From positions 1 through 64,000 of the forward strand of contig NZ_RJLN01000030.1 of NCBI RefSeq assembly GCF_003725545.1: a DNA stretch of 64,000 nucleotides. The letters run 5' to 3'. Numbering within the stretch: position 1 is the first letter of the stretch; the number at the start of each line of letters is the position of its first letter. The notes under the pieces are model-generated. The model searched no databases. It was not told the origin of the DNA and saw nothing but the letters and a program-made list of their open reading frames with translations. A program made the translations under genes and the position numbers. Positions 1-64,000 of this stretch are shown here, in pieces. The DNA comes from Micromonospora solifontis (GTDB lineage: Bacteria > Actinomycetota > Actinomycetes > Mycobacteriales > Micromonosporaceae).

Positions 1-550
1 TGATGCCGTAGTCGGCGAGCCAGCTGAGCAGGTCGTCGCGTTGGGCGAGGACGAGTGAGCCACCGGTGAAGCGGGGGTCGTCGGTGACCTCGGCGACGAT
101 CTGCGGGGGTGGGACGAACGAGCGTGCCGCCTCGTCGGTGGTGAACTCGGCCTCAGCCAGGATCAGACCGTGCAGCGGAGGGTCGAAGACGTCGATGCCC
201 AGCGGTGGGACGCTCAGGCGTGTCTTGGACAGCGTTGCGGCGGGCAGGCTGGCGAACAGTTCGTATTCGGCTGGGGACAGGTAGATGTTCGTGATCATTC
301 CCTGGATGTGGCCTGGCCGCTGGGCGGGCACTTTCTGGGTGAGCTTGAACTCGCAGGCTCCGCCGGGGAGGTTCTCGACACGCCGTAGGCGCAGCCGCGT
401 GCCGGCCAGGTACCGGTCGGTGATGTGGCGGCTGGCGGTGACCGCAGCCGGCAGCGGCGGTTCGGCCAGCAGGAACCGTCTCTCCCGCTCGACCCGCGCG
501 TACTTCCCATCGCGGACGGGCTCGTCCGGCATCCCCGCCACCCTTCGCAT
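1..550 (-). CDS. CYTH domain protein, 3' end outside window
   Basis: The reverse strand is open from an ATG at 550 to the left edge, so the C-terminus is missing. The reading begins MRRVAGMPDEPVRDGKYARVE and has the charged strand VERERRFLLAEPP near residue 22, matching the N-terminal ExExK-type signature of CYTH enzymes (triphosphatase/adenylate cyclase fold), although the final Lys is Arg. Further basic/acidic strands follow (RYLAGTRLRLRRVE, CEFKLTQK), as expected for the polyanion-binding tunnel. GAGG six bases ahead of ATG 550 favours that start; an in-frame ATG at 532 is possible. CYTH proteins hydrolyse tri- or polyphosphate compounds; the substrate here cannot be told. It lies downstream of, and on the same strand as, the DGC protein gene, 36 bases away. 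Confidence 0.75.
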   Translation of the reverse strand, partial: MRRVAGMPDEPVRDGKYARVERERRFLLAEPPLPAAVTASRHITDRYLAGTRLRLRRVENLPGGACEFKLTQKVPAQRPGHIQGMITNIYLSPAEYELFASLPAATLSKTRLSVPPLGIDVFDPPLHGLILAEAEFTTDEAARSFVPPPQIVAEVTDDPRFTGGSLVLAQRDDLLSWLADYGI

Positions 551-586
551 CGGTGTCCTCACGACGCCTTCGACCCGCTGGTCAGG

Positions 587-1015
587 CTACTCGCGGTCGG
601 GTAGCGCCGGCGCGCAGTCGCGCGCCGCCTCGGCGACCAGCGGCCACAGCCGGCGCAGGTCCGCCTCGTCCGGGTCGACGTGCCGGCGCTTGCGCACGCC
701 GTGGTCGCTGAGCACGACGTGCCGGTCCGGGGTGAGGCCGTGCCGGCCCAGGGTCGCCGCCACGCAGACCAGCGGGCAGCCGTCGAGCGCCAGCAGCGGA
801 CGGCCGGAACGGGCCAGCCGCAGCAGCGGCGCGACGTCGCCGCCGAGGCCGGCGACGCAGGACATCTCGGCCAGCCCGGACCGGTCGAGGCGGACGGCGA
901 GGGCGTTGGCGAGCTGGGCCGCGCTGGAGCAGCCGGAACAGGAGTACACCACGGGCTGGTCGCGCCGCGACCGGCGACGGTCGGTCATCGGCGGGACATC
1001 ATCGGGACGGGTCAC
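587..1015 (-). CDS. DGC-type putative zinc-binding protein
   Basis: A 142-residue protein. Residues about 24-37 read YSCSGCSSAAQLAN and a later segment reads LDGCPLVC, the paired cysteine motifs of the DGC family of putative zinc-binding proteins. No enzymatic role is established for that family. The GTG start at 1015 is preceded by GGAGGAG with about five bases spacing and lies 15 bases after the stop of the decarboxylase gene, so both are probably co-transcribed. A later in-frame ATG (988) is possible but would lack this ribosome site. The same frame stays open far upstream through the decarboxylase; that extension is not one protein. Confidence 0.75.
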   Translation of the reverse strand: MTRPDDVPPMTDRRRSRRDQPVVYSCSGCSSAAQLANALAVRLDRSGLAEMSCVAGLGGDVAPLLRLARSGRPLLALDGCPLVCVAATLGRHGLTPDRHVVLSDHGVRKRRHVDPDEADLRRLWPLVAEAARDCAPALPDRE

Positions 1016-1029
1016 CGGGTCTCCTCCGC

Positions 1030-2629
1030 TCACCAGTGCTTCTCTCCGGCGCCGCCGATCGGCACCTCGATCAGGGTCGGGCCGGTCCGGGCCAGGGCGT
1101 CCCGCAGGGCGCCCGCCAGCTCCGCGCCGCCCGCCGCGCGGGTGGCCGCCACCCCGTACGCCCGGGCCAGGGCGACCGTGTCGATCCCGGGCACCCGCAG
1201 GCCGGGCACCTCGGGCAGCCCGAGGAAGTCCCGGTAGTCCTCCAGCACCGCGTACCGGTCGTTGCGCAGCACGACGACGGTGACCGGGACGTCGTACCGG
1301 GCGGCGGTCCAGAGGGCCGGCAGGGCGTACTGGAGGGCACCGTCGCCGACCACCGCGGTGACCGGCCGGTCCGGCTGCGCCAGTTGCACCCCGATCGCGG
1401 CGGGCACCCCGAAGCCGAGGCTCGCCCCGGCCGGGCTGTAGTAGCCGCCGGGGCGGCCGAACCGGATCTGGTCCTGGCAGTCGCGCATGTTCGACACCGA
1501 CTCGCACACCACCACCCCGTCGGGCGGCAGCACGCGGCCGAGGGCCGCGTAGGCCCCGGCGGCGCTGAGCCGGTCCGCCGGGTCGTCCACCGGGCTGCGG
1601 GCGCGGCCCTGGGACGCGGGGCGCGGCACCGGCCTCGCCGACCTCCTCGGCCAGCACCGCCAGCACGGCCACCGGGTCGGCTAGCACCGCCCGCCCGACG
1701 CGCGCGCGGGCCGCCTCGTCCGGGTCGTCGGTGAGCAGCACCAGTTCGGCGTCGGGTCCCAGCAGCCGTCCCGGCACGTAGGGGTAGTAGCGGAAGGCGC
1801 TGGCCCCGGCGACCAGGACGAGGTCGTGCCCGCGCAGCGCCTTGCCCACCCCGGCCTCGGTCGCCGGCAGGACCCCCTGGAACGCCGGATGCCCGGTGGG
1901 GAAGCCGCACCGGGGCTCCAGCGGCGCCCAGTACACCGGGAGGCCGCACCGGTCCGCGAGTCGGACCGCCGCCGCCCACCCCTCGGCGCTGTCCAGCGCG
2001 GCGCCGACCAGCAGCACCGGCGAGCGGGCGGCGGAGAGTCGGGCGGCGAGCTCCCGCACGAGGGCGACGTCGACACCGGTGGCGACGGTGACCCGTCGCT
2101 CGGCGAGGACCTGCGCCTGGGCGTCGTCGACCTGGGCCGTCCAGTCGTCCATGGGCAGGGAGACCAGCACCGGTCCGCGCGGCGGCAGGGCCGCCAGGTG
2201 CGCGGCCCGGGCCAGCGCGGCCGGCACGTCCTCCGCCCGGGGCGGCTCGACGCTCCACTTCACCAGCGGACGGGGCAGCACGGTCGGCTCCGCGTTGGTC
2301 AGCAGCGCGGGCCCGGTGAGCAGGGCCCGGACCTGCTGCCCGGCGGTCAGCACCAACGGGGTGTGCGCCGCCGCCGCGTTCACCAACGCGCCCATCGCGG
2401 TCGCCACGCCCGGCGCGCTGTGCAGGTTGACCAGCGCGGGACGCCCGGTGGCCTGGGCGTACCCGTCGGCCATCCCGATCACCACCCCCTCCTGCAGGCC
2501 GAGGACGTAGCGGAAGTCGGACGGCAGGCCGGCGATCATGGGCAGCTCGGTCGAGCCGGGGTTGCCGAACACGGTGGTCAGGTGATGCGACCGGAAGATG
2601 TCGAAGGCCGCCTGTCGTACCGAGATCAT
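1030..2629 (-). pseudogene. mdlC: benzoylformate decarboxylase, frameshifted
   Basis: Thiamine-diphosphate enzyme that would convert benzoylformate to benzaldehyde and CO2. The N-terminal part (ATG 2629, MISVRQAAFD) keeps residues that match the Pseudomonas enzyme in kind and number: Ser26 in GNPGSTE, Glu47 in LQEGVV, His70 in NLHSAPG, and a later TGHPAFQG. The C-terminal part has the ThDP-binding stretch VVGDGALQYALPALW and ends at a TGA at 1030. The two parts are in frames offset by one base; the switch must fall at about 1560-1640, where the code becomes a GC-rich linker. Together they give about 530 residues, the normal family length. Either the gene is broken or one base is missing or extra in the assembly. 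Pyruvate decarboxylase-like relatives cannot be excluded as the true function. Confidence 0.8.
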
Positions 2630-2747
2630 GGCTGAGCCTGACCCGGGGCAACCGGCCGCCGGCAGCGGCGAAGGGCCCGGCCGCGACGGGACCGACGACC
2701 GTGGCGGCCCGGGTATCGCGGGGGGTCCCACCCGGCCGGGGTGGGCC

Positions 2748-2761
2748 GGGACCTTCGGCCC
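2748..2761. promoter_or_regulatory. DosR/DevR-like hypoxia box
   Basis: The sequence GGGACCTTCGGCCC resembles the actinobacterial DosR/DevR operator core GGGACTWWAGTCCC, keeping GGGAC, the central T/T and the GxCCC arm. It lies in the 208-bp divergent space between the decarboxylase and the gene that leads the nar operon, about 75 bases before that start. Binding is inferred from similarity only. Confidence 0.4.
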
Positions 2762-2836
2762 TACCCGCCGTCCGGCCCGACCCCTGATCGTGGCCGGGAG
2801 ATGCCGGATGCCGGGTGGATGGGCCGAGGAGGAGGC

Positions 2837-3319
2837 GTGGCGGAGAGCCGGGCGCTGCGGAAGATGCCGAGGGCCGAGGCGATGCGCCTGGTGGCCTCGG
2901 TCCGGGTCGGCAGGGTGGTGTTCACGCAGCGGGCGCTGCCGGCCATTCGTCCGGTCAACCATGTGGTGCTGGACGGCCTCGTGGTCTTCGGCACCCACCG
3001 GGACTCGGCGGTGGCGACGCAGACCGCCGGCGCGCCGACGGTGGTCGCGTACGAGGTCGACCAGATCGACGAGGAGCAGCGGTCCGGCTGGAGCGTCGTC
3101 GTCACCGGCCTCGCGGTCCGGGTCGAGGCCGGTGAGCGCGCCGACCGGTATCACGGCCGGTTGCGTCCCTGGGTGGGCGTGGCCGATCACCTCATCGCCG
3201 TCACGCCCCGGCTGGTGACCGGCTTCCGTCTGGTGCCACGGACCGCGGGCGCGTCCGGGTTGCGCCGCGTCATGATCGGTACGACGGTGGAGGGCACGCC
3301 CGACCGAGCGGAGGAATGA
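2837..3319 (+). CDS. pyridoxamine 5'-phosphate oxidase family protein
   Basis: About 160 residues resembling the short PNPOx-like (split-barrel flavin or deazaflavin binding) family: LVASVRVGRVVFTQRALPAI near residue 17 followed by PVNHVVLDGLVVFGTHRDSA and a basic C-terminal tail. GTG 2837 was chosen because GAGGAG precedes it by five bases; ATG 2864 or the upstream ATGs at 2801 and 2819 are alternatives with weaker ribosome sites. The stop overlaps the first possible ATG of narG (ATGA), so it is the first gene of the nitrate reductase operon. Small proteins of this family are common in hypoxia/dormancy regulons of actinobacteria (family knowledge), which fits the box upstream. The cofactor and reaction are unknown. 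Confidence 0.75.
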   Translation: MAESRALRKMPRAEAMRLVASVRVGRVVFTQRALPAIRPVNHVVLDGLVVFGTHRDSAVATQTAGAPTVVAYEVDQIDEEQRSGWSVVVTGLAVRVEAGERADRYHGRLRPWVGVADHLIAVTPRLVTGFRLVPRTAGASGLRRVMIGTTVEGTPDRAEE

Positions 3320-3324
3320 GGCAC

Positions 3325-6300
3325 ATGTCGCGAGCGACCGAGCAAGCGGAACGGGCACTGCTGGCGGTCGGCGGTCTGGTACGCCGGGCCGAGGTGTCCG
3401 CCGACGGCCGGACGCTGCACCAGATCGGCGGTCGGGAGGCGGACGCCTTCTACCGGGACCGCTGGTCCTACGACAAGGTGGTCCGCTCCACGCACGGCGT
3501 CAACTGCACCGGCTCGTGCTCCTGGAAGGTGTACGTCCGCGACGGGATCATCACCTGGGAGCAGCAGCAGACCGACTACCCGAGCGTGGGGCCGGACCGG
3601 CCGGAGTACGAGCCGCGCGGCTGCCCCCGCGGCGCCGCCTTCTCCTGGTACACGTACTCCCCCACCCGGGTGCGCTACCCGTACGCCCGGGGCGTGCTGG
3701 TGGAGATGTACCGGGAGGCGAAGCGGCGGCTCGGCGACCCGGTGGCGGCGTGGGCGGACATCCAGGCCGACCCGGAGCGCCGCCGCCGCTACCAGCGGGC
3801 CCGGGGCAAGGGCGGCCTGGTCCGGATCACCTGGGACGAGGCCCAGGAGATGGTCGCCGCCGCGCACGTGCACACGATCCGGGAGTACGGCCCGGACCGG
3901 GTCGCCGGCTTCTCCCCGATCCCGGCGATGTCGATGGTGTCGCACGCGGTCGGCGCCCGGTTCCTGTCCCTGATCGGCGGCTCGATGCTGTCCTTCTACG
4001 ACTGGTACGCCGACCTGCCGGTGGCCTCCCCGCAGGTGTTCGGGGACCAGACCGACGTGCCCGAGTCCGGCGACTGGTGGGACGCCTCCTACCTCGTCAT
4101 GTGGGGCTCGAACGTCCCGGTGACCCGGACGCCGGACGCGCACTGGATGGCCGAGGCCCGGTACCGGGGCCAGAAGGTGGTGGTGGTCAGCCCCGACTTC
4201 GCGGACAACGTGAAGTTCGCCGACGAGTGGATGCCGGCGCAGCCGGGCACCGACGGCGCGCTCGCCATGGCGATGGGGCACGTGGTCCTCAAGGAGTTCT
4301 TCGTGGACCGGCGCACGCCGCGCTTCGTCGACTACGTCCGGCGCTTCACCGACCTGCCGTTCCTGGTCACCCTGGAGCCGGGCGCCGACGGGGCGTACCG
4401 GCCGGGCAAGTTCCTCACCGCGGCGGAGCTGGGTGAGTCCGACCGGGAGGCGGCGTTCAGGACGGTGCTGTGGGACTCCGCGACCGGCGCGCCGGCGGTG
4501 CCGCGCGGCAGCCTCGGCCACCGGTGGGGCGAGCAGCCGGGCCAGTGGAACCTGGACCTCGGTGCCCTGGAGCCGGCCCTGACCTGCCTCGGTGGGGGCG
4601 ACTCGGTCGAGGTGGAGCTGCCCCGCTTCGACACCGACACCCCGCAGGTGCTACGCCGGGGCGCGCCCACCCGGACGGTCGGCGGGCACCTGGTGACCAG
4701 CGTCTTCGACCTGCTGCTGGCCCAGTACGGGGTGGCCCGCGACGGCCTGCCCGGGCAGTGGCCGGCCGGCTACGACGACGTCGAGGCGCCGTACACGCCG
4801 GCTTGGCAGGAGCCGATCACCGGGGTGCCGGCGGCGCAGGTGGCCCGGGTGGCCCGGGAGTTCGCCGACAACGCCGAGCGTTCCGGCGGCCGGTCGATGA
4901 TCCTGCTCGGCGCGGGCACCAACCACTGGTTCCACTCCGACGCCACCTACCGGGCGATCCTCGCGCTGGTGACGCTGACCGGCTGCCAGGGGGTCAACGG
5001 CGGCGGCTGGGCGCACTACGTCGGGCAGGAGAAGTGCCGCCCGGTGACCGGCTGGCAGCAGCTGGCGTTCGGCCTGGACTGGGTGCGCCCGCCGCGGCAG
5101 ATGATCGGCACCGCCTTCTGGTACGTGCACACCGACCAGTGGCGCTACGACACGTACTCCGCCGACGTGCTGGCCTCGCCCACCGGGACGGGGGCGTTCG
5201 CCGGGAAGCACACCATGGACCTGCTGGCCCAGTCGGCCCGCTCCGGCTGGATGCCGTCCATGCCGACCTTCGACCGCAGCCCGCTGGACCTGGCCGACGA
5301 GGCGCTCGCGGCGTCCCCGGACGACCCGGGTGGCTGGGTCGCCGAGCAGCTCGGCCAGGGGCGGGTGCGGTTCGCCTGCACCGACCCGGACGCGCCGGAG
5401 AACTGGCCCCGGGTGCTGACCGTGTGGCGGGCCAACCTGCTCGGTTCGTCGGCGAAGGGCAACGAGTACTTCCTGCGCCACCTGCTGGGCACCGACGCCA
5501 ACCTGCGCGCGTCGGAGGCCCCGGAGGAGTTGCGCCCGAAGGACGTGACCTGGCGGGAGGAGGCGCCCGAGGGCAAGCTCGACCTGCTGCTCAGCCTGGA
5601 CTTCCGGATGACCTCCACCACCCTCTTCTCCGACATCGTGCTGCCGGCCGCCACCTGGTACGAGAAGCACGACCTGAGCAGCACGGACATGCACCCGTTC
5701 GTGCACGCGTTCACCCCGGCGATCAACCCGCCGTGGCAGACCCGGACCGACTTCCAGGCGTTCCACGGCATCGCGAAGGCGTTCTCCGCGCTGGCCGCGA
5801 CCCATCTCGGCGTGCGCCGGGACCTGGTGGCGGCGCCGCTGCTGCACGACACCCCGGACGCCATGGCCACCCCGTACGGCCGGGTCCGGGACTGGGCGGC
5901 CGAGGGTGCGACCCCGGTGCCGGGCCGGACCATGCCGAAGCTGGTGGTGGTCGAGCGGGACTACGGCGCGGTCGCGGACCAGATGGCCGCCCTCGGCCCG
6001 TTGATGGACTCCCTCGGCACCACCGGCAAGGGCGTGGCCGTGGACGTCCGGCCCGAGGTGGAGTACCTGCGGCACAAGAACGGCGAGGTGCGCGGCGGGA
6101 CGGCCGACGGGCGGCCGTCGCTCGCCACCGACGTGCACGCCTGCGAGGCCATCCTCGCGCTGTCCGGCACCACGAACGGCCGGGTCGCCGTCGCCGGCTT
6201 CCACGACGTGGAGAAACGCACCGGGGTACGCCTGGCCGACCTGGCCGAGGAGCACGGCGGGAAGAAGATCACCTTCGCCGACACCCAGGCCCGCCCGGAG

Positions 6301-6990
6301 CCGGTGATCACCAGCCCGGAGTGGTCGGGCAGCGAGCACGGCGGCCGGCGCTACTCGCCGTTCACCATCAACACCGAGCGGCTCAAGCCCTGGCACACGC
6401 TCACCGGCCGGCAGCACTTCTTCCTCGACCACGACTGGATGCACGAGGCCGGCGAGGGGTTGCCGATCTTCCGGCCACCGCTGGACATGCACCGGCTCTT
6501 CGGCGAGCCGCGCCTGGGCGCCAACGGGGAGCTGGAGATCACCGTCCGGTACCTCACCCCGCACTCGAAGTGGTCGATCCACTCGGAATACCAGGACAAC
6601 CTCCTCATGCTGACGCTGTCCCGGGGCGGGCCGACGATGTGGATGAGCGAGGCCGACGCGGCGAAGATCGGCGTACGGGACAACGACTGGATCGAGGCGG
6701 TGAACCGCAACGGCGTGGTGGTCTGCCGGGCCGTGGTGAGCCACAAGATGCCCGAGGGCACCGTCTACATGTACCACGCCCAGGAACGGGTGATCGACGT
6801 GCCGAAGGCCGAGGTCAACGGCCGCCGCGGCGGCATACACAACTCGCTGACCCGGCTGCTGGTCAAGCCCACCCACCTGATCGGCGGGTACGCCCAGCTC
6901 TCCTTCGCCTTCAACTATCTCGGGCCCACCGGCAACCAGCGCGACGAGGTCACCGTGATCCGCCGCCGCTCCCAGGAGGTGCAGTACTGA
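3325..6990 (+). CDS. narG: respiratory nitrate reductase alpha subunit
   Basis: Catalytic molybdenum subunit of membrane-bound nitrate reductase, reducing nitrate to nitrite on the inner face of the membrane with electrons from quinol via NarI and NarH. About 1,221 residues, close to the E. coli length. The N-terminus has the HGVNCTGSCSWKVYV signature and a later EPRGCPRG cysteine, giving the His/Cys ligands of the FS0 cluster; YDWYADLP near residue 226 holds the Asp ligand of molybdenum, followed by DQTDVPES. ATG 3325 has GGAGG ten bases upstream; ATG 3316, which overlaps the previous stop, is too close to it but possible. The stop overlaps the narH start by one base. All expected motifs are intact. 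Confidence 0.97.
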   Translation: MSRATEQAERALLAVGGLVRRAEVSADGRTLHQIGGREADAFYRDRWSYDKVVRSTHGVNCTGSCSWKVYVRDGIITWEQQQTDYPSVGPDRPEYEPRGCPRGAAFSWYTYSPTRVRYPYARGVLVEMYREAKRRLGDPVAAWADIQADPERRRRYQRARGKGGLVRITWDEAQEMVAAAHVHTIREYGPDRVAGFSPIPAMSMVSHAVGARFLSLIGGSMLSFYDWYADLPVASPQVFGDQTDVPESGDWWDASYLVMWGSNVPVTRTPDAHWMAEARYRGQKVVVVSPDFADNVKFADEWMPAQPGTDGALAMAMGHVVLKEFFVDRRTPRFVDYVRRFTDLPFLVTLEPGADGAYRPGKFLTAAELGESDREAAFRTVLWDSATGAPAVPRGSLGHRWGEQPGQWNLDLGALEPALTCLGGGDSVEVELPRFDTDTPQVLRRGAPTRTVGGHLVTSVFDLLLAQYGVARDGLPGQWPAGYDDVEAPYTPAWQEPITGVPAAQVARVAREFADNAERSGGRSMILLGAGTNHWFHSDATYRAILALVTLTGCQGVNGGGWAHYVGQEKCRPVTGWQQLAFGLDWVRPPRQMIGTAFWYVHTDQWRYDTYSADVLASPTGTGAFAGKHTMDLLAQSARSGWMPSMPTFDRSPLDLADEALAASPDDPGGWVAEQLGQGRVRFACTDPDAPENWPRVLTVWRANLLGSSAKGNEYFLRHLLGTDANLRASEAPEELRPKDVTWREEAPEGKLDLLLSLDFRMTSTTLFSDIVLPAATWYEKHDLSSTDMHPFVHAFTPAINPPWQTRTDFQAFHGIAKAFSALAATHLGVRRDLVAAPLLHDTPDAMATPYGRVRDWAAEGATPVPGRTMPKLVVVERDYGAVADQMAALGPLMDSLGTTGKGVAVDVRPEVEYLRHKNGEVRGGTADGRPSLATDVHACEAILALSGTTNGRVAVAGFHDVEKRTGVRLADLAEEHGGKKITFADTQARPEPVITSPEWSGSEHGGRRYSPFTINTERLKPWHTLTGRQHFFLDHDWMHEAGEGLPIFRPPLDMHRLFGEPRLGANGELEITVRYLTPHSKWSIHSEYQDNLLMLTLSRGGPTMWMSEADAAKIGVRDNDWIEAVNRNGVVVCRAVVSHKMPEGTVYMYHAQERVIDVPKAEVNGRRGGIHNSLTRLLVKPTHLIGGYAQLSFAFNYLGPTGNQRDEVTVIRRRSQEVQY

Positions 6991-8687
6991 TGCGGGTCAT
7001 GGCGCAGATGGCGATGGTGATGAACCTCGACAAGTGCATCGGCTGCCACACCTGCTCGGTCACCTGCAAGCAGGCGTGGACCAACCGCTCCGGCGTCGAG
7101 TACGTCTGGTTCAACAACGTGGAGACCCGTCCCGGGCAGGGCTATCCGCGCACCTACGAGGACCAGGACCGCTGGCAGGGTGGCTGGGTGCGGACCCGGT
7201 CCGGCCGGCTGAAGCCGCGCTCGGGCGGGCGGCTGAAGAAGATGTTCACCATCTTCGCCAACCCGAAGCTGCCGGCGATGCGGGACTACTACGAACCCTG
7301 GACCTACGACTACGAGCACCTGATCAACGCGCCGGCCGGCGAGGACATCCCGGTGGCCCGGCCCAAGTCGCTGCTCACCGGCCAGGACACGAAGATCACC
7401 TGGAGCGCCAACTGGGACGACTCGCTGGCCGGCGGCAACGAGATCGCGGCCGGTGACCCGGTGCTCGCGAAGGTCTCCGACCAGGTGCGGCAGGAGTACG
7501 AGAAGACGTTCATGTTCTTCCTGCCGCGGATCTGCGAGCACTGCCTCAACCCGTCCTGCGCCGCGTCCTGCCCCTCCGGCGCGATCTACAAGCGGGCCGA
7601 GGACGGCATCGTGCTGGTCGACCAGGACCGCTGCCGGGGCTGGCGGATGTGCGTGACCGGCTGCCCGTACAAGAAGGTGTACTTCAACCACCGCACCGGC
7701 AAGGCCGAGAAGTGCACCTTCTGCTTCCCGCGCATCGAGATCGGCCAGCCCACCATCTGCTCGGAGACCTGCGTGGGCCGGCTGCGCTACCTGGGGCTGA
7801 TGCTCTACGACGCCGACCGGGTGGCCGAGGCCGCCGCGATGGCCGACGAGCACGACCTGTACGACGCGCAGCGCGCGGTCTTCCTCGACCCGCACGACCC
7901 GGCGGTGGTCGCCGCCGCCCGGGACGCCGGCATCCCGGACGACTGGATCGACGCGGCGCAGCGGTCGCCGATCTGGGACCTGATCATGAAGTACGAGGTG
8001 GCGCTGCCGCTGCACCCGGAGTACCGGACCATGCCGATGGTCTGGTACATCCCGCCGCTGTCCCCCGTGGTCGACGTGCTGCGCGAGACCGGGCACGACG
8101 GCGAGGCGGCCGGCAACCTGTTCGGCGCCATCGACGCGCTGCGCATCCCGGTCGAGTACCTCGCGGAGCTGTTCACCGCCGGCGACCCGGCCCCGGTGCG
8201 CAACGTGCTGAACCGGCTGGCCGCGATGCGCGCGTACCAGCGGCGGATCAACCTGGGTGAGGCGGCCGACGAGTCGATCGCCGCCGCGGTCGGGATGACC
8301 GGCGCGGCGATGCAGGACATGTACCGGCTGCTGGCCATCGCCAAGTACGAGCAGCGCTACGTCATCCCGGCCGCGCACGCCGAGGACGCGCACCGGCTGG
8401 AGAAGATCGCCACCGAGTGCAGCCTCGACTACGAGGGCGGCCCGGGCATGGGCGGCGGCGGCCCGTACGGGCAGGGGCCGTTCGGCGAGTCCTCCGGCAC
8501 GCCGGTGCCGGTGCAGGTGGAGACCTTCCACGCGCTGCGAAACCGGCAGACGTCGGACCGGTTCGTCGACCCGGGCGACGAACCGCGCCGGGTCAACCTG
8601 CTCAACTGGGACGGCAAGAGCGTCCCGAAGGGCCTCTTCCCACCCCGCCGCACCGAACCGGAACACACCGACGGAGGCGACCGGTGA
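6990..8687 (+). CDS. narH: respiratory nitrate reductase beta subunit
   Basis: Iron-sulfur electron-transfer subunit linking the NarI hemes to NarG. 565 residues. The first cluster motif lies at Cys16, Cys19, Cys22 and Cys26 (CIGCHTCSVTC). From about residue 182 come ICEHCLNPSCAASCP, then CRGWRMCVTGCPYKK, where Trp replaces one Cys as in the canonical 3Fe-4S centre of NarH, then CTFCFPRIEIGQPTICSETC. AGGAGGT lies nine bases before ATG 6990, inside the end of narG, and the start shares one base with the narG stop (TGATG), so translation is coupled. The glycine-rich stretch near residue 485 (GGPGMGGGGPYGQGP) is a probable flexible insertion near the C-terminus. Confidence 0.97.
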   Translation: MRVMAQMAMVMNLDKCIGCHTCSVTCKQAWTNRSGVEYVWFNNVETRPGQGYPRTYEDQDRWQGGWVRTRSGRLKPRSGGRLKKMFTIFANPKLPAMRDYYEPWTYDYEHLINAPAGEDIPVARPKSLLTGQDTKITWSANWDDSLAGGNEIAAGDPVLAKVSDQVRQEYEKTFMFFLPRICEHCLNPSCAASCPSGAIYKRAEDGIVLVDQDRCRGWRMCVTGCPYKKVYFNHRTGKAEKCTFCFPRIEIGQPTICSETCVGRLRYLGLMLYDADRVAEAAAMADEHDLYDAQRAVFLDPHDPAVVAAARDAGIPDDWIDAAQRSPIWDLIMKYEVALPLHPEYRTMPMVWYIPPLSPVVDVLRETGHDGEAAGNLFGAIDALRIPVEYLAELFTAGDPAPVRNVLNRLAAMRAYQRRINLGEAADESIAAAVGMTGAAMQDMYRLLAIAKYEQRYVIPAAHAEDAHRLEKIATECSLDYEGGPGMGGGGPYGQGPFGESSGTPVPVQVETFHALRNRQTSDRFVDPGDEPRRVNLLNWDGKSVPKGLFPPRRTEPEHTDGGDR

Positions 8688-9307
8688 CCGCACCGAACTG
8701 GCGCGCCGTGGCGGCCCGCGCCGCGTCCCTGCTGCTGCGCTACCCCGACGACGAGGTGCTCGGCGCGCTGCCGACGATCGGGGCCGCCCTGGACGGGCTG
8801 CCGTCGCAGGTGGCGGCCCCGCTGCGCGAGGTGGTCGCGCACCGGACCGCCGCCACCCCGGTCGAGCTGCGCGCCGAGTACGTGCAGGTCTTCGACTTCC
8901 GCCGCCGCTGCTGCCTGCACCTGACCTACTACACCTGCGGCGACACCCGCCGGCGCGGGGAGGCGCTGGTCGGCTTCGCCGGCGCGTACCGGGCCGCCGG
9001 GCTGGAGGTCGTCGACGGCGAACTGCCCGACTTCCTGCCCGCCGTGCTCGACCTCGCCGCCCTGCACGAGGGCGGGTGGCGGCTGCTGCGGGACAACCGG
9101 GTCGGGCTGGACCTGCTGGTGGAGGCGCTGGGCCGGGAGGGCTCCGGCTACCGGCACGCGGTTGCCGCCGTACGGGAGATGCTGCCGCCGGCCCGGCCGG
9201 CCGACCTCGCCGCCGCGGCCCGGCTGGCCCGCACCGGGCCCCCGGTGGAGCAGGTCGGCCTGGAACCCTTCGGACTCGTCGACACGACCACGGGAGGCCG
9301 CCGGTGA
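8684..9307 (+). CDS. narJ: nitrate reductase assembly chaperone
   Basis: Dedicated chaperone (NarJ/redox maturation protein family) that holds the NarGH precursor while molybdenum cofactor and Fe-S clusters are inserted. 207 residues starting at GTG 8684, four bases overlapping narH, with GGAGG shortly upstream. The mostly helical protein begins AARAASLLLRYPDDEVLGALP and carries the conserved family stretch YVQVFDFRRRCCLHLTYYT followed by CGDTRRRGEAL, equivalent to the LTYYxxGDTRxRG core. It ends in another GTGA overlap with narI, as is usual for the narGHJI order. It should act in the cytoplasm and not be part of the mature enzyme. Confidence 0.95.
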   Translation: MTAPNWRAVAARAASLLLRYPDDEVLGALPTIGAALDGLPSQVAAPLREVVAHRTAATPVELRAEYVQVFDFRRRCCLHLTYYTCGDTRRRGEALVGFAGAYRAAGLEVVDGELPDFLPAVLDLAALHEGGWRLLRDNRVGLDLLVEALGREGSGYRHAVAAVREMLPPARPADLAAAARLARTGPPVEQVGLEPFGLVDTTTGGRR

Positions 9308-10068
9308 ACACGACGAACGTGCTGCTGTGGGTGGTGTACCCGTACCTGGCGATGGCGATCCTGGTGGGTGGCCTGATCTGGCGGTACCGCTACGACAAGT
9401 TCGGCTGGACCACCCGCTCGTCGCAGCTCTACGAGACCGCGATCCTGCGCTGGGGCAGCCCGCTGTTCCACTTCGGGGTCCTGATGGTGCTGATCGGGCA
9501 CGTCGGCGGCCTGGTGATCCCGAAGTCGTGGACCGAGGCGGTCGGGGTCACCGAACACACCTACCACCTGATGGCCGTCTTCATCGGCACCGTCGCCGGG
9601 CTGTGCACCCTGATCGGGATGGGCATCCTGATCGCCCGCCGCCGGCTCACCGGGCCGGTCTTCGCCGCCACCACCCGCAACGACAAGGCCATGTACCTGG
9701 TGCTCGCCGGGGTCATCGTGCTCGGGCTGCTGGCCACGGTACGGGCCAACGTGATCGGCGCCGGGTACGACTACCGGGAGACGGTCTCCCCGTGGTTCCG
9801 CTCGCTGTTCTACCTCCGCCCCGACCCGGACGTGATGGCGGGTGTGCCGGTGGGCTTCCAGATCCACGTGCTGGCCGCCTTCGCCCTCTTCGCGTTCTGG
9901 CCGTTCACCCGCCTGGTGCACGCCTTCAGCGCCCCGGTCGGTTACCTCACCCGCCCGTACGTGGTCTACCGCAGCCGAGGCCCCCGGCCCGGCCTGCGTC
10001 CCACCCGGCCCGGCTGGGACGGGCCGCCCCGCCTGCCCGCCCGGGGCCACGGTCGGGCGGACCGGTGA
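9304..10068 (+). CDS. narI: nitrate reductase gamma subunit (cytochrome b)
   Basis: Membrane anchor that oxidises quinol and passes electrons to NarH. 254 residues with five hydrophobic segments. The four heme b ligands are visible: His56 and His66 in FHFGVLMVLIGH, and His188 and His206 in QIHVL...RLVHAF, the same spacing as in E. coli NarI (56/66 and 187/205). The start is GTG 9304, overlapping narJ by four bases. The C-terminus has a basic, proline-rich tail of about 30 residues after the last membrane segment (RSRGPRPGLRPTRPGWDG), longer than in the classic protein. Confidence 0.95.
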   Translation: MNTTNVLLWVVYPYLAMAILVGGLIWRYRYDKFGWTTRSSQLYETAILRWGSPLFHFGVLMVLIGHVGGLVIPKSWTEAVGVTEHTYHLMAVFIGTVAGLCTLIGMGILIARRRLTGPVFAATTRNDKAMYLVLAGVIVLGLLATVRANVIGAGYDYRETVSPWFRSLFYLRPDPDVMAGVPVGFQIHVLAAFALFAFWPFTRLVHAFSAPVGYLTRPYVVYRSRGPRPGLRPTRPGWDGPPRLPARGHGRADR

Positions 10069-10103
10069 GCGCCGCCGCGCTCGTCGTCCGGGAGGCGCCG
10101 TGA
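10065..10103 (+). other. possible 12-codon coupling ORF between narI and moeA
   Basis: GTG at 10065 overlaps the narI stop as GTGA and opens a 12-codon frame (VSAAALVVREAP) whose TGA overlaps the moeA start as GTGA. It would let ribosomes pass from narI to moeA in two overlaps and also contains the moeA ribosome site (GGGAGG, 10090-10095). No function for the peptide is implied and it may be chance. Confidence 0.3.
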
Positions 10104-11290
10104 CCGTCGCCGTCGAACGCCACCGGCGGGACCACGCCGCGCCCACCGGCTGGGCGGAGGCCCGCCGGCTCGCCCACGCCCTGGCCACTCCCCTGCCGGC
10201 GGAGGACGTGCCGCTGGCCGCGGCGGCCGGGCGGATCCTGGCGGCGCCGGTGCGGGCGGCGGTGCCGGTGCCCGGCTTCGACAACTCCGCCATGGACGGG
10301 TACGCGGTCCGCGGCCCCGGGCCGTGGCGGGTGGTCGACCGGGTGCTCGCCGGCCGCACCCGGGCCCCAGCGCCGCTGGCCGAGCGGACCGCCGTCGAGA
10401 TCGCCACCGGCGCGCCGGTGCCCGCCGGCGCCGACCGGGTGGTGCCCTACGAGGCCGCCGACCGGCGGGGCGACACGGTGTGGGCGGCGCCGAGCGACCG
10501 CCGGCACATCCGCCACCGGGGCGAGTACGCCCGGCCCGGGCGGGACCTGGTCCCGCCGGGCGCGCCGGTGACGCCACCGGTGGCGGGGCTGGCCGCCAGC
10601 GTCGGCCTCGACACCCTGACCGTGCACGCCCGACCCCGGGTGCGGCTGGTGGTCAGCGGCAACGAGCTGGTCACGGCCGGCCGGCCCGGTTGGGGCCGGG
10701 TCCGGGACGCCATCGGCCCGATGCTGGGGCCGCTGCTGACCTCGTGGGGTGCCGAGCTGCTCGACACCCGCACGGTCGACGACGAGCCGGACCGGTTCGC
10801 CGCGGCGGTGGCGGGCAGCCTGGCCGACGCCGACGTGACCGTCGTCTGCGGCGCGTCGTCGGTCGGCCCGGCCGACGGGCTGCACCACGCGCTGGACCTG
10901 CTGGGGGCCACCGTGCACGTCGACGGCGTCGCCTGCCGGCCGGGGCATCCGCAGGTGCTGGCGCAGGCCGGCGCGAGGTGGATCATCGGGCTGCCCGGCA
11001 ACCCGTACGCCGCCCTGGTCGCCGCGCTCACCCTGGCGGATCCGCTGCTGGCCGCCCTGGCCGGGGCGGCACCGTCCGAGCCGGCGTCGGCGCCGCTGGT
11101 CGGCGCGCCGGCGCCCGACGAGCGGCACACCCGCATCCTGCCGGTGCGGTACGCGGCCGACGGCCTGCACCCGCTCCCCGGCGGGCAGCCCGGCTGGCTG
11201 GGCGGCGCGGCCCTCGCGGACGCCTTCGCCGTCGTGCCGCCGGGCTGGCGGGGCGACGGCCCGGTCGCCGTGCTCCGGCCGGGACGATGA
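10100..11290 (+). CDS. moeA: molybdopterin molybdenumtransferase MoeA
   Basis: Inserts molybdenum into adenylated molybdopterin, the last general step of the cofactor NarG needs. 396 residues. Visible family features are the N-terminal PVPGFDNSAMDGYAV motif, the EIATGAPVPAGADRVVPYE loop, the substrate-domain strand RVRLVVSGNELV, the MPT-binding region CGASSVGPADGL (normally GGVSVGxxD, so degenerate but with the Asp kept), and GLPGNPYAAL. GTG 10100 has GGGAGG five bases upstream. Placement directly after narI in the same operon suggests cofactor supply is co-regulated with the enzyme. The divergent SVG loop suggests this may be a nitrate-reductase-dedicated paralogue of a housekeeping copy elsewhere (inference). 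Confidence 0.92.
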   Translation: MTVAVERHRRDHAAPTGWAEARRLAHALATPLPAEDVPLAAAAGRILAAPVRAAVPVPGFDNSAMDGYAVRGPGPWRVVDRVLAGRTRAPAPLAERTAVEIATGAPVPAGADRVVPYEAADRRGDTVWAAPSDRRHIRHRGEYARPGRDLVPPGAPVTPPVAGLAASVGLDTLTVHARPRVRLVVSGNELVTAGRPGWGRVRDAIGPMLGPLLTSWGAELLDTRTVDDEPDRFAAAVAGSLADADVTVVCGASSVGPADGLHHALDLLGATVHVDGVACRPGHPQVLAQAGARWIIGLPGNPYAALVAALTLADPLLAALAGAAPSEPASAPLVGAPAPDERHTRILPVRYAADGLHPLPGGQPGWLGGAALADAFAVVPPGWRGDGPVAVLRPGR

Positions 11291-11314
11291 CCGGCCCGAG
11301 GTCCCGCCCGCGCC

Positions 11315-11328
11315 GGGACTTCCGACCC
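11315..11328. promoter_or_regulatory. DosR/DevR-like hypoxia box upstream of narK
   Basis: GGGACTTCCGACCC matches 11 of 14 positions of the DosR/DevR core GGGACTWWAGTCCC. It lies in the 140-bp gap between moeA and narK, about 100 bases before narK, which therefore probably has its own promoter. It is the second such box in the nitrate block. Regulation is inferred. Confidence 0.4.
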
Positions 11329-11430
11329 TGACCGGTCCGGTTCAGGGGCTCCACGATCAAGAAGACAAGAAAACGGCTTCTGCTCCTCCGGTTCGAAGCC
11401 GAGTGGCGCCCCACCACGACGGAGAAAGCG

Positions 11431-12660
11431 ATGACAATGACCCGTGACAGACAGCAGGTTGCCGGCCGGCCGGCGGCGCAGCCCGCCGGAGGCGGCGTGG
11501 CGTCGCTCCAGCTCGCCATCGCCACGCTCGGCTTCCTGGTCAACTTCTGGGCGTGGGCGCTGCTCGGGCCGCTCGGCCCGGGCATCAAGGAGCGGCTGGG
11601 GCTGAGCTTCGCGGCCCAGTCCCTGCTCGTCGCCGTCCCGGTGGTGGTGGGGTCGCTCGGCCGCGTCCCGATCGGCGCGCTCACCGACCGGTACGGGGCG
11701 CGGCTGGTGTTCCCGCTGGTCACCCTGGCCACCATCGTTCCGGTGCTGACGCTGACCGTGGTCTCCTCGTACGCCGCACTGATCGTGACCGGCTTCTTCC
11801 TGGGCATCGGCGGCACCGCCTTCGCCGTCGGCGTCCCGCACGTCTCCGCGTGGTATCCGCCGGCCCGGCGGGGCTTCGCCATCGGCGTGTTCGGCGTCGG
11901 GATGGGCGGCACGGCGATCGCGAACTTCACCACCGTCCGGCTGGCCGACGCCTACGGCGACCGGGCGCCGTTCCTGCTCGTCGCCGCGATCCTCGCCGGG
12001 TACGCCGTGCTGGCGTTCCTGCTGCTGCGCGACGCCCCGGGCCGCGTCCGACCGACCGGCTCGGCCTGGCAGCGGCTGGCCGGCGTGGGACGGCTCACCG
12101 TCACCTGGCAGCTGTGCTTCCTGTACGCGGTCGGTTTCGGCGGCTTCGTGGCGTTCAGCGTCTACCTGCCCGCCTACCTGCGCACCACGTACGAGCTGAG
12201 CCCCGCCGACGGGGCGCTGCGGACCGCCGGGTTCGTGGTGCTGGCCGTGGCCGCCCGGCCCCTCGGTGGCTGGCTGTCCGACCGGCTGCACCCGGTCCCG
12301 GTGCTGGTCTGGTGCTTCGCCCTGGTGGCCACCCTGGCCGTGGTGCAGGCCTTCGAGCCGCCGCTGATGCCGGTGGCCACCGTGGCCCTGCTCGGCATGG
12401 CGGCCCTGCTCGGCGCGGCCAGCGGAGCCGTGTTCGCCCTGGTCGGCAAGGTCGCCCCCGCCGAGCAGGTGGGCGCGGTCACCGGCCTGGTCGGCGCGGC
12501 CGGTGGCCTCGGCGGGTTCGTCCCGCCGCTGGTGATGGGCTGGGTGTACGGCGTGCAGGGCTCGTACGCGATCGGCCTGATGCTGCTGTCGGACGTGGCG
12601 CTGGCCGCCGCCGTCTTCACCGCCGTCAAGATGAGCGGACTCGCCCGCCGGTCGGGCTGA
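11431..12660 (+). CDS. narK: nitrate/nitrite transporter, NarK family
   Basis: Major-facilitator transporter that brings nitrate in and/or exports nitrite. 409 residues with about twelve hydrophobic segments. The nitrate/nitrite porter signature is present in GFFLGIGGTAFAVGVPHVSAW, continuing with GFAIGVFGVGMGGTAIA in TM5; the second-half counterpart is GLVGAAGGLGGFVPP. The TM2-3 loop has the MFS motif GRVPIGALTDRYGAR. GGAG lies six bases before ATG 11431; an ATG two codons later is also possible. It follows moeA after 140 bases and sits downstream of its own hypoxia-type box. Substrate direction cannot be judged from sequence. Confidence 0.93.
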   Translation: MTMTRDRQQVAGRPAAQPAGGGVASLQLAIATLGFLVNFWAWALLGPLGPGIKERLGLSFAAQSLLVAVPVVVGSLGRVPIGALTDRYGARLVFPLVTLATIVPVLTLTVVSSYAALIVTGFFLGIGGTAFAVGVPHVSAWYPPARRGFAIGVFGVGMGGTAIANFTTVRLADAYGDRAPFLLVAAILAGYAVLAFLLLRDAPGRVRPTGSAWQRLAGVGRLTVTWQLCFLYAVGFGGFVAFSVYLPAYLRTTYELSPADGALRTAGFVVLAVAARPLGGWLSDRLHPVPVLVWCFALVATLAVVQAFEPPLMPVATVALLGMAALLGAASGAVFALVGKVAPAEQVGAVTGLVGAAGGLGGFVPPLVMGWVYGVQGSYAIGLMLLSDVALAAAVFTAVKMSGLARRSG

Positions 12661-12678
12661 GACGGGCCTTTCCCCTGG

Positions 12679-12705
12679 CCGGCGGTCGCGGTTCGTGGCC
12701 GCCGG
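12679..12705 (+). terminator. possible weak hairpin after narK
   Basis: CCGGCGG at 12679-12685 pairs with CCGCCGG at 12699-12705 around a 13-base loop, 18 bases after the narK stop and ahead of the convergent acetyltransferase gene. There is no T-run. In DNA this GC-rich such short stems are common. Confidence 0.3.
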
Positions 12706-12769
12706 TCTCCGCGTTCCGGGCCGGCTCTCCCCGGCCGGCTCCGCGGGCCGTTGCGCCCGGGCCGAGCCG

Positions 12770-13306
12770 TCAACCGAGCTTCCTGACCAGCGTCTCGAAG
12801 GCCAGGTCCGGCCGGCGGGGCAGGCCGAACCGCTCGTCGCCGTACGGGAACGGGGTCAGCTCGCCGGTGCGGATGTAGCCGCGCCGCAGGTACCAGGCGA
12901 TCAGGTCCTCCCGCTGGGTGATGACGGTCATCCGCAGCTCGCCGGCGCCCCACTCCCGCAGGGCGAACCGCTCCGCCGCCGCCAGCAGCTCGCGCCCGAG
13001 CCCGCCGCCCTGCCGGGTGGGCGAGACCGCGAACATGCCGAAGTAGGCGTGGTCGTCGCGGCGCTCCAGCTGGCAGCAGGCGACGATGCCGGCGTCGTCC
13101 TCGACGACCAGCACCGTCCCGTCCGGGTGCGTCACCGCGGCGGCCACCATGTCCGCGTCGGCGCGCTGGCCGTCGAGGAGGTCGGCCTCGTGGGTCCAGC
13201 CGACCCGGCTGCGCTCGCCCCGGTACGCCGACTCGACCAGGTCGACGAGGGCGTCGACGTCGGTGGCGCGGGCGGTCCGGACGGTACGGGAGCCAGGGTT
13301 CGGCAT
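12770..13306 (-). CDS. GNAT family N-acetyltransferase
   Basis: 178 residues. The acetyl-CoA binding core is visible as HAYFGMFAVSPTRQGGGLGRELL (split here between FGMFAVSP and QGGGLGRELL), the R/QxxGxG/A loop of GNAT enzymes, followed by LRMTVITQREDLIAWYLRRGY, the C-terminal strand-helix that ends in the usual GY/F. The N-terminal motif TVRTARATDVDALVDLVESAY is a typical GNAT opening. Start ATG 13306. The gene converges on narK and is unrelated by context. The acetylated substrate is unknown; a small-molecule or antibiotic target is as likely as protein. Confidence 0.85.
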   Translation of the reverse strand: MPNPGSRTVRTARATDVDALVDLVESAYRGERSRVGWTHEADLLDGQRADADMVAAAVTHPDGTVLVVEDDAGIVACCQLERRDDHAYFGMFAVSPTRQGGGLGRELLAAAERFALREWGAGELRMTVITQREDLIAWYLRRGYIRTGELTPFPYGDERFGLPRRPDLAFETLVRKLG

Positions 13307-13472
13307 CGTGGAACTCCAAGGTCGCGATGGTCGCCGACCAGCGTACGCAGCACGCGGGCCGGTCTCCCGCCACCCCGGCCGGGCCGGTCCGCGCCACCCG
13401 GCGCGGACCGGACCAGGGGTCAGCGAGCCGGCGACCAGCAGGGCGACCGGCGCGGTGAGCGCCCTGCCCGGC

Positions 13473-14420
13473 TCACCGCGCCTCGGTCCACGGCTCGGTC
13501 AGATGTGCCGTGGCGAGAACGGCTCGCCGCGCCCTCGCCTCGGCCAGTAACCGTTCCCGGGTCTGGCGGGCGATCTCCGGGTCGGCCTCGTACCGGTAGG
13601 CCACCGACGGATCGACGAGTTGCACGGCGTGCACCAGCACGTCGCCGGTCACGATGACCTGCCGGTGACCGTCCTCGACCACGACCGACTGGTGTCCGGG
13701 CGTGTGGCCGGGGGTGGGCACCACGCGGACCCCACCCGACCGCCCGGGGGCGCACGCCAGCCGGGCGCTGCCGTCCACCTGGTCGAGCTGGCCGGCGGCG
13801 CGCAACGGGTCGACGACGTACGACAGGGCGGCGTCACCGGCTGCCAGGGCGGCCACCTCGGACCGCTGGACCACGTACCGGGCGTTCGGGAAGAACGGCG
13901 TGCCGTCCAACCCGACGGACCAGCCGAAGTGATCCTCGTGCAGGTGGGTCAGCACCACCGTGTCCACGTCCGCGGGATCGATGCCGGCCCGCGTCAGCTC
14001 GACCGGGAGGTGGCCGGGCGTCGGCGCCCAACCGCCGGCCGGACTGCCGTCGGGTCCCACCCCGGTGTCGACCAGCATCAGCCGGTCCCGCGGCCCCCGC
14101 ACGGCAAAGCAGCGGAAGTCGAGCTGCCAGGTCTGCCCCGGACCGAACGCGCCGGGGTCGATCTCCCGCGCCCGCTCCCAGTCCTGCGGCGTCGCCGCAG
14201 GGAACGCGAGCTGCCGGTCGAGGAAGAACGGCCCCGCCGCGTCCAGCAGGGGGATCACCTCGTACGCGCCGACCGACCGGGAGGACGTCGTCGCCGGTTG
14301 TCGACGGCGCGCCGGGTTCGCGCCCGCCGGGTCGGCGGCACCGGCAGCACCGGCGACCGTCACGGCGGTGGCGGCGATCAGGAAGGTCCTTCGTCCGAAC
14401 GCGGCAGGGGTCTCGGTCAC
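13473..14420 (-). CDS. secreted (Tat) metallo-beta-lactamase-fold hydrolase
   Basis: 315 residues. The N-terminus FGRRTFLIAATAVTVAGAAG is a twin-arginine signal peptide, so the enzyme is probably folded in the cytoplasm and exported. The zinc-binding HxHxDH motif is HLHEDH near residue 158; further ligands are in PTPGHTPGH and VTGDVLVHA. This pattern is that of lactonase-like MBL hydrolases. Substrate not identifiable. GTG/ATG choice: ATG 14420 gives the signal at the very start. It is divergent from the GlxA-type regulator at 14657 with 236 bases between them, so that regulator may control it (inference). A TAGCGT at 14489-14484 could be its -10 element. Confidence 0.85.
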   Translation of the reverse strand: MTETPAAFGRRTFLIAATAVTVAGAAGAADPAGANPARRRQPATTSSRSVGAYEVIPLLDAAGPFFLDRQLAFPAATPQDWERAREIDPGAFGPGQTWQLDFRCFAVRGPRDRLMLVDTGVGPDGSPAGGWAPTPGHLPVELTRAGIDPADVDTVVLTHLHEDHFGWSVGLDGTPFFPNARYVVQRSEVAALAAGDAALSYVVDPLRAAGQLDQVDGSARLACAPGRSGGVRVVPTPGHTPGHQSVVVEDGHRQVIVTGDVLVHAVQLVDPSVAYRYEADPEIARQTRERLLAEARARRAVLATAHLTEPWTEAR

Positions 14421-14656
14421 GTCGCTCGCCTTTCCGTCTCAGGGCCGGACGGGTCGATCGATCCGCCCGGTGCGGCACGGACGACGCTAGGACCGGGCCC
14501 GACAACCGGGCACCGCCCAGGCCGGTGGCTGACCTGATCCTGTCGATACCTGTCCGGACCTCGCCGCCGCGCCACCCCCGCGATTTCTAGGATGTGAGTC
14601 GGCAGGCCCGCTCCCGCCGCTGGGCGGGCGGACACGTGGGTCGGAGGAGGCCGCCG

Positions 14657-15667
14657 ATGCCGTCGCACGGGCCCGAGGTGGCCATGCTCGTCTACTCCGG
14701 CGCCGGCAGCTTCGACTACGTGACCGTCAACGAGATCTTCGGCGTCGACTACTCCGCCCGGTTCGGCTCGTGGTACCGGACCAGAGCGTGCGGCGTGGTG
14801 CCAGGGCCGGTCGAGCTCGACAGCGGGGTCACCGTCCAGGCCGAGTACGGGCTCGACGAGGCGGCGCGGGCCGACCTGCTGGTCGTGCCGGGCTGGACGA
14901 GGGAGCACGAGGTCCCACCGCGGGCACTGCTGACCGTCCTGCGGCGGGCGTACCAGCGCGGGGCACGCATCATGTCGATCTGCACCGGAGCGTTCGTGCT
15001 CGGTCACGCCGGTCTGCTCGACCATCGGCGGGTCACCACGCACTGGGCGCTGGCGCCGCTGCTCGTTTCCCTCTTTCCGGCCGCCACCGTGGAGCCGCGC
15101 GCCCTGTTCATCGACGACCGCCGCGTCCTCACCGCCGCGGGGATGTCGGCCGGGATGGATCTCGCGCTGCACGTCGTACGGGGCGATTTCGGCGCGGACG
15201 CCGCCGCCACCCTCGCCCGCCGGTTGGTGCTGGCCGGCTACCGCAGCGGTGGGCAGGCGCAGTTCGTCGACTCGCCACTGAGCCCCGACCCCGGCGATCC
15301 GCTGCCGGATCTGCTCGATTACCTGCGTCGGCACCTCGACCAGCGATGGTCGCTGGACGCGCTGGGCGCTCAGGTGCACATGAGCGCCCGGACGTTGGCC
15401 CGACGTTTCCACCGGCTGACCGGGATGAGCCCGCACCAGTGGCTCACCCGGGAACGGATCCTGGCGGCGCAGCGGCTGCTCGAGGCGGGTGATGAGTCGG
15501 TGGAACAGATCGCCGCCCGGACGGGTCTCGGCTCGGCCGGCAACCTGCGGCACAGCTTCCGCCGGGAACTCGGCATCTCGCCCCAGGCGTACCGGAGCAC
15601 GTTCCGGTCCCGCCGCGCTCCGGAGCGTCGGGACGAACAGGCCGCACCCTCTTCGTCGGGTCGGTGA
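14657..15667 (+). CDS. GlxA-type transcriptional regulator (DJ-1/PfpI plus AraC)
   Basis: 336 residues. The N-terminal half is a DJ-1/PfpI domain (VAMLVYSGAGSFDYVTVNEI, then ARADLLVVPGW and the nucleophile-elbow-like IMSICTGAFVLGHAGLL). The C-terminal 110 residues are an AraC helix-turn-helix pair: WSLDALGAQVHMSARTLARRF and VEQIAARTGLGSAGNLRHSF, ending GISPQAYRSTF. ATG 14657 is chosen because GGAGGAGG lies seven bases upstream; the frame is open from 14594 but no ribosome site supports that. Such regulators sense small ligands through the N-terminal domain. Divergent from the Tat-exported MBL hydrolase, its likely target. Confidence 0.9.
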   Translation: MPSHGPEVAMLVYSGAGSFDYVTVNEIFGVDYSARFGSWYRTRACGVVPGPVELDSGVTVQAEYGLDEAARADLLVVPGWTREHEVPPRALLTVLRRAYQRGARIMSICTGAFVLGHAGLLDHRRVTTHWALAPLLVSLFPAATVEPRALFIDDRRVLTAAGMSAGMDLALHVVRGDFGADAAATLARRLVLAGYRSGGQAQFVDSPLSPDPGDPLPDLLDYLRRHLDQRWSLDALGAQVHMSARTLARRFHRLTGMSPHQWLTRERILAAQRLLEAGDESVEQIAARTGLGSAGNLRHSFRRELGISPQAYRSTFRSRRAPERRDEQAAPSSSGR

Positions 15668-15683
15668 CGGCGGCGCCGCACGG

Positions 15684-16247
15684 CTACGCCGCCGCGGTCC
15701 GGGACCGCCACTCGTGCGCCAGGACGGCGAAGACGAGCTGGTCGGCCCACTCCCCCCGGAACAGGTAGCTCGCCACGTGGTGCGCCTCCTGGCGCATGCC
15801 GAGCCGGCGCATCAGCCGGGCGGAGGGCTCGTTGCGGCCGTGGCACCGGGCCTGGACCCGGTGCAGCCCGAACTCGCCGAAGCCCCAGTCGAGCAGCGCC
15901 GCGGCGGCCTCGGTGGCCAGCCCGCGGCCACCGTGGTCGGGGTGGAAAACGTACCCGAGTTCGGCCGTCCGGTCGGCCTGGCTGCGCCAGACCAGTTCCA
16001 CCGTGCCGATCACCCCGGCGTCGGCGGCCACGGCCAGGGTCAGGCAGTCGCCCTCCGCGCGCAGCGCGTCCTCGCCCGCCATGGCGGCCACCGACGCCCG
16101 CGACTGCTCACGCGTACGCGGCTCGGCGAGCATCCAGCGCACGACGTCGGGCCGGCGCTGGTACGCGTACACGTCGTCGAGGTCGTCCGGCGTGACCGGG
16201 CGCAGGGTGAGTCGCGCGGTGCGGATCGGGTACGTCGGCCGGAACAT
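15684..16247 (-). CDS. RimJ/RimL-type GNAT acetyltransferase
   Basis: 187 residues beginning MFRPTYPIRTARLTLRPVTPDD, the characteristic opening of the RimJ/RimL subgroup. The acetyl-CoA loop is HPDHGGRGLATEAAAALLDWGF, followed by LHRVQARCHGRNEPSARLM and RRLGMRQEAH, and a final FRGEWADQLVFAVL. These enzymes acetylate N-terminal amines of ribosomal proteins or small molecules. ATG 16247 is set by homology; the reading frame continues upstream to 16436 but across the terminator of the neighbouring gene. No clear ribosome site, so it may be translated from a leaderless message. Confidence 0.88.
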   Translation of the reverse strand: MFRPTYPIRTARLTLRPVTPDDLDDVYAYQRRPDVVRWMLAEPRTREQSRASVAAMAGEDALRAEGDCLTLAVAADAGVIGTVELVWRSQADRTAELGYVFHPDHGGRGLATEAAAALLDWGFGEFGLHRVQARCHGRNEPSARLMRRLGMRQEAHHVASYLFRGEWADQLVFAVLAHEWRSRTAAA

Positions 16248-16268
16248 CAGACGATCGTAGGGGTGGGC

Positions 16269-16296
16269 GGTCGCCCCGGCCCGCGCCGGGGCGACC
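16269..16296 (-). terminator. hairpin terminator of the DUF3103-like gene
   Basis: GGTCGCCCCGGC (16269-16280) pairs perfectly with GCCGGGGCGACC (16285-16296) around the loop ccgc. It begins 10 bases beyond the stop of the exoprotein gene at 16307 in the direction of transcription and ahead of the acetyltransferase start. Confidence 0.65.
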
Positions 16297-16306
16297 GGGC
16301 CGGGTG

Positions 16307-17425
16307 CTACAGCTGCTGCACCCAGTACGGGACGACGTCCATCCAGCCGTTGCCAGCGGCCCCGTTGAGGCGGCCGGAGCTGCCGGTGCTCAGGGTGTAC
16401 CAGGAGTCGACGTAGTCCGGGTCGTCGGTCCACCAACTGGCCGGCATGGCGTCGATGATCGCGTTGACCAGCGGGGTGTACGTGCCGTAGTCGACGACGG
16501 TCAGCAGCGCGGTGATCAGCGCCTTGGCCAGGTCACGGTAGTTGGTGTCGCCGTCGTCCTCCCACATCACCACGTCGGCCAGGTTGTACTTGTAGCTGTT
16601 GAAGTGGACCAGCAACTGGTTCGGGTAGTAGGTCGTGCCGTCGGTGTCGAGGTAGGGCATCTCCACGACGTTGACCGTGGCCTTGCCGTCGAGGCCGAAG
16701 CCGCCGACGACGTTGAAGATCTCGGCGCTGCCCTTGATCCAGGGCTCCTTGTCGTCGTTGAGCCGGATCGCGTTGACCTTGGTGGCCCAGTAGCCGGACT
16801 GCGCGCTCATCGTGGCCGTGGCGCCGGTGAGGCCCTGCGCGGCCAGTTCCCGGCGGACCTGCGCCAGGCCCCGTCCCATCGCCTTCGCCACGTCGACCTC
16901 GACCACCAGCACCGGCCGGTCGGGCAGCCGGACCGGGTCCAGCTGGACCTGGCCGCCGGCGGGCTGGTATCCGACCACGCCAGCCGGCGCGTCGTCGGTC
17001 GACGCCGCCGCGACCAGCGGGAGCGTGCCCCCGGTCAGCATCGCCGCCATGTCCCGGTGCCCGAGCCGCAGTCGCAGCACGGAGCCGGTGGTCTCCGGCA
17101 GGCCCTTCGCCGCCAGCACGGCCTGGTTGACCGTACGGGTGGCCCGGTCGGCCCGGGAGTCGAGCCGGGCCGTCATGAGGTCCACCGGTCCGGCGACGAC
17201 GGCCGGGACGATCCGGTCGCGGACGGCGGGGTCGGCGAGCGCCGTGGCCACCTCGCGGGCGAGCCGGTCGGTGGCGGAGAAGACGGGAGCGACGGCGGAC
17301 GGGGCGGGGGCGATCGGCGGGGCGCCGTCCGGACGGGCCTGGGCCGGTGTCGCGGTCGTGGCGATCAGGGTGGTCACCGCGAGGCCCAGGGACGAGACGA
17401 CGAGCCGGAGGGAACGTGGACGCAT
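16307..17425 (-). CDS. secreted protein, DUF3103-like
   Basis: 372 residues with a Sec signal peptide (MRPRSLRLVVSSLGLAVTT, cleavage likely after TPAQA near residue 34). The mature part has no cysteine pairs, a region of strands (VLVVEVDV, MPYLDTDGTTYYPNQLLVHF) and an acidic VMWEDDGDTNY. The overall layout resembles the DUF3103 family of secreted bacterial proteins of unknown function; this assignment is from memory of the family and is moderate. ATG 17425 is preceded by GAGGAG with five bases spacing. The frame opens earlier (17512) but without a ribosome site or signal peptide. Followed by a strong hairpin; single-gene unit. Confidence 0.6.
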   Translation of the reverse strand: MRPRSLRLVVSSLGLAVTTLIATTATPAQARPDGAPPIAPAPSAVAPVFSATDRLAREVATALADPAVRDRIVPAVVAGPVDLMTARLDSRADRATRTVNQAVLAAKGLPETTGSVLRLRLGHRDMAAMLTGGTLPLVAAASTDDAPAGVVGYQPAGGQVQLDPVRLPDRPVLVVEVDVAKAMGRGLAQVRRELAAQGLTGATATMSAQSGYWATKVNAIRLNDDKEPWIKGSAEIFNVVGGFGLDGKATVNVVEMPYLDTDGTTYYPNQLLVHFNSYKYNLADVVMWEDDGDTNYRDLAKALITALLTVVDYGTYTPLVNAIIDAMPASWWTDDPDYVDSWYTLSTGSSGRLNGAAGNGWMDVVPYWVQQL

Positions 17426-17650
17426 TCGGACTCCTCTGCAGTCGCGGCGCTGGCTCGTGACCGCGCCGCCGGCTTTGCCGAATGATCCCATCCGGACATA
17501 GGTGTAAGTCAATGGGCGATGTCAACCGCCCCGGGCTGTCGGTCACCCGCCACCCACCGAACGTGAATCCGGCTTCTACAATCGACGGAGCCCGTCCCCG
17601 GTACGGTGCGACGGCTCGGCCGCGGCGGCCGGGCGACTTCGGGGGTGTGC

Positions 17651-17749
17651 GTGGCGATCAAGGCTCCCCGCCGCGCCGTGCTCGACCACGTGGCCACCGG
17701 CGAACGCCCCACCACCGGCCTCACCTGGCAGCCGGCGTCGGAGGACTGA
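17651..17749 (+). CDS. possible small protein of about 32 residues
   Basis: GTG 17651 (or GTG 17645) opens a short frame reading VAIKAPRRAVLDHVATGERP and ending TWQPASED at a TGA at 17747-17749. Nearly all third positions are G or C, as in real genes here, which argues against chance, and GGGGGTG precedes the start. No family is recognised. It may be a small basic protein or the remnant C-terminus of a lost gene. A TACAAT at 17576-17581 could be a -10 element about 65 bases upstream. The rest of the 17426-17807 gap shows only the hairpin of the next gene. Confidence 0.35.
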   Translation: MAIKAPRRAVLDHVATGERPTTGLTWQPASED

Positions 17750-17771
17750 ACCGTCCCGTCCGGCCGCCCGG

Positions 17772-17805
17772 CGTCGGGCCGCCGTCAGCCGACGGCCGCC
17801 CGACG
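17772..17805 (-). terminator. hairpin terminator of the L,D-transpeptidase gene
   Basis: A 15-bp stem with one mismatch: CGTCGGGCCGCCGTC (17772-17786) with GACGGCCGCCCGACG (17791-17805), loop agcc. It starts three bases after the transpeptidase stop at 17808 in the direction of transcription. Confidence 0.6.
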
Positions 17806-17807
17806 GG

Positions 17808-19031
17808 TCACCACTTGTCCCAGGGGATGGTCCAGTCGCCCACGCCGTCGCTGAGCGCCATCCGCCGCGGGGTGTTGCGCACGTCCACCACGTCACCCAG
17901 CCCGAACGTGTCGTAGAACCAGCGGGCGTGGGCCGGGCCGACGTTGATGCAGCCGTGCGAGGTGTTCTGGTTGCCCTGCGCCCCGATGTTCCAGTCGGCC
18001 ATGTGCACGAACTCGCCGGAGTACGAGATCCGCAGGCAGAGCTTGATGACCTCGTCGTAGTAGTTGGGGTCCTTCGGATCGGTGACCCCGTAGCTGGCCG
18101 AGGTCATCCGGTGCGAGGGTTCCCGGGTCATCACCACGTGCGGGCCGGAGCGGGTCCAGTAGCTGACGATCTCGCCGTTCGCGCCGACGGTGGTGCCACC
18201 CTTGCCCATGCTGATCGGGATGTCCCGCACCATCTTCCCGTCGATGTACACCTTCATCCGGTGGCTGCGGGCATCGGCGATCGCGATGCGGGACGGGCCG
18301 ATGGTGAAGTTCGTGCTGGCGTTGGCCCCACCGTAGACGCCCTTGCCGAGGTCCTGGCCGAAGAGGTTGATCTTGACGGAGATCTTCGTGCCCGGGGTCC
18401 AGTACTTCGCCGGCCGCCAGTGCGCGTTCTGGCCGTCGATCCAGCGCCACCGTCCCTCGACCGCCGGCGTGGTCTCCACCAGCATCGACTTCTCCGCCTC
18501 GGCGCGGTTCTTCACCGGCCGGCTGAAGTTCACCATGACCGGCAGACCGACCCCGTACGTGCCGCCGTCCCGCAGCGCGGCCAGCTTGTTCGCCTGAAAC
18601 ATGACGGAGGCGACCCCCGCCGGCTTGAGGGTGCGGAACGTGCTCTTGTGCTCGGTCACCGTGCCGGCGGCGTCGGCCGCCGCCACGCTGACCGTGTACG
18701 TCTTGTTGTAGGCCAGTTTGCCGGTCGACCGCCAGGTGAGCCCGTCGTCGTCCAGCTTCCCGGCGACGGTCTTGCTGCCGGCGGTCACCGTCACGTCCTT
18801 GAGGCTGCCCGCCTCGACCGTCACCACGACCCGCTCCAGCGGCGACACCTTGGCGGCGTCGGCGGCCGGCGTGACGGTCACCCGTACCTCGCCCGCGGCG
18901 GGGCTGCTCTCCCCGGCCTGAGCGGGCTGCGACCAGGTGGCGGCGGACGATCCACCCTTGGTGCACCCCGCGGTCACCAGGCCGGCCGTGACACCCACGC
19001 CGGTGGCGATCAACTTTCGACGACTGATCAT
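17808..19031 (-). CDS. L,D-transpeptidase lipoprotein (Ig-like plus YkuD)
   Basis: Cross-links peptidoglycan stem peptides by 3-3 bonds outside the membrane. 407 residues. The N-terminus MISRRKLIATGVGVTAGLVT ends in the lipobox TAGC (Cys23), with a twin-arginine pattern as well. Residues about 45-250 form the Ig-like domains usual in actinobacterial Ldt proteins (VTVTPAADAAKVSPLERVVV). The C-terminal YkuD catalytic domain has VHMADWNIGAQG, then TSHGCINVGPAHARWFYD, with the His-x-Gly-Cys active-site Cys. It ends in a tryptophan-rich tail (DWTIPWDKW). Single gene with its own terminator. Active-site residues are intact. Confers beta-lactam tolerance in relatives (family knowledge). Confidence 0.93.
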   Translation of the reverse strand: MISRRKLIATGVGVTAGLVTAGCTKGGSSAATWSQPAQAGESSPAAGEVRVTVTPAADAAKVSPLERVVVTVEAGSLKDVTVTAGSKTVAGKLDDDGLTWRSTGKLAYNKTYTVSVAAADAAGTVTEHKSTFRTLKPAGVASVMFQANKLAALRDGGTYGVGLPVMVNFSRPVKNRAEAEKSMLVETTPAVEGRWRWIDGQNAHWRPAKYWTPGTKISVKINLFGQDLGKGVYGGANASTNFTIGPSRIAIADARSHRMKVYIDGKMVRDIPISMGKGGTTVGANGEIVSYWTRSGPHVVMTREPSHRMTSASYGVTDPKDPNYYDEVIKLCLRISYSGEFVHMADWNIGAQGNQNTSHGCINVGPAHARWFYDTFGLGDVVDVRNTPRRMALSDGVGDWTIPWDKW

Positions 19032-19129
19032 CGCGTTCCTCTCCGAGCGGGAGAGTACTTGGCCGCGGCGCGGGACGGGAGCCCGGTGCCGCCCGCGTCA
19101 CCGTCGATCGGGTATCCGACGACCGCCCG

Positions 19130-20407
19130 TCACCGGCGCCCGGCCGGGCCGGCGCCCCGGCGCATCCCGACGGGCCGCTCGGCCCGTACCCCGCCGAGCC
19201 GTTCGACCAGCACCCCGGCGAGCAGGAGGACGGTGAGCACACCGAGCGCCGCGGCCGGCGGCAGCGCCCGGCCCAACGGCAGCAGGAGCACCGCCGACAC
19301 CGCGACGACCACCTGATCCCGCCGGACCGGCTGCCCGGTGAACCGGCGGAAGAGCAACCGGCCGGCCAGGTAGAGCGCGGCCCCGCCGTACAGGGCTGCG
19401 GCGGCCGGCCAGTTCAGGTTCGGCTCAGCGGCCCGGTCGCCGTGGTGCGCCCGGGTCACGTGCGCGAGCACCTGCTCGATGCCGACCGCGAGGTAGACGA
19501 CCCCGGTGATCAGCAACAGGTGGGTCTGGCTGTAGGCGTCCGCCGCGGCCCGGTCCCGCCGCTCCCCCGCCGCCTCGGCCAACGCACGGGCGCCCATGGG
19601 CGCGGCGTGCGCGAAGTAGAGCCACCACAGGCAGACGGAAGCCGCCAGACCGACCAGCGCCATGCCGAGGACCGGTGGCGCGGTCACCGCCGCCCCCGCG
19701 CCCACCCCGGCGGCGCTCAGCGACTCACCGAGCGCGATGATCAGGACCAGCCCGTGCCGTTCCGTGAAGTGGCTGGCGCTGCGCAACGGCCAGGCGCCGC
19801 GCCACGCGTACGACAGGCGCTGGCCGCCGATCTCGATCACGAACGCCACCACCCAGAGCACGGCGTGCGGCGTCCCGCTCAGCAACGCCCCGAGCAGCAG
19901 CGGCACCCAGCCGACGACGCTGACCGCCGCGAAGAACCGGATCCGGGCCCGCAGCCCGGGCACGCTCGCCCCCGCCCAGTGGTACAGCACCAGGTGAACC
20001 GCGCGCAGCAGCACGTAGGCCGACGCGACGAGCAGCGGCCCGTCCAGGCCCGGCCCGGACGTCCAGGCCGCCGGCATGGCCAGCGCCGCGACGAGAAGCG
20101 CCGCCATGGCCACCAGGAAACCCGCGCGGACCGGGCCGACGTCGGCCCGAGTCTGGTTGCCCAACCAGGCGTACGACGACCAGGCGAACCAGAGCAGCAC
20201 CAGCAGGAGCAGCCCCTGCGCCATGGACACCGGGGTCGGCTCGCGCCCGATCAGCGCCATGATCCGGGTCAGCGCGAACACGAAGACCACGTCGAAGAAG
20301 ATCTCGAACGGGGTCACCGTACGCTCGCGGGGCGCCGGCGGAGGCGGGCCCGGCCAGGCCGGACGCCACCCCGTCCTGTCGCGCCCCATCCCGCCGTCCC
20401 TTCCCAC
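19130..20407 (-). CDS. ltrA: low temperature requirement protein A (LtrA) family membrane protein
   Basis: 425 residues with about ten to twelve hydrophobic segments. The family opening VTPFEIFFDVVFVFALTRIMA is at residues about 31-51, followed by WFAWSSYAWLGNQTRADVGP, and the mid-protein motif FTERHGLVLIIALGESL, all typical of LtrA-family proteins. Their transport or enzymatic role is not known. ATG 20407 and ATG 20389 are both possible; a poorly conserved proline-rich N-terminus separates them from the first family motif. On the same strand as the L,D-transpeptidase but 98 bases away, so not clearly one operon. Confidence 0.88.
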   Translation of the reverse strand: MGRDGGMGRDRTGWRPAWPGPPPPAPRERTVTPFEIFFDVVFVFALTRIMALIGREPTPVSMAQGLLLLVLLWFAWSSYAWLGNQTRADVGPVRAGFLVAMAALLVAALAMPAAWTSGPGLDGPLLVASAYVLLRAVHLVLYHWAGASVPGLRARIRFFAAVSVVGWVPLLLGALLSGTPHAVLWVVAFVIEIGGQRLSYAWRGAWPLRSASHFTERHGLVLIIALGESLSAAGVGAGAAVTAPPVLGMALVGLAASVCLWWLYFAHAAPMGARALAEAAGERRDRAAADAYSQTHLLLITGVVYLAVGIEQVLAHVTRAHHGDRAAEPNLNWPAAAALYGGAALYLAGRLLFRRFTGQPVRRDQVVVAVSAVLLLPLGRALPPAAALGVLTVLLLAGVLVERLGGVRAERPVGMRRGAGPAGRR

Positions 20408-20606
20408 CGCCCGGCCGATCGTCCCTGCCGACCGACGTTAGGTCCCCCGACCCGGAGCGACGCGCGGATTCACCGAACCGGCGGCGCCCGCCGGCCGACC
20501 CGCTCGGCTCGGCCTACCGCGCCGTCCACCCCCGGCGGGACGCCGCCCTGCGGCAACCGGAGTCGATCAATCCGCTGGGCCGGCGGCCGGCGCGGCAGCG
20601 GGGGTG

Positions 20607-21131
20607 CTACGGCAGGGCGGCCAGCCAGTCCTCCAGGGCGGCCGGTGACCGGAACAACAGCACCGGCGGCCCGGACGGATCGGCCTGCCAGGCCCGCATC
20701 CGCCGGCGGGCCCGACCGAACGCGGCGACGTGCCACACCAGGATCGAGTCCCGGGAGAGCACGCTGCCCAGCGACTCCCGGTTGCCGTTGCAGATCTCCT
20801 CCCCGGTCGCCAGCCGGCGCAGGGTCCGGCGCAGCAACCGTCCGAACGAGCGCCAGCGCGGGTAGTCCAGGCCGACCACCAGGTCGGCGCGGCCGAGCGG
20901 GAGGTCCCGCCACCCGTGGTACGCCCCATCGAGGATCCAGCGGTCCCGCCGGCAGATCTCCTCGATCCGGCTGCGCTGCTGGGCGACCGGCACCTCGACC
21001 CAGCCGGGCCGCCAGAGCAGGTCGTCGACCGGGTACCAGGGCAGCCGGAGGCGCTCGGCCAGCCGCGCGGCGAGGGTGGACTTGCCGGCGCCGTACACCC
21101 CGTAGACCAGGATGCGGGTCGGTGCGCTCAC
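20607..21131 (-). CDS. P-loop kinase-like protein (adenylate kinase/FlaR type)
   Basis: 174 residues. The Walker A motif is at the N-terminus (ILVYGVYGAGKSTLAARLAERL) followed by LPWYPVDDLLWRPGW, then RRDRWILDGAYHGW, VVGLDYPRW and a basic helix-rich C-terminus (RLLRRTLRRLATGEEI). This order matches the FlaR/topology-modulation-like nucleotide kinases. Start GTG 21131 (VSAPTRILVYG) is set by the Walker motif; the frame is open to 21386 without support. Likely phosphorylates a nucleotide or small metabolite; no substrate is evident. Divergent from the PD-(D/E)XK-like membrane protein at 21224. Confidence 0.8.
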   Translation of the reverse strand: MSAPTRILVYGVYGAGKSTLAARLAERLRLPWYPVDDLLWRPGWVEVPVAQQRSRIEEICRRDRWILDGAYHGWRDLPLGRADLVVGLDYPRWRSFGRLLRRTLRRLATGEEICNGNRESLGSVLSRDSILVWHVAAFGRARRRMRAWQADPSGPPVLLFRSPAALEDWLAALP

Positions 21132-21223
21132 CCGCGGCAGCGTACGTGGCGGATGCGAGCCACGTTCCCAGGCGCCGCAGGCATTGACACCGGCAACTAC
21201 CGTCTGATGCGGCTCGTCGACGC

Positions 21224-23089
21224 ATGGGGGACACGATGGACGATGCGCGCCCGCCGGGCGGACCGGACGTACCACCGCCGGTGCCGCCACCGCCGCCGGT
21301 CCGACCGCCACCCGGGTACGGCCCGGCGTACGGACCGCCGCCGGCTTACCGCCCGCCGCCGTACCCGGTCCCCGCGCCGCCACCACGGCGGAGCCGGCTG
21401 CCGCTGCTGCTCGGGCTGGGCGGCACCGGGATGGCGGTGCTGCTGGTCTGCGGCCTGCTGGCCGGGCTGCTCTGGGCGAACAGCCGGCCCGACGACCCGG
21501 CGTCGCCCGGGGCCACCGATCCCGGGCTGGTCGAGCAGGTCGCGGCGGACAGCGAGCTGACCCGGGCCGCGACCACGCTGCTGGACTCCCCCGCGACCCG
21601 CTACCGCGGCTGGTTCACCGACGCCGCCGGCAGCCGGTACGACGTCGACGCCCGGGTGACCAACGACGGCTCGACGGTGGCCCGGCTGACCGCCGGCGGC
21701 CAGTCGATCCAGGTGGTGGAGATCGGCGAGCGCACGTTCGTCAAGGCCGGAGTGGCGTACTGGCGGTCCGCCGGGGCGCCGGCCCGGGACGTGGCCGAGT
21801 ACGCCCGCCGCTGGGTGAAGGTGCCCGCCGAGACGTTCGGCTTCGACCTCGGCGATGTCCTGGCGCCGCGCCAGGTCGCCGAGTTCATGGCCCCGGGGGT
21901 CGGCGGCGAGGCGGCGGCCTCCGTCGACGAGGCGACGTCGCGGCGGGGCCCGCCGCGGACCGTCGACGGAGTCGCCGTCGTGCCGGTCACCGCCGGTCGG
22001 CTCACCTACTACGTCACCCGGGACGAGCCGAAGCGGCTGGTCCGGATGGCCACCGGCGCACCGCCGGCGGGCGGGACGGTCCAGCACACCCGGCACGACC
22101 GCCACGGCGGCGGGTTCCGGCTGGCGGCGGTCCGGACCGGCGAGGTCGAGCTGGCACTCACCCTCGCCCAGCTCACCGCCACCGAGTCGAACCAGCTCTT
22201 CACCGAGTTGAAGGCGCACCTCACCGACCTGCGGAGGGCGATCGACACCGAGGTCAAGTTCAGCCTCAACGGTTCGGTCACCCTGGCGCCCTGCACCACC
22301 AACGGCTGCACCGCGACCCTGACGCTGCGCAACACGGTCAGCTCCCGCTCGCCGTACCTCTCGGTCCGGCAGGTGACGGCCGAGGTCACCGTGCGGATGA
22401 CTCTCGACGGGGCGCCGGTGGCCACCTGCCCCTCGACCCGGACGATGAAGGCCAACGGCACCGTCCGCGTCAGCTGCCGGGCCGCCTACTCCATCCCGCC
22501 GTCGCGCAACCCGCGGACGCACACCGTGCGCGCGGACGCCACCGCCATCGCCCGGGCGCTCGCCGAGGCCGACATCCGGCAGATGGCGAAGGACCTCGCC
22601 GACCAGATCACCGGCAACCGCAACCCACCGACCCGGACCGGCGCCGAGTACTTCCCCAAGGGCCGGCCCCCGACGCTCACCGCCCGTCAACAGGCGGCCC
22701 GCGACCGGGTGGACCAGTTGGCGAAGCGGGCCTGCCGGGAGGTCAAGCAACTGCCCGGCGAGGACGCCACGGCCTGGGGCAGCCGGGTGCACCGCCGGCT
22801 CGCCCAGATGTTGGCCGACGAGCCCCGGACGAGCCAGCTCTACAGCGAGGTGGGCTACCGGGCCGGTGGCCTGTCCCGACGGTGGTACAACCCGGTGCGC
22901 GGCATCAGCGGCTGGATCAAGGGCACCCGGGTGCCGGACGTGGTGTTCGGGGCCGACCGGCTGCGTCCCGAGCTCCTGCTCGACCTCAAGACCGGGTCGC
23001 TGGGCCTGGAGGAGCGCTGGTACAACGAGTTGGTCGCCCAACTGCCGCAACGCTACAAGAACGTACCCGTGCTCGCGGTGCGCTGCTGA
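21224..23089 (+). CDS. membrane-anchored protein with PD-(D/E)XK-like C-terminal domain
   Basis: 621 residues. Layout: residues 1-56 proline-rich and cytoplasmic (repeated PPP, GYGPAYGPP); one membrane segment at about 61-86 (LPLLLGLGGTGMAVLLVCGL); an extracytoplasmic domain at about 100-270 like actinobacterial LppX/LprG lipoproteins (RYRGWFTDAAGSRYDVDARV); a Cys-containing beta-rich region about 345-430; and a C-terminal 110 residues containing TRVPDVVFGADRL then LLLDLKTGS, i.e. the PD...D-x-K arrangement of PD-(D/E)XK nucleases. That combination looks like a tethered toxin with a nuclease head. ATG 21224; ATG 21236 is equally plausible. TTGACA at 21184-21189 may be its -35. The next gene, 15 bases downstream, may encode immunity. 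Function is inference. Confidence 0.7.
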   Translation: MGDTMDDARPPGGPDVPPPVPPPPPVRPPPGYGPAYGPPPAYRPPPYPVPAPPPRRSRLPLLLGLGGTGMAVLLVCGLLAGLLWANSRPDDPASPGATDPGLVEQVAADSELTRAATTLLDSPATRYRGWFTDAAGSRYDVDARVTNDGSTVARLTAGGQSIQVVEIGERTFVKAGVAYWRSAGAPARDVAEYARRWVKVPAETFGFDLGDVLAPRQVAEFMAPGVGGEAAASVDEATSRRGPPRTVDGVAVVPVTAGRLTYYVTRDEPKRLVRMATGAPPAGGTVQHTRHDRHGGGFRLAAVRTGEVELALTLAQLTATESNQLFTELKAHLTDLRRAIDTEVKFSLNGSVTLAPCTTNGCTATLTLRNTVSSRSPYLSVRQVTAEVTVRMTLDGAPVATCPSTRTMKANGTVRVSCRAAYSIPPSRNPRTHTVRADATAIARALAEADIRQMAKDLADQITGNRNPPTRTGAEYFPKGRPPTLTARQQAARDRVDQLAKRACREVKQLPGEDATAWGSRVHRRLAQMLADEPRTSQLYSEVGYRAGGLSRRWYNPVRGISGWIKGTRVPDVVFGADRLRPELLLDLKTGSLGLEERWYNELVAQLPQRYKNVPVLAVRC

Positions 23090-23104
23090 CCCGGAGGTCC
23101 GACC

Positions 23105-23803
23105 GTGAACACCCGTCGCTGGACCGGCGCGGCCCGCCGGTTCCTGGTGCCCGCACTGCCCGGCCGGTGGACGGTCGCCCACGGCACGCTGATCCGCGGC
23201 GACGTCGGCTGGACCGTGCAGCAGGTCGTGCTCCGGCCCGCCCGGCACGCCCCGGCGGTACGACTCGACGCGGTGGTCCAGTTCCTGGCCACCCCGGCGG
23301 TCGACCGCTACACCTGCGCCGTCCCGCTGGACGGCGCGTGGGACGAGCCCGCCTCGGTGGACGACTACGCGCCGGTGATGGCGGAGATCGCCCGGGTCGT
23401 CGGCACGGAGGGCGTGCCCTTCCTCGACCGGTACGGCAGCCTCGACGGCTACCTCGACCACCTGCGCGAGCAGGCGGCACCGGACCCGGCGGTCGGCGTC
23501 GACTGGCTGGACATGAACACCGCCGAGGAGTTGACCTACCTCCACCTGGTCCGGGGCGACCTGGCGGCGGCGACCGACGCGGCCCGCGAAGCGGAACGCT
23601 CCGCCGAGGAGGACCGGCGGCACGCCATCCCCAGCCCCTGGATCACCGAAGGCCTGGAGCGGGTGCGTGCGGTGATGGCCGTGGCCCGGCGGGACCCGCG
23701 CGAGGCACGATCGCTGCTGGCCGGCAACGCCGCCACCGCCGCCGCCCGGCTGGGGCTGCCCGCGCCGGCGCTCGACGCCGCACCGGACGGCACCGACCGG
23801 TAG
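23105..23803 (+). CDS. hypothetical protein, possible immunity partner
   Basis: 232 residues with no signal peptide or membrane segment, so cytoplasmic. It opens WTGAARRFLVPALPGRWTVA, then GWTVQQVVLRPARHAP and LDAVVQFLATPAVDRYTC, a strand pattern reminiscent of DUF4304-type immunity proteins; the C-terminal half is helical and acidic (TYLHLVRGDLAAATDAAREA). GTG 23105 follows GGAGG by about seven bases. It starts 15 bases after the PD-(D/E)XK-like gene on the same strand, so they are co-transcribed. The position and size fit an immunity protein, but the family link is from visual resemblance and is uncertain. Confidence 0.5.
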   Translation: MNTRRWTGAARRFLVPALPGRWTVAHGTLIRGDVGWTVQQVVLRPARHAPAVRLDAVVQFLATPAVDRYTCAVPLDGAWDEPASVDDYAPVMAEIARVVGTEGVPFLDRYGSLDGYLDHLREQAAPDPAVGVDWLDMNTAEELTYLHLVRGDLAAATDAAREAERSAEEDRRHAIPSPWITEGLERVRAVMAVARRDPREARSLLAGNAATAAARLGLPAPALDAAPDGTDR

Positions 23804-23957
23804 CTGCCCGGTGTCGCGGTGACCGGGACGCGACGTGCACGGTGGACGGTGGGCGGGTCCGCGGTTCACCCGACGGGGGTCCACTCGGCGTCATCGCGGC
23901 GTTCGAGCGGCGGAAATCCCGGTGCGGTGTGCCGTCGGGCCGGGCTAACGTCCGGTG

Positions 23958-24869
23958 ATGGACCCGTACCCGACGACCGGACCCCGCCTGCAGTTCCTCC
24001 GGGATCCCGGCGAGTTCCTCGCGGTGGCCGGCGACCACCTGGCCGCCGATCCGGTGGTCAGCACCGTGGTGGCCTCCGTCGCGTACCGGCTGTCGGCTCA
24101 GCGGGCGGACGGGGTCGCACTGCCGGAGCGGAACTGGTGGCTGGTGGTGCGGGACGCCGCCGGCGCGGTCGTCGGGGCCGGCATGCGCGCGGCGCCGTTC
24201 GCGCCGTACCCGCCGTTCCTGCTGCCGATGCCGGACGAGGCGGCGGTGACCCTGGCCGCCGCGTTGCACGAGCGCGGGGAGGACGTGCCCGCCGTCAACG
24301 GCGCGCTCCCCGCCACCGAGCTGTGCGCCGCCGAGCTGGCGCGGCTGGGTGGCGGGCGGGTCGAGGTCGCCCAGCACACCCGGTTGCACGAGCTCGGGGA
24401 GCTGATCCGGCCGGCGCCCGTCCCGGGGCACCTGACGGTCGCCACCGAGGACGACCTGGAGCTGGCGACGGAGTGGTTCGCCGCGTTCATGGGTGACGCC
24501 GACGAGCAGGCGGGACGCCCGCGCGGCGCCAGCGCGCACGAGGTGCCGGACCGGGCGGACATGCTGCGCCGGATCCGGGGCGGGCGGGTCTGGTTCTGGC
24601 TCGACGAGGCCGGGCGGCGGGTGCACCTCACCGCCGCCAACCCGCCGTCGTTCGGGGTGGCCCGGGTGGGCCCGGTCTACACGCCGCCGGCCGAGCGCGG
24701 GCGCGGCTGGGCGAGCAACGCGGTCGCCGAGGTGTCCCGGCGGATCCTGGCCGAGGGCGCCCGGGCCTGCCTCTTCACCGACCAGGCCAACCCGACCTCG
24801 AACAAGATCTACGCCGCACTCGGCTACCGGCCGGTGGTGGACATGGCGAACCTGGTCATCGCCCGCTGA
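23958..24869 (+). CDS. GNAT family acetyltransferase (two-domain)
   Basis: 303 residues. The N-terminal half (FLRDPGEFLAVAGDHLAADP) is a degenerate GNAT-like domain and the C-terminal half carries the working CoA site: RVGPVYTPPAERGRGWASNA then AEVSRRILAEGARACLFTDQ and NPTSNKIYAALGYRPV. This layout is common in actinobacterial FR47-like acetyltransferases. Start ATG 23958; the preceding GTG (23955) is an alternative. 154 bases of non-coding sequence separate it from the previous gene, so it is probably separate. Substrate unknown. Confidence 0.85.
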   Translation: MDPYPTTGPRLQFLRDPGEFLAVAGDHLAADPVVSTVVASVAYRLSAQRADGVALPERNWWLVVRDAAGAVVGAGMRAAPFAPYPPFLLPMPDEAAVTLAAALHERGEDVPAVNGALPATELCAAELARLGGGRVEVAQHTRLHELGELIRPAPVPGHLTVATEDDLELATEWFAAFMGDADEQAGRPRGASAHEVPDRADMLRRIRGGRVWFWLDEAGRRVHLTAANPPSFGVARVGPVYTPPAERGRGWASNAVAEVSRRILAEGARACLFTDQANPTSNKIYAALGYRPVVDMANLVIAR

Positions 24870-24944
24870 CCCGGCGGCGCCGCCGGGCCGCCCCGCCGGA
24901 TACCGTGGCCGGGTCGCCGGACGGCCGAGCGGTGGGAGGACCGG

Positions 24945-25796
24945 ATGCGCCTGCACGTCGGATGTGCGATGTGGACGCACCGGTCCTGGCCGGGGCGGTT
25001 CCTGGCGCACCGACTGCCGGCGCACGAGCGGCTGCGCGCGTACGCCGGCTGGTGCACCGCGGTGGAGGGCAACACCACCTTCTACGCCACGCCGTCGCGG
25101 GAGACCGTGGTCTCGTGGGCCCGGCAGACCGACCCGGACTTCCGGTTCGTGCTCAAGCTGCCGAAGGTCGTCACGCACGAACGCCGGCTCACCGGCGCCG
25201 AGGCGGAGCTGCGCGGCTTCCTGGACGCGATCGAGCCGCTCGGCCCGCGCACCCACGCCCTCTGGGTCCAGTTGCCGGGCGCGTTCGGCCCCGCTGACGT
25301 ACCCGCGCTCGCCCGCTTCCTGCGCGGCCTGCCGACCGCACACCGGTACGCCGTGGAGGTCCGCCACCCGGCGTTCTTCGACGACCCGCGGGCCACCCGG
25401 ACGCTGGAGGAGGCGCTCGCCACGGTCGGCGCGGAGTGGGTTCCCTTCGACACCACCGCGTTCTTCCGCACCCCGCCGACGAGCGACGCGGAACGGGAGG
25501 CGTGGCTGAAGAAGCCCCGCACGCCGTTGCGCACCCGCGCCCTGACCGACCGGCCGATCGTCCGGTACCTCGGCCGCGACGACCCGGCCCGGACGGTGGC
25601 GGGGTGGCGACCGTGGCTCGACGTGGTGACCGGCTGGCTGCGGGAGGGCCGCTCGCCGACGGTGTTCGTGCACACGCCGGACAACGCCGACGCGCCGGAA
25701 CTCGCCCGCCGGTTCCACGATCAGGTCCGGGCGCGGCTGCCCGAGGTCGAGCCGCTGCCCGAGCCGGCGCCGGTCGGTCCGTCGACGCTGTTCTGA
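24945..25796 (+). CDS. DUF72 family protein
   Basis: 283 residues. The DUF72 fold (TIM-barrel-like, YecE family) is recognised from VGCAMWTHRSWPGRF at the N-terminus, WCTAVEGNTTFYATPSRETV, the strand FRFVLKLPKVVTHERRL, the helix-strand WVQLPGAFGPADVPALARFL and YAVEVRHPAFFD, and the C-terminal TVFVHTPDNADAPELARRFH. The biochemical role of the family is unknown. ATG 24945 has GGAGG about ten bases upstream. It converges with the CE7 esterase gene, with four bases between stops. No link in function is suggested. Confidence 0.92.
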   Translation: MRLHVGCAMWTHRSWPGRFLAHRLPAHERLRAYAGWCTAVEGNTTFYATPSRETVVSWARQTDPDFRFVLKLPKVVTHERRLTGAEAELRGFLDAIEPLGPRTHALWVQLPGAFGPADVPALARFLRGLPTAHRYAVEVRHPAFFDDPRATRTLEEALATVGAEWVPFDTTAFFRTPPTSDAEREAWLKKPRTPLRTRALTDRPIVRYLGRDDPARTVAGWRPWLDVVTGWLREGRSPTVFVHTPDNADAPELARRFHDQVRARLPEVEPLPEPAPVGPSTLF

Positions 25797-25799
25797 GGA

Positions 25800-26837
25800 T
25801 CAGCCGGCGGGCCGGCCGGCCGCGACGCGCGGCCGCTCGCCGTCGCGGTCCGCCAGCACCGAGGCCAGCCACCGCAACTGGCGTCGCACGTGCACGGCCT
25901 CCCCGCCCTCGTGCTGGTTGAACGGATAGACGTGCAGTTCCCGCTCCGGCGGGACCGGCCGGCCGTTCGCGGCGCCGTACTGGTTGTGGGCGGCGAAGCC
26001 GGTACTGGGCGGGCAGACGGTGTCGCGCAGGCCGATCCCGAAGTGCGCGGGAGCGACGGCCCGGCGGGCGAAGGTGACGGCGTCGACGTAGGACAGGGTC
26101 CGGCGGACCGCCTCCTCCGCCTCCCGGTTCACCGCCAGGTAGCGCGCGATGTCGCCGTACGGGGCGGCGTCGGTGATCTCGATGGCCCGTTGCAGGTGGC
26201 AGAGGAACGGGGCCGTGCTGAGGACCGCGGCGAGGTCGGGCAGCAGCCCCGCCACGGCGAGGGCGAGCCCGCCGCCCTGGCTGTTGCCGGCCACCACGAC
26301 CCGGTCGGGTGCGACGCCGGGCAGGGCGCGCGCCGCCTGGACCGCCCGCGCCGCGTCGGTGATGAGCCGGCGGTAGTGGTAGTCGTGCGGGGTGAGGATG
26401 CCCCAGGTAACCGGCCAGGGACCGCCCGCCGCCCCCTGTCCCGGGTCGGGGGTGTCCCCGCCGCCGTACTGGCCGCTCTGCCCGCGGCAGTCCATCAGCA
26501 GGTGCGCGTAGCCGGCCACCGCCCAGGTCAGGCGCTCGTGCGGCAGGCCGCGTCCGCGTCCGTAGCCGGGGAACTCCACCACCGTGGCGAGTGGTCCCGC
26601 CAGCCCGGCGGGACGCGTGTACCAGGCCCGGACCGGGTCGCCGCCGAAGCCGGTGAAGGTGACGTCCCAGGTCTCGACGAGCCGCAGGTCGGTCGGCTCG
26701 GGCCGGACGTCGAGCAGGACCGGCCGGGTGGCGGCCTCGGCCAGCGTCGTACGCCAGAACGCGTCGAAGTCGGCCGGCTCGGCGACGGCGGGCGCGTAAC
26801 GGCGCAGTTCCTCGAGCGGAAGGTCGAACAAGGCCAT
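25800..26837 (-). CDS. axe: acetyl xylan esterase, CE7 family
   Basis: Removes acetyl groups from xylan or xylo-oligosaccharides so that xylanases and xylosidases can act. 345 residues with no signal peptide, so probably intracellular and acting on imported oligosaccharides, as CE7 enzymes do. Visible: N-terminal DLPLEELRRYAP, catalytic Ser in VVVAGNSQGGGLALA, Asp in GLRDTVCPPSTGF and His in YPFNQHEGG, with the CE7 mark RGQSGQYGG (RGQ motif). ATG 26837 follows GAGGAG; the frame extends to 27119 but that part is the shared promoter region. It is divergent from the aldouronate-type ABC operon; both starts flank palindromic operators. Cephalosporin-C deacetylase activity is typical too. Confidence 0.9.
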   Translation of the reverse strand: MALFDLPLEELRRYAPAVAEPADFDAFWRTTLAEAATRPVLLDVRPEPTDLRLVETWDVTFTGFGGDPVRAWYTRPAGLAGPLATVVEFPGYGRGRGLPHERLTWAVAGYAHLLMDCRGQSGQYGGGDTPDPGQGAAGGPWPVTWGILTPHDYHYRRLITDAARAVQAARALPGVAPDRVVVAGNSQGGGLALAVAGLLPDLAAVLSTAPFLCHLQRAIEITDAAPYGDIARYLAVNREAEEAVRRTLSYVDAVTFARRAVAPAHFGIGLRDTVCPPSTGFAAHNQYGAANGRPVPPERELHVYPFNQHEGGEAVHVRRQLRWLASVLADRDGERPRVAAGRPAG

Positions 26838-26904
26838 GGCTCCTCGCGGGGTCGGGCGCCACCCGATGGCCGGCGGGACAGCCGTCGACGTCCGGTGCGA
26901 CATC

Positions 26905-26915
26905 CGAAAGTTTCG
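26905..26915. promoter_or_regulatory. palindromic operator CGAAAGTTTCG
   Basis: Perfect CGAAA-G-TTTCG palindrome 68 bases before the CE7 esterase start. The same 11-mer recurs at 27062-27072 in this intergenic region. CGAAA/TTTCG palindromes are known operators of LacI-type xylan regulators in Streptomyces. Confidence 0.6.
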
Positions 26916-27007
26916 CCGCACGGTATCACGACGGCATCGACATTCCTGCCCCCTGACCAGGTCACCGTCCGTGCTGGACAGTGGCGGCAATGCGCCGTCC
27001 GCCACCC

Positions 27008-27037
27008 TTGACACAACACCATCGATGCTCCTAGGTT
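27008..27037 (+). promoter_or_regulatory. promoter of the aldouronate/xylan ABC operon
   Basis: TTGACA at 27008-27013 and TAGGTT at 27032-27037, 18 bases apart, a good housekeeping-sigma match for an actinomycete. Transcription would start near 27044, about 60 bases before the first permease start, with the operator at 27061-27073 just downstream. Confidence 0.65.
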
Positions 27038-27060
27038 CCCGGAAAAGTCTCGATGTATCG

Positions 27061-27073
27061 CCGAAAGTTTCGG
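27061..27073. promoter_or_regulatory. operator CCGAAAGTTTCGG downstream of promoter
   Basis: Perfect 13-base palindrome starting 24 bases after the -10 element of the ABC operon, the right place for a repressor roadblock. The same spacing is seen at the GH10 xylanase gene (26 bases). Presumed LacI-family site. Confidence 0.65.
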
Positions 27074-27102
27074 TGTGCCCGGCTTGGCCGAGAGGGGTCC
27101 AG

Positions 27103-28089
27103 ATGACCGCGTCCGACACGGCGCGACCGGTGGCGGACCCGGGGAGTCCGTCGCCGCCGACGACCCGTACGCGCCGGCGCGCCGGGCGGCATACCTGGCG
27201 CCGGGCGCTGCGGCGGGACTGGCAGCTCTACTCCCTGGCCGTGCTGCCGTTGCTGTTCTTCCTGGTCTTCCGGTACCTGCCGATGCTGGGCAACGTGATC
27301 GCCTTCCGCCGGTTCCAGCCCGGCGGGAGCGTGTTCGGCGAGCGCTGGGTGGGCCTGCGGTACATCCGCATGTTCCTGAGCGACCCGACGTTCTGGGACG
27401 TCTTCACCAACACGCTGGTGCTGGGCCTGCTGACCCTGCTGTCCTGCTTCCCCCTGCCGATCGTGCTCGCGCTGCTCCTCAACGAGCTGCGCAGCCGCCG
27501 GCTCAAACGGTTCGTCCAGTCGGTGTCCTACCTGCCGCACTTCCTGTCGATCGTGATCGTGGCGGCGATGGTCATGCAGCTGGTGTCCGTCGACGGCACG
27601 GTGAACCAGCTCGTTCGCGCCCTGGGCGGCGAGGCGGTGCCGTTCCTGCAGCAGGCCGGGTGGTTCCGGACGATCTACGTCTCCTCCGAGGTCTGGCAGA
27701 CCGTCGGCTGGGGCACGATCCTCTACCTCGCCGCGCTGACCGCCGTCGACGAGGACCTGTACGAGGCCGCCCGCATCGACGGCGCCAACCGGTGGCGGCA
27801 GACCTGGCACGTCACGCTGCCCGGGATCCGGCCGACGATGGTGACGCTGCTGATCCTCAACATCGGCACGTTCATGGCGGTCGGATTCGAGAAGATCCTG
27901 CTCCTGTACAACCCGCTGACCTACCCGACGGCCGACGTGATCTCCACCTACCTGTTCCGGGTCGGCATCGTCTCCAACAACTTCAGCTACGCGGCGGCGA
28001 TCGGCCTGTTCGAGTCCGTCATCGGGCTGACGCTGGTGCTGTCGGCGAACGCGATCTCCCGGCGCACGGTGGGGACGAGCCTGTGGTGA
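27103..28089 (+). CDS. lplB: ABC transporter permease, LplB type
   Basis: First membrane subunit of a carbohydrate importer of the CUT1 class. 328 residues, about 40 cytoplasmic then six membrane segments. The EAA loop that contacts the ATPase is DEDLYEAARIDGANRWRQTW followed by HVTLPGIRPTM. The N-terminal DWQLYSLAVLPLLFFLVFRY is typical of LplB-type proteins. ATG 27103 has GAGAGGGG shortly upstream. The gene leads an operon continuing with a YtcP-type permease, LplA-type lipoprotein, GH39, YesL-like, GH42 and GH67. That arrangement recalls the aldouronate cluster of Paenibacillus, so aldotetrauronate import is likely (inference). No ATPase gene is nearby. Confidence 0.88.
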   Translation: MTASDTARPVADPGSPSPPTTRTRRRAGRHTWRRALRRDWQLYSLAVLPLLFFLVFRYLPMLGNVIAFRRFQPGGSVFGERWVGLRYIRMFLSDPTFWDVFTNTLVLGLLTLLSCFPLPIVLALLLNELRSRRLKRFVQSVSYLPHFLSIVIVAAMVMQLVSVDGTVNQLVRALGGEAVPFLQQAGWFRTIYVSSEVWQTVGWGTILYLAALTAVDEDLYEAARIDGANRWRQTWHVTLPGIRPTMVTLLILNIGTFMAVGFEKILLLYNPLTYPTADVISTYLFRVGIVSNNFSYAAAIGLFESVIGLTLVLSANAISRRTVGTSLW

Positions 28090-29015
28090 CCATCGGCGCG
28101 AGCACGTCCGCCCCGGCGAGGAAACAACAGCCCGGCCACCGCCCCACCCGGGGCTACCGGGTCTTCCGGGTGGTCAACGCGGTCATCCTGACCGGCGTCG
28201 TGCTGGTGACGTTGTACCCCTTCGTCACCATCGTGGCCCGCTCGCTCAGCGACAACGCGTACATCGTGTCGGGGAAGGTGAACCTGATCCCGCGCGGGTT
28301 CAACCTCGCCGCGTACAAGGCCGTGATGGCCGATCCGATGTTCTGGACGAGCTACCGCAACACGGTGGTGTACACGGCGGCCGCCACGGCCGTGTCGCTC
28401 GTGCTGACCACCTGCTACGCCTACGTCCTGTCCAAGCCGCAGCTCAAGGGCCGGACCGCACTCGTCGGGATCGCCGTGTTCACCATGTTCTTCAGCGGCG
28501 GGCTGATCCCCAACTACATCCTGGTCACCAGCCTCGGCCTGAAGAACACCCTGTGGGCGATCGCCCTGCCCAACGCGATCAGCGTGTTCAACCTGCTGGT
28601 GATGAAGGCGTTCTTCGAGAGCCTGCCGGTCGAGTTGGAGGAGGCCGCCGCCGTCGACGGGCTGAACACGTACGGCATCCTGCTGCGCATCGTGCTGCCG
28701 CTGTCGAAGGCGGTGCTCGCCACGATGTTCCTCTTCTACGCGGTCTCCTTCTGGAACTCCTGGTTCGCCGCGTTCCTCTACATGGACCGGATGGACCTGT
28801 TCCCGGTGACCGTGTACCTGCGCAACCTCATCGCTGGCGCGACCGACGCGACGTCGGTCGGCGGCGGCCTGGGCAGCGCCAGCGACGTCGTGCAGTCCGC
28901 CGCCACCATCCAGTCCGTGACGATCGTGCTCACGGTCCTGCCCATCCTCGCGGTCTACCCCTTCATCCAGCGCTACTTCGTCTCCGGAGTCATGCTCGGC
29001 GCGGTCAAGGGATAG
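28086..29015 (+). CDS. ytcP: ABC transporter permease, YtcP type
   Basis: Second membrane subunit of the same importer. 309 residues with six membrane segments (VVNAVILTGVVLVTLYPFV first). The EAA loop is VELEEAAAVDGLNTYGILLR, and the C-terminus ends VMLGAVKG as is usual for YtcP/LplC-type proteins. GTG 28086 overlaps the previous stop as GTGA; GTG 28083 is in the same frame. Heterodimerises with the upstream LplB-type protein and needs an external MsiK-like ATPase. Confidence 0.88.
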   Translation: MTIGASTSAPARKQQPGHRPTRGYRVFRVVNAVILTGVVLVTLYPFVTIVARSLSDNAYIVSGKVNLIPRGFNLAAYKAVMADPMFWTSYRNTVVYTAAATAVSLVLTTCYAYVLSKPQLKGRTALVGIAVFTMFFSGGLIPNYILVTSLGLKNTLWAIALPNAISVFNLLVMKAFFESLPVELEEAAAVDGLNTYGILLRIVLPLSKAVLATMFLFYAVSFWNSWFAAFLYMDRMDLFPVTVYLRNLIAGATDATSVGGGLGSASDVVQSAATIQSVTIVLTVLPILAVYPFIQRYFVSGVMLGAVKG

Positions 29016-29056
29016 CCACCGGCACCACCACCGCCCCCACCCGAAAGGAATCCCCC

Positions 29057-30691
29057 ATGGTTCAGCTATCCCGGCGCCAGTTGCTGTTCGCCGCCGGCGC
29101 GGCCGCCGTCGTCTCGGTGGCCGGCTGCAGCGACGACGGCGACAAGAAGGACCTCGCCGACAACCGCGCCGGCGCCATGGACAAGTACGGCGTCGGGGAC
29201 CAGTTCAAGGCCACCACCGCGCTGTCCTTCTCGATGCTCTACAACAACCACCCGAACTATCCGCTGAAGGACGACTGGCTGTTCTGGTCGGAGCTGAAGA
29301 AGCGGACCGGGGTCACGATCGAGCCGGTCGCCGTGCCGCTGAGCGACTACGAGCAGAAGCGCAGCGTGCTGATCGGCGCCGGGGACGCGCCGTTCATCAT
29401 TCCGAAGACGTACCACCCGCAGGAGGACGCCTACGTCTCCTCCGGCGCGATCCTTCCGGTCAGCGACTACCTCGACCTGATGCCGAACTTCAAGGACAAG
29501 ATCGAGAAGTGGAACCTCCAGCCGGAGATCGATTCGCTGCGCCAGGAGGACGGCAAGTTCTACCTGCTGCCGGGCCTGCACGAGAAGCCCTGGCAGGACT
29601 ACACCCTCGCGGTCCGGATGGACATCCTGGAGCAGCTCAAGATCCCGGTCCCGCAGACCTGGGACGACGTGTACAACATGCTCAAGGCGATGAAGGCCGC
29701 CTACCCGAACGTCTACCCGTTCTCGGACCGGTTCGGCAAGCCCAACCCCGCCGGCAACCTGCTGAACATGCTCGCCCTCGCGTACGGCCTGCAGGGCGCC
29801 GGCTGGAACTTCCAGCACACCAGCTGGGACGCGAGCGCCAAGAAGTTCGTCTACACCGGCGCGTCCGAGCAGTACAAGGCGATGCTGGACTACCTGCACA
29901 AGCTGGTCGCCGAAGGGCTGCTCGACCCGGAGACCTTCACCCAGACCGACGACCAGGCCCGCCAGAAGCTCGCCAGCGGCAAGTCCTTCGTCATCAGCAC
30001 GAACGCGCAGACCCTGGTCAACGACTACCGGCCCGACATGGCGAAGACCCTGCCGAACGCCCGGATGGCCAAGATCCCGTTCCCGATCGGGCCAGCCGGA
30101 CCGGTCAACCCGGCGAGCCGGCTCGAGAACGGCATCATGATCTCCACGAAGGCCCGCGACAGCAAGAACTTCGTGGCCATGATGCAGTTCATCGACTGGC
30201 TCTGGTATTCCGACGCCGGGCAGGAGTTCGCCAAGTGGGGGGTCGAGGGGACCACCTACACGAAGGACTCCGCCGGCAAGCGCACCCTCGCCGCCGACGT
30301 CGACGTCCTGGGCCTCAACCCCAAGGGGACCAAGCACCTGCAGAAGGACTTCGGCTTTTACAACGGCATCTTCGCCTACGGTGGCCGCCTCGAACTGGTC
30401 CAGTCCTTCTTCTCGGCCGAGGAGATGGAGTTCCAGAAGGTGCTCAACGCGCGGCCGACCGTCGCCGTCCCGCCGCCGCACCCGCTCAGCGACGCCGAAC
30501 GCGAGCAGGTGACGCTCTGGGAGACCCCGCTGAAGGACTACGTCTACCAGAACACGCTGAAGTTCATCCTGGGCCAGCGCGCCCTGGGCGAGTGGGACGC
30601 CTACGTGACCGAGCTCAAGGGCAAGAACATGGCCTCCTACCTGGACCTCATCAACAAGGCGTACGACCGGTACCAGAAGAAGCACGGCTGA
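29057..30691 (+). CDS. lplA: extracellular sugar-binding lipoprotein, LplA type
   Basis: Captures the oligosaccharide for the LplB-YtcP importer. 544 residues, the large size typical of LplA/YtcQ-type proteins rather than MalE-size ones. The twin-arginine-like signal LSRRQLLFAAGAAAVVSVAG ends with a lipobox at Cys24 (VAGC). The mature part shows the type 1 solute-binding pattern FSMLYNNHPNYPLKDDWLFW, the GDAPFI segment, YLLPGLHEKPWQDYTLAVRM and the C-terminal KNMASYLDLINKAYDRYQKK. ATG 29057 has AAAGGAA seven bases upstream. Followed by a strong hairpin before the GH39 gene. By context binds aldouronates or decorated xylo-oligosaccharides. Confidence 0.9.
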   Translation: MVQLSRRQLLFAAGAAAVVSVAGCSDDGDKKDLADNRAGAMDKYGVGDQFKATTALSFSMLYNNHPNYPLKDDWLFWSELKKRTGVTIEPVAVPLSDYEQKRSVLIGAGDAPFIIPKTYHPQEDAYVSSGAILPVSDYLDLMPNFKDKIEKWNLQPEIDSLRQEDGKFYLLPGLHEKPWQDYTLAVRMDILEQLKIPVPQTWDDVYNMLKAMKAAYPNVYPFSDRFGKPNPAGNLLNMLALAYGLQGAGWNFQHTSWDASAKKFVYTGASEQYKAMLDYLHKLVAEGLLDPETFTQTDDQARQKLASGKSFVISTNAQTLVNDYRPDMAKTLPNARMAKIPFPIGPAGPVNPASRLENGIMISTKARDSKNFVAMMQFIDWLWYSDAGQEFAKWGVEGTTYTKDSAGKRTLAADVDVLGLNPKGTKHLQKDFGFYNGIFAYGGRLELVQSFFSAEEMEFQKVLNARPTVAVPPPHPLSDAEREQVTLWETPLKDYVYQNTLKFILGQRALGEWDAYVTELKGKNMASYLDLINKAYDRYQKKHG

Positions 30692-30696
30692 CCCGA

Positions 30697-30733
30697 CCGG
30701 AGGCCGGGCCCGGTGACGGGGCCCGGCCTCCGG
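30697..30733 (+). terminator. intra-operon hairpin after the binding-protein gene
   Basis: Perfect 15-bp stem, CCGGAGGCCGGGCCC (30697-30711) with GGGCCCGGCCTCCGG (30719-30733), 7-base loop. It begins five bases after the lplA-type stop and 44 bases before the GH39 start. Without a T-run and inside the operon it more likely protects or attenuates the message, as with other abundant binding-protein genes. Confidence 0.6.
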
Positions 30734-30777
30734 CGGCAGGAACGGCCGGCACCTGCCGGGCGGAGGAGAGGAACGAC

Positions 30778-32337
30778 ATGCCGATCGTCGTACCGGAGCA
30801 GGCCACGGGCCGGCTGACCGACGCGTGGCGCGCCTGTGTCGGCACCGGCCGGTTCGACCTGGCGCTCCGGCGCGACTACCAGGACTCGCTGTCCCTGGTG
30901 CAACGGGAGATCGGCTTCCGGCACATCCGGGGGCACGGGCTGTTCAGCGACGGCACGGGCATCTACCGGCCGTACGAGTACCGGGGCTCGCGCCAGGTGC
31001 GGTACGCCTTCACCTACGTCGACCAGGTGATCGACGCCTACCTCGCGCTCGGCGTCCGGCCCTTCCTGGAGTTGGGCTTCATGCCCACCGACCTCGCCGC
31101 CGGCGACCAGACGGTGTTCTGGTGGCGGGGCAACGTCACCCCGCCACGGTCCTGGACCGGGTGGGCGGACCTGGTCCGGGCCACGCTGCGCCACCTCGTC
31201 GACCGGTACGGGCTCGACGAGGTACGCGGCTGGCCGATCGAGGTGTGGAACGAACCCAACCTCACCCAGTTCTGGCGGGACGCCGACCGGGACGCCTACC
31301 ACCGGCTCTACGAGGTGACCGCGCACGCGGTCAAGGAGGTCGACGCCGGCCTCCAGGTCGGCGGCCCGGCCATCTCCCCCGGCGCGGACGACTGGCTGAT
31401 GCCGTTCGCCGAGTTCGTGACCGCCCGCTCGGTGCCGGTCGACTTCGTCAGCAAGCACGCGTACACCTCCGGGCCCGCCCAGCACGTGCCGTTCGGCACC
31501 CACCAGCCCCTCGCGCCCGGGTCCGAACTGCTGGCGCAGTTCGCCGCCCCCCGACGGCTGCTGCGCGGCACCGCGCTGGCGGACCTGCCGGTGCACATCA
31601 CCGAGTTCAATTCGTCCTACCGGCCCGACAACCCGGTGCACGACACCGCGTTCCACGCCGCGTACCTCGCCCCGGTGCTGGCCGGCGGCGGCGACCTGGT
31701 CGACTCCTTCTCCTACTGGACCTTCAGCGACATGTTCGAGGAGGAGGGGGTGCCGACCACGCTGTTCCACGGCGGCTTCGGCCTGCTCACCCACCGCCAG
31801 ATCAAGAAGCCCACCTACCACCTGTACGCCTTCATGGCCCGCCTCGGTGACGAGGTGCTCGCCCGCGGTTCGGACCACCTGGTCACCCGGGACGCCACCG
31901 GCCGGATCGCCGTGCTGGCCTGGGCGCCGGTGGACGCCACCGGCGACACCCCCGGACCGGACCGGCACACCGTCCGCCTGTCGCTGCCCCTGCGCACCCC
32001 GGGGGGCGCCGCGTTCCTGCTGCGCTCGTCGGTCGACGAGGAGGTCGGCAACGCCTGGACGGCGTGGTGCGAGATGGGCCGCCCGCACTCCCCCACCGCG
32101 CGGCAGCTGGACCAGCTGCGGGAGGCCGCCGAACCGGCCCGCCGGCACGCCCGGCTGCCGGTCGAGGGCGGCCGGGTCACGCTGGACCTGCACCTGTCCC
32201 GGCACGAGGTGACCCTGGCCGAGCTGACCGCGGCGACCGACGAGACCCCACCGTGGTGGGACGACGACCGGCTGCTCGGCCGCGCCGCGGACGACGGGCC
32301 GCCCCGCGACGCCGGACCCGACCAGGAGGCGAGGTGA
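30778..32337 (+). CDS. beta-xylosidase, GH39
   Basis: Removes xylose from the non-reducing end of imported xylo-oligosaccharides. 519 residues, no signal peptide, so cytoplasmic. The (beta/alpha)8 barrel is seen in FRHIRGHGLFSDGTGIYRPY; the acid/base is Glu159 in EVWNEPNL and the nucleophile Glu276 in HITEFNSSY, both conserved GH39 motifs. DSFSYWTFSDMFEEEGVP follows in the barrel and a beta-sandwich ends the protein. ATG 30778 has GGAGGAGAGGA upstream. The C-terminal end overlaps the next start as GTGA. Substrates related to iduronate are known in other GH39 branches, but the xylan context favours xylosidase. Confidence 0.9.
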   Translation: MPIVVPEQATGRLTDAWRACVGTGRFDLALRRDYQDSLSLVQREIGFRHIRGHGLFSDGTGIYRPYEYRGSRQVRYAFTYVDQVIDAYLALGVRPFLELGFMPTDLAAGDQTVFWWRGNVTPPRSWTGWADLVRATLRHLVDRYGLDEVRGWPIEVWNEPNLTQFWRDADRDAYHRLYEVTAHAVKEVDAGLQVGGPAISPGADDWLMPFAEFVTARSVPVDFVSKHAYTSGPAQHVPFGTHQPLAPGSELLAQFAAPRRLLRGTALADLPVHITEFNSSYRPDNPVHDTAFHAAYLAPVLAGGGDLVDSFSYWTFSDMFEEEGVPTTLFHGGFGLLTHRQIKKPTYHLYAFMARLGDEVLARGSDHLVTRDATGRIAVLAWAPVDATGDTPGPDRHTVRLSLPLRTPGGAAFLLRSSVDEEVGNAWTAWCEMGRPHSPTARQLDQLREAAEPARRHARLPVEGGRVTLDLHLSRHEVTLAELTAATDETPPWWDDDRLLGRAADDGPPRDAGPDQEAR

Positions 32338-33023
32338 GCGACATCCTCGGCGCGCGGCGCCAGTTCGGCGACGGACCACTGTCCCGCGCCGCGGCGCGGG
32401 TCTACACCCTGCTGGTGGTCGAGCTGCTGCTCCTGGCCAGCACCGCACCCGGCCTGCTGGCGCTGCTGCTGCTGGATCGGGACGTCAGCAACCTCCCGCT
32501 GGTCGCGGCCTGCGCGCTGCCGCTCGGCCCGGCGCTGTCCGCCGCCCTGTACGCGCTGCACCACCAGCCGCCCGACCTGACCCAGCTGCATCCGGCCCGC
32601 GCCTTCTGGCGCGGCTACCGCACCAACCTCACCGACGTCCTGCGGATCTGGGTTCCGCTGCTGCTCTGGCTGGCCGTCATCGCGGTGAACCTCGCCCACC
32701 TTCCCGCCGCGGGCGTCCCCCGCTGGTGGGCGGTGCCCCTCGTGCTGGTCGGGGCGGGCGTGACCCTGATCGGTGCGAACGCCCTGGTGATCACGTCGTT
32801 GTTCCGCTTCCGGGTCCGGGACGTCCTGCGATTGGCCCGGCACTTCCTCGTCCGTACCCCCTCCGTCACCATCGGCAACGCCGCGCTGCTGGTCGCGGTC
32901 GCCGCCCTGATCCTGGTCACCTCCGAGGTGGTGGTCGCCGTGCTGGGCGCGGTGCTGGTGCTCGCCCTGCTGCACGGCAGCCGCCCCATGATCACCGCCG
33001 TCCGGAAGGACTTCACCGCATGA
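32334..33023 (+). CDS. yesL: YesL-like (DUF624) membrane protein
   Basis: 229 residues with about six hydrophobic segments. The opening FGDGPLSRAAARVYTLLVVE followed by LLLLASTAPGLLALLLL matches DUF624 (YesL) proteins, which commonly accompany oligosaccharide ABC operons such as yesLMNOPQ. Their role is unknown; they may help transporter assembly. GTG 32334 overlaps the GH39 stop (GTGA) with AGGAGG five bases upstream, and its own stop overlaps the GH42 start (ATGA), so the whole set is translated in series. Confidence 0.8.
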   Translation: MSDILGARRQFGDGPLSRAAARVYTLLVVELLLLASTAPGLLALLLLDRDVSNLPLVAACALPLGPALSAALYALHHQPPDLTQLHPARAFWRGYRTNLTDVLRIWVPLLLWLAVIAVNLAHLPAAGVPRWWAVPLVLVGAGVTLIGANALVITSLFRFRVRDVLRLARHFLVRTPSVTIGNAALLVAVAALILVTSEVVVAVLGAVLVLALLHGSRPMITAVRKDFTA

Positions 33024-35059
33024 GCCTGCCGGGCGCCGCCAAGGTCGGTTTCGGTGGCGACTACAACCCGGAGCAGTGGCCCGAGCCGGTGTGGCACCAG
33101 GACTACCGGCTGTTCGACCTGGCCCGGATCGACACCGTGACCCTCGGGGTCTTCCACTGGGCGCTGCTCCAGCCGGCCCCCGACGGGTACGACTTCTCGC
33201 TGCTGGATCGCATCGTCGAGCGGGCCGCCGCCGAGGGTCGCCGGATCTGCCTGGCGACCGGCACCGCGGCCCACCCGGCGTGGCTGGCCCGCGCCCACCC
33301 GGAGGTCACCCGGGTCGACTTCGAGGGCCGCCGGCACCGGTTCGGCCAGCGGCACAACTCCTGCCCCAGCTCCCCGGTCTTCCGTCGGCTCTCGGCGGAG
33401 CTGGCCCGCCGAATCGCCGCCCGGTACGCCGGCAACCCCGCCGTCGTGGCCTGGCACGTCGGCAACGAGTACGGCGGCGCCTGCTACTGCGAACGGTGCG
33501 CCGACGGCTTCCGGGACTGGCTGCGCGACCGGTACGGCACCCTCGACGCGCTCAACGACGCCTGGTGCACCACCTTCTGGTCGCACACCTTCACCGACTG
33601 GGCGCAGGTCGAACCGCCGTCGGCGCTGACCGAGCACTGGCGCGGCCCCGACCACACCGCCTTCCAGGGCATCACCCTGGACTACCTGCGCTTCACCTCG
33701 GACGCCCTGCTGGCCAACTTCCTCGACGAGAAGGCCGCCATCCGCGAGTCCAGTCCGGACCTGCCGGTCACCACCAACTTCATGGGCATGTACCGGCCGA
33801 TCGACTACCACCGCTGGGCACCCCACCTGGACTTCGCCTCCTGGGACAACTACCCGCCGGATGACAGCTCCCCGGCGTGGATGGCGCTGAGCCACGACCT
33901 GATCCGCGGCCTCAAGGACGGCCAGCCGTTCTGGCTGATGGAGCAGACCCCGAGCCACACCGCCTGCCGGGACGTGAACCCGCTGAAGCGGCCCGGGGTC
34001 ATGCGGCTGTGGAGCTGGCAGGCGGTGGCGCACGGCGCCGATGCGGTGCTCTTCTTCCAGCTGCGCGCCGCCCGCGGGGCCTGCGAGAAGTACCATGGCG
34101 CGGTGATCGGCCACGCCGGCCGGTCCGACACCCGGGTCTTCCGGGAGGTCGCGGCGCTCGGCGCGGAACTCGACCGGCTGGGCGACGCCACCCTGGGGGC
34201 GCGCACGCCGGCCCGGGTCGCGCTGCTGTTCGACTGGGACAGCTGGTGGGCCCTGGAGATCTCCGACGGGCCGAACCGCCTGGTCCGCTACCAGCAGGTC
34301 GTGTCGGCCTACCACCGGGCGCTCTGGGACGCCGGGGTCGACGTGGACGTGCTCCCGGTGACCGCGGCCCTGTCCCGCTACCAGGTGGTTCTCGCCCCGG
34401 TGCTGCACCTGGTCAAGGGGGACCTGGCGGACCGGCTGGCGGAGGTGGCGGCCCGGGGCGGTTCGGTGCTGACGACGTTCCTGTCCGGTCGGGTCGACGA
34501 GCACGACAACGCCTTCCTCGCCGACGTGCCCGGCCCGCTCGCCGCGCTGACCGGGGTACGGGTCGACGAGTGGGACGCCCGCGGGCCGGAGTTCGTCAAC
34601 CCGGTGCTCCTGGCGGACGGCGTCGACCGGGTGGAGGTGGCGTCCCGGCTCGTCTTCGAGCTGGTCATTCCGCAGGGTGCGGAGGTGGTCGGCAGGTACC
34701 GGGCCGATTTCTACGCCGGCACGCCGGCGGTCACCCGGAACCGGTTCGGCGCCGGCGACGGCTGGTACGTCGCTGCGGGGCTGGACCAGGAGGGGGTGTC
34801 CTGGGTGGTCCGGCGGGTGCTCGACCGGCACGGCCTGATCGGCCCGTACGCGGACGTGCCGGAGCTGGAGAGCGGCGTGCGGGTCACGCCCGACGGGGTC
34901 CGGCTGCGTTTCCTGCTCAACCACCGGGCCGAGCCCGTCGAGGTCGCCGCCGCCGCGGGCGGTGTCGACCTGCTCACCGGCGACCGGGTCGAGGGCGGCC
35001 AGCCGATCCGGCTCGACCCGTACGGAGTCATGGTGGTTCGCGAGGACGGATCCGCGTGA
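33020..35059 (+). CDS. beta-galactosidase-type glycoside hydrolase, GH42
   Basis: 679 residues. The GH42 barrel begins VGFGGDYNPEQWPEPVWHQD; acid/base Glu150 in VGNEYGGACYC and nucleophile Glu308 in LMEQTPS are intact, and the cysteines of ACYCERC with an earlier SCPSSP are typical of the structural metal site. A trimerisation-type beta domain (ALLFDWDSWWALE) and a small beta C-terminal domain follow. No signal peptide, so it acts on imported sugar. Placed between YesL-like and GH67, it may remove galactose or arabinopyranose substituents rather than lactose (inference). ATG 33020 overlaps the previous stop. Confidence 0.92.
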   Translation: MSLPGAAKVGFGGDYNPEQWPEPVWHQDYRLFDLARIDTVTLGVFHWALLQPAPDGYDFSLLDRIVERAAAEGRRICLATGTAAHPAWLARAHPEVTRVDFEGRRHRFGQRHNSCPSSPVFRRLSAELARRIAARYAGNPAVVAWHVGNEYGGACYCERCADGFRDWLRDRYGTLDALNDAWCTTFWSHTFTDWAQVEPPSALTEHWRGPDHTAFQGITLDYLRFTSDALLANFLDEKAAIRESSPDLPVTTNFMGMYRPIDYHRWAPHLDFASWDNYPPDDSSPAWMALSHDLIRGLKDGQPFWLMEQTPSHTACRDVNPLKRPGVMRLWSWQAVAHGADAVLFFQLRAARGACEKYHGAVIGHAGRSDTRVFREVAALGAELDRLGDATLGARTPARVALLFDWDSWWALEISDGPNRLVRYQQVVSAYHRALWDAGVDVDVLPVTAALSRYQVVLAPVLHLVKGDLADRLAEVAARGGSVLTTFLSGRVDEHDNAFLADVPGPLAALTGVRVDEWDARGPEFVNPVLLADGVDRVEVASRLVFELVIPQGAEVVGRYRADFYAGTPAVTRNRFGAGDGWYVAAGLDQEGVSWVVRRVLDRHGLIGPYADVPELESGVRVTPDGVRLRFLLNHRAEPVEVAAAAGGVDLLTGDRVEGGQPIRLDPYGVMVVREDGSA

Positions 35060-35084
35060 CCGGCCCGCTCGACCGGGAGGTCCG

Positions 35085-37169
35085 GTGAACACGGTGCAGC
35101 CGAACGACGTCCACGCCGCCTGGCTGCCGCCGGAGGCGTTCCGCGCCATCGGGTCGCGGCGCACCCTGGTCTGCGGCGAGGGCACGCTCGTCGACACGGT
35201 GCGCGCCGAAGTGGCCCGGGCCTGCGCCCGGTACGGCGGCAGCGTCGACCGGCCCCCGCCGCGACCGGCGTCCGCCGACCGGCCGGCCGCCGGCGCGTCG
35301 TACGACCTGGTGCTCGCGCTGGTCCCGGCCGCGCTCCTGCCGGTGGCCGCCGCGGCGGTCGACGTCGGCTATCGGCGGCGGCACGGGTCCGGCGCGCTCG
35401 GCGAGGAGGGTTTCCTGCTGGCCCGGCACGCCGAGGTCACGGTGGTGCTGGCCGAGGCGCCCGCGGGGCTGCTCTACGGCCTGTTCCACCTGGTCCGGCT
35501 CGGCGAGTCGGCGTTCGGGCTCACCCGCCCGACGGAGCTGCACCGGCCGGCGACGCGGCTACGCATGCTCGACCACTGGGACAACGTCGACGTGCACCCG
35601 GTGATGGGGCAGGTCGAGCGCGGCTACGCGGGCAGGTCGATCTTCTGGCGGGACGGCGCCCGGCGCGCGGACCTGACCCGGGTCGGGCCCTACGGACGGC
35701 TGCTGGCCGCCTGCGGCGTCAACGCGATCGCGGTGAACAACGTGAACGTCCACGCCACGGAGGCACGGCTGCTCACCGACCGGCTCGGTGACGTCGCCGC
35801 GATCGCCGACCTCCTGCGGCCGTACGGGGTCCGGGTGCACCTGTCGGTCAGCTTCGCCGCGCCCGTCACCCTCGGCGGCCTGCCCACCGCGGATCCGCTG
35901 GACGACGGGGTGCGGGCGTGGTGGGCCGAGGCCACCCGGCAGGTGTACGAGACCATCCCCGACTTCGGCGGCTACCTGGTCAAGGCGGACTCCGAGGGGC
36001 AGCCGGGCCCGTTCGGGTACGGGCGCAGCCACGCCGACGGCGCGAACGTCCTGGCCGACGCGCTGGCGCCGTTCGGGGGTGTGGTGCGCTGGCGGGCCTT
36101 CGTCTACAACCACCGGCAGGACTGGCGCGACCGGTCGACCGACCGGGCCCGGGCCGCGTACGACCACTTCACGCCCCTGGACGGGCGGTTCCGGGACAAC
36201 GTGATCCTGCAGGTCAAGCACGGCCCGATCGACTTCCAGCCCCGGGAGCCGGTCTCTCCGGTGCTCGCCGCCATGCCGGACACCCGGCTGGCGGTGGAGT
36301 TCCAGGTGACCCAGGAGTACACCGGCCAGCAGCGGCACGTCTGCTACCTGGCGCCCTGGTGGAGCGAGGTGTTGGGGTACGCGCCGTGGGGCGACGACGG
36401 GCCGACCGTGGCCGACGTGGCGGCCGGCGGTGGGTTGGTCGGGGTCTCCAACGTCGGCGACGACCCGTTCTGGACCGGACACCCGCTGGCGCAGGCGAAC
36501 CTGTACGCCTTCGGTCGGCTGGCCTGGGACCCCCGGCTGGACCCGGTGGCGGTGCTCGACGAGTGGATCGGGCTCACCTTCGCCGGGTCGGCGCCCGACG
36601 CCTCGGGGATCGTCCGCCGGACGCTGCACGGGATCATGGACGACTCCTGGCGCACGTACGAGCGGTACACGGCGCCGCTGGGCGTCGGCTTCATGGTCCG
36701 TCCCGGCGACCACTACGGGCCCGACGTCGACGGCTACGAGTACAGCCCGTGGGGCACCTACCACTTCGCCGACCGGGACGGCGTCGGCGTGGACCGGACC
36801 CGGGCGTCGGGCACGGGGTTCACCGGCCAGTACCCGCAGCCGTGGCGCGACGTGTACGAGTCGGTCGAGCGGTGCCCGGACGAGCTGCTGCTCTTCTTCC
36901 ATCACGTGCCGTACGGGCACCGGCTGCACAGCGGCTCGACGGTGATCCAGCACATCTACGACACGCACTTCGCCGGGGTGGAGCAGGTGACGGCGATGCG
37001 GCGGCGGTGGGAGCAGCTCGCCGGGGTGGTCGACGCGGGGTTGCACGCCCGGGTCCGGGAGCGCCTCGACGAGCAGGTGCGGTGCGCCGAGGAGTGGCGC
37101 GACCAGGTCAACGCCTACTTCTTCCGCAAGTCGGGGGTGCCGGACGCCCGTGGCCGCCGGATCCCCTGA
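35085..37169 (+). CDS. aguA: xylan alpha-1,2-glucuronidase, GH67
   Basis: Releases 4-O-methylglucuronate from short aldouronates, needed to finish glucuronoxylan breakdown. 694 residues, no signal peptide, cytoplasmic. The N-terminal domain precedes the barrel, where RMLDHWDNVDVHPVMGQVERG is followed by LVKADSEGQPGPFGYGRSHADG; Glu304 is the likely acid. RWRAFVYNHRQDWRDRSTDR and VEFQVTQEYTGQQRH carry the other catalytic carboxylates. The C-terminal helical domain has GDHYGPDVDGYEYSPWGTYH. GTG 35085 follows GGGAGG by four bases. Last gene of the operon; followed by a convergent hairpin with the GH3 gene. Confidence 0.95.
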   Translation: MNTVQPNDVHAAWLPPEAFRAIGSRRTLVCGEGTLVDTVRAEVARACARYGGSVDRPPPRPASADRPAAGASYDLVLALVPAALLPVAAAAVDVGYRRRHGSGALGEEGFLLARHAEVTVVLAEAPAGLLYGLFHLVRLGESAFGLTRPTELHRPATRLRMLDHWDNVDVHPVMGQVERGYAGRSIFWRDGARRADLTRVGPYGRLLAACGVNAIAVNNVNVHATEARLLTDRLGDVAAIADLLRPYGVRVHLSVSFAAPVTLGGLPTADPLDDGVRAWWAEATRQVYETIPDFGGYLVKADSEGQPGPFGYGRSHADGANVLADALAPFGGVVRWRAFVYNHRQDWRDRSTDRARAAYDHFTPLDGRFRDNVILQVKHGPIDFQPREPVSPVLAAMPDTRLAVEFQVTQEYTGQQRHVCYLAPWWSEVLGYAPWGDDGPTVADVAAGGGLVGVSNVGDDPFWTGHPLAQANLYAFGRLAWDPRLDPVAVLDEWIGLTFAGSAPDASGIVRRTLHGIMDDSWRTYERYTAPLGVGFMVRPGDHYGPDVDGYEYSPWGTYHFADRDGVGVDRTRASGTGFTGQYPQPWRDVYESVERCPDELLLFFHHVPYGHRLHSGSTVIQHIYDTHFAGVEQVTAMRRRWEQLAGVVDAGLHARVRERLDEQVRCAEEWRDQVNAYFFRKSGVPDARGRRIP

Positions 37170-37206
37170 CGCCCGGGCCCTGCCCCGCCCCGGCCGTCGA
37201 CGGCGC

Positions 37207-37248
37207 CTCGCGGCATCCCGGGGTGTCCCCCGTGCGGGATGCCGCGAG
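37207..37248. terminator. convergent hairpin terminator between GH67 and GH3 genes
   Basis: Perfect 14-bp stem CTCGCGGCATCCCG (37207-37220) and CGGGATGCCGCGAG (37235-37248) with a 14-base loop, lying between two converging operons (stops at 37169 and 37313). It can serve both directions. Confidence 0.65.
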
Positions 37249-37312
37249 CTGCGGCTTGTCGGGCGGGCCGCGGTCCGCCGATCGTCCCCGTCGGGACGAC
37301 CGGCGGGCGACC

Positions 37313-39637
37313 TCAGCGGATCTCGGTGGTGGTCCAGCGCGGGGAGGCGTTGGTGACCGGGACGGTGTCACCGACCAGTGTGGTCACCGCCTGCGTGTCC
37401 CGCCGCGCGCTCGTGCCGACCCAGAGTTCGACGTCGCCGGGCTCCACGACCCGGGTGAGCGTGCGGTCGGAGAAGGCCAGCCGGGTGGTGGGGACCGTCA
37501 GCTCGACCGTGACGGACCGGCCCGGTTCGAGGTGGACCCGCCGGTATCCGAGCAGCTGCGCCACCGGCCGGGTCACCGAGGCCACCGGGTCGCGGCCGTA
37601 GAGCTGGACCACGTCGTCGCCGGCGACGGCGCCGGTGTTCGTCACGCGCACGGTCACGCGCAGCGCCCCGTCGGTCGGCACGGTGGCGGGCACCGTGAGG
37701 TCGGCGTACGCGAACGTCGTGTAGGACAGTCCGTGCCCGAACGGCGCCACCGGCGTCGCCGGCAGGTTGGTCACCTCGCTGCCCGCGCCGAGGGTGGGGT
37801 GCAGGTAGGAGTACGGCTGCGCGCCGGCCGGCCCGGGCAGGGTGACCGGCAGCCTGCCCGACGGGTTGACCCGCCCGGAGAGCACTCCCGCGATCGCCCC
37901 CGCGCCCTCCTCGCCGGGAAAGAACGCCTGCACCACCGCCGCGCAGCGCGCCAGCGCCCAGCCGACCGCGTACGGCCGGCCGGTGACCAGCACGAGGACG
38001 ACCGGCGTACCCGTCGCCAGCACCGCCTCGACGAGTTCGCGCTGGACGCCGGGCAGCTCCAGGTCGTCCCGGTCGCAGCCCTCGCCGACGGTGCCCCGCC
38101 CGAAGAGGCCGGCGTGGTCGCCGACGACCAGGACGGCGACCTCCGCGGCGGCCGCCGTGGCGACGGCCTCGGCGAAGCCGGACCGGTCGTCGGTGTCCAC
38201 GTCGCAGCCGCGCGCCGAGGTGACGAGATCGGCCCCGAACTCGACCCGCAGCGCGTCGAGCACCGTCGGCACCTCGATGCCGGCCTCGACGCCCGGATGC
38301 TGGACGAGCACGTGGTTGAGGAACGAGTAGCACCCGAAGAGCGCGCCCTGCCGGTCGGCGTTCGGGCCGATGACCGCCACCCGTCGTCCCGCCGCCAGCG
38401 GCAGCGCGTCCCGGTTGGCGACCAGGACGATCGACTCCTCGGCGAGCCGGCGGGCGATCGACCGGTGCTCCGGCGAGTCGAGGTCGACCTCCTGGGGCGG
38501 CTCGTCGGTGAAGGTCGCGTCGAGCAGGCCGAGGTCCCGCTTCTGCCGCAGTACCCGCAGCACCGCCCGGTCGATGAGCGCCTCGTCGAGCTTGCCCGCC
38601 CGCACGGTGTCCCGCAGGGTCAGGTAGGCGTCGCCGGTCGGAAGCTCGACGTCGACCCCGGCGGTCAGCGCCTGCCCGGCCGCCTCGGCGTGGTCGGCCG
38701 CCACGTGGTGCAGCAGGTTGAGGAAGGCGACCCCGTAGTAGTCGGCCACGACGGTGCCGTCGAAGCCCCACCGGTCGCGCAGCACGCCGGTCAGCATCGT
38801 CGGGTCGGCGGCGACGGGCACCCCGTCGACCTCGGCGTACGAGTGCATGACGCAGCGCGCGTCGCCGTCGAGGATCGCCATCTCGAACGGGATGAGCAGC
38901 ACGTCGGCCAGCTCCCGGGGGCCGGCGTGCACCGGACCGAAGTTGCGCCCGGCGCGCGAGGCGGAGTAGCCGGCGAAGTGCTTCAGGGTGGCGTGCACCC
39001 CCTGCGACTGCAGGCCGCGCACGTACGACGTGCCGACGGTGCCGACCAGGTACGGGTCCTCGGAGATGCACTCGTCGACCCGGCCCCAGCGCGGGTCGCG
39101 GATCACGTCGAGCACCGGCGAGAGCCCCTGGTGGATGCCCAGGGCCCGCATCGAGGCCCCGATCGCCGCGGCCATCTCGGTGACCAGCTCGGGGTCGAAC
39201 GCGGCACCCCAGGCCAGCGGGGTGGGGAAAGTGGCCGCCTTCCATGCCGACAGCCCGGTGAGGCACTCCTCGTGGACGATCGCCGGGATGCCGAGCCGGG
39301 TGCCCGTGACCAGGTCCCGCTGGAACTTCCACAGCCAGGACGCCCGCGCCGCCACGTCCACGGGGCGGGTGCCGTAGGCCCGGGTGAGGTGGCCGAGGCC
39401 GTGCCGGGAGAAGTCCTCGAGCTTGACGGCGTCGCCGAACTCCCCCTGCAGTGGTGCGACCGCCTCGCCGTCCTCCTTCTCCCAGAAGCCGACGAGCTGC
39501 GCGATCTTCTCCTCGATCGTCATCCGGCCGAGCAGCTCGCGTACGCGTGCCTCGCCGTCGTGTCCGTCCGGTCGGTCGTGGTCCGGACCTGCCTGAGCCG
39601 GTACCGGCCCGCCCACCGCCGCGTGGACCTCAGTCAT
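37313..39637 (-). CDS. bxlA: beta-xylosidase/glucosidase, GH3
   Basis: Hydrolyses xylobiose imported by the BxlEFG system. 774 residues. The first barrel domain carries LSPVLDVIRDPRWGR, LKHFAGYS and the nucleophile Asp in GTVVADYYGVAFLN; the second domain has NADRQGALFGCYSF and AEVAVLVVGDHAGL; a C-terminal fibronectin III-like domain follows (VTVRVTNTGAVAGDDVVQLY). This three-domain layout is that of BxlA/XylA-type GH3 enzymes. No signal peptide. ATG 39637 has AAAGG six bases upstream. It is the last gene of the bxlE-bxlF-bxlG-bxlA set, the same order as in Streptomyces, 39 bases after the second permease. Confidence 0.93.
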   Translation of the reverse strand: MTEVHAAVGGPVPAQAGPDHDRPDGHDGEARVRELLGRMTIEEKIAQLVGFWEKEDGEAVAPLQGEFGDAVKLEDFSRHGLGHLTRAYGTRPVDVAARASWLWKFQRDLVTGTRLGIPAIVHEECLTGLSAWKAATFPTPLAWGAAFDPELVTEMAAAIGASMRALGIHQGLSPVLDVIRDPRWGRVDECISEDPYLVGTVGTSYVRGLQSQGVHATLKHFAGYSASRAGRNFGPVHAGPRELADVLLIPFEMAILDGDARCVMHSYAEVDGVPVAADPTMLTGVLRDRWGFDGTVVADYYGVAFLNLLHHVAADHAEAAGQALTAGVDVELPTGDAYLTLRDTVRAGKLDEALIDRAVLRVLRQKRDLGLLDATFTDEPPQEVDLDSPEHRSIARRLAEESIVLVANRDALPLAAGRRVAVIGPNADRQGALFGCYSFLNHVLVQHPGVEAGIEVPTVLDALRVEFGADLVTSARGCDVDTDDRSGFAEAVATAAAAEVAVLVVGDHAGLFGRGTVGEGCDRDDLELPGVQRELVEAVLATGTPVVLVLVTGRPYAVGWALARCAAVVQAFFPGEEGAGAIAGVLSGRVNPSGRLPVTLPGPAGAQPYSYLHPTLGAGSEVTNLPATPVAPFGHGLSYTTFAYADLTVPATVPTDGALRVTVRVTNTGAVAGDDVVQLYGRDPVASVTRPVAQLLGYRRVHLEPGRSVTVELTVPTTRLAFSDRTLTRVVEPGDVELWVGTSARRDTQAVTTLVGDTVPVTNASPRWTTTEIR

Positions 39638-39676
39638 GCTGTGCCTTTCATCTGGTTGTGCTCGTTGCGCTGCCGC

Positions 39677-40537
39677 TCAGCCCTTGACCGCACCCTGCAG
39701 GCCGCCGACGATCTGCTTCTCCGCGAGCGTGAAGAAGAGCAGGGCCGGCAGCATCGCCAGTGAGGTGAAGGCGAGGACGCCCGCGGTGTCGGTGGAGTAC
39801 TGGCTCGAGAAGCTCTGCACCCCGAGCGGCAGGGTGTGCAGGTTGACGTCGCCGAGGACGAGCAGCGGCAGCAGGAACGCGTTCCAGCTGGCCACGAACG
39901 CGAGCACGCCGACGGTGACCAGCGCGGGCCGCGACAGGGGCAGCGCGATGCGCCAGAGGAAGCCGAGCCGGCCCGCGCCGTCGATCGCGGCCGCGTCCTC
40001 CAACTCGCGAGGGATGGCGGACAGGAACGGCCGCAGGATCACGATCGTCAGCGGCAACTGGAAGGCGACCTGCGGGAGGATCACGGCGTAGTAGGAGTTG
40101 ATCAGGCTCAGGTCGCGCAGCATCAGGTAGAGCGGCAGGATCGCCGCACCGGCCGGGAAGAGCAGGCCGACGGTGAAGAAGGTGTAGAGCGCCTCACGCC
40201 CCCGGAAGGTGTAGCGGGCCAGCACGAACGCGGCGGCCATCCCGAGCACCACGACGCCGAGGGTGGTGCCGAGGGCGATCACTCCACTGTTGAACGCCTG
40301 CTGCCAGAAGTTGCTCCGGCTCAGCACCCGGGCGTAGTTGTCCCAGACCCACGGATCGGGCAGGCCGCCGGGATCCGCGACGATCTGGGGAGTGGTCCGG
40401 AAGCCGCCGATGATCACGTAGAGGATCGGGGCGATCGAGACGGCCGCGATGGCGAGCGCCAGCGCGTAGGTGAGCGGGGTGCCCCAGGTCGCCGGACGGC
40501 GCCCGGTGGACGGGGAGAGGACGGGGTTGGTGGCCAC
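39677..40537 (-). CDS. bxlG: ABC transporter permease, BxlG type
   Basis: MalG-like membrane subunit of the predicted xylobiose importer. 286 residues with six membrane segments (LTYALALAIAAVSIAPILYV first) and the EAA loop RELEDAAAIDGAGRLGFLWR then IALPLSRPALVT. It ends EKQIVGGLQGAVKG as is usual for this family. GTG 40537 starts two bases after the stop of the partner permease, with GAGGG about ten bases upstream. Requires an ATPase not encoded here. Confidence 0.92.
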   Translation of the reverse strand: MATNPVLSPSTGRRPATWGTPLTYALALAIAAVSIAPILYVIIGGFRTTPQIVADPGGLPDPWVWDNYARVLSRSNFWQQAFNSGVIALGTTLGVVVLGMAAAFVLARYTFRGREALYTFFTVGLLFPAGAAILPLYLMLRDLSLINSYYAVILPQVAFQLPLTIVILRPFLSAIPRELEDAAAIDGAGRLGFLWRIALPLSRPALVTVGVLAFVASWNAFLLPLLVLGDVNLHTLPLGVQSFSSQYSTDTAGVLAFTSLAMLPALLFFTLAEKQIVGGLQGAVKG

Positions 40538-40539
40538 GA

Positions 40540-41538
40540 TCAGTTCGCCCTCCGGGTGATGGCGCCCTCGATGTCCCGGCGCAGGATGAAGCGCTGGAAC
40601 AGCAGCGCCGCGACGAACGAGATGACGAAGAGGATGACGGCCACCGCGTTGCCGTAGCCCCACAGCCGGGCGAAGAACCCGTTGTCCACCATGTAGGTCG
40701 CCATGGTGCCCGATGCCCCGAGCGAGCGCACCGCGGGCACCGAGGTCACCCAGATCACGTCGAAGACCTGCAGCGAGCCGATCATCGACAGGAACGCCCA
40801 GATCCGGATGGTCGGGCCGAGCAGCGGGAGGGTGACGTGCCGCTGGGTCTGCCACCAGCTCGCGCCGTCGATGGCGGCGGCCTCGGTCAGCTCGTGCGGC
40901 ACGTTGGACAACCCGGCGAGCAGGAGGATGATGGCGAAGCCGACGTACTTCCAGGTGAGGACGAACAGCAGGGTCCAGATGACGACGTCCAGGTCCGCGA
41001 GCCAGGCCTGGACCAGGCCGCCGAGCCCCAGGGACTTCAGCAGCGCGTCGAAGGTGCCGTTCTCGACCAGGATCAGCTTCCACATGATGCCGACGGTGAC
41101 CTCGGCGAGCACGTAGGGCACGAACACCAGCAGGCGGAACACGGCGCGCCCGCGGAAGCGGCGGTTGAGCAGCAGGGCGATGCCAAGGGCGACGGGGCCC
41201 TGGATCAACAGCGACCCGAACACGATGATCGCGTTGTTGCGCAGCGCGTCGAGGAAGATCGGGTCCTGGAAGGCCAGGGTGTAGTTCCTCAGGCCGACGT
41301 AGTCGGTGGGCGGCCCGACGCCGCGCCAGCGATAGAGGCTGTAGTAGACCGCGAAGCCCATGGGCACCAGCACGAACATCACGTACACGACGATCGCCGG
41401 CGTGGTGAGCCCGACGATCTCGTACCACTTGCGGCGGGTCTCGGCCCGCCGGGAGGATGGGCGCCCGGCGGGCCGGTGACCCGCCGGCGGCGTCGAGACG
41501 CCGCCGGCGGGGAACCGGGTCTGGTCGGTGGAGGTCAC
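40540..41538 (-). CDS. bxlF: ABC transporter permease, BxlF type
   Basis: MalF-like membrane subunit. 332 residues: a cytoplasmic head rich in Pro/Arg followed by six membrane segments (IVGLTTPAIVVYVMFVLVPM first). The EAA loop is HELTEAAAIDGASWWQTQRH and then VTLPLLGPTIRIW. GTG 41538 overlaps the binding-protein stop as GTGA, so the two are translationally coupled. Forms the channel together with the BxlG-type protein. Confidence 0.92.
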   Translation of the reverse strand: MTSTDQTRFPAGGVSTPPAGHRPAGRPSSRRAETRRKWYEIVGLTTPAIVVYVMFVLVPMGFAVYYSLYRWRGVGPPTDYVGLRNYTLAFQDPIFLDALRNNAIIVFGSLLIQGPVALGIALLLNRRFRGRAVFRLLVFVPYVLAEVTVGIMWKLILVENGTFDALLKSLGLGGLVQAWLADLDVVIWTLLFVLTWKYVGFAIILLLAGLSNVPHELTEAAAIDGASWWQTQRHVTLPLLGPTIRIWAFLSMIGSLQVFDVIWVTSVPAVRSLGASGTMATYMVDNGFFARLWGYGNAVAVILFVISFVAALLFQRFILRRDIEGAITRRAN

Positions 41539-42845
41539 TTGCTCGCGGCTGCCTTCATCCGCTCGACGACCTGCTCGGGCGTGCCCTTGCCCGAGAAGAT
41601 GCCGACGATCCCGTCGTTCATCGCGGTGCCGATGGTGCTGCCGTAGGCGGTGTCCAGCCAGAGTTGCACGTAACTGGCCTGAGACGTGGCCTCCAGGATG
41701 GACTTCAGGGCCGGGTCCTTGATGCCGGCCTCCGCGCCCTTCGCCACGGGCAGGCCGGTGCCGGTCTCGGCGTAGCCCTTCTGCACCTCGGGGCTGGCGA
41801 TGTACTTGAGGAACTCGACGCACTCGGCCGGGGCGTTCTTGGCACAGGCGAACCCGTCACCGCCGCCGAGGGCGGCCTTGGGGTCACCGGCGGAACCGGA
41901 GATCGCCGGCACCGGGAACCAGCCGAGGAACTTGGCGAGCTTCGCCTTGTCCGTGGCGACGGTGTCCAGCGTGCCGCGGTTCCAGTCGCCCATCAGCTCC
42001 ATCGCGGCCTTGCCGTTGGCGAGCAGGCCGTTGGCGCTGGTCGGGTCGTTCTGGCCCGGCGTGGCGATGAAGTTGTTCTGGAACGGCTTGGTGTCGATGA
42101 AGGCCTTCAGGTCCTGGCCGGCCTTCACGAAGCACGGGTCGTCGAAGACCTTGTCGGTGGTCGCCTTCTTCAGGGTGTCGACCGAGCAGTCGCGCAGCGC
42201 GAAGTTGTACCACCAGTGCGCGGCGGGCCACTTGTCACCGGCGCCCACGGCGATCGGGATGACGTTGATGGCCTTGAGCTTGGTGACGGCGGCGTTGAGC
42301 TCTTCGAAGGTGGCCGGCGGCGCGGTGATGCCCGCCTGGGCGAACATGTCCTTGTTGTACCAGATGCCCTCGATGCCCATCCGGAACGGCAGGCCGTACT
42401 GCTTGCCGTCCACCTGCCAGATCTCGGCCGCGCTGCCGATGTTGGCGACCTCGGTCTTGACCTGGTCGGTGATGTCCTTGAGGTAGTCGGCCTCGACCTG
42501 ATCGCGCAGCTCGCCACCACCCCAGGTCATGAAGATGTCCGGCGGGTCGTTGCTCAGCAGCGCGGCGGGGATCCGGGTGCGCTGGAGCTGGTTGGTCTCG
42601 ATCGCCTCGATCTCGATCTTGACGGTCGGGTGGGCGGTGGAGAAGTCCTTGGCGACCTTCTCCCAGTAGGTCTTGCCGGGCCCGTCCTGGTTGGCGTTGT
42701 GCCACCAGGTGAGGGTCACCGGGTTCTTGTACAGCTCGCTCTGGGGGGAAGCCTCGTCGTCGCCGCCGCTGTTGCACCCAGCGACAACGAGAGCACTTGT
42801 CATAAGCAGTGCCAGGGCGGCACCTGCACGGCGCTTCGTCGCCAT
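41535..42845 (-). CDS. bxlE: sugar-binding lipoprotein, BxlE type
   Basis: Extracellular solute-binding protein presumed to bind xylobiose. 436 residues. The signal MATKRRAGAALALLMTSALV ends in the lipobox VAGC (Cys24). Mature features typical of MalE-class proteins: VTLTWWHNANQDGPGKTYWE, IPAALLSNDPPDIFMTWGGG and YGLPFRMGIEGIWYNKDMF, then a C-terminal lobe with GDWNRGTLD. First gene of bxlEFGA. A promoter (TTGACA at 42919-42914) and a LacI-type operator lie upstream, shared with the divergent regulator gene. Other small xylo-oligosaccharides or cellobiose remain possible ligands. Confidence 0.92.
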   Translation of the reverse strand: MATKRRAGAALALLMTSALVVAGCNSGGDDEASPQSELYKNPVTLTWWHNANQDGPGKTYWEKVAKDFSTAHPTVKIEIEAIETNQLQRTRIPAALLSNDPPDIFMTWGGGELRDQVEADYLKDITDQVKTEVANIGSAAEIWQVDGKQYGLPFRMGIEGIWYNKDMFAQAGITAPPATFEELNAAVTKLKAINVIPIAVGAGDKWPAAHWWYNFALRDCSVDTLKKATTDKVFDDPCFVKAGQDLKAFIDTKPFQNNFIATPGQNDPTSANGLLANGKAAMELMGDWNRGTLDTVATDKAKLAKFLGWFPVPAISGSAGDPKAALGGGDGFACAKNAPAECVEFLKYIASPEVQKGYAETGTGLPVAKGAEAGIKDPALKSILEATSQASYVQLWLDTAYGSTIGTAMNDGIVGIFSGKGTPEQVVERMKAAASK

Positions 42846-42891
42846 AGATTTCTCCTCGACTAGTCAGTCGCGGTACTCGGCCTGCGGGGGA

Positions 42892-42919
42892 GTTTTACAG
42901 CCACGTAACTTGGTGTCAA
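42892..42919 (-). promoter_or_regulatory. bxlE promoter
   Basis: On the minus strand TTGACA (42919-42914) and TAAAAC (42897-42892) are 16 bases apart, 47 bases before the bxlE-type start. The operator at 42927-42940 abuts the -35 side. Confidence 0.6.
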
Positions 42920-42926
42920 TCGGTAT

Positions 42927-42940
42927 CGATAACGTTTTCG
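42927..42940. promoter_or_regulatory. LacI-type operator between bxlE and bxlR
   Basis: CGATAACGTTTTCG is a palindrome with one mismatch and the central CG step typical of LacI-family sites. It lies between the divergent promoters of bxlE and the LacI gene at 42986, and differs from the CGAAAnTTTCG palindromes of the other xylan genes. Confidence 0.6.
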
Positions 42941-42972
42941 AATCGCTCGTGACGGGGGCCGCGCGGCGGCTC

Positions 42973-42978
42973 TATCAT
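42973..42978 (+). promoter_or_regulatory. -10 element of the bxlR-type gene
   Basis: TATCAT ends eight bases before GTG 42986, with a weak -35-like GTGACG at 42949-42954. Transcription would begin essentially at the start codon, so the message is probably leaderless. Confidence 0.45.
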
Positions 42979-42985
42979 CGTCTGC

Positions 42986-43990
42986 GTGGTGTTCCCGGAG
43001 CGCGTCAAGATGTCGGATGTGGCACGTACCGCCGGCGTCTCGGTCGCCACGGTATCGAAGGTAGTCAATGGGCGGTACGGCGTCGCCCAGGCGACCGTCG
43101 AGCGCGTCCAGCAGGTCATCCACGAGTTGGGCTACGAGGCGAGCCTGGGGGCGCAGAGCCTGCGCAGCCACCGCACGAACGTGCTGGGGATCCTGGTCGC
43201 CGAGTTCGAGCCGTTCTCGACCGAGCTGCTCAAGGGGGCGTCCCGGGAGGTGGCCGGCAGCGGATACCAGCTGCTGGCGTACTCCAGCGGCGACGGCGAG
43301 GGCGCCGCCATAGGGTGGGAACGGCGCTCGCTGGCCCGGCTGTCCGGCACCCTCATCGACGGCGCCGTGATCGTCACGCCGACCGTGGTCGAGACCAAGC
43401 ACGGCTTCCACGTCGTGGCGGTCGACCCCCACACCGGCCCGTCCGGCCTGCCCACCGTCGACTCGGACAACTTCGCCGGCGCCGTGCTGGCGACCAACTA
43501 CCTGCTGTCCCTCGGTCACCGGCGGATCGGGCACATCAGCGGACGCGCCGACCTGGAGTCGGCCCGGCTGCGCGAGGCCGGCTTCCGCAAGGCGATGGCC
43601 GACGCCGGTGTGCCGGTGGACGAGCGGCTCGTCCGCGTCGGCGGGTTCCGGGTCGAGAGCGCCGCCGGCACCGCCGCGGAACTGCTGGCACTCCCCGACC
43701 GGCCGACCGCGATCTTCGCCGGAAACGACCTCTCGGCGATCTCCACGATGGACGTCGCCCGCGGTATGGGCCTCACCGTGCCGGACGACCTGTCGGTGAT
43801 CGGCTTCGACAACGTCCCGGAGTCCGCGCTGGTCGACCCGCCGCTGACGACCATCAGGCAGCCGATCCAACGCATGGGCGCCGAGGCGCTGCGCCTGCTC
43901 ATCGACCTGATCGGCGGCGTCGAAGGCAACACGCACATCCGGCTCCCCACCGAGTTGGTCATCCGTTCGTCCTGTCGCCCCCATCGCTGA
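42986..43990 (+). CDS. bxlR: LacI-family repressor of the bxlEFGA operon
   Basis: 334 residues. The helix-turn-helix is VKMSDVARTAGVSVATVSKV with hinge VNGRYGVAQATVERV, followed by a periplasmic-binding-protein-like ligand domain (NVLGILVAEFEPFSTELLKG) and the C-terminal DDLSVIGFDNVPESALVDPP. GTG 42986 is preferred because the HTH lacks its first residues if ATG 43010 is used. It is divergent from bxlE with a LacI operator between them, as for BxlR in Streptomyces, and probably derepresses the operon when xylobiose is present. It converges with the second LacI gene, only six bases apart. Confidence 0.88.
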   Translation: MVFPERVKMSDVARTAGVSVATVSKVVNGRYGVAQATVERVQQVIHELGYEASLGAQSLRSHRTNVLGILVAEFEPFSTELLKGASREVAGSGYQLLAYSSGDGEGAAIGWERRSLARLSGTLIDGAVIVTPTVVETKHGFHVVAVDPHTGPSGLPTVDSDNFAGAVLATNYLLSLGHRRIGHISGRADLESARLREAGFRKAMADAGVPVDERLVRVGGFRVESAAGTAAELLALPDRPTAIFAGNDLSAISTMDVARGMGLTVPDDLSVIGFDNVPESALVDPPLTTIRQPIQRMGAEALRLLIDLIGGVEGNTHIRLPTELVIRSSCRPHR

Positions 43991-43996
43991 CCCGCC

Positions 43997-45055
43997 TCAA
44001 CCGGCCGGCGGCGCGGTCGGCGTCCCCGCGGCGTCCCGGGGCGGCCAGGGGGCGGCGCTGTCGCGCACGACGAGTTCGGTGGCGAGTTCCACCCGTGGGC
44101 TCTCGATCCGCTCGCCCTGAGCCAGGCGCAGGACCGTGCGGGCGGCGAGCATGCCCATCTCGGCCAGGGGTTGCCGGACGGTGGTCAGCGGCGGGGAGCA
44201 CCAGCGGACCTCCGGCAGGTCGTCGAAGCCGACGACGCTGACGTCGTCCGGCACCCGCAGACCGCGTCGCCGGACGGCCTCGTAGACGCCGAGGGCCATC
44301 TGGTCGCTGGAGGCGATGATGGCGGTGGCCGGGTCGGCCATGCCGAGCAGGTGGTTGCCGCCGGCGAACCCGGCCTCGTGATAGAAGTTGCCCTGGCAGA
44401 TCAGCCTGTCGTCGACGCCGAGGCCGGCGGCCTCCAGCGCGGCCCGGTAGCCGTCGAGGCGCGCCCGGCTGCACATCAGCTGCGGCGGCCCGGCGATGAA
44501 GCCGATCCGGCGGTGGCCGAGGCCGAGCAGGTACTCGGTGGCGCGCAGGCTGCCCACCCAGTTGGTCGCGCCGATCGTGGGCGCCTCCTGCGGCGGCACC
44601 CCGGCAGGGTCGACGATGACGACGGGGATGTTGAGGCGGCGCAGCTCGGCCTGCAGCGGCGGCTCCAGGGTGGAGGTCACGAAGATGACCCCTTCGGTGG
44701 ACCGCATGCGCATGTTGTGCAGCCACTGCCTGGCCGAGGAGCTGCGCCAGTGGATCGCGGACACCACGGTGCCGATGCCGGCCGCGTGCGCGACGTCCTC
44801 GACACCCCGGATGATCTCGACCGCCCAGGGGCTGTCCAGGTCGTTGAAGACCAGGTCGACCAGGCCCGAGCTGGCCCGCATGCTCGGCGGGCGGCGACGG
44901 TAACCGTGCCGGGTCAGCAGCTCCTCGACCCGTTCCCGGGTCTGGGGTGAGACGTCGGAGCGGCCGTTGATGACCCGCGAGACGGTCGGAACCGAAACGC
45001 CGGCCAGGCGGGCGATCGCCGCGATGGTGACTTTCCGGGAATTGTCCGAGGTCAC
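43997..45055 (-). CDS. LacI-family regulator of the xylan genes
   Basis: 352 residues. The helix-turn-helix is VTIAAIARLAGVSVPTVSRV with INGRSDVSPQTRERVEELL, then a ligand-binding core with VDLVFNDLDSPWAVEIIRGV and the C-terminal DDVSVVGFDDLPEVRWCSPP. Start GTG 45055 (VTSDNSRKVT), with AAAGGG six bases upstream. A minus-strand promoter lies at 45182-45210. It is divergent from the GH43 gene, whose upstream region holds CGGAA/TTCCG repeats, so it is the best candidate for the factor that binds the CGAAA-TTTCG-type palindromes found at the CE7, ABC, GH43 and GH10 genes (inference). Confidence 0.88.
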   Translation of the reverse strand: MTSDNSRKVTIAAIARLAGVSVPTVSRVINGRSDVSPQTRERVEELLTRHGYRRRPPSMRASSGLVDLVFNDLDSPWAVEIIRGVEDVAHAAGIGTVVSAIHWRSSSARQWLHNMRMRSTEGVIFVTSTLEPPLQAELRRLNIPVVIVDPAGVPPQEAPTIGATNWVGSLRATEYLLGLGHRRIGFIAGPPQLMCSRARLDGYRAALEAAGLGVDDRLICQGNFYHEAGFAGGNHLLGMADPATAIIASSDQMALGVYEAVRRRGLRVPDDVSVVGFDDLPEVRWCSPPLTTVRQPLAEMGMLAARTVLRLAQGERIESPRVELATELVVRDSAAPWPPRDAAGTPTAPPAG

Positions 45056-45181
45056 GGGGGCCCTTTCGACATCGCTGAGGCGCGCACCGGCAGGTTCCCC
45101 GGGCCGGCCGGCGGCGGATCCGCGAGCGCTGATGCCGGAATTTTCATCGAGGTGCCGACATGTTTCGACGTGCTGGCGGGT

Positions 45182-45210
45182 ACGTTACGACGCGCTCCCG
45201 CCAGGGTCAA
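45182..45210 (-). promoter_or_regulatory. promoter of the second LacI gene
   Basis: On the minus strand TTGACC (45210-45205) and TAACGT (45187-45182) are 17 bases apart. Transcription would start about 120 bases before GTG 45055; the leader contains CGGAATTTTC (45136-45145), resembling the xylan operator. Confidence 0.5.
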
Positions 45211-45246
45211 GGCTCTGTCGCCCGTCGCCGCGAGCCGTTACGGTGA

Positions 45247-45287
45247 GCGGAAATCCTGGAACTTCCGACGAAGAACTTCCGGAAACT
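45247..45287. promoter_or_regulatory. cluster of xylan-operator-like half-sites upstream of GH43
   Basis: Within 41 bases are CGGAAATCC, two GAACTTCCG copies 14 bases apart (45259-45267 and 45273-45281), and the palindrome ACTTCCGGAAACT (45275-45287). These share GGAA/TTCC arms with the palindromes at 47015 and 48382. The cluster ends 33 bases before the GH43 start. Confidence 0.5.
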
Positions 45288-45319
45288 CGGCGGAGGACCG
45301 ACCCCCCAAGGAGCCGTAC

Positions 45320-46945
45320 ATGTCGACGGAGATCGCAGACGTGGCCACGACCGCCCGGTCGATCCGCAACCCGGTTCTCACCGGGTTCCACCCGGATCCC
45401 TCGATCCTGCGCGTGGGTGACGACTACTACCTGGCCACCTCGACCTTCGAGTGGTATCCCGGGGTCCGCGTGCACCACTCGCGCGACCTCGTCCACTGGC
45501 GCGCGGTCGGCGGGATCATCACCGACCGCCGGCTGCTGGACCTGCGTGGCTGCGGCGACTCCAACGGGGTGTGGGCGCCCGACCTGACGTACCACGACGG
45601 GCTGTTCCACCTGGTCTACAGCGACGTCGCCAGCTTCGCCAGCGGCTACTGGGACCCGCAGAACTACCTGGTCACCGCCCCGGACATCAGCGGGCCGTGG
45701 TCCGATCCCGTGAAGCTGCACTCGCACGGCTTCGACGCCGCGCTGTTCCACGACACCGACGGCAGCACCTGGCTGCTGAGCATGAGCGCCGACTGGCGGC
45801 CGGGGCGGGACCGCTTCGGCGGCATCGAGATCCAGCGCTACGACCGCGAGCGGCGCCAGCTGGTCGGCGAGGCGCGGATCATCTTCCACGGCACCGCCGC
45901 CGGCCTGACCGAGGGGCCGCACCTGTACCGGCGGGACGGCTGGTACTGGCTGGTCACGGCGGAGGGGGGCACCAGCTGGGAGCACCAGGTCACCGTCGCC
46001 CGCTCCCGGCACCTGTTCGGCCCGTACCTGGCCGACCCGTCCGGCCCGCTGCTCACCTCCGCGGGCCGCCCCGACCTGCGCCTGCAGAAGGCCGGCCACG
46101 GCTGCCTGGTGCAGACCCAGCGCGGCGACTGGTACCTGGCCCACCTGGTGGCGCGCCCGTACTCGCCGCTGGGCAGATGCGTGCTCGGCCGGGAGACCGC
46201 GATCCAGCGGGTCGACTGGCCCGCCGGGCAGTGGCCACAGATCGCCGGCGGCGTGCCCGCCGACACCATCGCCGCGCCGGACCTGCCCGCACACCCCTGG
46301 CCGGACGAGCCGGCGACCGACCACTTCGACTCCCCGCGGCTGGCGGCCTGCTGGTCGACGCTGCGCCGCCCGGCCGGCCCGGAGTGGCTCGACCTCGAGG
46401 CCCGCCCGTCGCACCTGCGCATCCACGGGGGACAGTCGCCGGTCGGCAAGCAGACCCCCAGCCTGGTCGGGCGGCGGGTGGGCGCCGAGCGGTGCGCGCT
46501 GGAGACCGTGGTCGAGTTCGACCCCGTCGATCACCGGCAGCTGGCCGGGCTGACCGCGTACTACAACACCCTCAACTGGCACTACCTCTACCTGACCCGG
46601 GCCGACGACGGCCGGGCGGTGCTGGAGCTGCTCAGCTGCGACCAGGGGCGACGGACCGCCCACCCGGAGCTCACCGTCGACGTCGGCGACGCCGTCCGGG
46701 TCGGCCTGCGCGCGCGGTTCGACGGGCCGGTGGTGCGCTTCGGGTACGACCTCGGCGCCGGCTGGCGGGAGCTGCCGGTGGACCTGGACGCGACGATCCT
46801 CTCCGACGAGCACGCCGCGCTCGTCGTCGACGGCGAACCGGCGGCCTGGGGCTTCACCGGCGCCTTCCTCGGCCTGTGGGTGCAGGACCTCGGCGGCGAC
46901 GGCGTCTACGCCGACTTCGACGAGGCCACCTACCGGGAGGACTGA
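45320..46945 (+). CDS. xynB: beta-xylosidase/arabinofuranosidase, GH43
   Basis: 541 residues. The five-bladed propeller opens NPVLTGFHPDPSILRVGDDY with the catalytic base Asp26 and TSTFEWYPGV; the pKa-modulating Asp lies in SHGFDAALFHDTDG and the acid Glu in GLTEGPHLYRRDGWYWL, as in the XynB subgroup. The C-terminal half (from about residue 330) is the beta-sandwich domain (FDSPRLAACWSTLRRPAGPE) of two-domain GH43 xylosidases. No signal peptide, so cytoplasmic. ATG 45320 has AAGGAG seven bases upstream. Divergent from the second LacI gene. Arabinofuranosidase activity often accompanies this fold. Confidence 0.92.
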   Translation: MSTEIADVATTARSIRNPVLTGFHPDPSILRVGDDYYLATSTFEWYPGVRVHHSRDLVHWRAVGGIITDRRLLDLRGCGDSNGVWAPDLTYHDGLFHLVYSDVASFASGYWDPQNYLVTAPDISGPWSDPVKLHSHGFDAALFHDTDGSTWLLSMSADWRPGRDRFGGIEIQRYDRERRQLVGEARIIFHGTAAGLTEGPHLYRRDGWYWLVTAEGGTSWEHQVTVARSRHLFGPYLADPSGPLLTSAGRPDLRLQKAGHGCLVQTQRGDWYLAHLVARPYSPLGRCVLGRETAIQRVDWPAGQWPQIAGGVPADTIAAPDLPAHPWPDEPATDHFDSPRLAACWSTLRRPAGPEWLDLEARPSHLRIHGGQSPVGKQTPSLVGRRVGAERCALETVVEFDPVDHRQLAGLTAYYNTLNWHYLYLTRADDGRAVLELLSCDQGRRTAHPELTVDVGDAVRVGLRARFDGPVVRFGYDLGAGWRELPVDLDATILSDEHAALVVDGEPAAWGFTGAFLGLWVQDLGGDGVYADFDEATYRED

Positions 46946-46960
46946 CCGGCTCGCCGACGG

Positions 46961-46989
46961 TTGACGGGCGACATCGACCTCCGTAATCT
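46961..46989 (+). promoter_or_regulatory. promoter of the first GH10 xylanase gene
   Basis: TTGACG at 46961-46966 and TAATCT at 46984-46989, 17 bases apart. Transcription would start near 46996, with the operator CGGAAGTTTCGG 20 to 30 bases further on. Confidence 0.65.
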
Positions 46990-47014
46990 CTCGGGCTACT
47001 TGCGGAAATACCTT

Positions 47015-47026
47015 CGGAAGTTTCGG
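47015..47026. promoter_or_regulatory. xylan operator CGGAAGTTTCGG
   Basis: Imperfect palindrome 26 bases downstream of the -10 element of the GH10 gene, the same geometry as the site at 27061. A partial copy, GCGGAAATACCTTCGG, lies just upstream (47002-47017). Confidence 0.6.
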
Positions 47027-47130
47027 GGGCCGCGGGCCGGGTGGACACCCGGCCCACCCCGCGTCCACGGCCTCCTGACCACCACCGCCGTCGACCCCCG
47101 GGCCGACCCGCTTCCCGGAAGGAATCCCCC

Positions 47131-48324
47131 ATGAAACTGAGACGCTGGATAGCCGCCGGCGCGGTCGCCGTCGCGACCCTCGCCGCCCTGAACGTCGCCC
47201 CCGCCAGCGCGGGCCGGCCGTACGATCCCACCAGCCAGAGCCTGCGCGACCTGGCCATGCGGCACGGCCTCTACGTGGGCACCGCCGTCGACATGGCCGC
47301 CCTGAACGACGCCACCGACCCCCGCTACCGCGAGCTGGCCGGGTCCGAGTTCTCCACCGTCACCGCCGAGAACGCGATGAAGTGGGAGAGCCTGGAGCCC
47401 ACCCGGGGCAGCTACAACTGGGGGCCGGCCGACGAGCTGGTCGACTTCGCCCGGCAGCACCACCAGCGCGTACGCGGGCACGTGCTGGTCTGGCACAACC
47501 AGCTGCCGGCCTGGCTGACCGCCGGGGTGGCCGACGGCTCGATCAGCAACACCGAGCTGCGCCAGATCCTGCGCGACCACATCACCGCCGTGGTCACCCA
47601 CTTCAAGGGCCGGATCTGGCAGTGGGACGTGGTCAACGAGGCGGTCAGCGACCCCTGGGACACCCCGTCCACCCTGCACTACAAGGGCTTCTGGGCCGAG
47701 CACCTGGGGTCGGGCTACGTCGCCGACGCGTTCCGCTGGGCGCGTGCCGCCGACCCGAAGGCGCTGCTGTTCTACAACGACTACAACATCGAGGCCTTCG
47801 GCTCCGGTGACCCGGCGAACGACAAGACCCAGTTCGTCTACGAGATGGCCCGGGACCTGCGGGCCAAGGGCGTGCCGATCGACGGGATCGGCAGCCAGGG
47901 CCACCTGGGCACGCAGTACGGCAACTACGACACCTTCCAGGTGGCCGCGGCGCTCAAGAAGTTCGCGGGCCTGGGGCTGGCGACCGCGTTCACCGAGGTC
48001 GACGTTCGCAGCCAGCTCACCGAGGGCGTCCAGGCCGGCGACTCCGCCGAGATCAACCCGAGGCTGCAGGCGTCGGCGGCGAACTTCAGCGTGCTGCTGC
48101 GGGCCTGCCTGTCCTCGCCGCACTGCCTGTCGTTCACGCTCTGGGGCTTCGACGACAAGCACTCCTGGGTGCCGGGCTGGTTCAAGGACCCGCCCGAGGG
48201 ACTGGCCACCGTGTACGACGAGAACTACCAGCCCAAGCGGGCGTACCAGGAGCTGAAGGCAGACCTGATCTACTCCGGACCGCCCTTCGTGCTGCCGCGC
48301 GTGCCGCAGCAGCCGCGCCGGTAG
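47131..48324 (+). CDS. secreted endo-1,4-beta-xylanase, GH10 (no CBM)
   Basis: Cuts the xylan backbone outside the cell. 397 residues with a Sec signal (MKLRRWIAAGAVAVATLAAL, cleavage near ASA at residue 27). The GH10 barrel shows GSEFSTVTAENAMKWESLEP, VRGHVLVWHNQLPAWL, acid/base Glu170 in DVVNEAVSDPW and nucleophile Glu289 in TAFTEVDVRSQ, plus SFTLWGFDDKHSWVPGWF. No carbohydrate-binding module, unlike the next gene. ATG 47131 has GGAAGGAA upstream. A 40-bp palindrome follows. The insert GLATAFTEVD and the C-terminal basic tail are unremarkable. Confidence 0.94.
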   Translation: MKLRRWIAAGAVAVATLAALNVAPASAGRPYDPTSQSLRDLAMRHGLYVGTAVDMAALNDATDPRYRELAGSEFSTVTAENAMKWESLEPTRGSYNWGPADELVDFARQHHQRVRGHVLVWHNQLPAWLTAGVADGSISNTELRQILRDHITAVVTHFKGRIWQWDVVNEAVSDPWDTPSTLHYKGFWAEHLGSGYVADAFRWARAADPKALLFYNDYNIEAFGSGDPANDKTQFVYEMARDLRAKGVPIDGIGSQGHLGTQYGNYDTFQVAAALKKFAGLGLATAFTEVDVRSQLTEGVQAGDSAEINPRLQASAANFSVLLRACLSSPHCLSFTLWGFDDKHSWVPGWFKDPPEGLATVYDENYQPKRAYQELKADLIYSGPPFVLPRVPQQPRR

Positions 48325-48337
48325 GCGCGCCCACCCG

Positions 48338-48377
48338 ATGACGGCGGGGCCGGTCCGCGGACCGGCCCCGCCGTCAT
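48338..48377 (+). terminator. 40-bp perfect palindrome, terminator of the first GH10 gene
   Basis: ATGACGGCGGGGCCGGTCCG (48338-48357) is followed directly by its exact reverse complement (48358-48377), 14 bases after the xylanase stop. As RNA it folds to a very stable hairpin; there is no T-run. Only five bases separate it from the operator of the next xylanase gene. Confidence 0.75.
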
Positions 48378-48381
48378 GCTC

Positions 48382-48395
48382 CGGGAAATTTCCGG
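48382..48395. promoter_or_regulatory. xylan operator CGGGAAATTTCCGG
   Basis: Contains the perfect palindrome GGAAATTTCC (48384-48393), placed seven bases before the -35 element of the second GH10 gene. Confidence 0.6.
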
Positions 48396-48401
48396 AAGTT
48401 G

Positions 48402-48431
48402 TTGACGTTGCCGCAGGGGTGTACGGACAAT
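48402..48431 (+). promoter_or_regulatory. promoter of the second GH10 xylanase gene
   Basis: TTGACG at 48402-48407 and GACAAT at 48426-48431, 18 bases apart. The leader to ATG 48596 is about 155 bases and shows no obvious riboregulator. Confidence 0.5.
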
Positions 48432-48433
48432 GA

Positions 48434-50029
<1,596 letters not shown>

Positions 50030-50034
50030 CCGGC

Positions 50035-50069
50035 GGTGGCCCGGCGTGGAACCTCCACGCCGGGCCACC
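50035..50069 (+). terminator. hairpin terminator of the CBM2 xylanase gene
   Basis: GGTGGCCCGGCGTGGA (50035-50050) pairs perfectly with TCCACGCCGGGCCACC (50054-50069) around loop acc, five bases after the stop. 16-bp stem, no T-run. Confidence 0.7.
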
Positions 50070-50146
50070 GGCCGGTCCGCGTCCCGGTCAGCCCCGGGTA
50101 CGCGACCGAGGCGGGCCGACCCGGCCCGGGCTGCCCTTGAGACGGA

Positions 50147-50182
50147 CATGTCGCTACGACATGTTCATGTCGTAGCGACATG
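50147..50182. repeat. 36-bp double palindrome with 17-bp arms
   Basis: CATGTCGCTACGACATG (50147-50163) and its exact reverse complement CATGTCGTAGCGACATG (50166-50182) are separated by tt. Each arm is itself an inverted repeat, ATGTCG-n3-CGACAT. It sits in the gap between two converging genes (ends at 50029 and 50212). It could be a hairpin acting on the minus-strand transcript, or two adjacent dimer-binding sites. Confidence 0.7.
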
Positions 50183-50211
50183 ACGGTCGGACCTTGATGC
50201 CCGGGCCGGCG

Positions 50212-50631
50212 TCAATCGGTCCGGCTGCGCAGGCTCCACGCCAGGCTGGGGATCATCACCGTGGCAGGGACGAGGTGCAGCCCGAGCAGGGCGGTGGTGG
50301 TGGCGGTGTCTGCCCCGGAGAGGAGGGGCGGGACCAACGAGAGCGCGGTCAGTGACACCGCCACCCACACGAATCGCTCGGCGGGGCGGGCGCTCCACCG
50401 GAGAAGGACGACGGCGATGACGACGCCCACGACCGAGAAGAAGCCGGTCACCACGGCGAACCCGGGCAACGGGATTCTCTCGCCCCCGTCGGGGATCTCG
50501 AAGTTGACGCCAACGGCCTGGGCAAGCGCGGCGGCGAGGGTGGTGGCCACCATCGCTGCGAGCGTGGCGATGAAGCCGGTGACGGCGAGCCCCGGGCCGG
50601 CGACGACCCGGGTGTCATTCATGCTCTTCAT
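50212..50631 (-). CDS. DUF6069 family membrane protein
   Basis: 139 residues with four hydrophobic segments (GLAVTGFIATLAAMVATTLA first; LLGLHLVPATVMIPSLAWSL last). The loop GVNFEIPDGGERIPLPGFAV between segments one and two is typical of the DUF6069 family, which has no known function. ATG 50631 begins 11 bases after the stop of the ECF sigma gene on the same strand; ATG 50622 is an alternative. Small membrane proteins of this kind often follow sigma factors of this class, so it may be co-expressed. Ends 30 bases before the double palindrome. Confidence 0.75.
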   Translation of the reverse strand: MKSMNDTRVVAGPGLAVTGFIATLAAMVATTLAAALAQAVGVNFEIPDGGERIPLPGFAVVTGFFSVVGVVIAVVLLRWSARPAERFVWVAVSLTALSLVPPLLSGADTATTTALLGLHLVPATVMIPSLAWSLRSRTD

Positions 50632-50641
50632 GTCGTCGGGC

Positions 50642-51640
50642 CTACTCCGTGCCGTCCGCCGGCAGTCGCTCCGGCAGCCCGAGCCGCGGGAACTGGTCGT
50701 GGTGGAAGATGACGATCTCGGTGATCGCCCCGCCGGTGACACGCAGGACGTCGATCGTCAGCGGCAGGTACGCGCCCTCGCGCTCCCGCCAGTGGTAGAA
50801 GGCGACGGCGGGCTGCCGGTTCACGGCGGTGGGGACGGCGCGCAGACCCGTCATGCCGTCGAAGCCGTCGTTGATCCAGTCGTTCACCACGGCGTCGCGG
50901 CCGATGTGCAGGCCCGGCGTGGGCGGCATCGAGCACCGGACGTCGTCCCGCAGCATCGAGGCGAGCGTGGGGATGTCGGTGGCCACGCTGGCGTCGGTGA
51001 AGCGGCGCACCAGCTCGCGCGTTCCGGCGTCCTCCTCGCCGCCGGTCCAGTCCTGCCGCTCGGCGGGCAGGTGCTCCCGCATGCCGGCGCGGGCCCGCTG
51101 CAGCGCGCTGTTCACGGAGTTGACCGAGTCCCCGAGCAGCTCCGCGACGTCCTTCGCCGGCCAGCCGAGCACGTCGCGCAGGATCAGCACGGCCCGCGGG
51201 CGCGGCGCGAGGTGCTGGACCGCGACCAGGTACGCCAGCTCGATCGTCTCCCGCGCGACGGCGATGCTCTCCGGCTCGTCCGCGTCGCCCGCGGGCAGCT
51301 CGTCGAGCAGCCGGTCCGGGTAGGGCTGCAGCCACCGCACCTCGCCGCCCGTCGCGGGCTCCGGGCGGCGCCTGGCGAGCAGGTCCAGGCAGGCGTTGGT
51401 GGCGATCCGGTACAACCACGCCCGGAACGTCGACCGCCCCGCGAAGGTCTCCCGTCGCCGCCAGGCGCGCAGGAACGTCTCCTGCACGGTGTCCTCGGCG
51501 TCCTCGAACGACCCCAGCATCCGGTAGCAGTGCACGTGCAGCTCCCGCCGGTGCCGCTCCGCCAGGCCCGAGAACGCCGACTCGTCGACCTCACCCAGAC
51601 CGCTCACGCCCAGCTCCGCCAGCCGCGTGTCCGCACTCAT
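50642..51640 (-). CDS. ECF sigma factor with C-terminal SnoaL-like domain
   Basis: 332 residues. Sigma region 2 is FSGLAERHRRELHVHCYRML then GSFEDAEDTVQETFLRAWRR, and region 4 is LAPRPRAVLILRDVLGWPAK with DVAELLGDSVNSVNSALQRA. The last about 125 residues (ELVRRFTDASVATDIPTLAS, then AVAFYHWREREGAYLPLTID) form an NTF2/SnoaL-like domain, found in large ECF factors that lack a classical anti-sigma factor and are controlled by this tail. ATG 51640 has GGAAGGA seven bases upstream. The target promoters are unknown. Confidence 0.9.
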   Translation of the reverse strand: MSADTRLAELGVSGLGEVDESAFSGLAERHRRELHVHCYRMLGSFEDAEDTVQETFLRAWRRRETFAGRSTFRAWLYRIATNACLDLLARRRPEPATGGEVRWLQPYPDRLLDELPAGDADEPESIAVARETIELAYLVAVQHLAPRPRAVLILRDVLGWPAKDVAELLGDSVNSVNSALQRARAGMREHLPAERQDWTGGEEDAGTRELVRRFTDASVATDIPTLASMLRDDVRCSMPPTPGLHIGRDAVVNDWINDGFDGMTGLRAVPTAVNRQPAVAFYHWREREGAYLPLTIDVLRVTGGAITEIVIFHHDQFPRLGLPERLPADGTE

Positions 51641-51704
51641 CACGTCATCCTTCCGCCTCGTCGTGTCCCGTTGTAGGTGTGACGGGTGCGGGCGCGACAA
51701 CTCA

Positions 51705-52850
51705 TCACCGGGTGCGCGGGACCGCCTCCGGTGACCAGGTGACGTCGTACCGGGGATCGGCGACTCCCTCGGCGAACGCCGCCGCGGCGGCGGGCGTGCT
51801 GACGATGCGCCAGTCCCGTTCCTTGTCCACCTCGAACCAGATCAGCCCGATGATGTCCGGGTAGCCGGGCAGCGTCCGGAAGGCCTGCCGGATCCAGTCC
51901 GCCTTGCGCCCGCTGACCTCGGCGGCGCCGGTCTCGGTGACCACCAGCGGTTTGTGGCTGAAGGCGCGGATCTCGGTGACGGTCCGCTTGAAGATCGCGT
52001 CGAAGGAGTAGTACTGCGAGAAGGCGCCGCTGCCGTAGTAGCCGGTCATGCCGATCCAGTCCACGTAGTCGTCGCCGGGGTAGAGCGGGGCGAGCGCGGG
52101 GGTCGAATCGCTCCACCTGACGTTGGCGCTCCACACCCAGACGACGTTGGTCACCCCGGCGTCGCGGAACACGTCGTGCACGTGCCGCCAGGCCTTCACG
52201 TAGTCACCGGGTCGATTGCCGTTGGCCGCCCCGCACCACGGGTACCAGTCGCCGTTCATCTCGTGGGCGAACCGGATGGCCACCGGGTAGCCCAGCGATC
52301 TGATCCCCGCGGCCCAGGACAGCAGGTGGTCGTCGAAGTCGCCGCGGGCGATCCGGGACAGCCGGTAGCGGGGCTGGTTGGACCGAATCTTGTCGATCTC
52401 ACGGTTGGCCAGCTTCCGCTTGCGGGCCGCCTCGTCGACCCGTTGGTCCCACGGCTCCCAGCCCAGCATGGGGAGCATGCCGCGGTCGCTGATCCGGTCG
52501 AAGAGGGTCCGGTCGAACGGGGAGTCGGCCCAGCCGACGCTGAAGAGCATGACCTGCGGCTGGCGGCGGGCCGCCGCCGTGAAGGTGTCCACCGCGGTGA
52601 AGTCGTACGGTCCCTTGTCGGTCATCACCCCGATGAACGCCTTGCCGGCGGGCGGGAAGACGGGCGGCGCCGGCCGGGGTGGCTCGCTCGTCGCGGCCTG
52701 CGTCACCGCCTCCGGCCCGGCCTGCGCGACCTGGTTGGACGGCGCCTCCTGCCGGCGGCCGGCCACTGTGGCCGGCGCCACCGCGAAGGCGTACGTCAGC
52801 AGCAGCACGCCGATCAGCGCCAGCGCCACGCGCGGCAGGGTCAGCCTCAC
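51705..52850 (-). CDS. GH26 glycoside hydrolase, membrane-anchored
   Basis: 381 residues. A single N-terminal hydrophobic segment (LTLPRVALALIGVLLLTYAF) anchors or exports it, followed by a Pro/Ala linker. The GH26 barrel has FIGVMTDKGPYDF at its start, acid/base Glu in VAIRFAHEMNGDWYPWCG and nucleophile Glu in KPLVVTETGAAEVSG. GH26 enzymes cut beta-mannans or mixed beta-glucans. GTG 52850 overlaps the stop of the GT2 gene as GTGA, so the hydrolase is made with the polymer synthase and is more likely to edit or release that exopolysaccharide than to digest food polymers (inference). GTG 52853 is also possible. Confidence 0.88.
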   Translation of the reverse strand: MRLTLPRVALALIGVLLLTYAFAVAPATVAGRRQEAPSNQVAQAGPEAVTQAATSEPPRPAPPVFPPAGKAFIGVMTDKGPYDFTAVDTFTAAARRQPQVMLFSVGWADSPFDRTLFDRISDRGMLPMLGWEPWDQRVDEAARKRKLANREIDKIRSNQPRYRLSRIARGDFDDHLLSWAAGIRSLGYPVAIRFAHEMNGDWYPWCGAANGNRPGDYVKAWRHVHDVFRDAGVTNVVWVWSANVRWSDSTPALAPLYPGDDYVDWIGMTGYYGSGAFSQYYSFDAIFKRTVTEIRAFSHKPLVVTETGAAEVSGRKADWIRQAFRTLPGYPDIIGLIWFEVDKERDWRIVSTPAAAAAFAEGVADPRYDVTWSPEAVPRTR

Positions 52851-54745
52851 CACCGCGCACCTCCGTCCGCGGCCACCCGCGCCGCCAGGGCCGGTCGTTC
52901 CCCGGCCCGCGCCCGGGCGACCAGGGCGGCGGCCTCGGCGCGTTCCTCGCGCCTGGCCCGCAGGTTCGTCCCGAGCGCGATCAGTGGCGGGCCGAGACCG
53001 GTCAGCAGGGTCAGCACCGGCCAGACCCGTAGCAGGGGCGCGTCGGCGCCCAGGACGAAGCTGGCGCCGAGCAGCCCGGCGGCGGCGGCCGCCCAGCACA
53101 GGTGCAACCGGAACGTGCCGAGCGACTCGGTGGTGCGCAGCTTCCCCTTGGCCGTCACCACGAAGCCCAGTTTCCGGCGCAGCAGCGCACCGAACCCGGC
53201 GGCCACGTAGACGGGACCGGCGAACAGGGCCAGCGCCATGCCGACCATCCCGATCTCCTCCCGCTCGTGGGGGGCGATGTTGAACCGGCGCAGCCAGAGC
53301 CAGAGCGCGAACCAGGTGCAGAACGTCGCGCCCCACAGCAGGGACCACACGGTGCCGTCGAGCTGCGCGGCGCTCACGCCGGTGAGCAGGTACATCGCCG
53401 TGGCGAGGTTGCCCAGCAGCAGGCTGACCGCCACGCTGGGGTAGTAGAACTGCAGCAGCCGGTACTGCCAGCGCCGCCGGGTCGGCAGCTCGCGGGGGGC
53501 GCGCAGCTCGGGACGGACGATGATCTCGCTGATCCCGGCGGCCCAGCGTTTCTGCTGGTTGAAGTAGTCCGCCCACGAGGTCGGGCCCTCGCCGATGGCG
53601 ACCACGTCGGGGGTGTAGACGCCCTTCCACCGGTTGCCGGTGCCCGGGTTGACGGCGGCGTGGACGCGGATGCTGGTCAGGTGGTCCTCGATGATCGAGT
53701 CCTGGTAGCCGCCGATGGTCTGCCACGCCGCCGGCCGGTAGAGGTGCCCGGTGCCGGTGAGCAGCGGCGCGTCCAGCCCGTTCCCGCCGCGCGCGATGAG
53801 GCCGTTGTAGAGGTACTGCTGCACGGAGGCGCCGTGCGCGACGAAGTTCTGGTGCATGTTGCCGTACACCTGGGGGGTCACCACGAAGGCGACGTCCGGG
53901 TCGCGGAAGTAGCCCAGCGTGCGTTCGAGGAAGTTCGGCAGCGGCACGTGGTCCGGGTCGACGTTGGCGACCACGTCGTAGTGGCGTTCGTGCTCGGCCC
54001 GCCAGGCGTTGTGGTTGCCGGACTTGGTCCGCGCCCGGAACTCCCCGGCGGGCTGGTTGTACTCCGGGCGGCCCTTGCGGCTGAAGTGGCGTACACCCAG
54101 CCGCGCGGCCATCTCCCGCACCGCCGGGTCGTCGCCCTCGTCGAGGATCCAGACGTCGACCTGACCGCAGTACACGATCTGCCGCAGCCGGCGCAGGGTC
54201 CGTTCCACCACGTCGAGCGGCTCCTTGCTGGGCACGATCGTGGTGAGCAGGGCCACCCGCAGGCCGACCGGCGGGTCGACCGGGACCGGGTCGCGGGCGT
54301 GGAAGGCGAACATCCAGACGACCACGTTCTGCGCGAGGCGGATCAGCTCGACCCCCACGACGACGCAGAAGCCGAGCCGGGCGGCGACGGTCTGCCAGCC
54401 GCCGAGGGCGCTCCCGCCGACGCCGGGTACGTGCTGGGGAAGCAGCAGCCAGCCGACGAACAGCAGCCCGGCCGCGCTGTTGACCAGGACGAGCAGGGTG
54501 AGCACCAGCCGGGCCGCGGGCGAGGCGACGTGCCGGAACTCGACCGCCGCGTCCGCGCGCGCGGGCGCGGTCAGCGGGCCGGCGGTCGCGCCGCAGCCGG
54601 CGTACGTGAGGCGGGCCCGGACGTTGCGCCGGCGGCGCTCCACCTCCCGCCCGGGCGGCGGCGGGGCCGGCGGGACCGGCGGAGCGCTGTCGCCCGAGGT
54701 CCCGGGCGTGGCGCGGGACAGGCGTGTATCGGCGGCGACGGCCAC
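52847..54745 (-). CDS. cellulose-synthase-like glycosyltransferase, GT2
   Basis: 632 residues. Membrane-embedded processive glycosyltransferase: about 80 residues of cytoplasmic head, two membrane segments, the catalytic GT2 domain, and about five C-terminal membrane segments. Catalytic motifs are visible as VDVWILDEGDDP, the DxD in ANVDPDHVPLP, the IIEDH (TED-type) acid, and QQKRW (QxxRW). That set marks processive beta-glycan synthases. It lacks a PilZ domain. Coupled to GH26 by a GTGA overlap and preceded by a polytopic glycosyltransferase-like gene 70 bases away. The product polymer is unknown (beta-glucan or beta-mannan). Confidence 0.92.
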   Translation of the reverse strand: MAVAADTRLSRATPGTSGDSAPPVPPAPPPPGREVERRRRNVRARLTYAGCGATAGPLTAPARADAAVEFRHVASPAARLVLTLLVLVNSAAGLLFVGWLLLPQHVPGVGGSALGGWQTVAARLGFCVVVGVELIRLAQNVVVWMFAFHARDPVPVDPPVGLRVALLTTIVPSKEPLDVVERTLRRLRQIVYCGQVDVWILDEGDDPAVREMAARLGVRHFSRKGRPEYNQPAGEFRARTKSGNHNAWRAEHERHYDVVANVDPDHVPLPNFLERTLGYFRDPDVAFVVTPQVYGNMHQNFVAHGASVQQYLYNGLIARGGNGLDAPLLTGTGHLYRPAAWQTIGGYQDSIIEDHLTSIRVHAAVNPGTGNRWKGVYTPDVVAIGEGPTSWADYFNQQKRWAAGISEIIVRPELRAPRELPTRRRWQYRLLQFYYPSVAVSLLLGNLATAMYLLTGVSAAQLDGTVWSLLWGATFCTWFALWLWLRRFNIAPHEREEIGMVGMALALFAGPVYVAAGFGALLRRKLGFVVTAKGKLRTTESLGTFRLHLCWAAAAAGLLGASFVLGADAPLLRVWPVLTLLTGLGPPLIALGTNLRARREERAEAAALVARARAGERPALAARVAADGGARW

Positions 54746-54815
54746 GTTTCCCCCATGGGTCCGAGTCTTGCTGAGCCTGGTCAGGACGATCTACAGAAAG
54801 GTCATGCGGTGACGG

Positions 54816-56306
54816 TCAGCGCGCCGTGCGGTCGTCCACCAGCAGGGCCAGCGTGAACCCGGTCGGCCGCCAGACCTGCGCCACGCGGTAGCCGACCCGG
54901 AGCATCCGCCCGGTCGGGCCGTCGGTGGGCGGCAGCGGGTCGGCCCGTTCCCCCGGGCGGACCACCCAGAGTCGCCGGCAGTGGGGGACGTCGACGCACC
55001 CGGTGGCGGTCGGCGGCACGGTCGCGGCGGTGACGTCCGCCGGCCGCCGGTCGGCGCGGAGGTAGCGCGCCAGGACGCTGCGCACGTCCGGGCCGCTGCC
55101 GGCGTCGTAGACGAGGCGGTCGCCGGGTTCCCAGCGGTCCTCGACGATCCGGGCGAGCTGGCGGGTGGCGGGTCCGTGCCCGTCGGGCGCCCGCACGGCG
55201 GCCTGCGCCGGGGCACCGATCAGGGCGATCACCGCCAGCACGCCGACCGACCAGCGGGTGCGTACCCGGGACAGCGCGACCGCGGCGAGGGTCGCCCAGG
55301 CCGGCAGCGTGACCAGCAGCGCCTGCGGGGACCAGAGCGGCGTCGCCTGCGCGACGAGCAGCAGGACGACCGGCGGCACCGCCGCCCCGGCGGTGAAGAC
55401 GGCCGCGGGGTACCGCAGCGGCAGGCTGAACAGGGCCAGCACGAACAGCACCCCGGCCAGCGCGGCGACGCCGAACAGCGCCGCCGGCGTCGCGGCGAGC
55501 GCGGTCAGGTCGGGCCGGCCGGCGGGGGCGATCCGGCCGCCGTCGCGCAGGACGAGCCAGAGCAGCGTGGCGGCGGGCAGCGCGCCCACGGACGCGGCCG
55601 CCAGCCACCGGGCGGCCGAGGGGCGGCGGAAGGCGTACGCGGCCCAGCCGTGGCCGGCGAGGAGCGGCAGCGCCGCGACGTGGCAGAGGCCCAGCACGGC
55701 CACGGCGCCGGCGTACGCCGCGAGGCGCCACCGGGTCGGGCGGTCCAGGGTCGGCAGCAGCAGCCAGGTGGCGAGCGCCGCGCCGAGCACGGCCAGCGCG
55801 TACGGCTGGGCCTCCTGCGCGTAGCGGGTCGAGGCCGGCAGGAGCGCGAAGATCAGGCCGGCCAGCAGGCCGGTGCCGGGCGTGAACGCCCGGGCCGCCG
55901 CCGCGCCGACCAGTGCCGCGGCGGCGATCATGGCCAGCACGGACGGTACGCGCAGCGCGAGGTCCGAACTGCCGAACGCCTCGGCCCACGCCCGCATCAG
56001 CAGGTGGTACGGGGTGCCGGTGCCGCCGGCCGAGCCGAGCGCCGACCAGTTCTCCCGCCAGGACGCGGTGGCGGCGCGCCAGGTCGCCAGTTCCTCGGTC
56101 CCGAGGCCGGGCACCCCGGCCCGGACGGCGCCGAGGACGCCCATCACCAGGGCCGGCACCAGCCACGCGGCGATCCATGGGGTGCCGGCCACCGGGCGGC
56201 AGCGCTCGCCTCGGGGTTCGGCGGGGAGGTCCTCGTCCCAGGGATCCTCGGGGCCGCCCCCCACCGGCCCGAGCCGGGGCAGGACCATGGTGTCCGCGTC
56301 GTTCAT
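54816..56306 (-). CDS. polytopic glycosyltransferase-like membrane protein (GT39/PMT-type)
   Basis: 496 residues with about ten to twelve hydrophobic segments. The first long loop has RAGVPGLGTEELATWRAATA followed by TGTPYHLLMRAWAEAFGSSD, the DE/E-containing loop and helix pattern of the dolichol-phosphate-mannose transferase superfamily (GT39/GT83/ArnT type). LALRVPSVLAMI and LLPASTRYAQEAQPYAL continue that pattern. The C-terminal 150 residues are extracytoplasmic. ATG 56306; the frame is open to 56457. On the same strand just upstream of the GT2-GH26 pair, so perhaps part of one polysaccharide unit. The acceptor is unknown. Confidence 0.75.
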   Translation of the reverse strand: MNDADTMVLPRLGPVGGGPEDPWDEDLPAEPRGERCRPVAGTPWIAAWLVPALVMGVLGAVRAGVPGLGTEELATWRAATASWRENWSALGSAGGTGTPYHLLMRAWAEAFGSSDLALRVPSVLAMIAAAALVGAAAARAFTPGTGLLAGLIFALLPASTRYAQEAQPYALAVLGAALATWLLLPTLDRPTRWRLAAYAGAVAVLGLCHVAALPLLAGHGWAAYAFRRPSAARWLAAASVGALPAATLLWLVLRDGGRIAPAGRPDLTALAATPAALFGVAALAGVLFVLALFSLPLRYPAAVFTAGAAVPPVVLLLVAQATPLWSPQALLVTLPAWATLAAVALSRVRTRWSVGVLAVIALIGAPAQAAVRAPDGHGPATRQLARIVEDRWEPGDRLVYDAGSGPDVRSVLARYLRADRRPADVTAATVPPTATGCVDVPHCRRLWVVRPGERADPLPPTDGPTGRMLRVGYRVAQVWRPTGFTLALLVDDRTAR

Positions 56307-56504
56307 CGTGACTCACGCATCTCCGTGGCTGCGGCGAGAGAGGCCCAGCCGCGCGGAGGCGACGCCAGGTCGTCGGCGACTGGATGACACCGAGGAGCCT
56401 AATGAGCCCAGCCCGGCATAACGCCCATATCTCCCGAAAGAGGGATGATCGCGGCATGGGTCGGCGGGTAAAGATCGCGCGTTGCCGGCGGAGGGCGTGG
56501 CACG

Positions 56505-57281
56505 ATGCTCGGCATGTCTGGCCGCGCGCTCAGCTTCGGGACGGTGGCGGAAGAGTACGAACGGTTCCGGCCCGGCTATCCCGTCGAGCTGGTCGACCTG
56601 GTGCTGACGTACGCGGGCCGCCCGGTGCCGACCGCGCTGGAGATCGGCGCGGGGACCGGCAAGGCGACCCGGCTGTTCGCGCGGCGGGGGGTCGCGGTCA
56701 CCGCGACCGACCCCGACCCGGCCATGCTCGCCGAGCTGCGCAGGCACGTACCGGCGGAGGTCAGGACCGTACGGGCCGCGTTCGAGGACCTGCGGCCGGA
56801 CGCGCGGTACGGCCTGCTCTACGCGGCGGCGGCGCTGCACTGGACCAACCCGGAGGGCCGGTGGTCGCGTGCCGCCGCGCTGCTGGAGCCGGGTGGCGTG
56901 TTCGCGTCCTTCGGCGGCCCGGTCCGGCTGGCCGACCCGGCGGTGGAGGAGGCGGTGCGCGCCGCCCGGGCGCCGTTCCTGGGCAGCGACGAGGTGCCGT
57001 CCCCGGACGGGACGCCCCCGGAGCAGGACACGCAGTGGCCGGGCACCGAACTGCAACGGTCCGCGTGGTTCACCGACGTCCGGCAGTCGGTGATCGAGCG
57101 GCGCGTGACCATGACCGCGCGCGACTACGTCGGCTATCTCTCGACGGTCTCGGCCTATCTGACGCTGCCGGCCTCGGCGCGGGAGCAGGCGTACCGCCGC
57201 ATCACGCAGGCCCTGCCGGCGACGGTCGAGATCGCCGCCGACATCGTCGTCCACCTCGCCCGCCGGCTCGGCGAGCGGTAG
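56505..57281 (+). CDS. class I SAM-dependent methyltransferase
   Basis: 258 residues. The SAM-binding motif I is ALEIGAGTGKATRLFARRGV, followed by the acidic VAVTATDPDPAMLAELRRHV and the post-I loop TVRAAFEDLRPDARYGLLYA. The remaining helical half (DYVGYLSTVSAYLTLPASAR) is of the type found in small-molecule methyltransferases. ATG 56505 or 56514 are both possible. Substrate unknown. It is divergent from the glycosyltransferase gene and followed by a hairpin with a T-run. Confidence 0.88.
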   Translation: MLGMSGRALSFGTVAEEYERFRPGYPVELVDLVLTYAGRPVPTALEIGAGTGKATRLFARRGVAVTATDPDPAMLAELRRHVPAEVRTVRAAFEDLRPDARYGLLYAAAALHWTNPEGRWSRAAALLEPGGVFASFGGPVRLADPAVEEAVRAARAPFLGSDEVPSPDGTPPEQDTQWPGTELQRSAWFTDVRQSVIERRVTMTARDYVGYLSTVSAYLTLPASAREQAYRRITQALPATVEIAADIVVHLARRLGER

Positions 57282-57282
57282 G

Positions 57283-57309
57283 GCACCTCCGCCGCCCGGC
57301 GGTGCTTTT
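57283..57309 (+). terminator. Rho-independent terminator with T-run
   Basis: GCACC...GCCG pairs with CGGCGGTGC (arms within 57283-57305, a 3-base bulge on the left arm), followed by TTTT at 57306-57309, directly after the methyltransferase stop. It is the only hairpin in the window with a T-run. Confidence 0.6.
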
Positions 57310-57363
57310 CCGGCAATTCACCCACCGTCGTGTCCACCTTGCGCAGTCACCGTTGTACCGGTT

Positions 57364-58578
57364 GTGACGGCAACGGTGAACGGCCGGCCACAGTGGCAGG
57401 TCAGGTGGGCACGACGCGAGAACGACCGGCGGCAGCGGGCGTACGAGGCCGCGCTCGGCAGCTGGCTCCGGCGCGAGGACCAGCTGATCCGGCTGCGGAT
57501 CGAGGCCGCCGGATTCCTGGGGTGCACCCAGCCCCGCACCGGCCTACCGGTGGCGCTCGCCGACGACGAGGTGGTCTACCGCGTGCTGCCGGCCGCCGAA
57601 CTGGTCGAGGCGGAAGCACGGCACCTGCGCGGGCTGCCCGCGCCCGCGCTGACCCTCGCCACCGGGGCGGTCGACCCGACGACCCACCCGCTGCCGGCCG
57701 GCCTGCGGCTGGTCGACACCGGGATGGCGGTCGTGACGGACCGGCGGGTCGCCTTCGCCGGGCGGGCCGGGCGGCGCGAGTGGACCCACACCGAGGTACG
57801 GGGGCCGGCCCACCACCCGGAGGTCCCGATCACGCTCCTGCCCACCGTGGACGGCCGCCGGCCGGCCGGGCTGCGGGTGCCGGCCGCCGCGGCGGTGAAC
57901 TTCCGCTTTTACCTCACCCTCGCCTTCGCCACCGCCACCGGCGCGCGGGCGGCCATCGTCCCTCAGGTCGACGCCCTGCTCGCGACCCACCGCGCGGCCC
58001 GGCCGACCGCGCCCTCCCCGGTGCCGCCCGAGGCGGCGCCCGCTCCCCTGCTGCGCCCCGAACGGCTGGCCGCCGCGGGCGCCGTCGCCGTCGCGTTGAC
58101 CATCGGCGCGCTGGCCGCCGGCACGGTGAACGCCCCGGCGGGAAGGCCGTACCGGGCGGACCCGGGACCGAACGGGGCCGCCGCGAGCCGGGACGGCCGG
58201 CTCGTGCTCGACGGCGGGTTCCCGGGCACGCCCGCCGGCAGCCCCACGGGCGGCGCGGTCCCGTCGCCGACCAGCACGCCGGGGTCCCGACCCCCGGCCG
58301 GTGTCGCCGACGCGGACGGCCCGGCCCGGCGGGAGACAGGGGCGGCGATCCGGTCGGCCGCGCCGGCCGCAGCGGTCTCCGAGCCGGTACGGAGCGCCGG
58401 TGCCCGGCCGTCCGCCGTCACGCCGGCGACCACGCCCCCGGCGGCCACCACACCGCCACCGGCCGCCACGCCCAGCCCCGGCGGCCCGGCGCCGTCGACC
58501 GGTCCGACGGCGGGCCTGCTCTGCCAGCAACCCCTTCAGCTGCCGCTGGTCGGATCGCTCCTGTGCCCGGGCTCGTGA
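57364..58578 (+). CDS. hypothetical protein with one membrane segment
   Basis: 404 residues of unrecognised family. Residues 1-215 are mostly soluble: an Arg-rich amphipathic helix (ARRENDRRQRAYEAALGSWL) then strands including RLVDTGMAVVTDRRVAFAGR, a PH-like pattern seen in proteins with a membrane-binding module. One membrane segment lies at about 240-258 (LAAAGAVAVALTIGALAAGT). The rest is a low-complexity Pro/Ala/Thr/Ser tail, presumably outside, ending in CQQPLQLPLVGSLLCPGS with two cysteines. GTG 57364 has no clear ribosome site and may be leaderless. Function not identifiable. Confidence 0.6.
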   Translation: MTATVNGRPQWQVRWARRENDRRQRAYEAALGSWLRREDQLIRLRIEAAGFLGCTQPRTGLPVALADDEVVYRVLPAAELVEAEARHLRGLPAPALTLATGAVDPTTHPLPAGLRLVDTGMAVVTDRRVAFAGRAGRREWTHTEVRGPAHHPEVPITLLPTVDGRRPAGLRVPAAAAVNFRFYLTLAFATATGARAAIVPQVDALLATHRAARPTAPSPVPPEAAPAPLLRPERLAAAGAVAVALTIGALAAGTVNAPAGRPYRADPGPNGAAASRDGRLVLDGGFPGTPAGSPTGGAVPSPTSTPGSRPPAGVADADGPARRETGAAIRSAAPAAAVSEPVRSAGARPSAVTPATTPPAATTPPPAATPSPGGPAPSTGPTAGLLCQQPLQLPLVGSLLCPGS

Positions 58579-58709
58579 CGTTCGCGCGCCGCCGGCCCCC
58601 GGTCTGAGCGCCCCGCCGGCCGCTCTTCCGTTCGGTGCGCCCACGGGCTACGGTCGCTGTCACACCGCCAGTGTTGGGTCGCAGCGCCGCGACAGCGGAA
58701 GGGGTCGCC

Positions 58710-59465
58710 ATGACGATCAGCCACATCAGCATCGGTGACGGGCCGCACAAGGTGCTGGCCCTGCACGGCTGGTTCGGATCGGCGCGGGGCTGGGGCGGGC
58801 TGCCCGAGCTGATCGACACCGACCGTTTCACCTGGGCGTTCCTGGACTACCGCGGGTACGGTGCCCGCACCGAGGTGGCCGGCGAGCACAGCATCGCCGA
58901 GATCTCCCGCGACGCGCGGGACCTCGCCGACGCCCTCGGCTGGGACACCTTCTCCGTGGTCGGACACTCCATGGGCGGCAGCGCCGCCCAACGGGTCCTG
59001 GCCGACGCGCCCGGGCGGGTGGACCGCCTCGTCGGCATCAGCCCGGTGCCGGCCGGCGGGGTGCCGTTCGACCTGCAGAGCTGGGCGCTGTTCGACGGCG
59101 CCGCCGCCGACCCGGACAAGCGCCGCGCCATCATCGACCTCACCACCGGCAACCGGCTGTCCGGACGGTGGCTCGACGCCATGGTGCGGTTCTCCCTCGA
59201 CAACTCGACCCGCGAGGCGTTCGGCGCGTACCTGGCCGCCTGGGCGCGGACCGACTTCACCGACGAGGTGAAGGGCAACCCGGTGCCGGCCCTCGCCGTG
59301 GTCGGCGAGCACGACCCGGCGCTGGGCGCCGACACGATGCGCGAGACGTGGCTGCGGCACTACCCCAACGCCCGCCTCGAGGTGCTCGCCAACGCGGGCC
59401 ACTACGCGATGTACGAGACCCCGGTCCGGCTGGTCACGGTGCTCGAGGAGTTCCTCGGGCAGTGA
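58710..59465 (+). CDS. alpha/beta hydrolase
   Basis: 251 residues. The alpha/beta fold is recognised from VLALHGWFGSARGWGGLPEL (oxyanion region), the nucleophile elbow VVGHSMGGSAAQ with Ser in GHSMGG, the acid in VVGEHDPAL and the His in ANAGHYAMYETPVRL. Epoxide hydrolase, esterase or C-C hydrolase activities are all possible. ATG 58710 has GGAAGGGG shortly upstream. The stop overlaps the P450 start as GTGA, so both products probably act on the same compound. Confidence 0.88.
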   Translation: MTISHISIGDGPHKVLALHGWFGSARGWGGLPELIDTDRFTWAFLDYRGYGARTEVAGEHSIAEISRDARDLADALGWDTFSVVGHSMGGSAAQRVLADAPGRVDRLVGISPVPAGGVPFDLQSWALFDGAAADPDKRRAIIDLTTGNRLSGRWLDAMVRFSLDNSTREAFGAYLAAWARTDFTDEVKGNPVPALAVVGEHDPALGADTMRETWLRHYPNARLEVLANAGHYAMYETPVRLVTVLEEFLGQ

Positions 59466-60781
59466 GCGTCGACCCGGCACCCCTGGTCGACCCCCGCACC
59501 TACGTCGACGGCGTCCCGTACGACCTGCTCGCCGAGCTGCGCGCGGCCGCGCCGGTGGTGTGGGTGGACGAGCCGCCGCTGCTCGGGCTGCCCGGCGGCC
59601 CGGGCTTCTGGCTGGTGCTGCGGCACGCCGACGTGACGGAGGTGCTCAAGCAGCCCGGGCTCTTCTCGTCCCGGCTCGGCGCCACCCAGATCCGCGACCC
59701 GGCCACCCCGGCGGACCTCGACTACGTCCGCCGGATGATGCTCAACATGGACCCGCCGGAGCACGGTCGGCTGCGCCGGCCGGTGGCCCGCTCGTTCACC
59801 CCGCGCGCGGTCGCCGCCCTGGAGGCGTCGATCCGGGCCAACGCGGCGGCGCTGGTCGACCGGGTGATTGGCGACGCCGACGAGGGCACCTGCGACTTCG
59901 CCCGTGACCTCGCCGCCGACCTGCCGCTGCTCACCCTCGCCGACGTGCTCGGTATGCCGGAGCCCGACCGCTGGCTGCTCTACGACTGGTCGAACCGGGT
60001 GATCGGCTTCCAGGACCCGGACTACGCGGTGTCGGCCGCGTTCGACCCGGAGGCCGGCACCCCGGCGGCTCGGGAGGCGCTGCGGCACCGGCCGGCCCCG
60101 GACGCCGACGGCCGGATGCCGGACCCGCGGACCCGGGCCGGGATGGCCGACCTCTACGCGTACGCGCACCTGCTCGCCGAGTCGAAACGCCGCGACCCGG
60201 GGCCGGACGTGATGTCCATCCTGCTCGCCCAGCGGGGCGAGGACCGGCTGACGGTGGACGAGTTCGAGAACATGTTCTGGCTGTTCGCCGTGGCCGGCAA
60301 CGAGACGATCCGCAACGGCCTGCCGGGCGCGATGATCGCCCTGCTGGAGCACCCGGACGAGCTGGCCCGGCTGCGCGACGAGCGGGCGCTGTTCGACACC
60401 GCCGTCGACGAACTGCTGCGCTGGTGGACGCCGGTGATGGTGTTCCGGCGCACCGCCACGGCCGACACCACCGTCGCAGGCGTACCGGTGCGGGCCGGGG
60501 ACAAGGTGGTGGTCTCGTTCGCCTCGGCCAACCGCGACGAACGCGTCTTCGCCGAGCCCGACCGGCTCGACCTCACCCGCCAGCCCAACCCGCACCTGGT
60601 CTTCGGTTACGGACCGCACTTCTGCCTCGGCGCGCACCTGGCCCGCTGCCAGCTCCGCGCGCTGTTCGAGGCGCTGCTCGCCCGCACCTCGACCCTCACG
60701 TACGCGGGCCGGCCCGCCTACCTGCGGTCGAACTTCCAGCGCGGCGTGAAGCGCCTGCCGATCCGGTGGCGGCGGCGCTGA
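59462..60781 (+). CDS. cytochrome P450
   Basis: Monooxygenase, 439 residues. The I-helix is AVAGNETIRNGLPGAMIALL, with Asn replacing the usual acidic/Asp residue (AGxDT becomes AGNET). The ExxR motif is DELLRWW near residue 317, and the heme loop is FGYGPHFCLGAHLARCQL with Cys388. Those agree with actinobacterial steroid/terpene-type P450s (CYP125/142-like groups), though no subfamily can be fixed. Electron-donor genes are not adjacent. GTG 59462 overlaps the hydrolase stop by four bases. Confidence 0.92.
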   Translation: MSVDPAPLVDPRTYVDGVPYDLLAELRAAAPVVWVDEPPLLGLPGGPGFWLVLRHADVTEVLKQPGLFSSRLGATQIRDPATPADLDYVRRMMLNMDPPEHGRLRRPVARSFTPRAVAALEASIRANAAALVDRVIGDADEGTCDFARDLAADLPLLTLADVLGMPEPDRWLLYDWSNRVIGFQDPDYAVSAAFDPEAGTPAAREALRHRPAPDADGRMPDPRTRAGMADLYAYAHLLAESKRRDPGPDVMSILLAQRGEDRLTVDEFENMFWLFAVAGNETIRNGLPGAMIALLEHPDELARLRDERALFDTAVDELLRWWTPVMVFRRTATADTTVAGVPVRAGDKVVVSFASANRDERVFAEPDRLDLTRQPNPHLVFGYGPHFCLGAHLARCQLRALFEALLARTSTLTYAGRPAYLRSNFQRGVKRLPIRWRRR

Positions 60782-60859
60782 CCGGTCACCCGGGGAGTAC
60801 CGTCCGCTCGCGGCGCTCGCCGGCGGGCTACGAGCCGGAACCCGCGTCCTGAGCGACGG

Positions 60860-61771
60860 TCAGCCGCCGGCGGGACGAACGTGGTCCCGCCACGAGTGCC
60901 GGGGCTGGTAGCCGAGCACCCGGCGGGCCTTGTCGATGCTCAGCAGCGTCTCGTGCTCGCCCAGCTCCCGGCGGATCTCGACGCCCGGGTAGACCTCGGC
61001 CATCAGGCTGGCACTCGACCGGCTCATCACGGTGTCGGCGTTGGCGATGATGAAGACGTCCGCGCCCGGCCGGTCGTGAGCCAGCGCCCGCTCGACCGCC
61101 TGGGCCCCGTCCCGGGCGTCGATGTAGCCCCACAGGTTCCATCGGCGCAGCCGCGGGTCGGCGTCGAAGGACGGGAACGCCGCGTAGTCCTCGACGTCCA
61201 TCACGTTGGAGAAGCGCAGACCCACCATGACCAGCTCCGGGTCCCAGCGGCAGAAGTGCCGCGCCATCTCCTCCTCGAGCGCCTTGTTCAGCGAGTAGGT
61301 CGACTCCGGGCGCGGCGGGTACTCCTCGTCGACCGGCGCGTACGGCGGTGGGGTGTCGAAGGGCAGCCCGAGCACCGTCTCGCTGGACGCCCACACCACC
61401 CGCTTGATCCCCGCGGCCCGGGCCGCGGCGAAGACGTTGTACGTCGCCGCGGAGTTGTTCGCGAAGGTGGCCGCGTTCGGCATCAGGCCCGGCGCCGGGA
61501 CCGCCGCCAGGTGCACGACCGCCTCGACCCTGCCGGCGTGCTCGTCGGCGCCGCCGGTGAGCGCCTCCACCACCTGCCCGTAGTCGGTCAGGTCGACGAG
61601 GAGGAACTCGCCGTCGACGGCGCGCGGGTCGCGCCCGCCGGCGCGGTCCACCGCCAGCACGTCGACGCCCAGCCCGCGCAGGTGCGCGACCACCGTGCGG
61701 CCGAGCTTGCCGGTGGCGCCGGTGACGACGACGCGCCCGGGCAGGACGGACCCGGCACCACGCTCGGTCAT
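60860..61771 (-). CDS. NAD-dependent epimerase/dehydratase (extended SDR)
   Basis: 303 residues. The Rossmann motif is VVVTGATGKLGRTVV (GxxGxxG) near residue 14, the acidic strand VLAVDRA, VVHLAAV and the catalytic YSLNK (YxxxK). The C-terminal half has DARDGAQAVERALAH and RELGEHETLLSIDKARRVLGYQ, typical of sugar-nucleotide or uronate-type extended SDRs. ATG 61771 has GGAGGAGAGG six bases upstream; the GTG two codons earlier is less likely. The P450 operon converges on it. Substrate unknown. Confidence 0.87.
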   Translation of the reverse strand: MTERGAGSVLPGRVVVTGATGKLGRTVVAHLRGLGVDVLAVDRAGGRDPRAVDGEFLLVDLTDYGQVVEALTGGADEHAGRVEAVVHLAAVPAPGLMPNAATFANNSAATYNVFAAARAAGIKRVVWASSETVLGLPFDTPPPYAPVDEEYPPRPESTYSLNKALEEEMARHFCRWDPELVMVGLRFSNVMDVEDYAAFPSFDADPRLRRWNLWGYIDARDGAQAVERALAHDRPGADVFIIANADTVMSRSSASLMAEVYPGVEIRRELGEHETLLSIDKARRVLGYQPRHSWRDHVRPAGG

Positions 61772-61982
61772 GGTCACCTCTCCTCCGCTTGGTGGTTCAG
61801 CCGGCGGCGGCCGCCGTTGAGCAGCTCAGCGTAGCCGGACCGGCGCGGGCGCGGTCGACACGGTGGCCCGCCCCGACACGGCGGCCGGGCGGTGACACCA
61901 CTCACACCGCGGACCGGCTCCCCGCGCGGTGCGCGGGAAAAGCGGGTGCCGCGCCGAGGGAGGACGACCTAGCTTCGCAGTC

Positions 61983-62492
61983 ATGCGACCACTCGACGAG
62001 AAGGACATCCGGGCGTCCTTCGTCAACTGCAGCAAGGGCGAGGCGAGCCGGATCCGCATGCCCCCGGGCCTCGCGGAGGGTGGGTTGCCCTGGGGCGACC
62101 TGGACTTCCTCGGCTGGACCGACCCCGGTGCCCCGCTGCGGGCGCTGCTCGTCGTGCCGAGCGGGGACGGGCTCACCGGCATCGTGCTGCGGCGCCCGGA
62201 GGCGCGCAGGACGACCGCCGTGCGGTCGAGCATGTGCCGGATCTGCCTCACCGACCACACCTCGTCCGGCGTGGCGCTGTTCGTCGCGCCGCTGGCCGGG
62301 CCCGCGGGCCGGAAGGGCAACACGGTCGGCGAGTACATCTGCGCCGACCTCGCCTGCTCGCTCTACGTCCGGGGCAAGCGGCAGCCGAAGATGCGGCTGG
62401 TCCGCCGGGAGGAGACCCTGACCCTCCAGGAGCGGATCGACCGGGCGATGGCCAACCTGACGGCCTTCGCCGACCGCGTCGCCCTGGGCTGA
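61983..62492 (+). CDS. FBP-domain protein with treble-clef zinc finger
   Basis: 169 residues. The C-terminal zinc finger shows MCRICLTDHTSSGVALFVAP, then YICADLACSLYVRGKRQPKM, a CxxC...CxxxC treble clef as in the FBP (fibronectin-binding/EF-G-binding) family, in which the domain binds translation elongation factor G. The N-terminal part (MRPLDEKDIRASFVNCSKGE) is the usual helical start. ATG 61983. Context gives no further clue. Fusidic-acid protection is known for some homologues, but residues specific to it are not evident here. Confidence 0.85.
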   Translation: MRPLDEKDIRASFVNCSKGEASRIRMPPGLAEGGLPWGDLDFLGWTDPGAPLRALLVVPSGDGLTGIVLRRPEARRTTAVRSSMCRICLTDHTSSGVALFVAPLAGPAGRKGNTVGEYICADLACSLYVRGKRQPKMRLVRREETLTLQERIDRAMANLTAFADRVALG

Positions 62493-62570
62493 CCCGCGCC
62501 GGTACCGCTCGGCTCGTTCGGGGCCGGGGTGCGCGCCCGGCCGTGGCCCGGGCGTGTGAGGATGCGGCGC

Positions 62571-63615
62571 ATGCGTGCCGTGATCTTCGACGAGTTCGGT
62601 GCCCGACCGCAGGTCCGTGACGTGCCGGACCCGGAGCCACCGGCCGGGGGCGCGGTCGTCCGCGTCGAGGCGACGGGGCTGTGCCGCAGCGACTGGCACG
62701 GCTGGCGGGGACACGACCCGGACATCCGCCCGCCGCACGTCCCCGGGCACGAGTTCGCCGGTGTGGTCACCGCGGTCGGCGCAGGCGTCCGCAACTGGCG
62801 GCCCGGCGACCGGGTCACCGCGCCCTTCGTCTGCGCCTGCGGGCAGTGCCCGACCTGCCTGGCCGGCGACCAGCAGGTCTGCGAACGGCAGGCGCAGCCC
62901 GGCTTCACCCACTGGGGCTCCTTCGCGGAGTACGTGGCGGTGCGGCACGCCGACGTCAACCTGGTCCGGCTCCCCGACGAGCTGGACCATCCGACCGCGG
63001 CGGCGCTCGGCTGCCGGTTCGCCACGGCGTTCCGGGCCGTGGTCGGCCAGGGGCGGGTGGCCGCCGGCGAGTGGGTGGCGGTGCACGGCTGCGGCGGGGT
63101 GGGCCTGTCCGCGGTGATGATCGCGGCGGCGTGCGGCGCACTCGTGGTGGCCGTCGACGTCGCCCCCGGCGCGCTCGACCTCGCCCGGCGCTGCGGAGCG
63201 ACGGTCTGCCTGGACGGCGGTGCGCTCACCGGGTCGGGCGAGGTGGCCGCGGCCGTCCGGGAGGCCACGGGCGGCGGCGCGCACCTGTCCCTCGACGCGC
63301 TCGGCAGTCCCGCCACCTGCGTCGCCTCGATCGAGGGCCTACGGCGGCGCGGACGCCACGTGCAGGTCGGGCTGCTGCCCGCCGCCCAGGGCCGCCCGGC
63401 CCTGCCGATGGAACTCGTCATCGCGTACGAGCTGGAGGTGCGCGGCAGTCACGGCATGCCCGCGCACGCCTATCCGGAGCTGCTCCGACTGGTCAGCGCC
63501 GGGGTGCTGCGTCCCGGCGAGCTGATCACCCGCACCATCGGTCTCGCCGAGGTGCCCGACGCGTTGACCACGATGGACCGACCCGGGCGGGATGTGTCTC
63601 ATCCGGCCGCGCTGA
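62571..63615 (+). CDS. zinc-dependent alcohol dehydrogenase, 3' end frameshifted
   Basis: Medium-chain dehydrogenase of about 348 residues. Catalytic zinc ligands are in ATGLCRSDWHGWRGHD and the GHEFAG motif, structural zinc cysteines in FVCACGQCPTCLAGDQQVCE, and the NAD fold in VAVHGCGGVGLSAVMIAAAC. In the sequence as given the frame has no stop to the window end: after MDRPGRD it runs antisense through the amidase. One base shift at about 63575-63585 gives GMCLIRPR and a TGA at 63613-63615, the normal family end, so a missing base in a G-rich run is likely. ATG 62571. Overlaps the convergent amidase by 17 bases at that end. Confidence 0.8.
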
Positions 63616-64000
63616 GCGGCGCCCCGGCGGGGCCGTCGCCGGCCGGCGGCACCACGGGGTCGATCGGGGTGAGCACACCGCAGGCGTCCTCGACGGCCTG
63701 GGCCGCGGCGAGGGCCGTGAGGTCGCCGAACCGGCGGGCGGTGAACTGCGCGCCGACGGGCAGCCCGTACGCCATCCCGCAGGGGACGACCGCCGCCGGC
63801 AGGCCCATCAGGTTGGCTGGCAGCATCGGACGGAGCAGGTCGAGGGCGCCGCGCAGCCCGTCCAGCGAGGCGATGTCGGCGTCGTGGTCGGGCGGTGGGG
63901 TGGCGCCGGTCGGGGTCAGCAGGACGTCCCAGTCCGACAGGAAGCGGTGCCAGCGCAGCTCGGTGGCGTGTCGTTCGAGGTACAGCGCCGTCACGGTCGC
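63599..64000 (-). CDS. amidase signature family protein, C-terminal part only
   Basis: The right edge cuts the gene, so the N-terminal part with the Ser-Ser-Lys catalytic triad is outside. What is visible (about 133 residues) is the C-terminal portion of an amidase-signature enzyme: FLSDWDVLLTPTGATPPPDH, then DLLRPMLPANLMGLPAAVVP and AYGLPVGAQFTARRFGDLTA, the last motif being the GLPxGxQ block of GatA-like amidases. Stop at 63599. Could be an aryl-acylamidase or amidohydrolase; substrate unknown. It converges with the alcohol dehydrogenase. Confidence 0.85.
   Translation of the reverse strand, partial: ATVTALYLERHATELRWHRFLSDWDVLLTPTGATPPPDHDADIASLDGLRGALDLLRPMLPANLMGLPAAVVPCGMAYGLPVGAQFTARRFGDLTALAAAQAVEDACGVLTPIDPVVPPAGDGPAGAPLSAAG

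Follow-up and report, generated by a model that had tools for sequence, protein, structure and literature searches.

Can a glycoside hydrolase be a structural part of a polysaccharide synthase? This question is raised by a locus of Micromonospora solifontis in which a GT2 synthase gene runs into a GH26 hydrolase gene. Work on Streptomyces CslA and MatAB has supplied most of what is known about envelope glycans in filamentous actinobacteria. Our computational analysis of the window (positions 1 to 64,000 of contig NZ_RJLN01000030.1, 64,000 nucleotides) and of related loci established the gene pairing, the protein families, their motifs, the conservation of a GH26 membrane anchor and a clade split among the synthases. 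The GT2–GH26 pair is kept in many genera of soil actinobacteria, standing beside a GlxA-type system in one genome, and offers a two-gene target with a directly testable product. A literature search found no description of such a unit.

Gene order and the GT2/GH26 junction

The three open reading frames that the preliminary description placed at 51705-56306 were all found there, on the minus strand (Table 1). The overlap of the GH26 start with the GT2 stop, which it gave as GTGA, holds whichever start is used, because both candidate GTG codons overlap the stop, that at 52853 by 7 nt and that at 52850 by 4 nt (GTGA). In 42 of 51 named loci the GT2 and GH26 genes overlap, whereas among the other pairs of same-strand neighbours in the named loci 116 of 585 do; these figures depend on the simple, purpose-made gene caller that supplied the gene starts. 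The polytopic glycosyltransferase-like gene noted upstream encodes a GT39-like protein, matching PMT_2 with 28.5 bits, just above the cut-off of 26.1. A promoter and terminator scan found nothing, and a search of the GT2 against plasmids gave no match. The downstream sigma factor gene (50642-51640) was rejected as a member of the unit, a relative being present in 1/24 genus loci (L038), where it lies upstream of the cassette. The window also holds a xylan-use region at 30.8-50.0 kb, with GH39, GH42, GH67, GH3, GH43 and two GH10 genes.

Table 1. Positions of the predicted genes, domains and motifs in the window
Feature	Position	Strand	Details
GH26 gene	51705..52853	-	382 aa, GTG start (alternative GTG 52850); N-terminal transmembrane anchor, Pro-rich linker, catalytic domain
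GH26 catalytic domain	51759..52646	-	residues 70-365; E198 (52260-52262), E307 (51933-51935)
Conserved GH26 membrane anchor	52770..52847	-	residues 3-28, R-L-T-x-P-R ... Y-x-F-x-x-A-P
GT2/GH26 overlap	52847..52853	-	GT2 stop TGA 52847-52849; GH26 start GTG 52851-52853 or 52848-52850
GT2 processive-type polysaccharide synthase, putative CslA sister clade	52847..54745	-	632 aa, GTG start; Pfam, NCBIfam, BcsA structures, tree
GT2 gating loop FVVTAK	53147..53164	-	residues 528-533; fits FxVTxK
GT2 core motifs	53543..54142	-	D202 54140-54142; DPD 263-265 53951-53959; E353-D354 of IED 53684-53689; QQKRW 397-401 53543-53557
GT39-like GT-C membrane protein	54816..56306	-	496 aa; putative Micromonosporaceae accessory gene of the cassette; PMT_2, AF2 model
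GT-C acidic DE motif site in GT39	56091..56096	-	residues 71-72, EE here

The synthase and its partner genes

The GT2 protein matched Pfam Glyco_trans_2_3 (E 5.9e-15), an NCBIfam model and the BcsA structures (E 3e-18). It carries the whole set of D, DxD, ED, QxxRW and FxVTxK motifs of a CslA-type synthase, the gating-loop motif being defined as in PMC11022532, and D202, D263, D265, E353, D354, Q397, Q398, R400 and W401 were invariant in 13/13 aligned sequences. The preliminary description had set the locus at a distance from CslA; with 43-48% identity to GlxA-paired homologues, the GT2 is instead assigned to a sister clade of Streptomyces-type CslA; CslA pairs with GlxA, this GT2 with a different partner. 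In the GT2 tree, pruned by hand of 13 named loci that were short or near-duplicates, the partner label switches once among the rows with a partner, and changes 11 times when the 17 partnerless rows are included. Nine clade-specific columns separate GH26-paired from GlxA-paired GT2s. One of them is residue 352, before the catalytic ED, which is I in 49/52 GH26-paired sequences, that of the window included, T in 1/52, and T in 8/8 GlxA-paired sequences; the window GT2 thus has IED in place of TED. The contrast of TED with GlxA and IED with GH26 provides a natural experiment on how a GT2 chooses its product and its partner. IED is no argument for mixed linkage, however, because the mixed-linkage synthase RiGT2 has TED (PMC10374906) and because VED replaces TED in CSLC glucan synthases (PMC9201394). 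By eye, two GT2s (L057, L058) seemed to have a c-di-GMP-binding (MshEN-like) tail, but this had no Pfam support and was set aside.

Of 151 genus genomes, 41 have the GT2 and exactly these have GH26, the two genes being adjacent in 40 and on separate contigs in one, and at this level the genus has GH26 in those 41 genomes alone. The tie of GH26 to a processive-type GT2 proposed earlier is thus borne out as a genetic one. Up to three GH26 copies are present (three in 11 of these genomes, two in 3). In the named scan, GH26 adjoins 48 of the 50 GT2s with at least 58% identity, the other two lying at contig ends; pairing is looser in the 30 loci below 58% (GH26 in 12, including L129 with a weak upstream match of 27.5% identity, no partner in 13 and GlxA in 5). 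The named counts lean to close relatives, because the best 80 of 412 relatives were kept, and several named loci share genomes with unnamed ones. Flanks are short in some of the 15 partnerless named loci. An even class sample of 394 genomes gave 59 with a GT2 match. All 8 with a GT2 piece of at least 74% identity have an adjoining GH26, and none of the remaining 51 has a GH26 beside the GT2 at E<=1e-15. In several Geodermatophilaceae, GH26 is divergently transcribed.

A Pfam scan of 17 distinct proteins from the window found no PilZ, BcsB-like or GlxA-like domain, and no PilZ in the GT2 itself. Relatives of GlxA or of the GH6 protein CslZ were absent from the whole window at E<=1e-3 and from the loci labelled GH26-paired, and the genome (93% complete) has no GlxA relative at E<=1e-15, in keeping with the preliminary description, which had listed no PilZ, BcsB-like or GlxA-like gene. 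GlxA matches occurred in 4/151 genus genomes, strong in three (G001, G007 and G561), the same three that have a CslA-type GT2. We do not claim mutual exclusion of the two systems within the genus: they occur in 41 and 3 of 151 genomes and never jointly, but chance alone would give fewer than one genome with both, and in another family G246 has the two together.

Among known systems, the Streptomyces CslA-GlxA-CslZ machinery (cslA operon) shares the GT2 family, the core motifs and the gating loop. There, cslA and its partner glxA are described as translationally coupled, and the locus includes a glycanase (PMC11022532). The partner here, in contrast, is a membrane-anchored GH26 rather than the radical copper oxidase GlxA, and the motif is IED rather than TED. 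The bcsABZ cellulose synthases and the clostridial ccs operons likewise combine a core synthase, a second partner and a hydrolase (PMC11022532), whereas the scanned window proteins include neither PilZ nor a BcsB-like domain and the hydrolase belongs to another family. Romboutsia ilealis RiGT2 and Sinorhizobium BgsA are also bacterial GT2 synthases linked to beta-glucans; RiGT2 differs in having PilZ as well as TED, and GH26 is nowhere mentioned in the main text of that study (PMC10374906). The wps-1 exopolysaccharide cluster of Actinoplanes, from the same bacterial family, contains a GH26 (WpsE) but has a proposed Wzx/Wzy pathway, and its GT2, WpsA, groups with galactofuranosyltransferases; no CslA-type synthase is named for it, and CslA is not mentioned (PMC13390465).

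The third gene behaves differently, and the conservation check upheld only part of the proposed three-gene unit: GT2 and GH26 stay together in close and middle relatives, but an upstream, co-oriented GT39-like gene is present in 24/80 named loci (the best 80 of 412 relatives), all from Micromonosporaceae. It is absent from other members of this family, e.g. Dactylosporangium, and its position is occupied in some other families by a Ser/Thr kinase or DUF2510 protein (kinase in 6/80 named loci, with a similar-sized gene that missed the filter in L107 and L118). The protein has the PMT_2 profile and a GT-C fold (AF2 model, pLDDT 77.8; Pmt4 Z 28.9, ArnT Z 26.1). Residues 71-72, which we take to be the acidic DE motif of the first outer loop of GT39/PMT, with its presumed role, are EE in the window, a conservative change. 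Among 34 Micromonospora orthologues, residue 71 is still D in one and altered in the other 33 (E in 16, A in 8, G in 5, deleted in 4; L042 and L119, called incomplete, are not counted), and DE is kept in 8/8 outgroup or second-type sequences. In view of the Micromonosporaceae-only distribution and the altered DE motif, GT39 was dropped as a candidate core gene, and we assign it as an accessory of some Micromonosporaceae.

The GH26 protein and its membrane anchor

The hydrolase has the GH26 family profile (Pfam Glyco_hydro_26, PF02156; 65.6 bits, cut-off 20.2) and fold (AF2 model, pLDDT 85.5). E198 and E307, which we assume from general GH26 biochemistry to be the two catalytic glutamates, were invariant in 18/18 aligned GH26s and align with those of CtLic26A, the GH26 lichenase of Clostridium thermocellum. 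This enzyme was the best solved structural match, with Z 33.6 compared with 26.0 and 24.4 for known mannanase/xylanase structures (mannanases, at most 24.4), and the profile comparison gave E 8e-66 for CtLic26A versus 2e-16 for the best mannanase. By sequence and fold, the GH26 therefore groups with the lichenase, its only close solved relative at about 33% identity, apart from the mannanases. CtLic26A is part of a secreted plant-degrading enzyme, whereas the window GH26 is predicted to be membrane-anchored and synthase-linked. The affinity to CtLic26A makes a beta-glucan the likelier polymer and mannan less likely.

The N-terminal anchor is a conserved feature. Y21, F23 and P27 are present in 14/14 hand-chosen GH26 representatives, in which mean identity is 43% for the anchor core, 20% for the linker and 54% for the catalytic domain. 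The motif Y-x-F-x-x-[AG]-P, defined on the same data as those scored, occurs in 45/51 named and 20/24 genus GH26s directly downstream of a GT2, two sets that share genomes. It is missing from 6 and 4 copies, respectively; in L055 and L100, each with a good GT39 and GT2, GH26 has a hydrophobic start without the motif. An initial pattern matched 89 of 126 GH26 copies near a GT2, many of the other 37 being tandem paralogues with variants. As a control, 24 GH26s without a close GT2 were taken, and the pattern was found in none of the 11 readable copies, namely those in which the catalytic motif was found (L065, among these 11, has a GT2 at a distance), the remaining 13 lying outside this count. 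The scan covered 2.6 Mb, made up of the window and loci chosen for GT2 or GH26 rather than whole genomes. The conservation of the anchor suggests that GH26 docks on the synthase through it.

Proposed function and alternatives

We consider it probable that the core is a dedicated pair, a CslA-type synthase and an anchored GH26 acting outside the cell on the chain, likely a beta-glucan, with GT39 as an accessory. What we infer from the computed features is that the synthase is processive and that GH26 docks on it, together with the nature of the product and the role of its cutting. The GT2 would polymerise a nucleotide sugar inside the cell and pass the chain out via its own membrane channel. 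GH26 would sit in the same membrane via its conserved anchor, probably touching the synthase, and its lichenase-type domain may act outside on the emerging chain in trimming, release or quality control, filling the place held by GlxA and the GH6 protein CslZ in the CslA cellulose system. Our best guess for the polymer is a beta-glucan, either extracellular or associated with the wall, in which 1,3 and 1,4 links may be mixed. The unit appears to be a sister system, so far undescribed, of the cellulose machinery at Streptomyces hyphal tips. A bolder version, which we offer tentatively and consider less likely than not, is that of a second and so far overlooked actinobacterial synthase complex, in which GH26, although from a degradative family, would have become an obligatory membrane subunit docking by its anchor, as GlxA or BcsB do, the product would be a non-cellulose glucan, perhaps mixed-linkage, and the Micromonospora GT39 would be turning into a non-catalytic accessory.

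GH26 could instead be a dispersal enzyme that dissolves the polymer late, in spore release or matrix turnover, and takes no part in synthesis. Two glycoside hydrolases of Actinoplanes dissolve the sporangium matrix, and two to four copies of them are usual in species that have GimA/GimB (PMC12691653), which recalls the multiple GH26 copies of the genus. We regard this as somewhat unlikely, because the stop/start overlap of the GT2 and GH26 genes and the conserved membrane anchor are more easily reconciled with a partner made alongside the synthase than with a released enzyme.

Alternatively, the pair may make plain cellulose, with GH26 merely substituting for the GH6 endoglucanase CslZ. CslA, the nearest studied synthase, makes cellulose in vitro (PMC11022532), and the VED of CSLC is close to the IED of the window GT2 (PMC9201394). 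One genome, however, holds both the GH26-type and the GlxA-type system (L153, L158), suggesting that their products differ, and GH26 groups with the lichenase; plain cellulose is thus an unlikely product.

Beta-mannan, with GH26 as a mannanase, was the first choice of the preliminary description, and GH26 enzymes are primarily mannanases (PMC13390465). Profile and fold place the window GH26 well away from these, with CtLic26A, and in a published tree of GH26 the lichenases branch separately (PMC6556568), so that mannan gives up its leading position and appears improbable. That GH26 is a plant-biomass enzyme lying beside the GT2 by accident, as the nearby xylan-use genes might suggest, is very improbable, given that GH26 in the genus is confined to GT2-bearing genomes and almost always adjoins the GT2, that a GH10 relative lies in the retrieved stretch of only 4/24 genus loci (L043-L046), and that most paired GH26 copies carry the anchor.

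Conservation of the GT2–GH26 unit

The GT2–GH26 unit is real and widespread. A 261-residue piece of GT2, with an identity of 92% or more, was present in 41 of 151 Micromonospora genomes, and GH26 (E ≤ 1e-100) in the same 41 when the lists were compared by eye; both were adjacent on one contig in 40 genomes and on separate contigs in one (G539). Three GH26 copies occurred in 11 of the 41, two in 3 and one in 27, the second copy of genome G046 sitting in a second, diverged cassette (L055). The whole M. solifontis genome contained a single GH26 match at E ≤ 0.001 and a single GT2 of the window type at E ≤ 1e-20. The tree row nearest to the window GT2 was Micromonospora yasonensis (91% identity across 579 columns), and the named relatives indicate that the source belongs in Micromonospora.

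Features of the window, with the studied genes first
Feature	Positions	Strand	Basis or remark
GT39-like gene	54816-56306	minus	Pfam, only just supported
GT2 gene	52847-54745	minus	Pfam; 70 bases downstream of GT39-like gene
GH26 gene	51705-52853	minus	Pfam; start overlaps GT2 stop, bearing out the preliminary description
Plant-xylan use region	30778-50029		Pfam: GH39, GH42, GH67, GH3, GH43, two GH10 genes; by eye: ABC-transporter and LacI-like genes
Respiratory nitrate reductase narGHJI cluster	3325-10068		by eye
400-aa protein	57376-58578		no Pfam or NCBIfam match

Across the class, 59 of 394 evenly drawn genomes had a GT2 match. As read from match coordinates, GH26 lay alongside in all 8 genomes whose match was at least 74% identical, and no GH26 was found adjoining GT2 in the remaining 51. 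Twenty stretches around class-sample GT2s contained GH26 in 4, GlxA (the radical copper oxidase partner of Streptomyces CslA) in 13 and neither in 3. Among the named loci, the best 80 of 412 GT2 relatives, the partner within 1 kb was GH26 in 60 (including L129, which rests on a weak match, 27.5%), GlxA in 5 and neither in 15. At GT2 identities of at least 58%, GH26 was found in 48 of 50 named loci, and both misses stop at a contig edge, where the truncated gene of one (L101) opens with the GH26 anchor, the N-terminal hydrophobic segment; below 58%, the counts were GH26 12, GlxA 5 and none 13. A single genome, G246, has both GH26-type and GlxA-type systems (L153, L158).

At L065:6504-11277, downstream of an acyltransferase-like gene identified by eye, a distant BcsA-like GT2 with 28% identity overlaps a GH26 of its own; the pairing may thus have more than one origin. 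Another GT2-plus-glycanase locus, L066:3876-8421, combines a distant GT2 with a two-domain Glyco_hydro_cc protein and a gene that by eye resembles an epimerase. On a Dehalococcoidia (Chloroflexota) contig, L143, several GH26-like calls occur alongside two GT2-like ones.

A variant of the CslA-type synthase system

The GT2–GH26 unit is a new variant of the CslA-type synthase system. The window GT2 gave partial NCBIfam cellulose synthase matches far below the cut-off, matched solved BcsA structures (E 3e-18), retained the catalytic motifs and was 43–48% identical to GlxA-paired homologues. In a tree built by a quick method, with SH-aLRT as its sole support and long branches, one change splits GH26-paired from GlxA-paired GT2s (partnerless rows excluded). 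Nine alignment columns consistently distinguish the two groups; the residue preceding the catalytic ED was I in 49 of 52 GH26-paired and T in 8 of 8 GlxA-paired GT2s. This residue does not fix the GT2 product. In vitro, cellulose is produced by CslA together with GlxA (PMC11022532).

Phmmer (1e-40 against 2e-11), the family profile (8e-66 against 2e-16 for the best mannanase) and the predicted fold (Z 33.6, rmsd 1.9, 267 residues) all place the window GH26 with CtLic26A; the fold scored Z 26.0 with a xylanase of family GH26, and no mannanase exceeded 24.4. Lichenases are separate from the mannanase branches in a published GH26 tree (PMC6556568). Both catalytic glutamates were invariant in 18 of 18 aligned GH26 copies. 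A GH26 relative annotated as endoglucanase (33% identical) occurs in a mangrove-soil tailed phage record (MK557849.1:9047-9940).

The GH26 N-terminus and its proposed role

In 14 representatives chosen by hand from different genera or clades, anchor residues Y21, F23 and P27 were kept in all, T5 and P7 in 13 and R8 in 11. Identity averaged 43% for the anchor core and 54% for the catalytic domain, with 20% for the linker. Without selection, among GH26s located immediately after GT2, 45 of the 51 named copies and 20 of the 24 genus copies carried Y-x-F-x-x-[AG]-P, two sets that share genomes; the copies missing it include some near variants, and L055 and L100 are clear exceptions. A six-frame scan of 2.6 Mb (window and fetched loci) gave 57 distinct occurrences of a strict pattern: 56 adjoin GH26 and one lies at the L101 contig end. 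The pattern was not found in 11 of 11 readable GH26s without a close GT2. The anchor pattern was derived from the same sequences in which it was counted. Since a cleaved signal peptide is not expected to keep such a pattern, we infer that the GH26 N-terminus is probably a membrane anchor touching the synthase.

We propose that GT2 would polymerise a beta-glycan and extrude the chain, and that the anchored GH26 would act on it as it emerges. The closest analogy is provided by bcsA-bcsB-bcsZ and cslA-glxA-cslZ, each a core synthase with a partner and a hydrolase; here, GH26 may combine both latter roles in one protein. Alternatively, GH26 could serve in release, in the manner of the Actinoplanes enzymes GimA/GimB (PMC12691653). 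Among the open-licence papers listed in full-text searches, none described a CslA-type synthase with GH26 coupled to it, which does not prove absence; the nearest case among them is WpsE, a GH26 that Actinoplanes missouriensis encodes in a cluster of the Wzx/Wzy type (PMC13390465).

GT39 and other upstream genes

The preliminary description had included the GT39-like gene in a possible three-gene unit. The GT2–GH26 part stood, with the adjacency seen in 40 of the 41 genus genomes that carry both genes, but the GT39 part did not, as a co-oriented GT39 stands upstream of GT2 at only 24 of the 80 named loci. These belong to Micromonospora, Winogradskya, Virgisporangium, Hamadaea and one further member of Micromonosporaceae; the Bailinhaonella relative is oriented oppositely, and no GT39 was found in the locus stretches examined from two other Micromonosporaceae, Dactylosporangium and Planosporangium. 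The predicted fold makes GT39 a GT-C protein (Pmt4 Z 28.9, ArnT Z 26.1). All 8 outgroup or second-type sequences kept the acidic DE motif of GT39 (residues 71-72); among 34 complete Micromonospora orthologues, residue 71 was D in 1 and E in 16, and 13 were missing the C-terminal domain. Within the cassettes of two genomes whose first GT39 is altered, a second GT39-like gene with DE intact lies downstream of a GH26 (L034:7258-8652 and L051:5663-7102).

Elsewhere, the upstream gene in part of the loci encodes a DUF2510 protein (Kitasatospora and relatives) or, in Streptomyces and Frankiaceae, a Ser/Thr kinase carrying a PQQ propeller. Because CslA relies on a phosphorylation site for its function (PMC13432765), the kinase linkage to GT2–GH26 is suggestive. 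The kinase–propeller gene is immediately upstream of GT2–GH26 at L152-L155, L104-L106, L108, L109 and L116, of which L155 and L105 are probably one genome.
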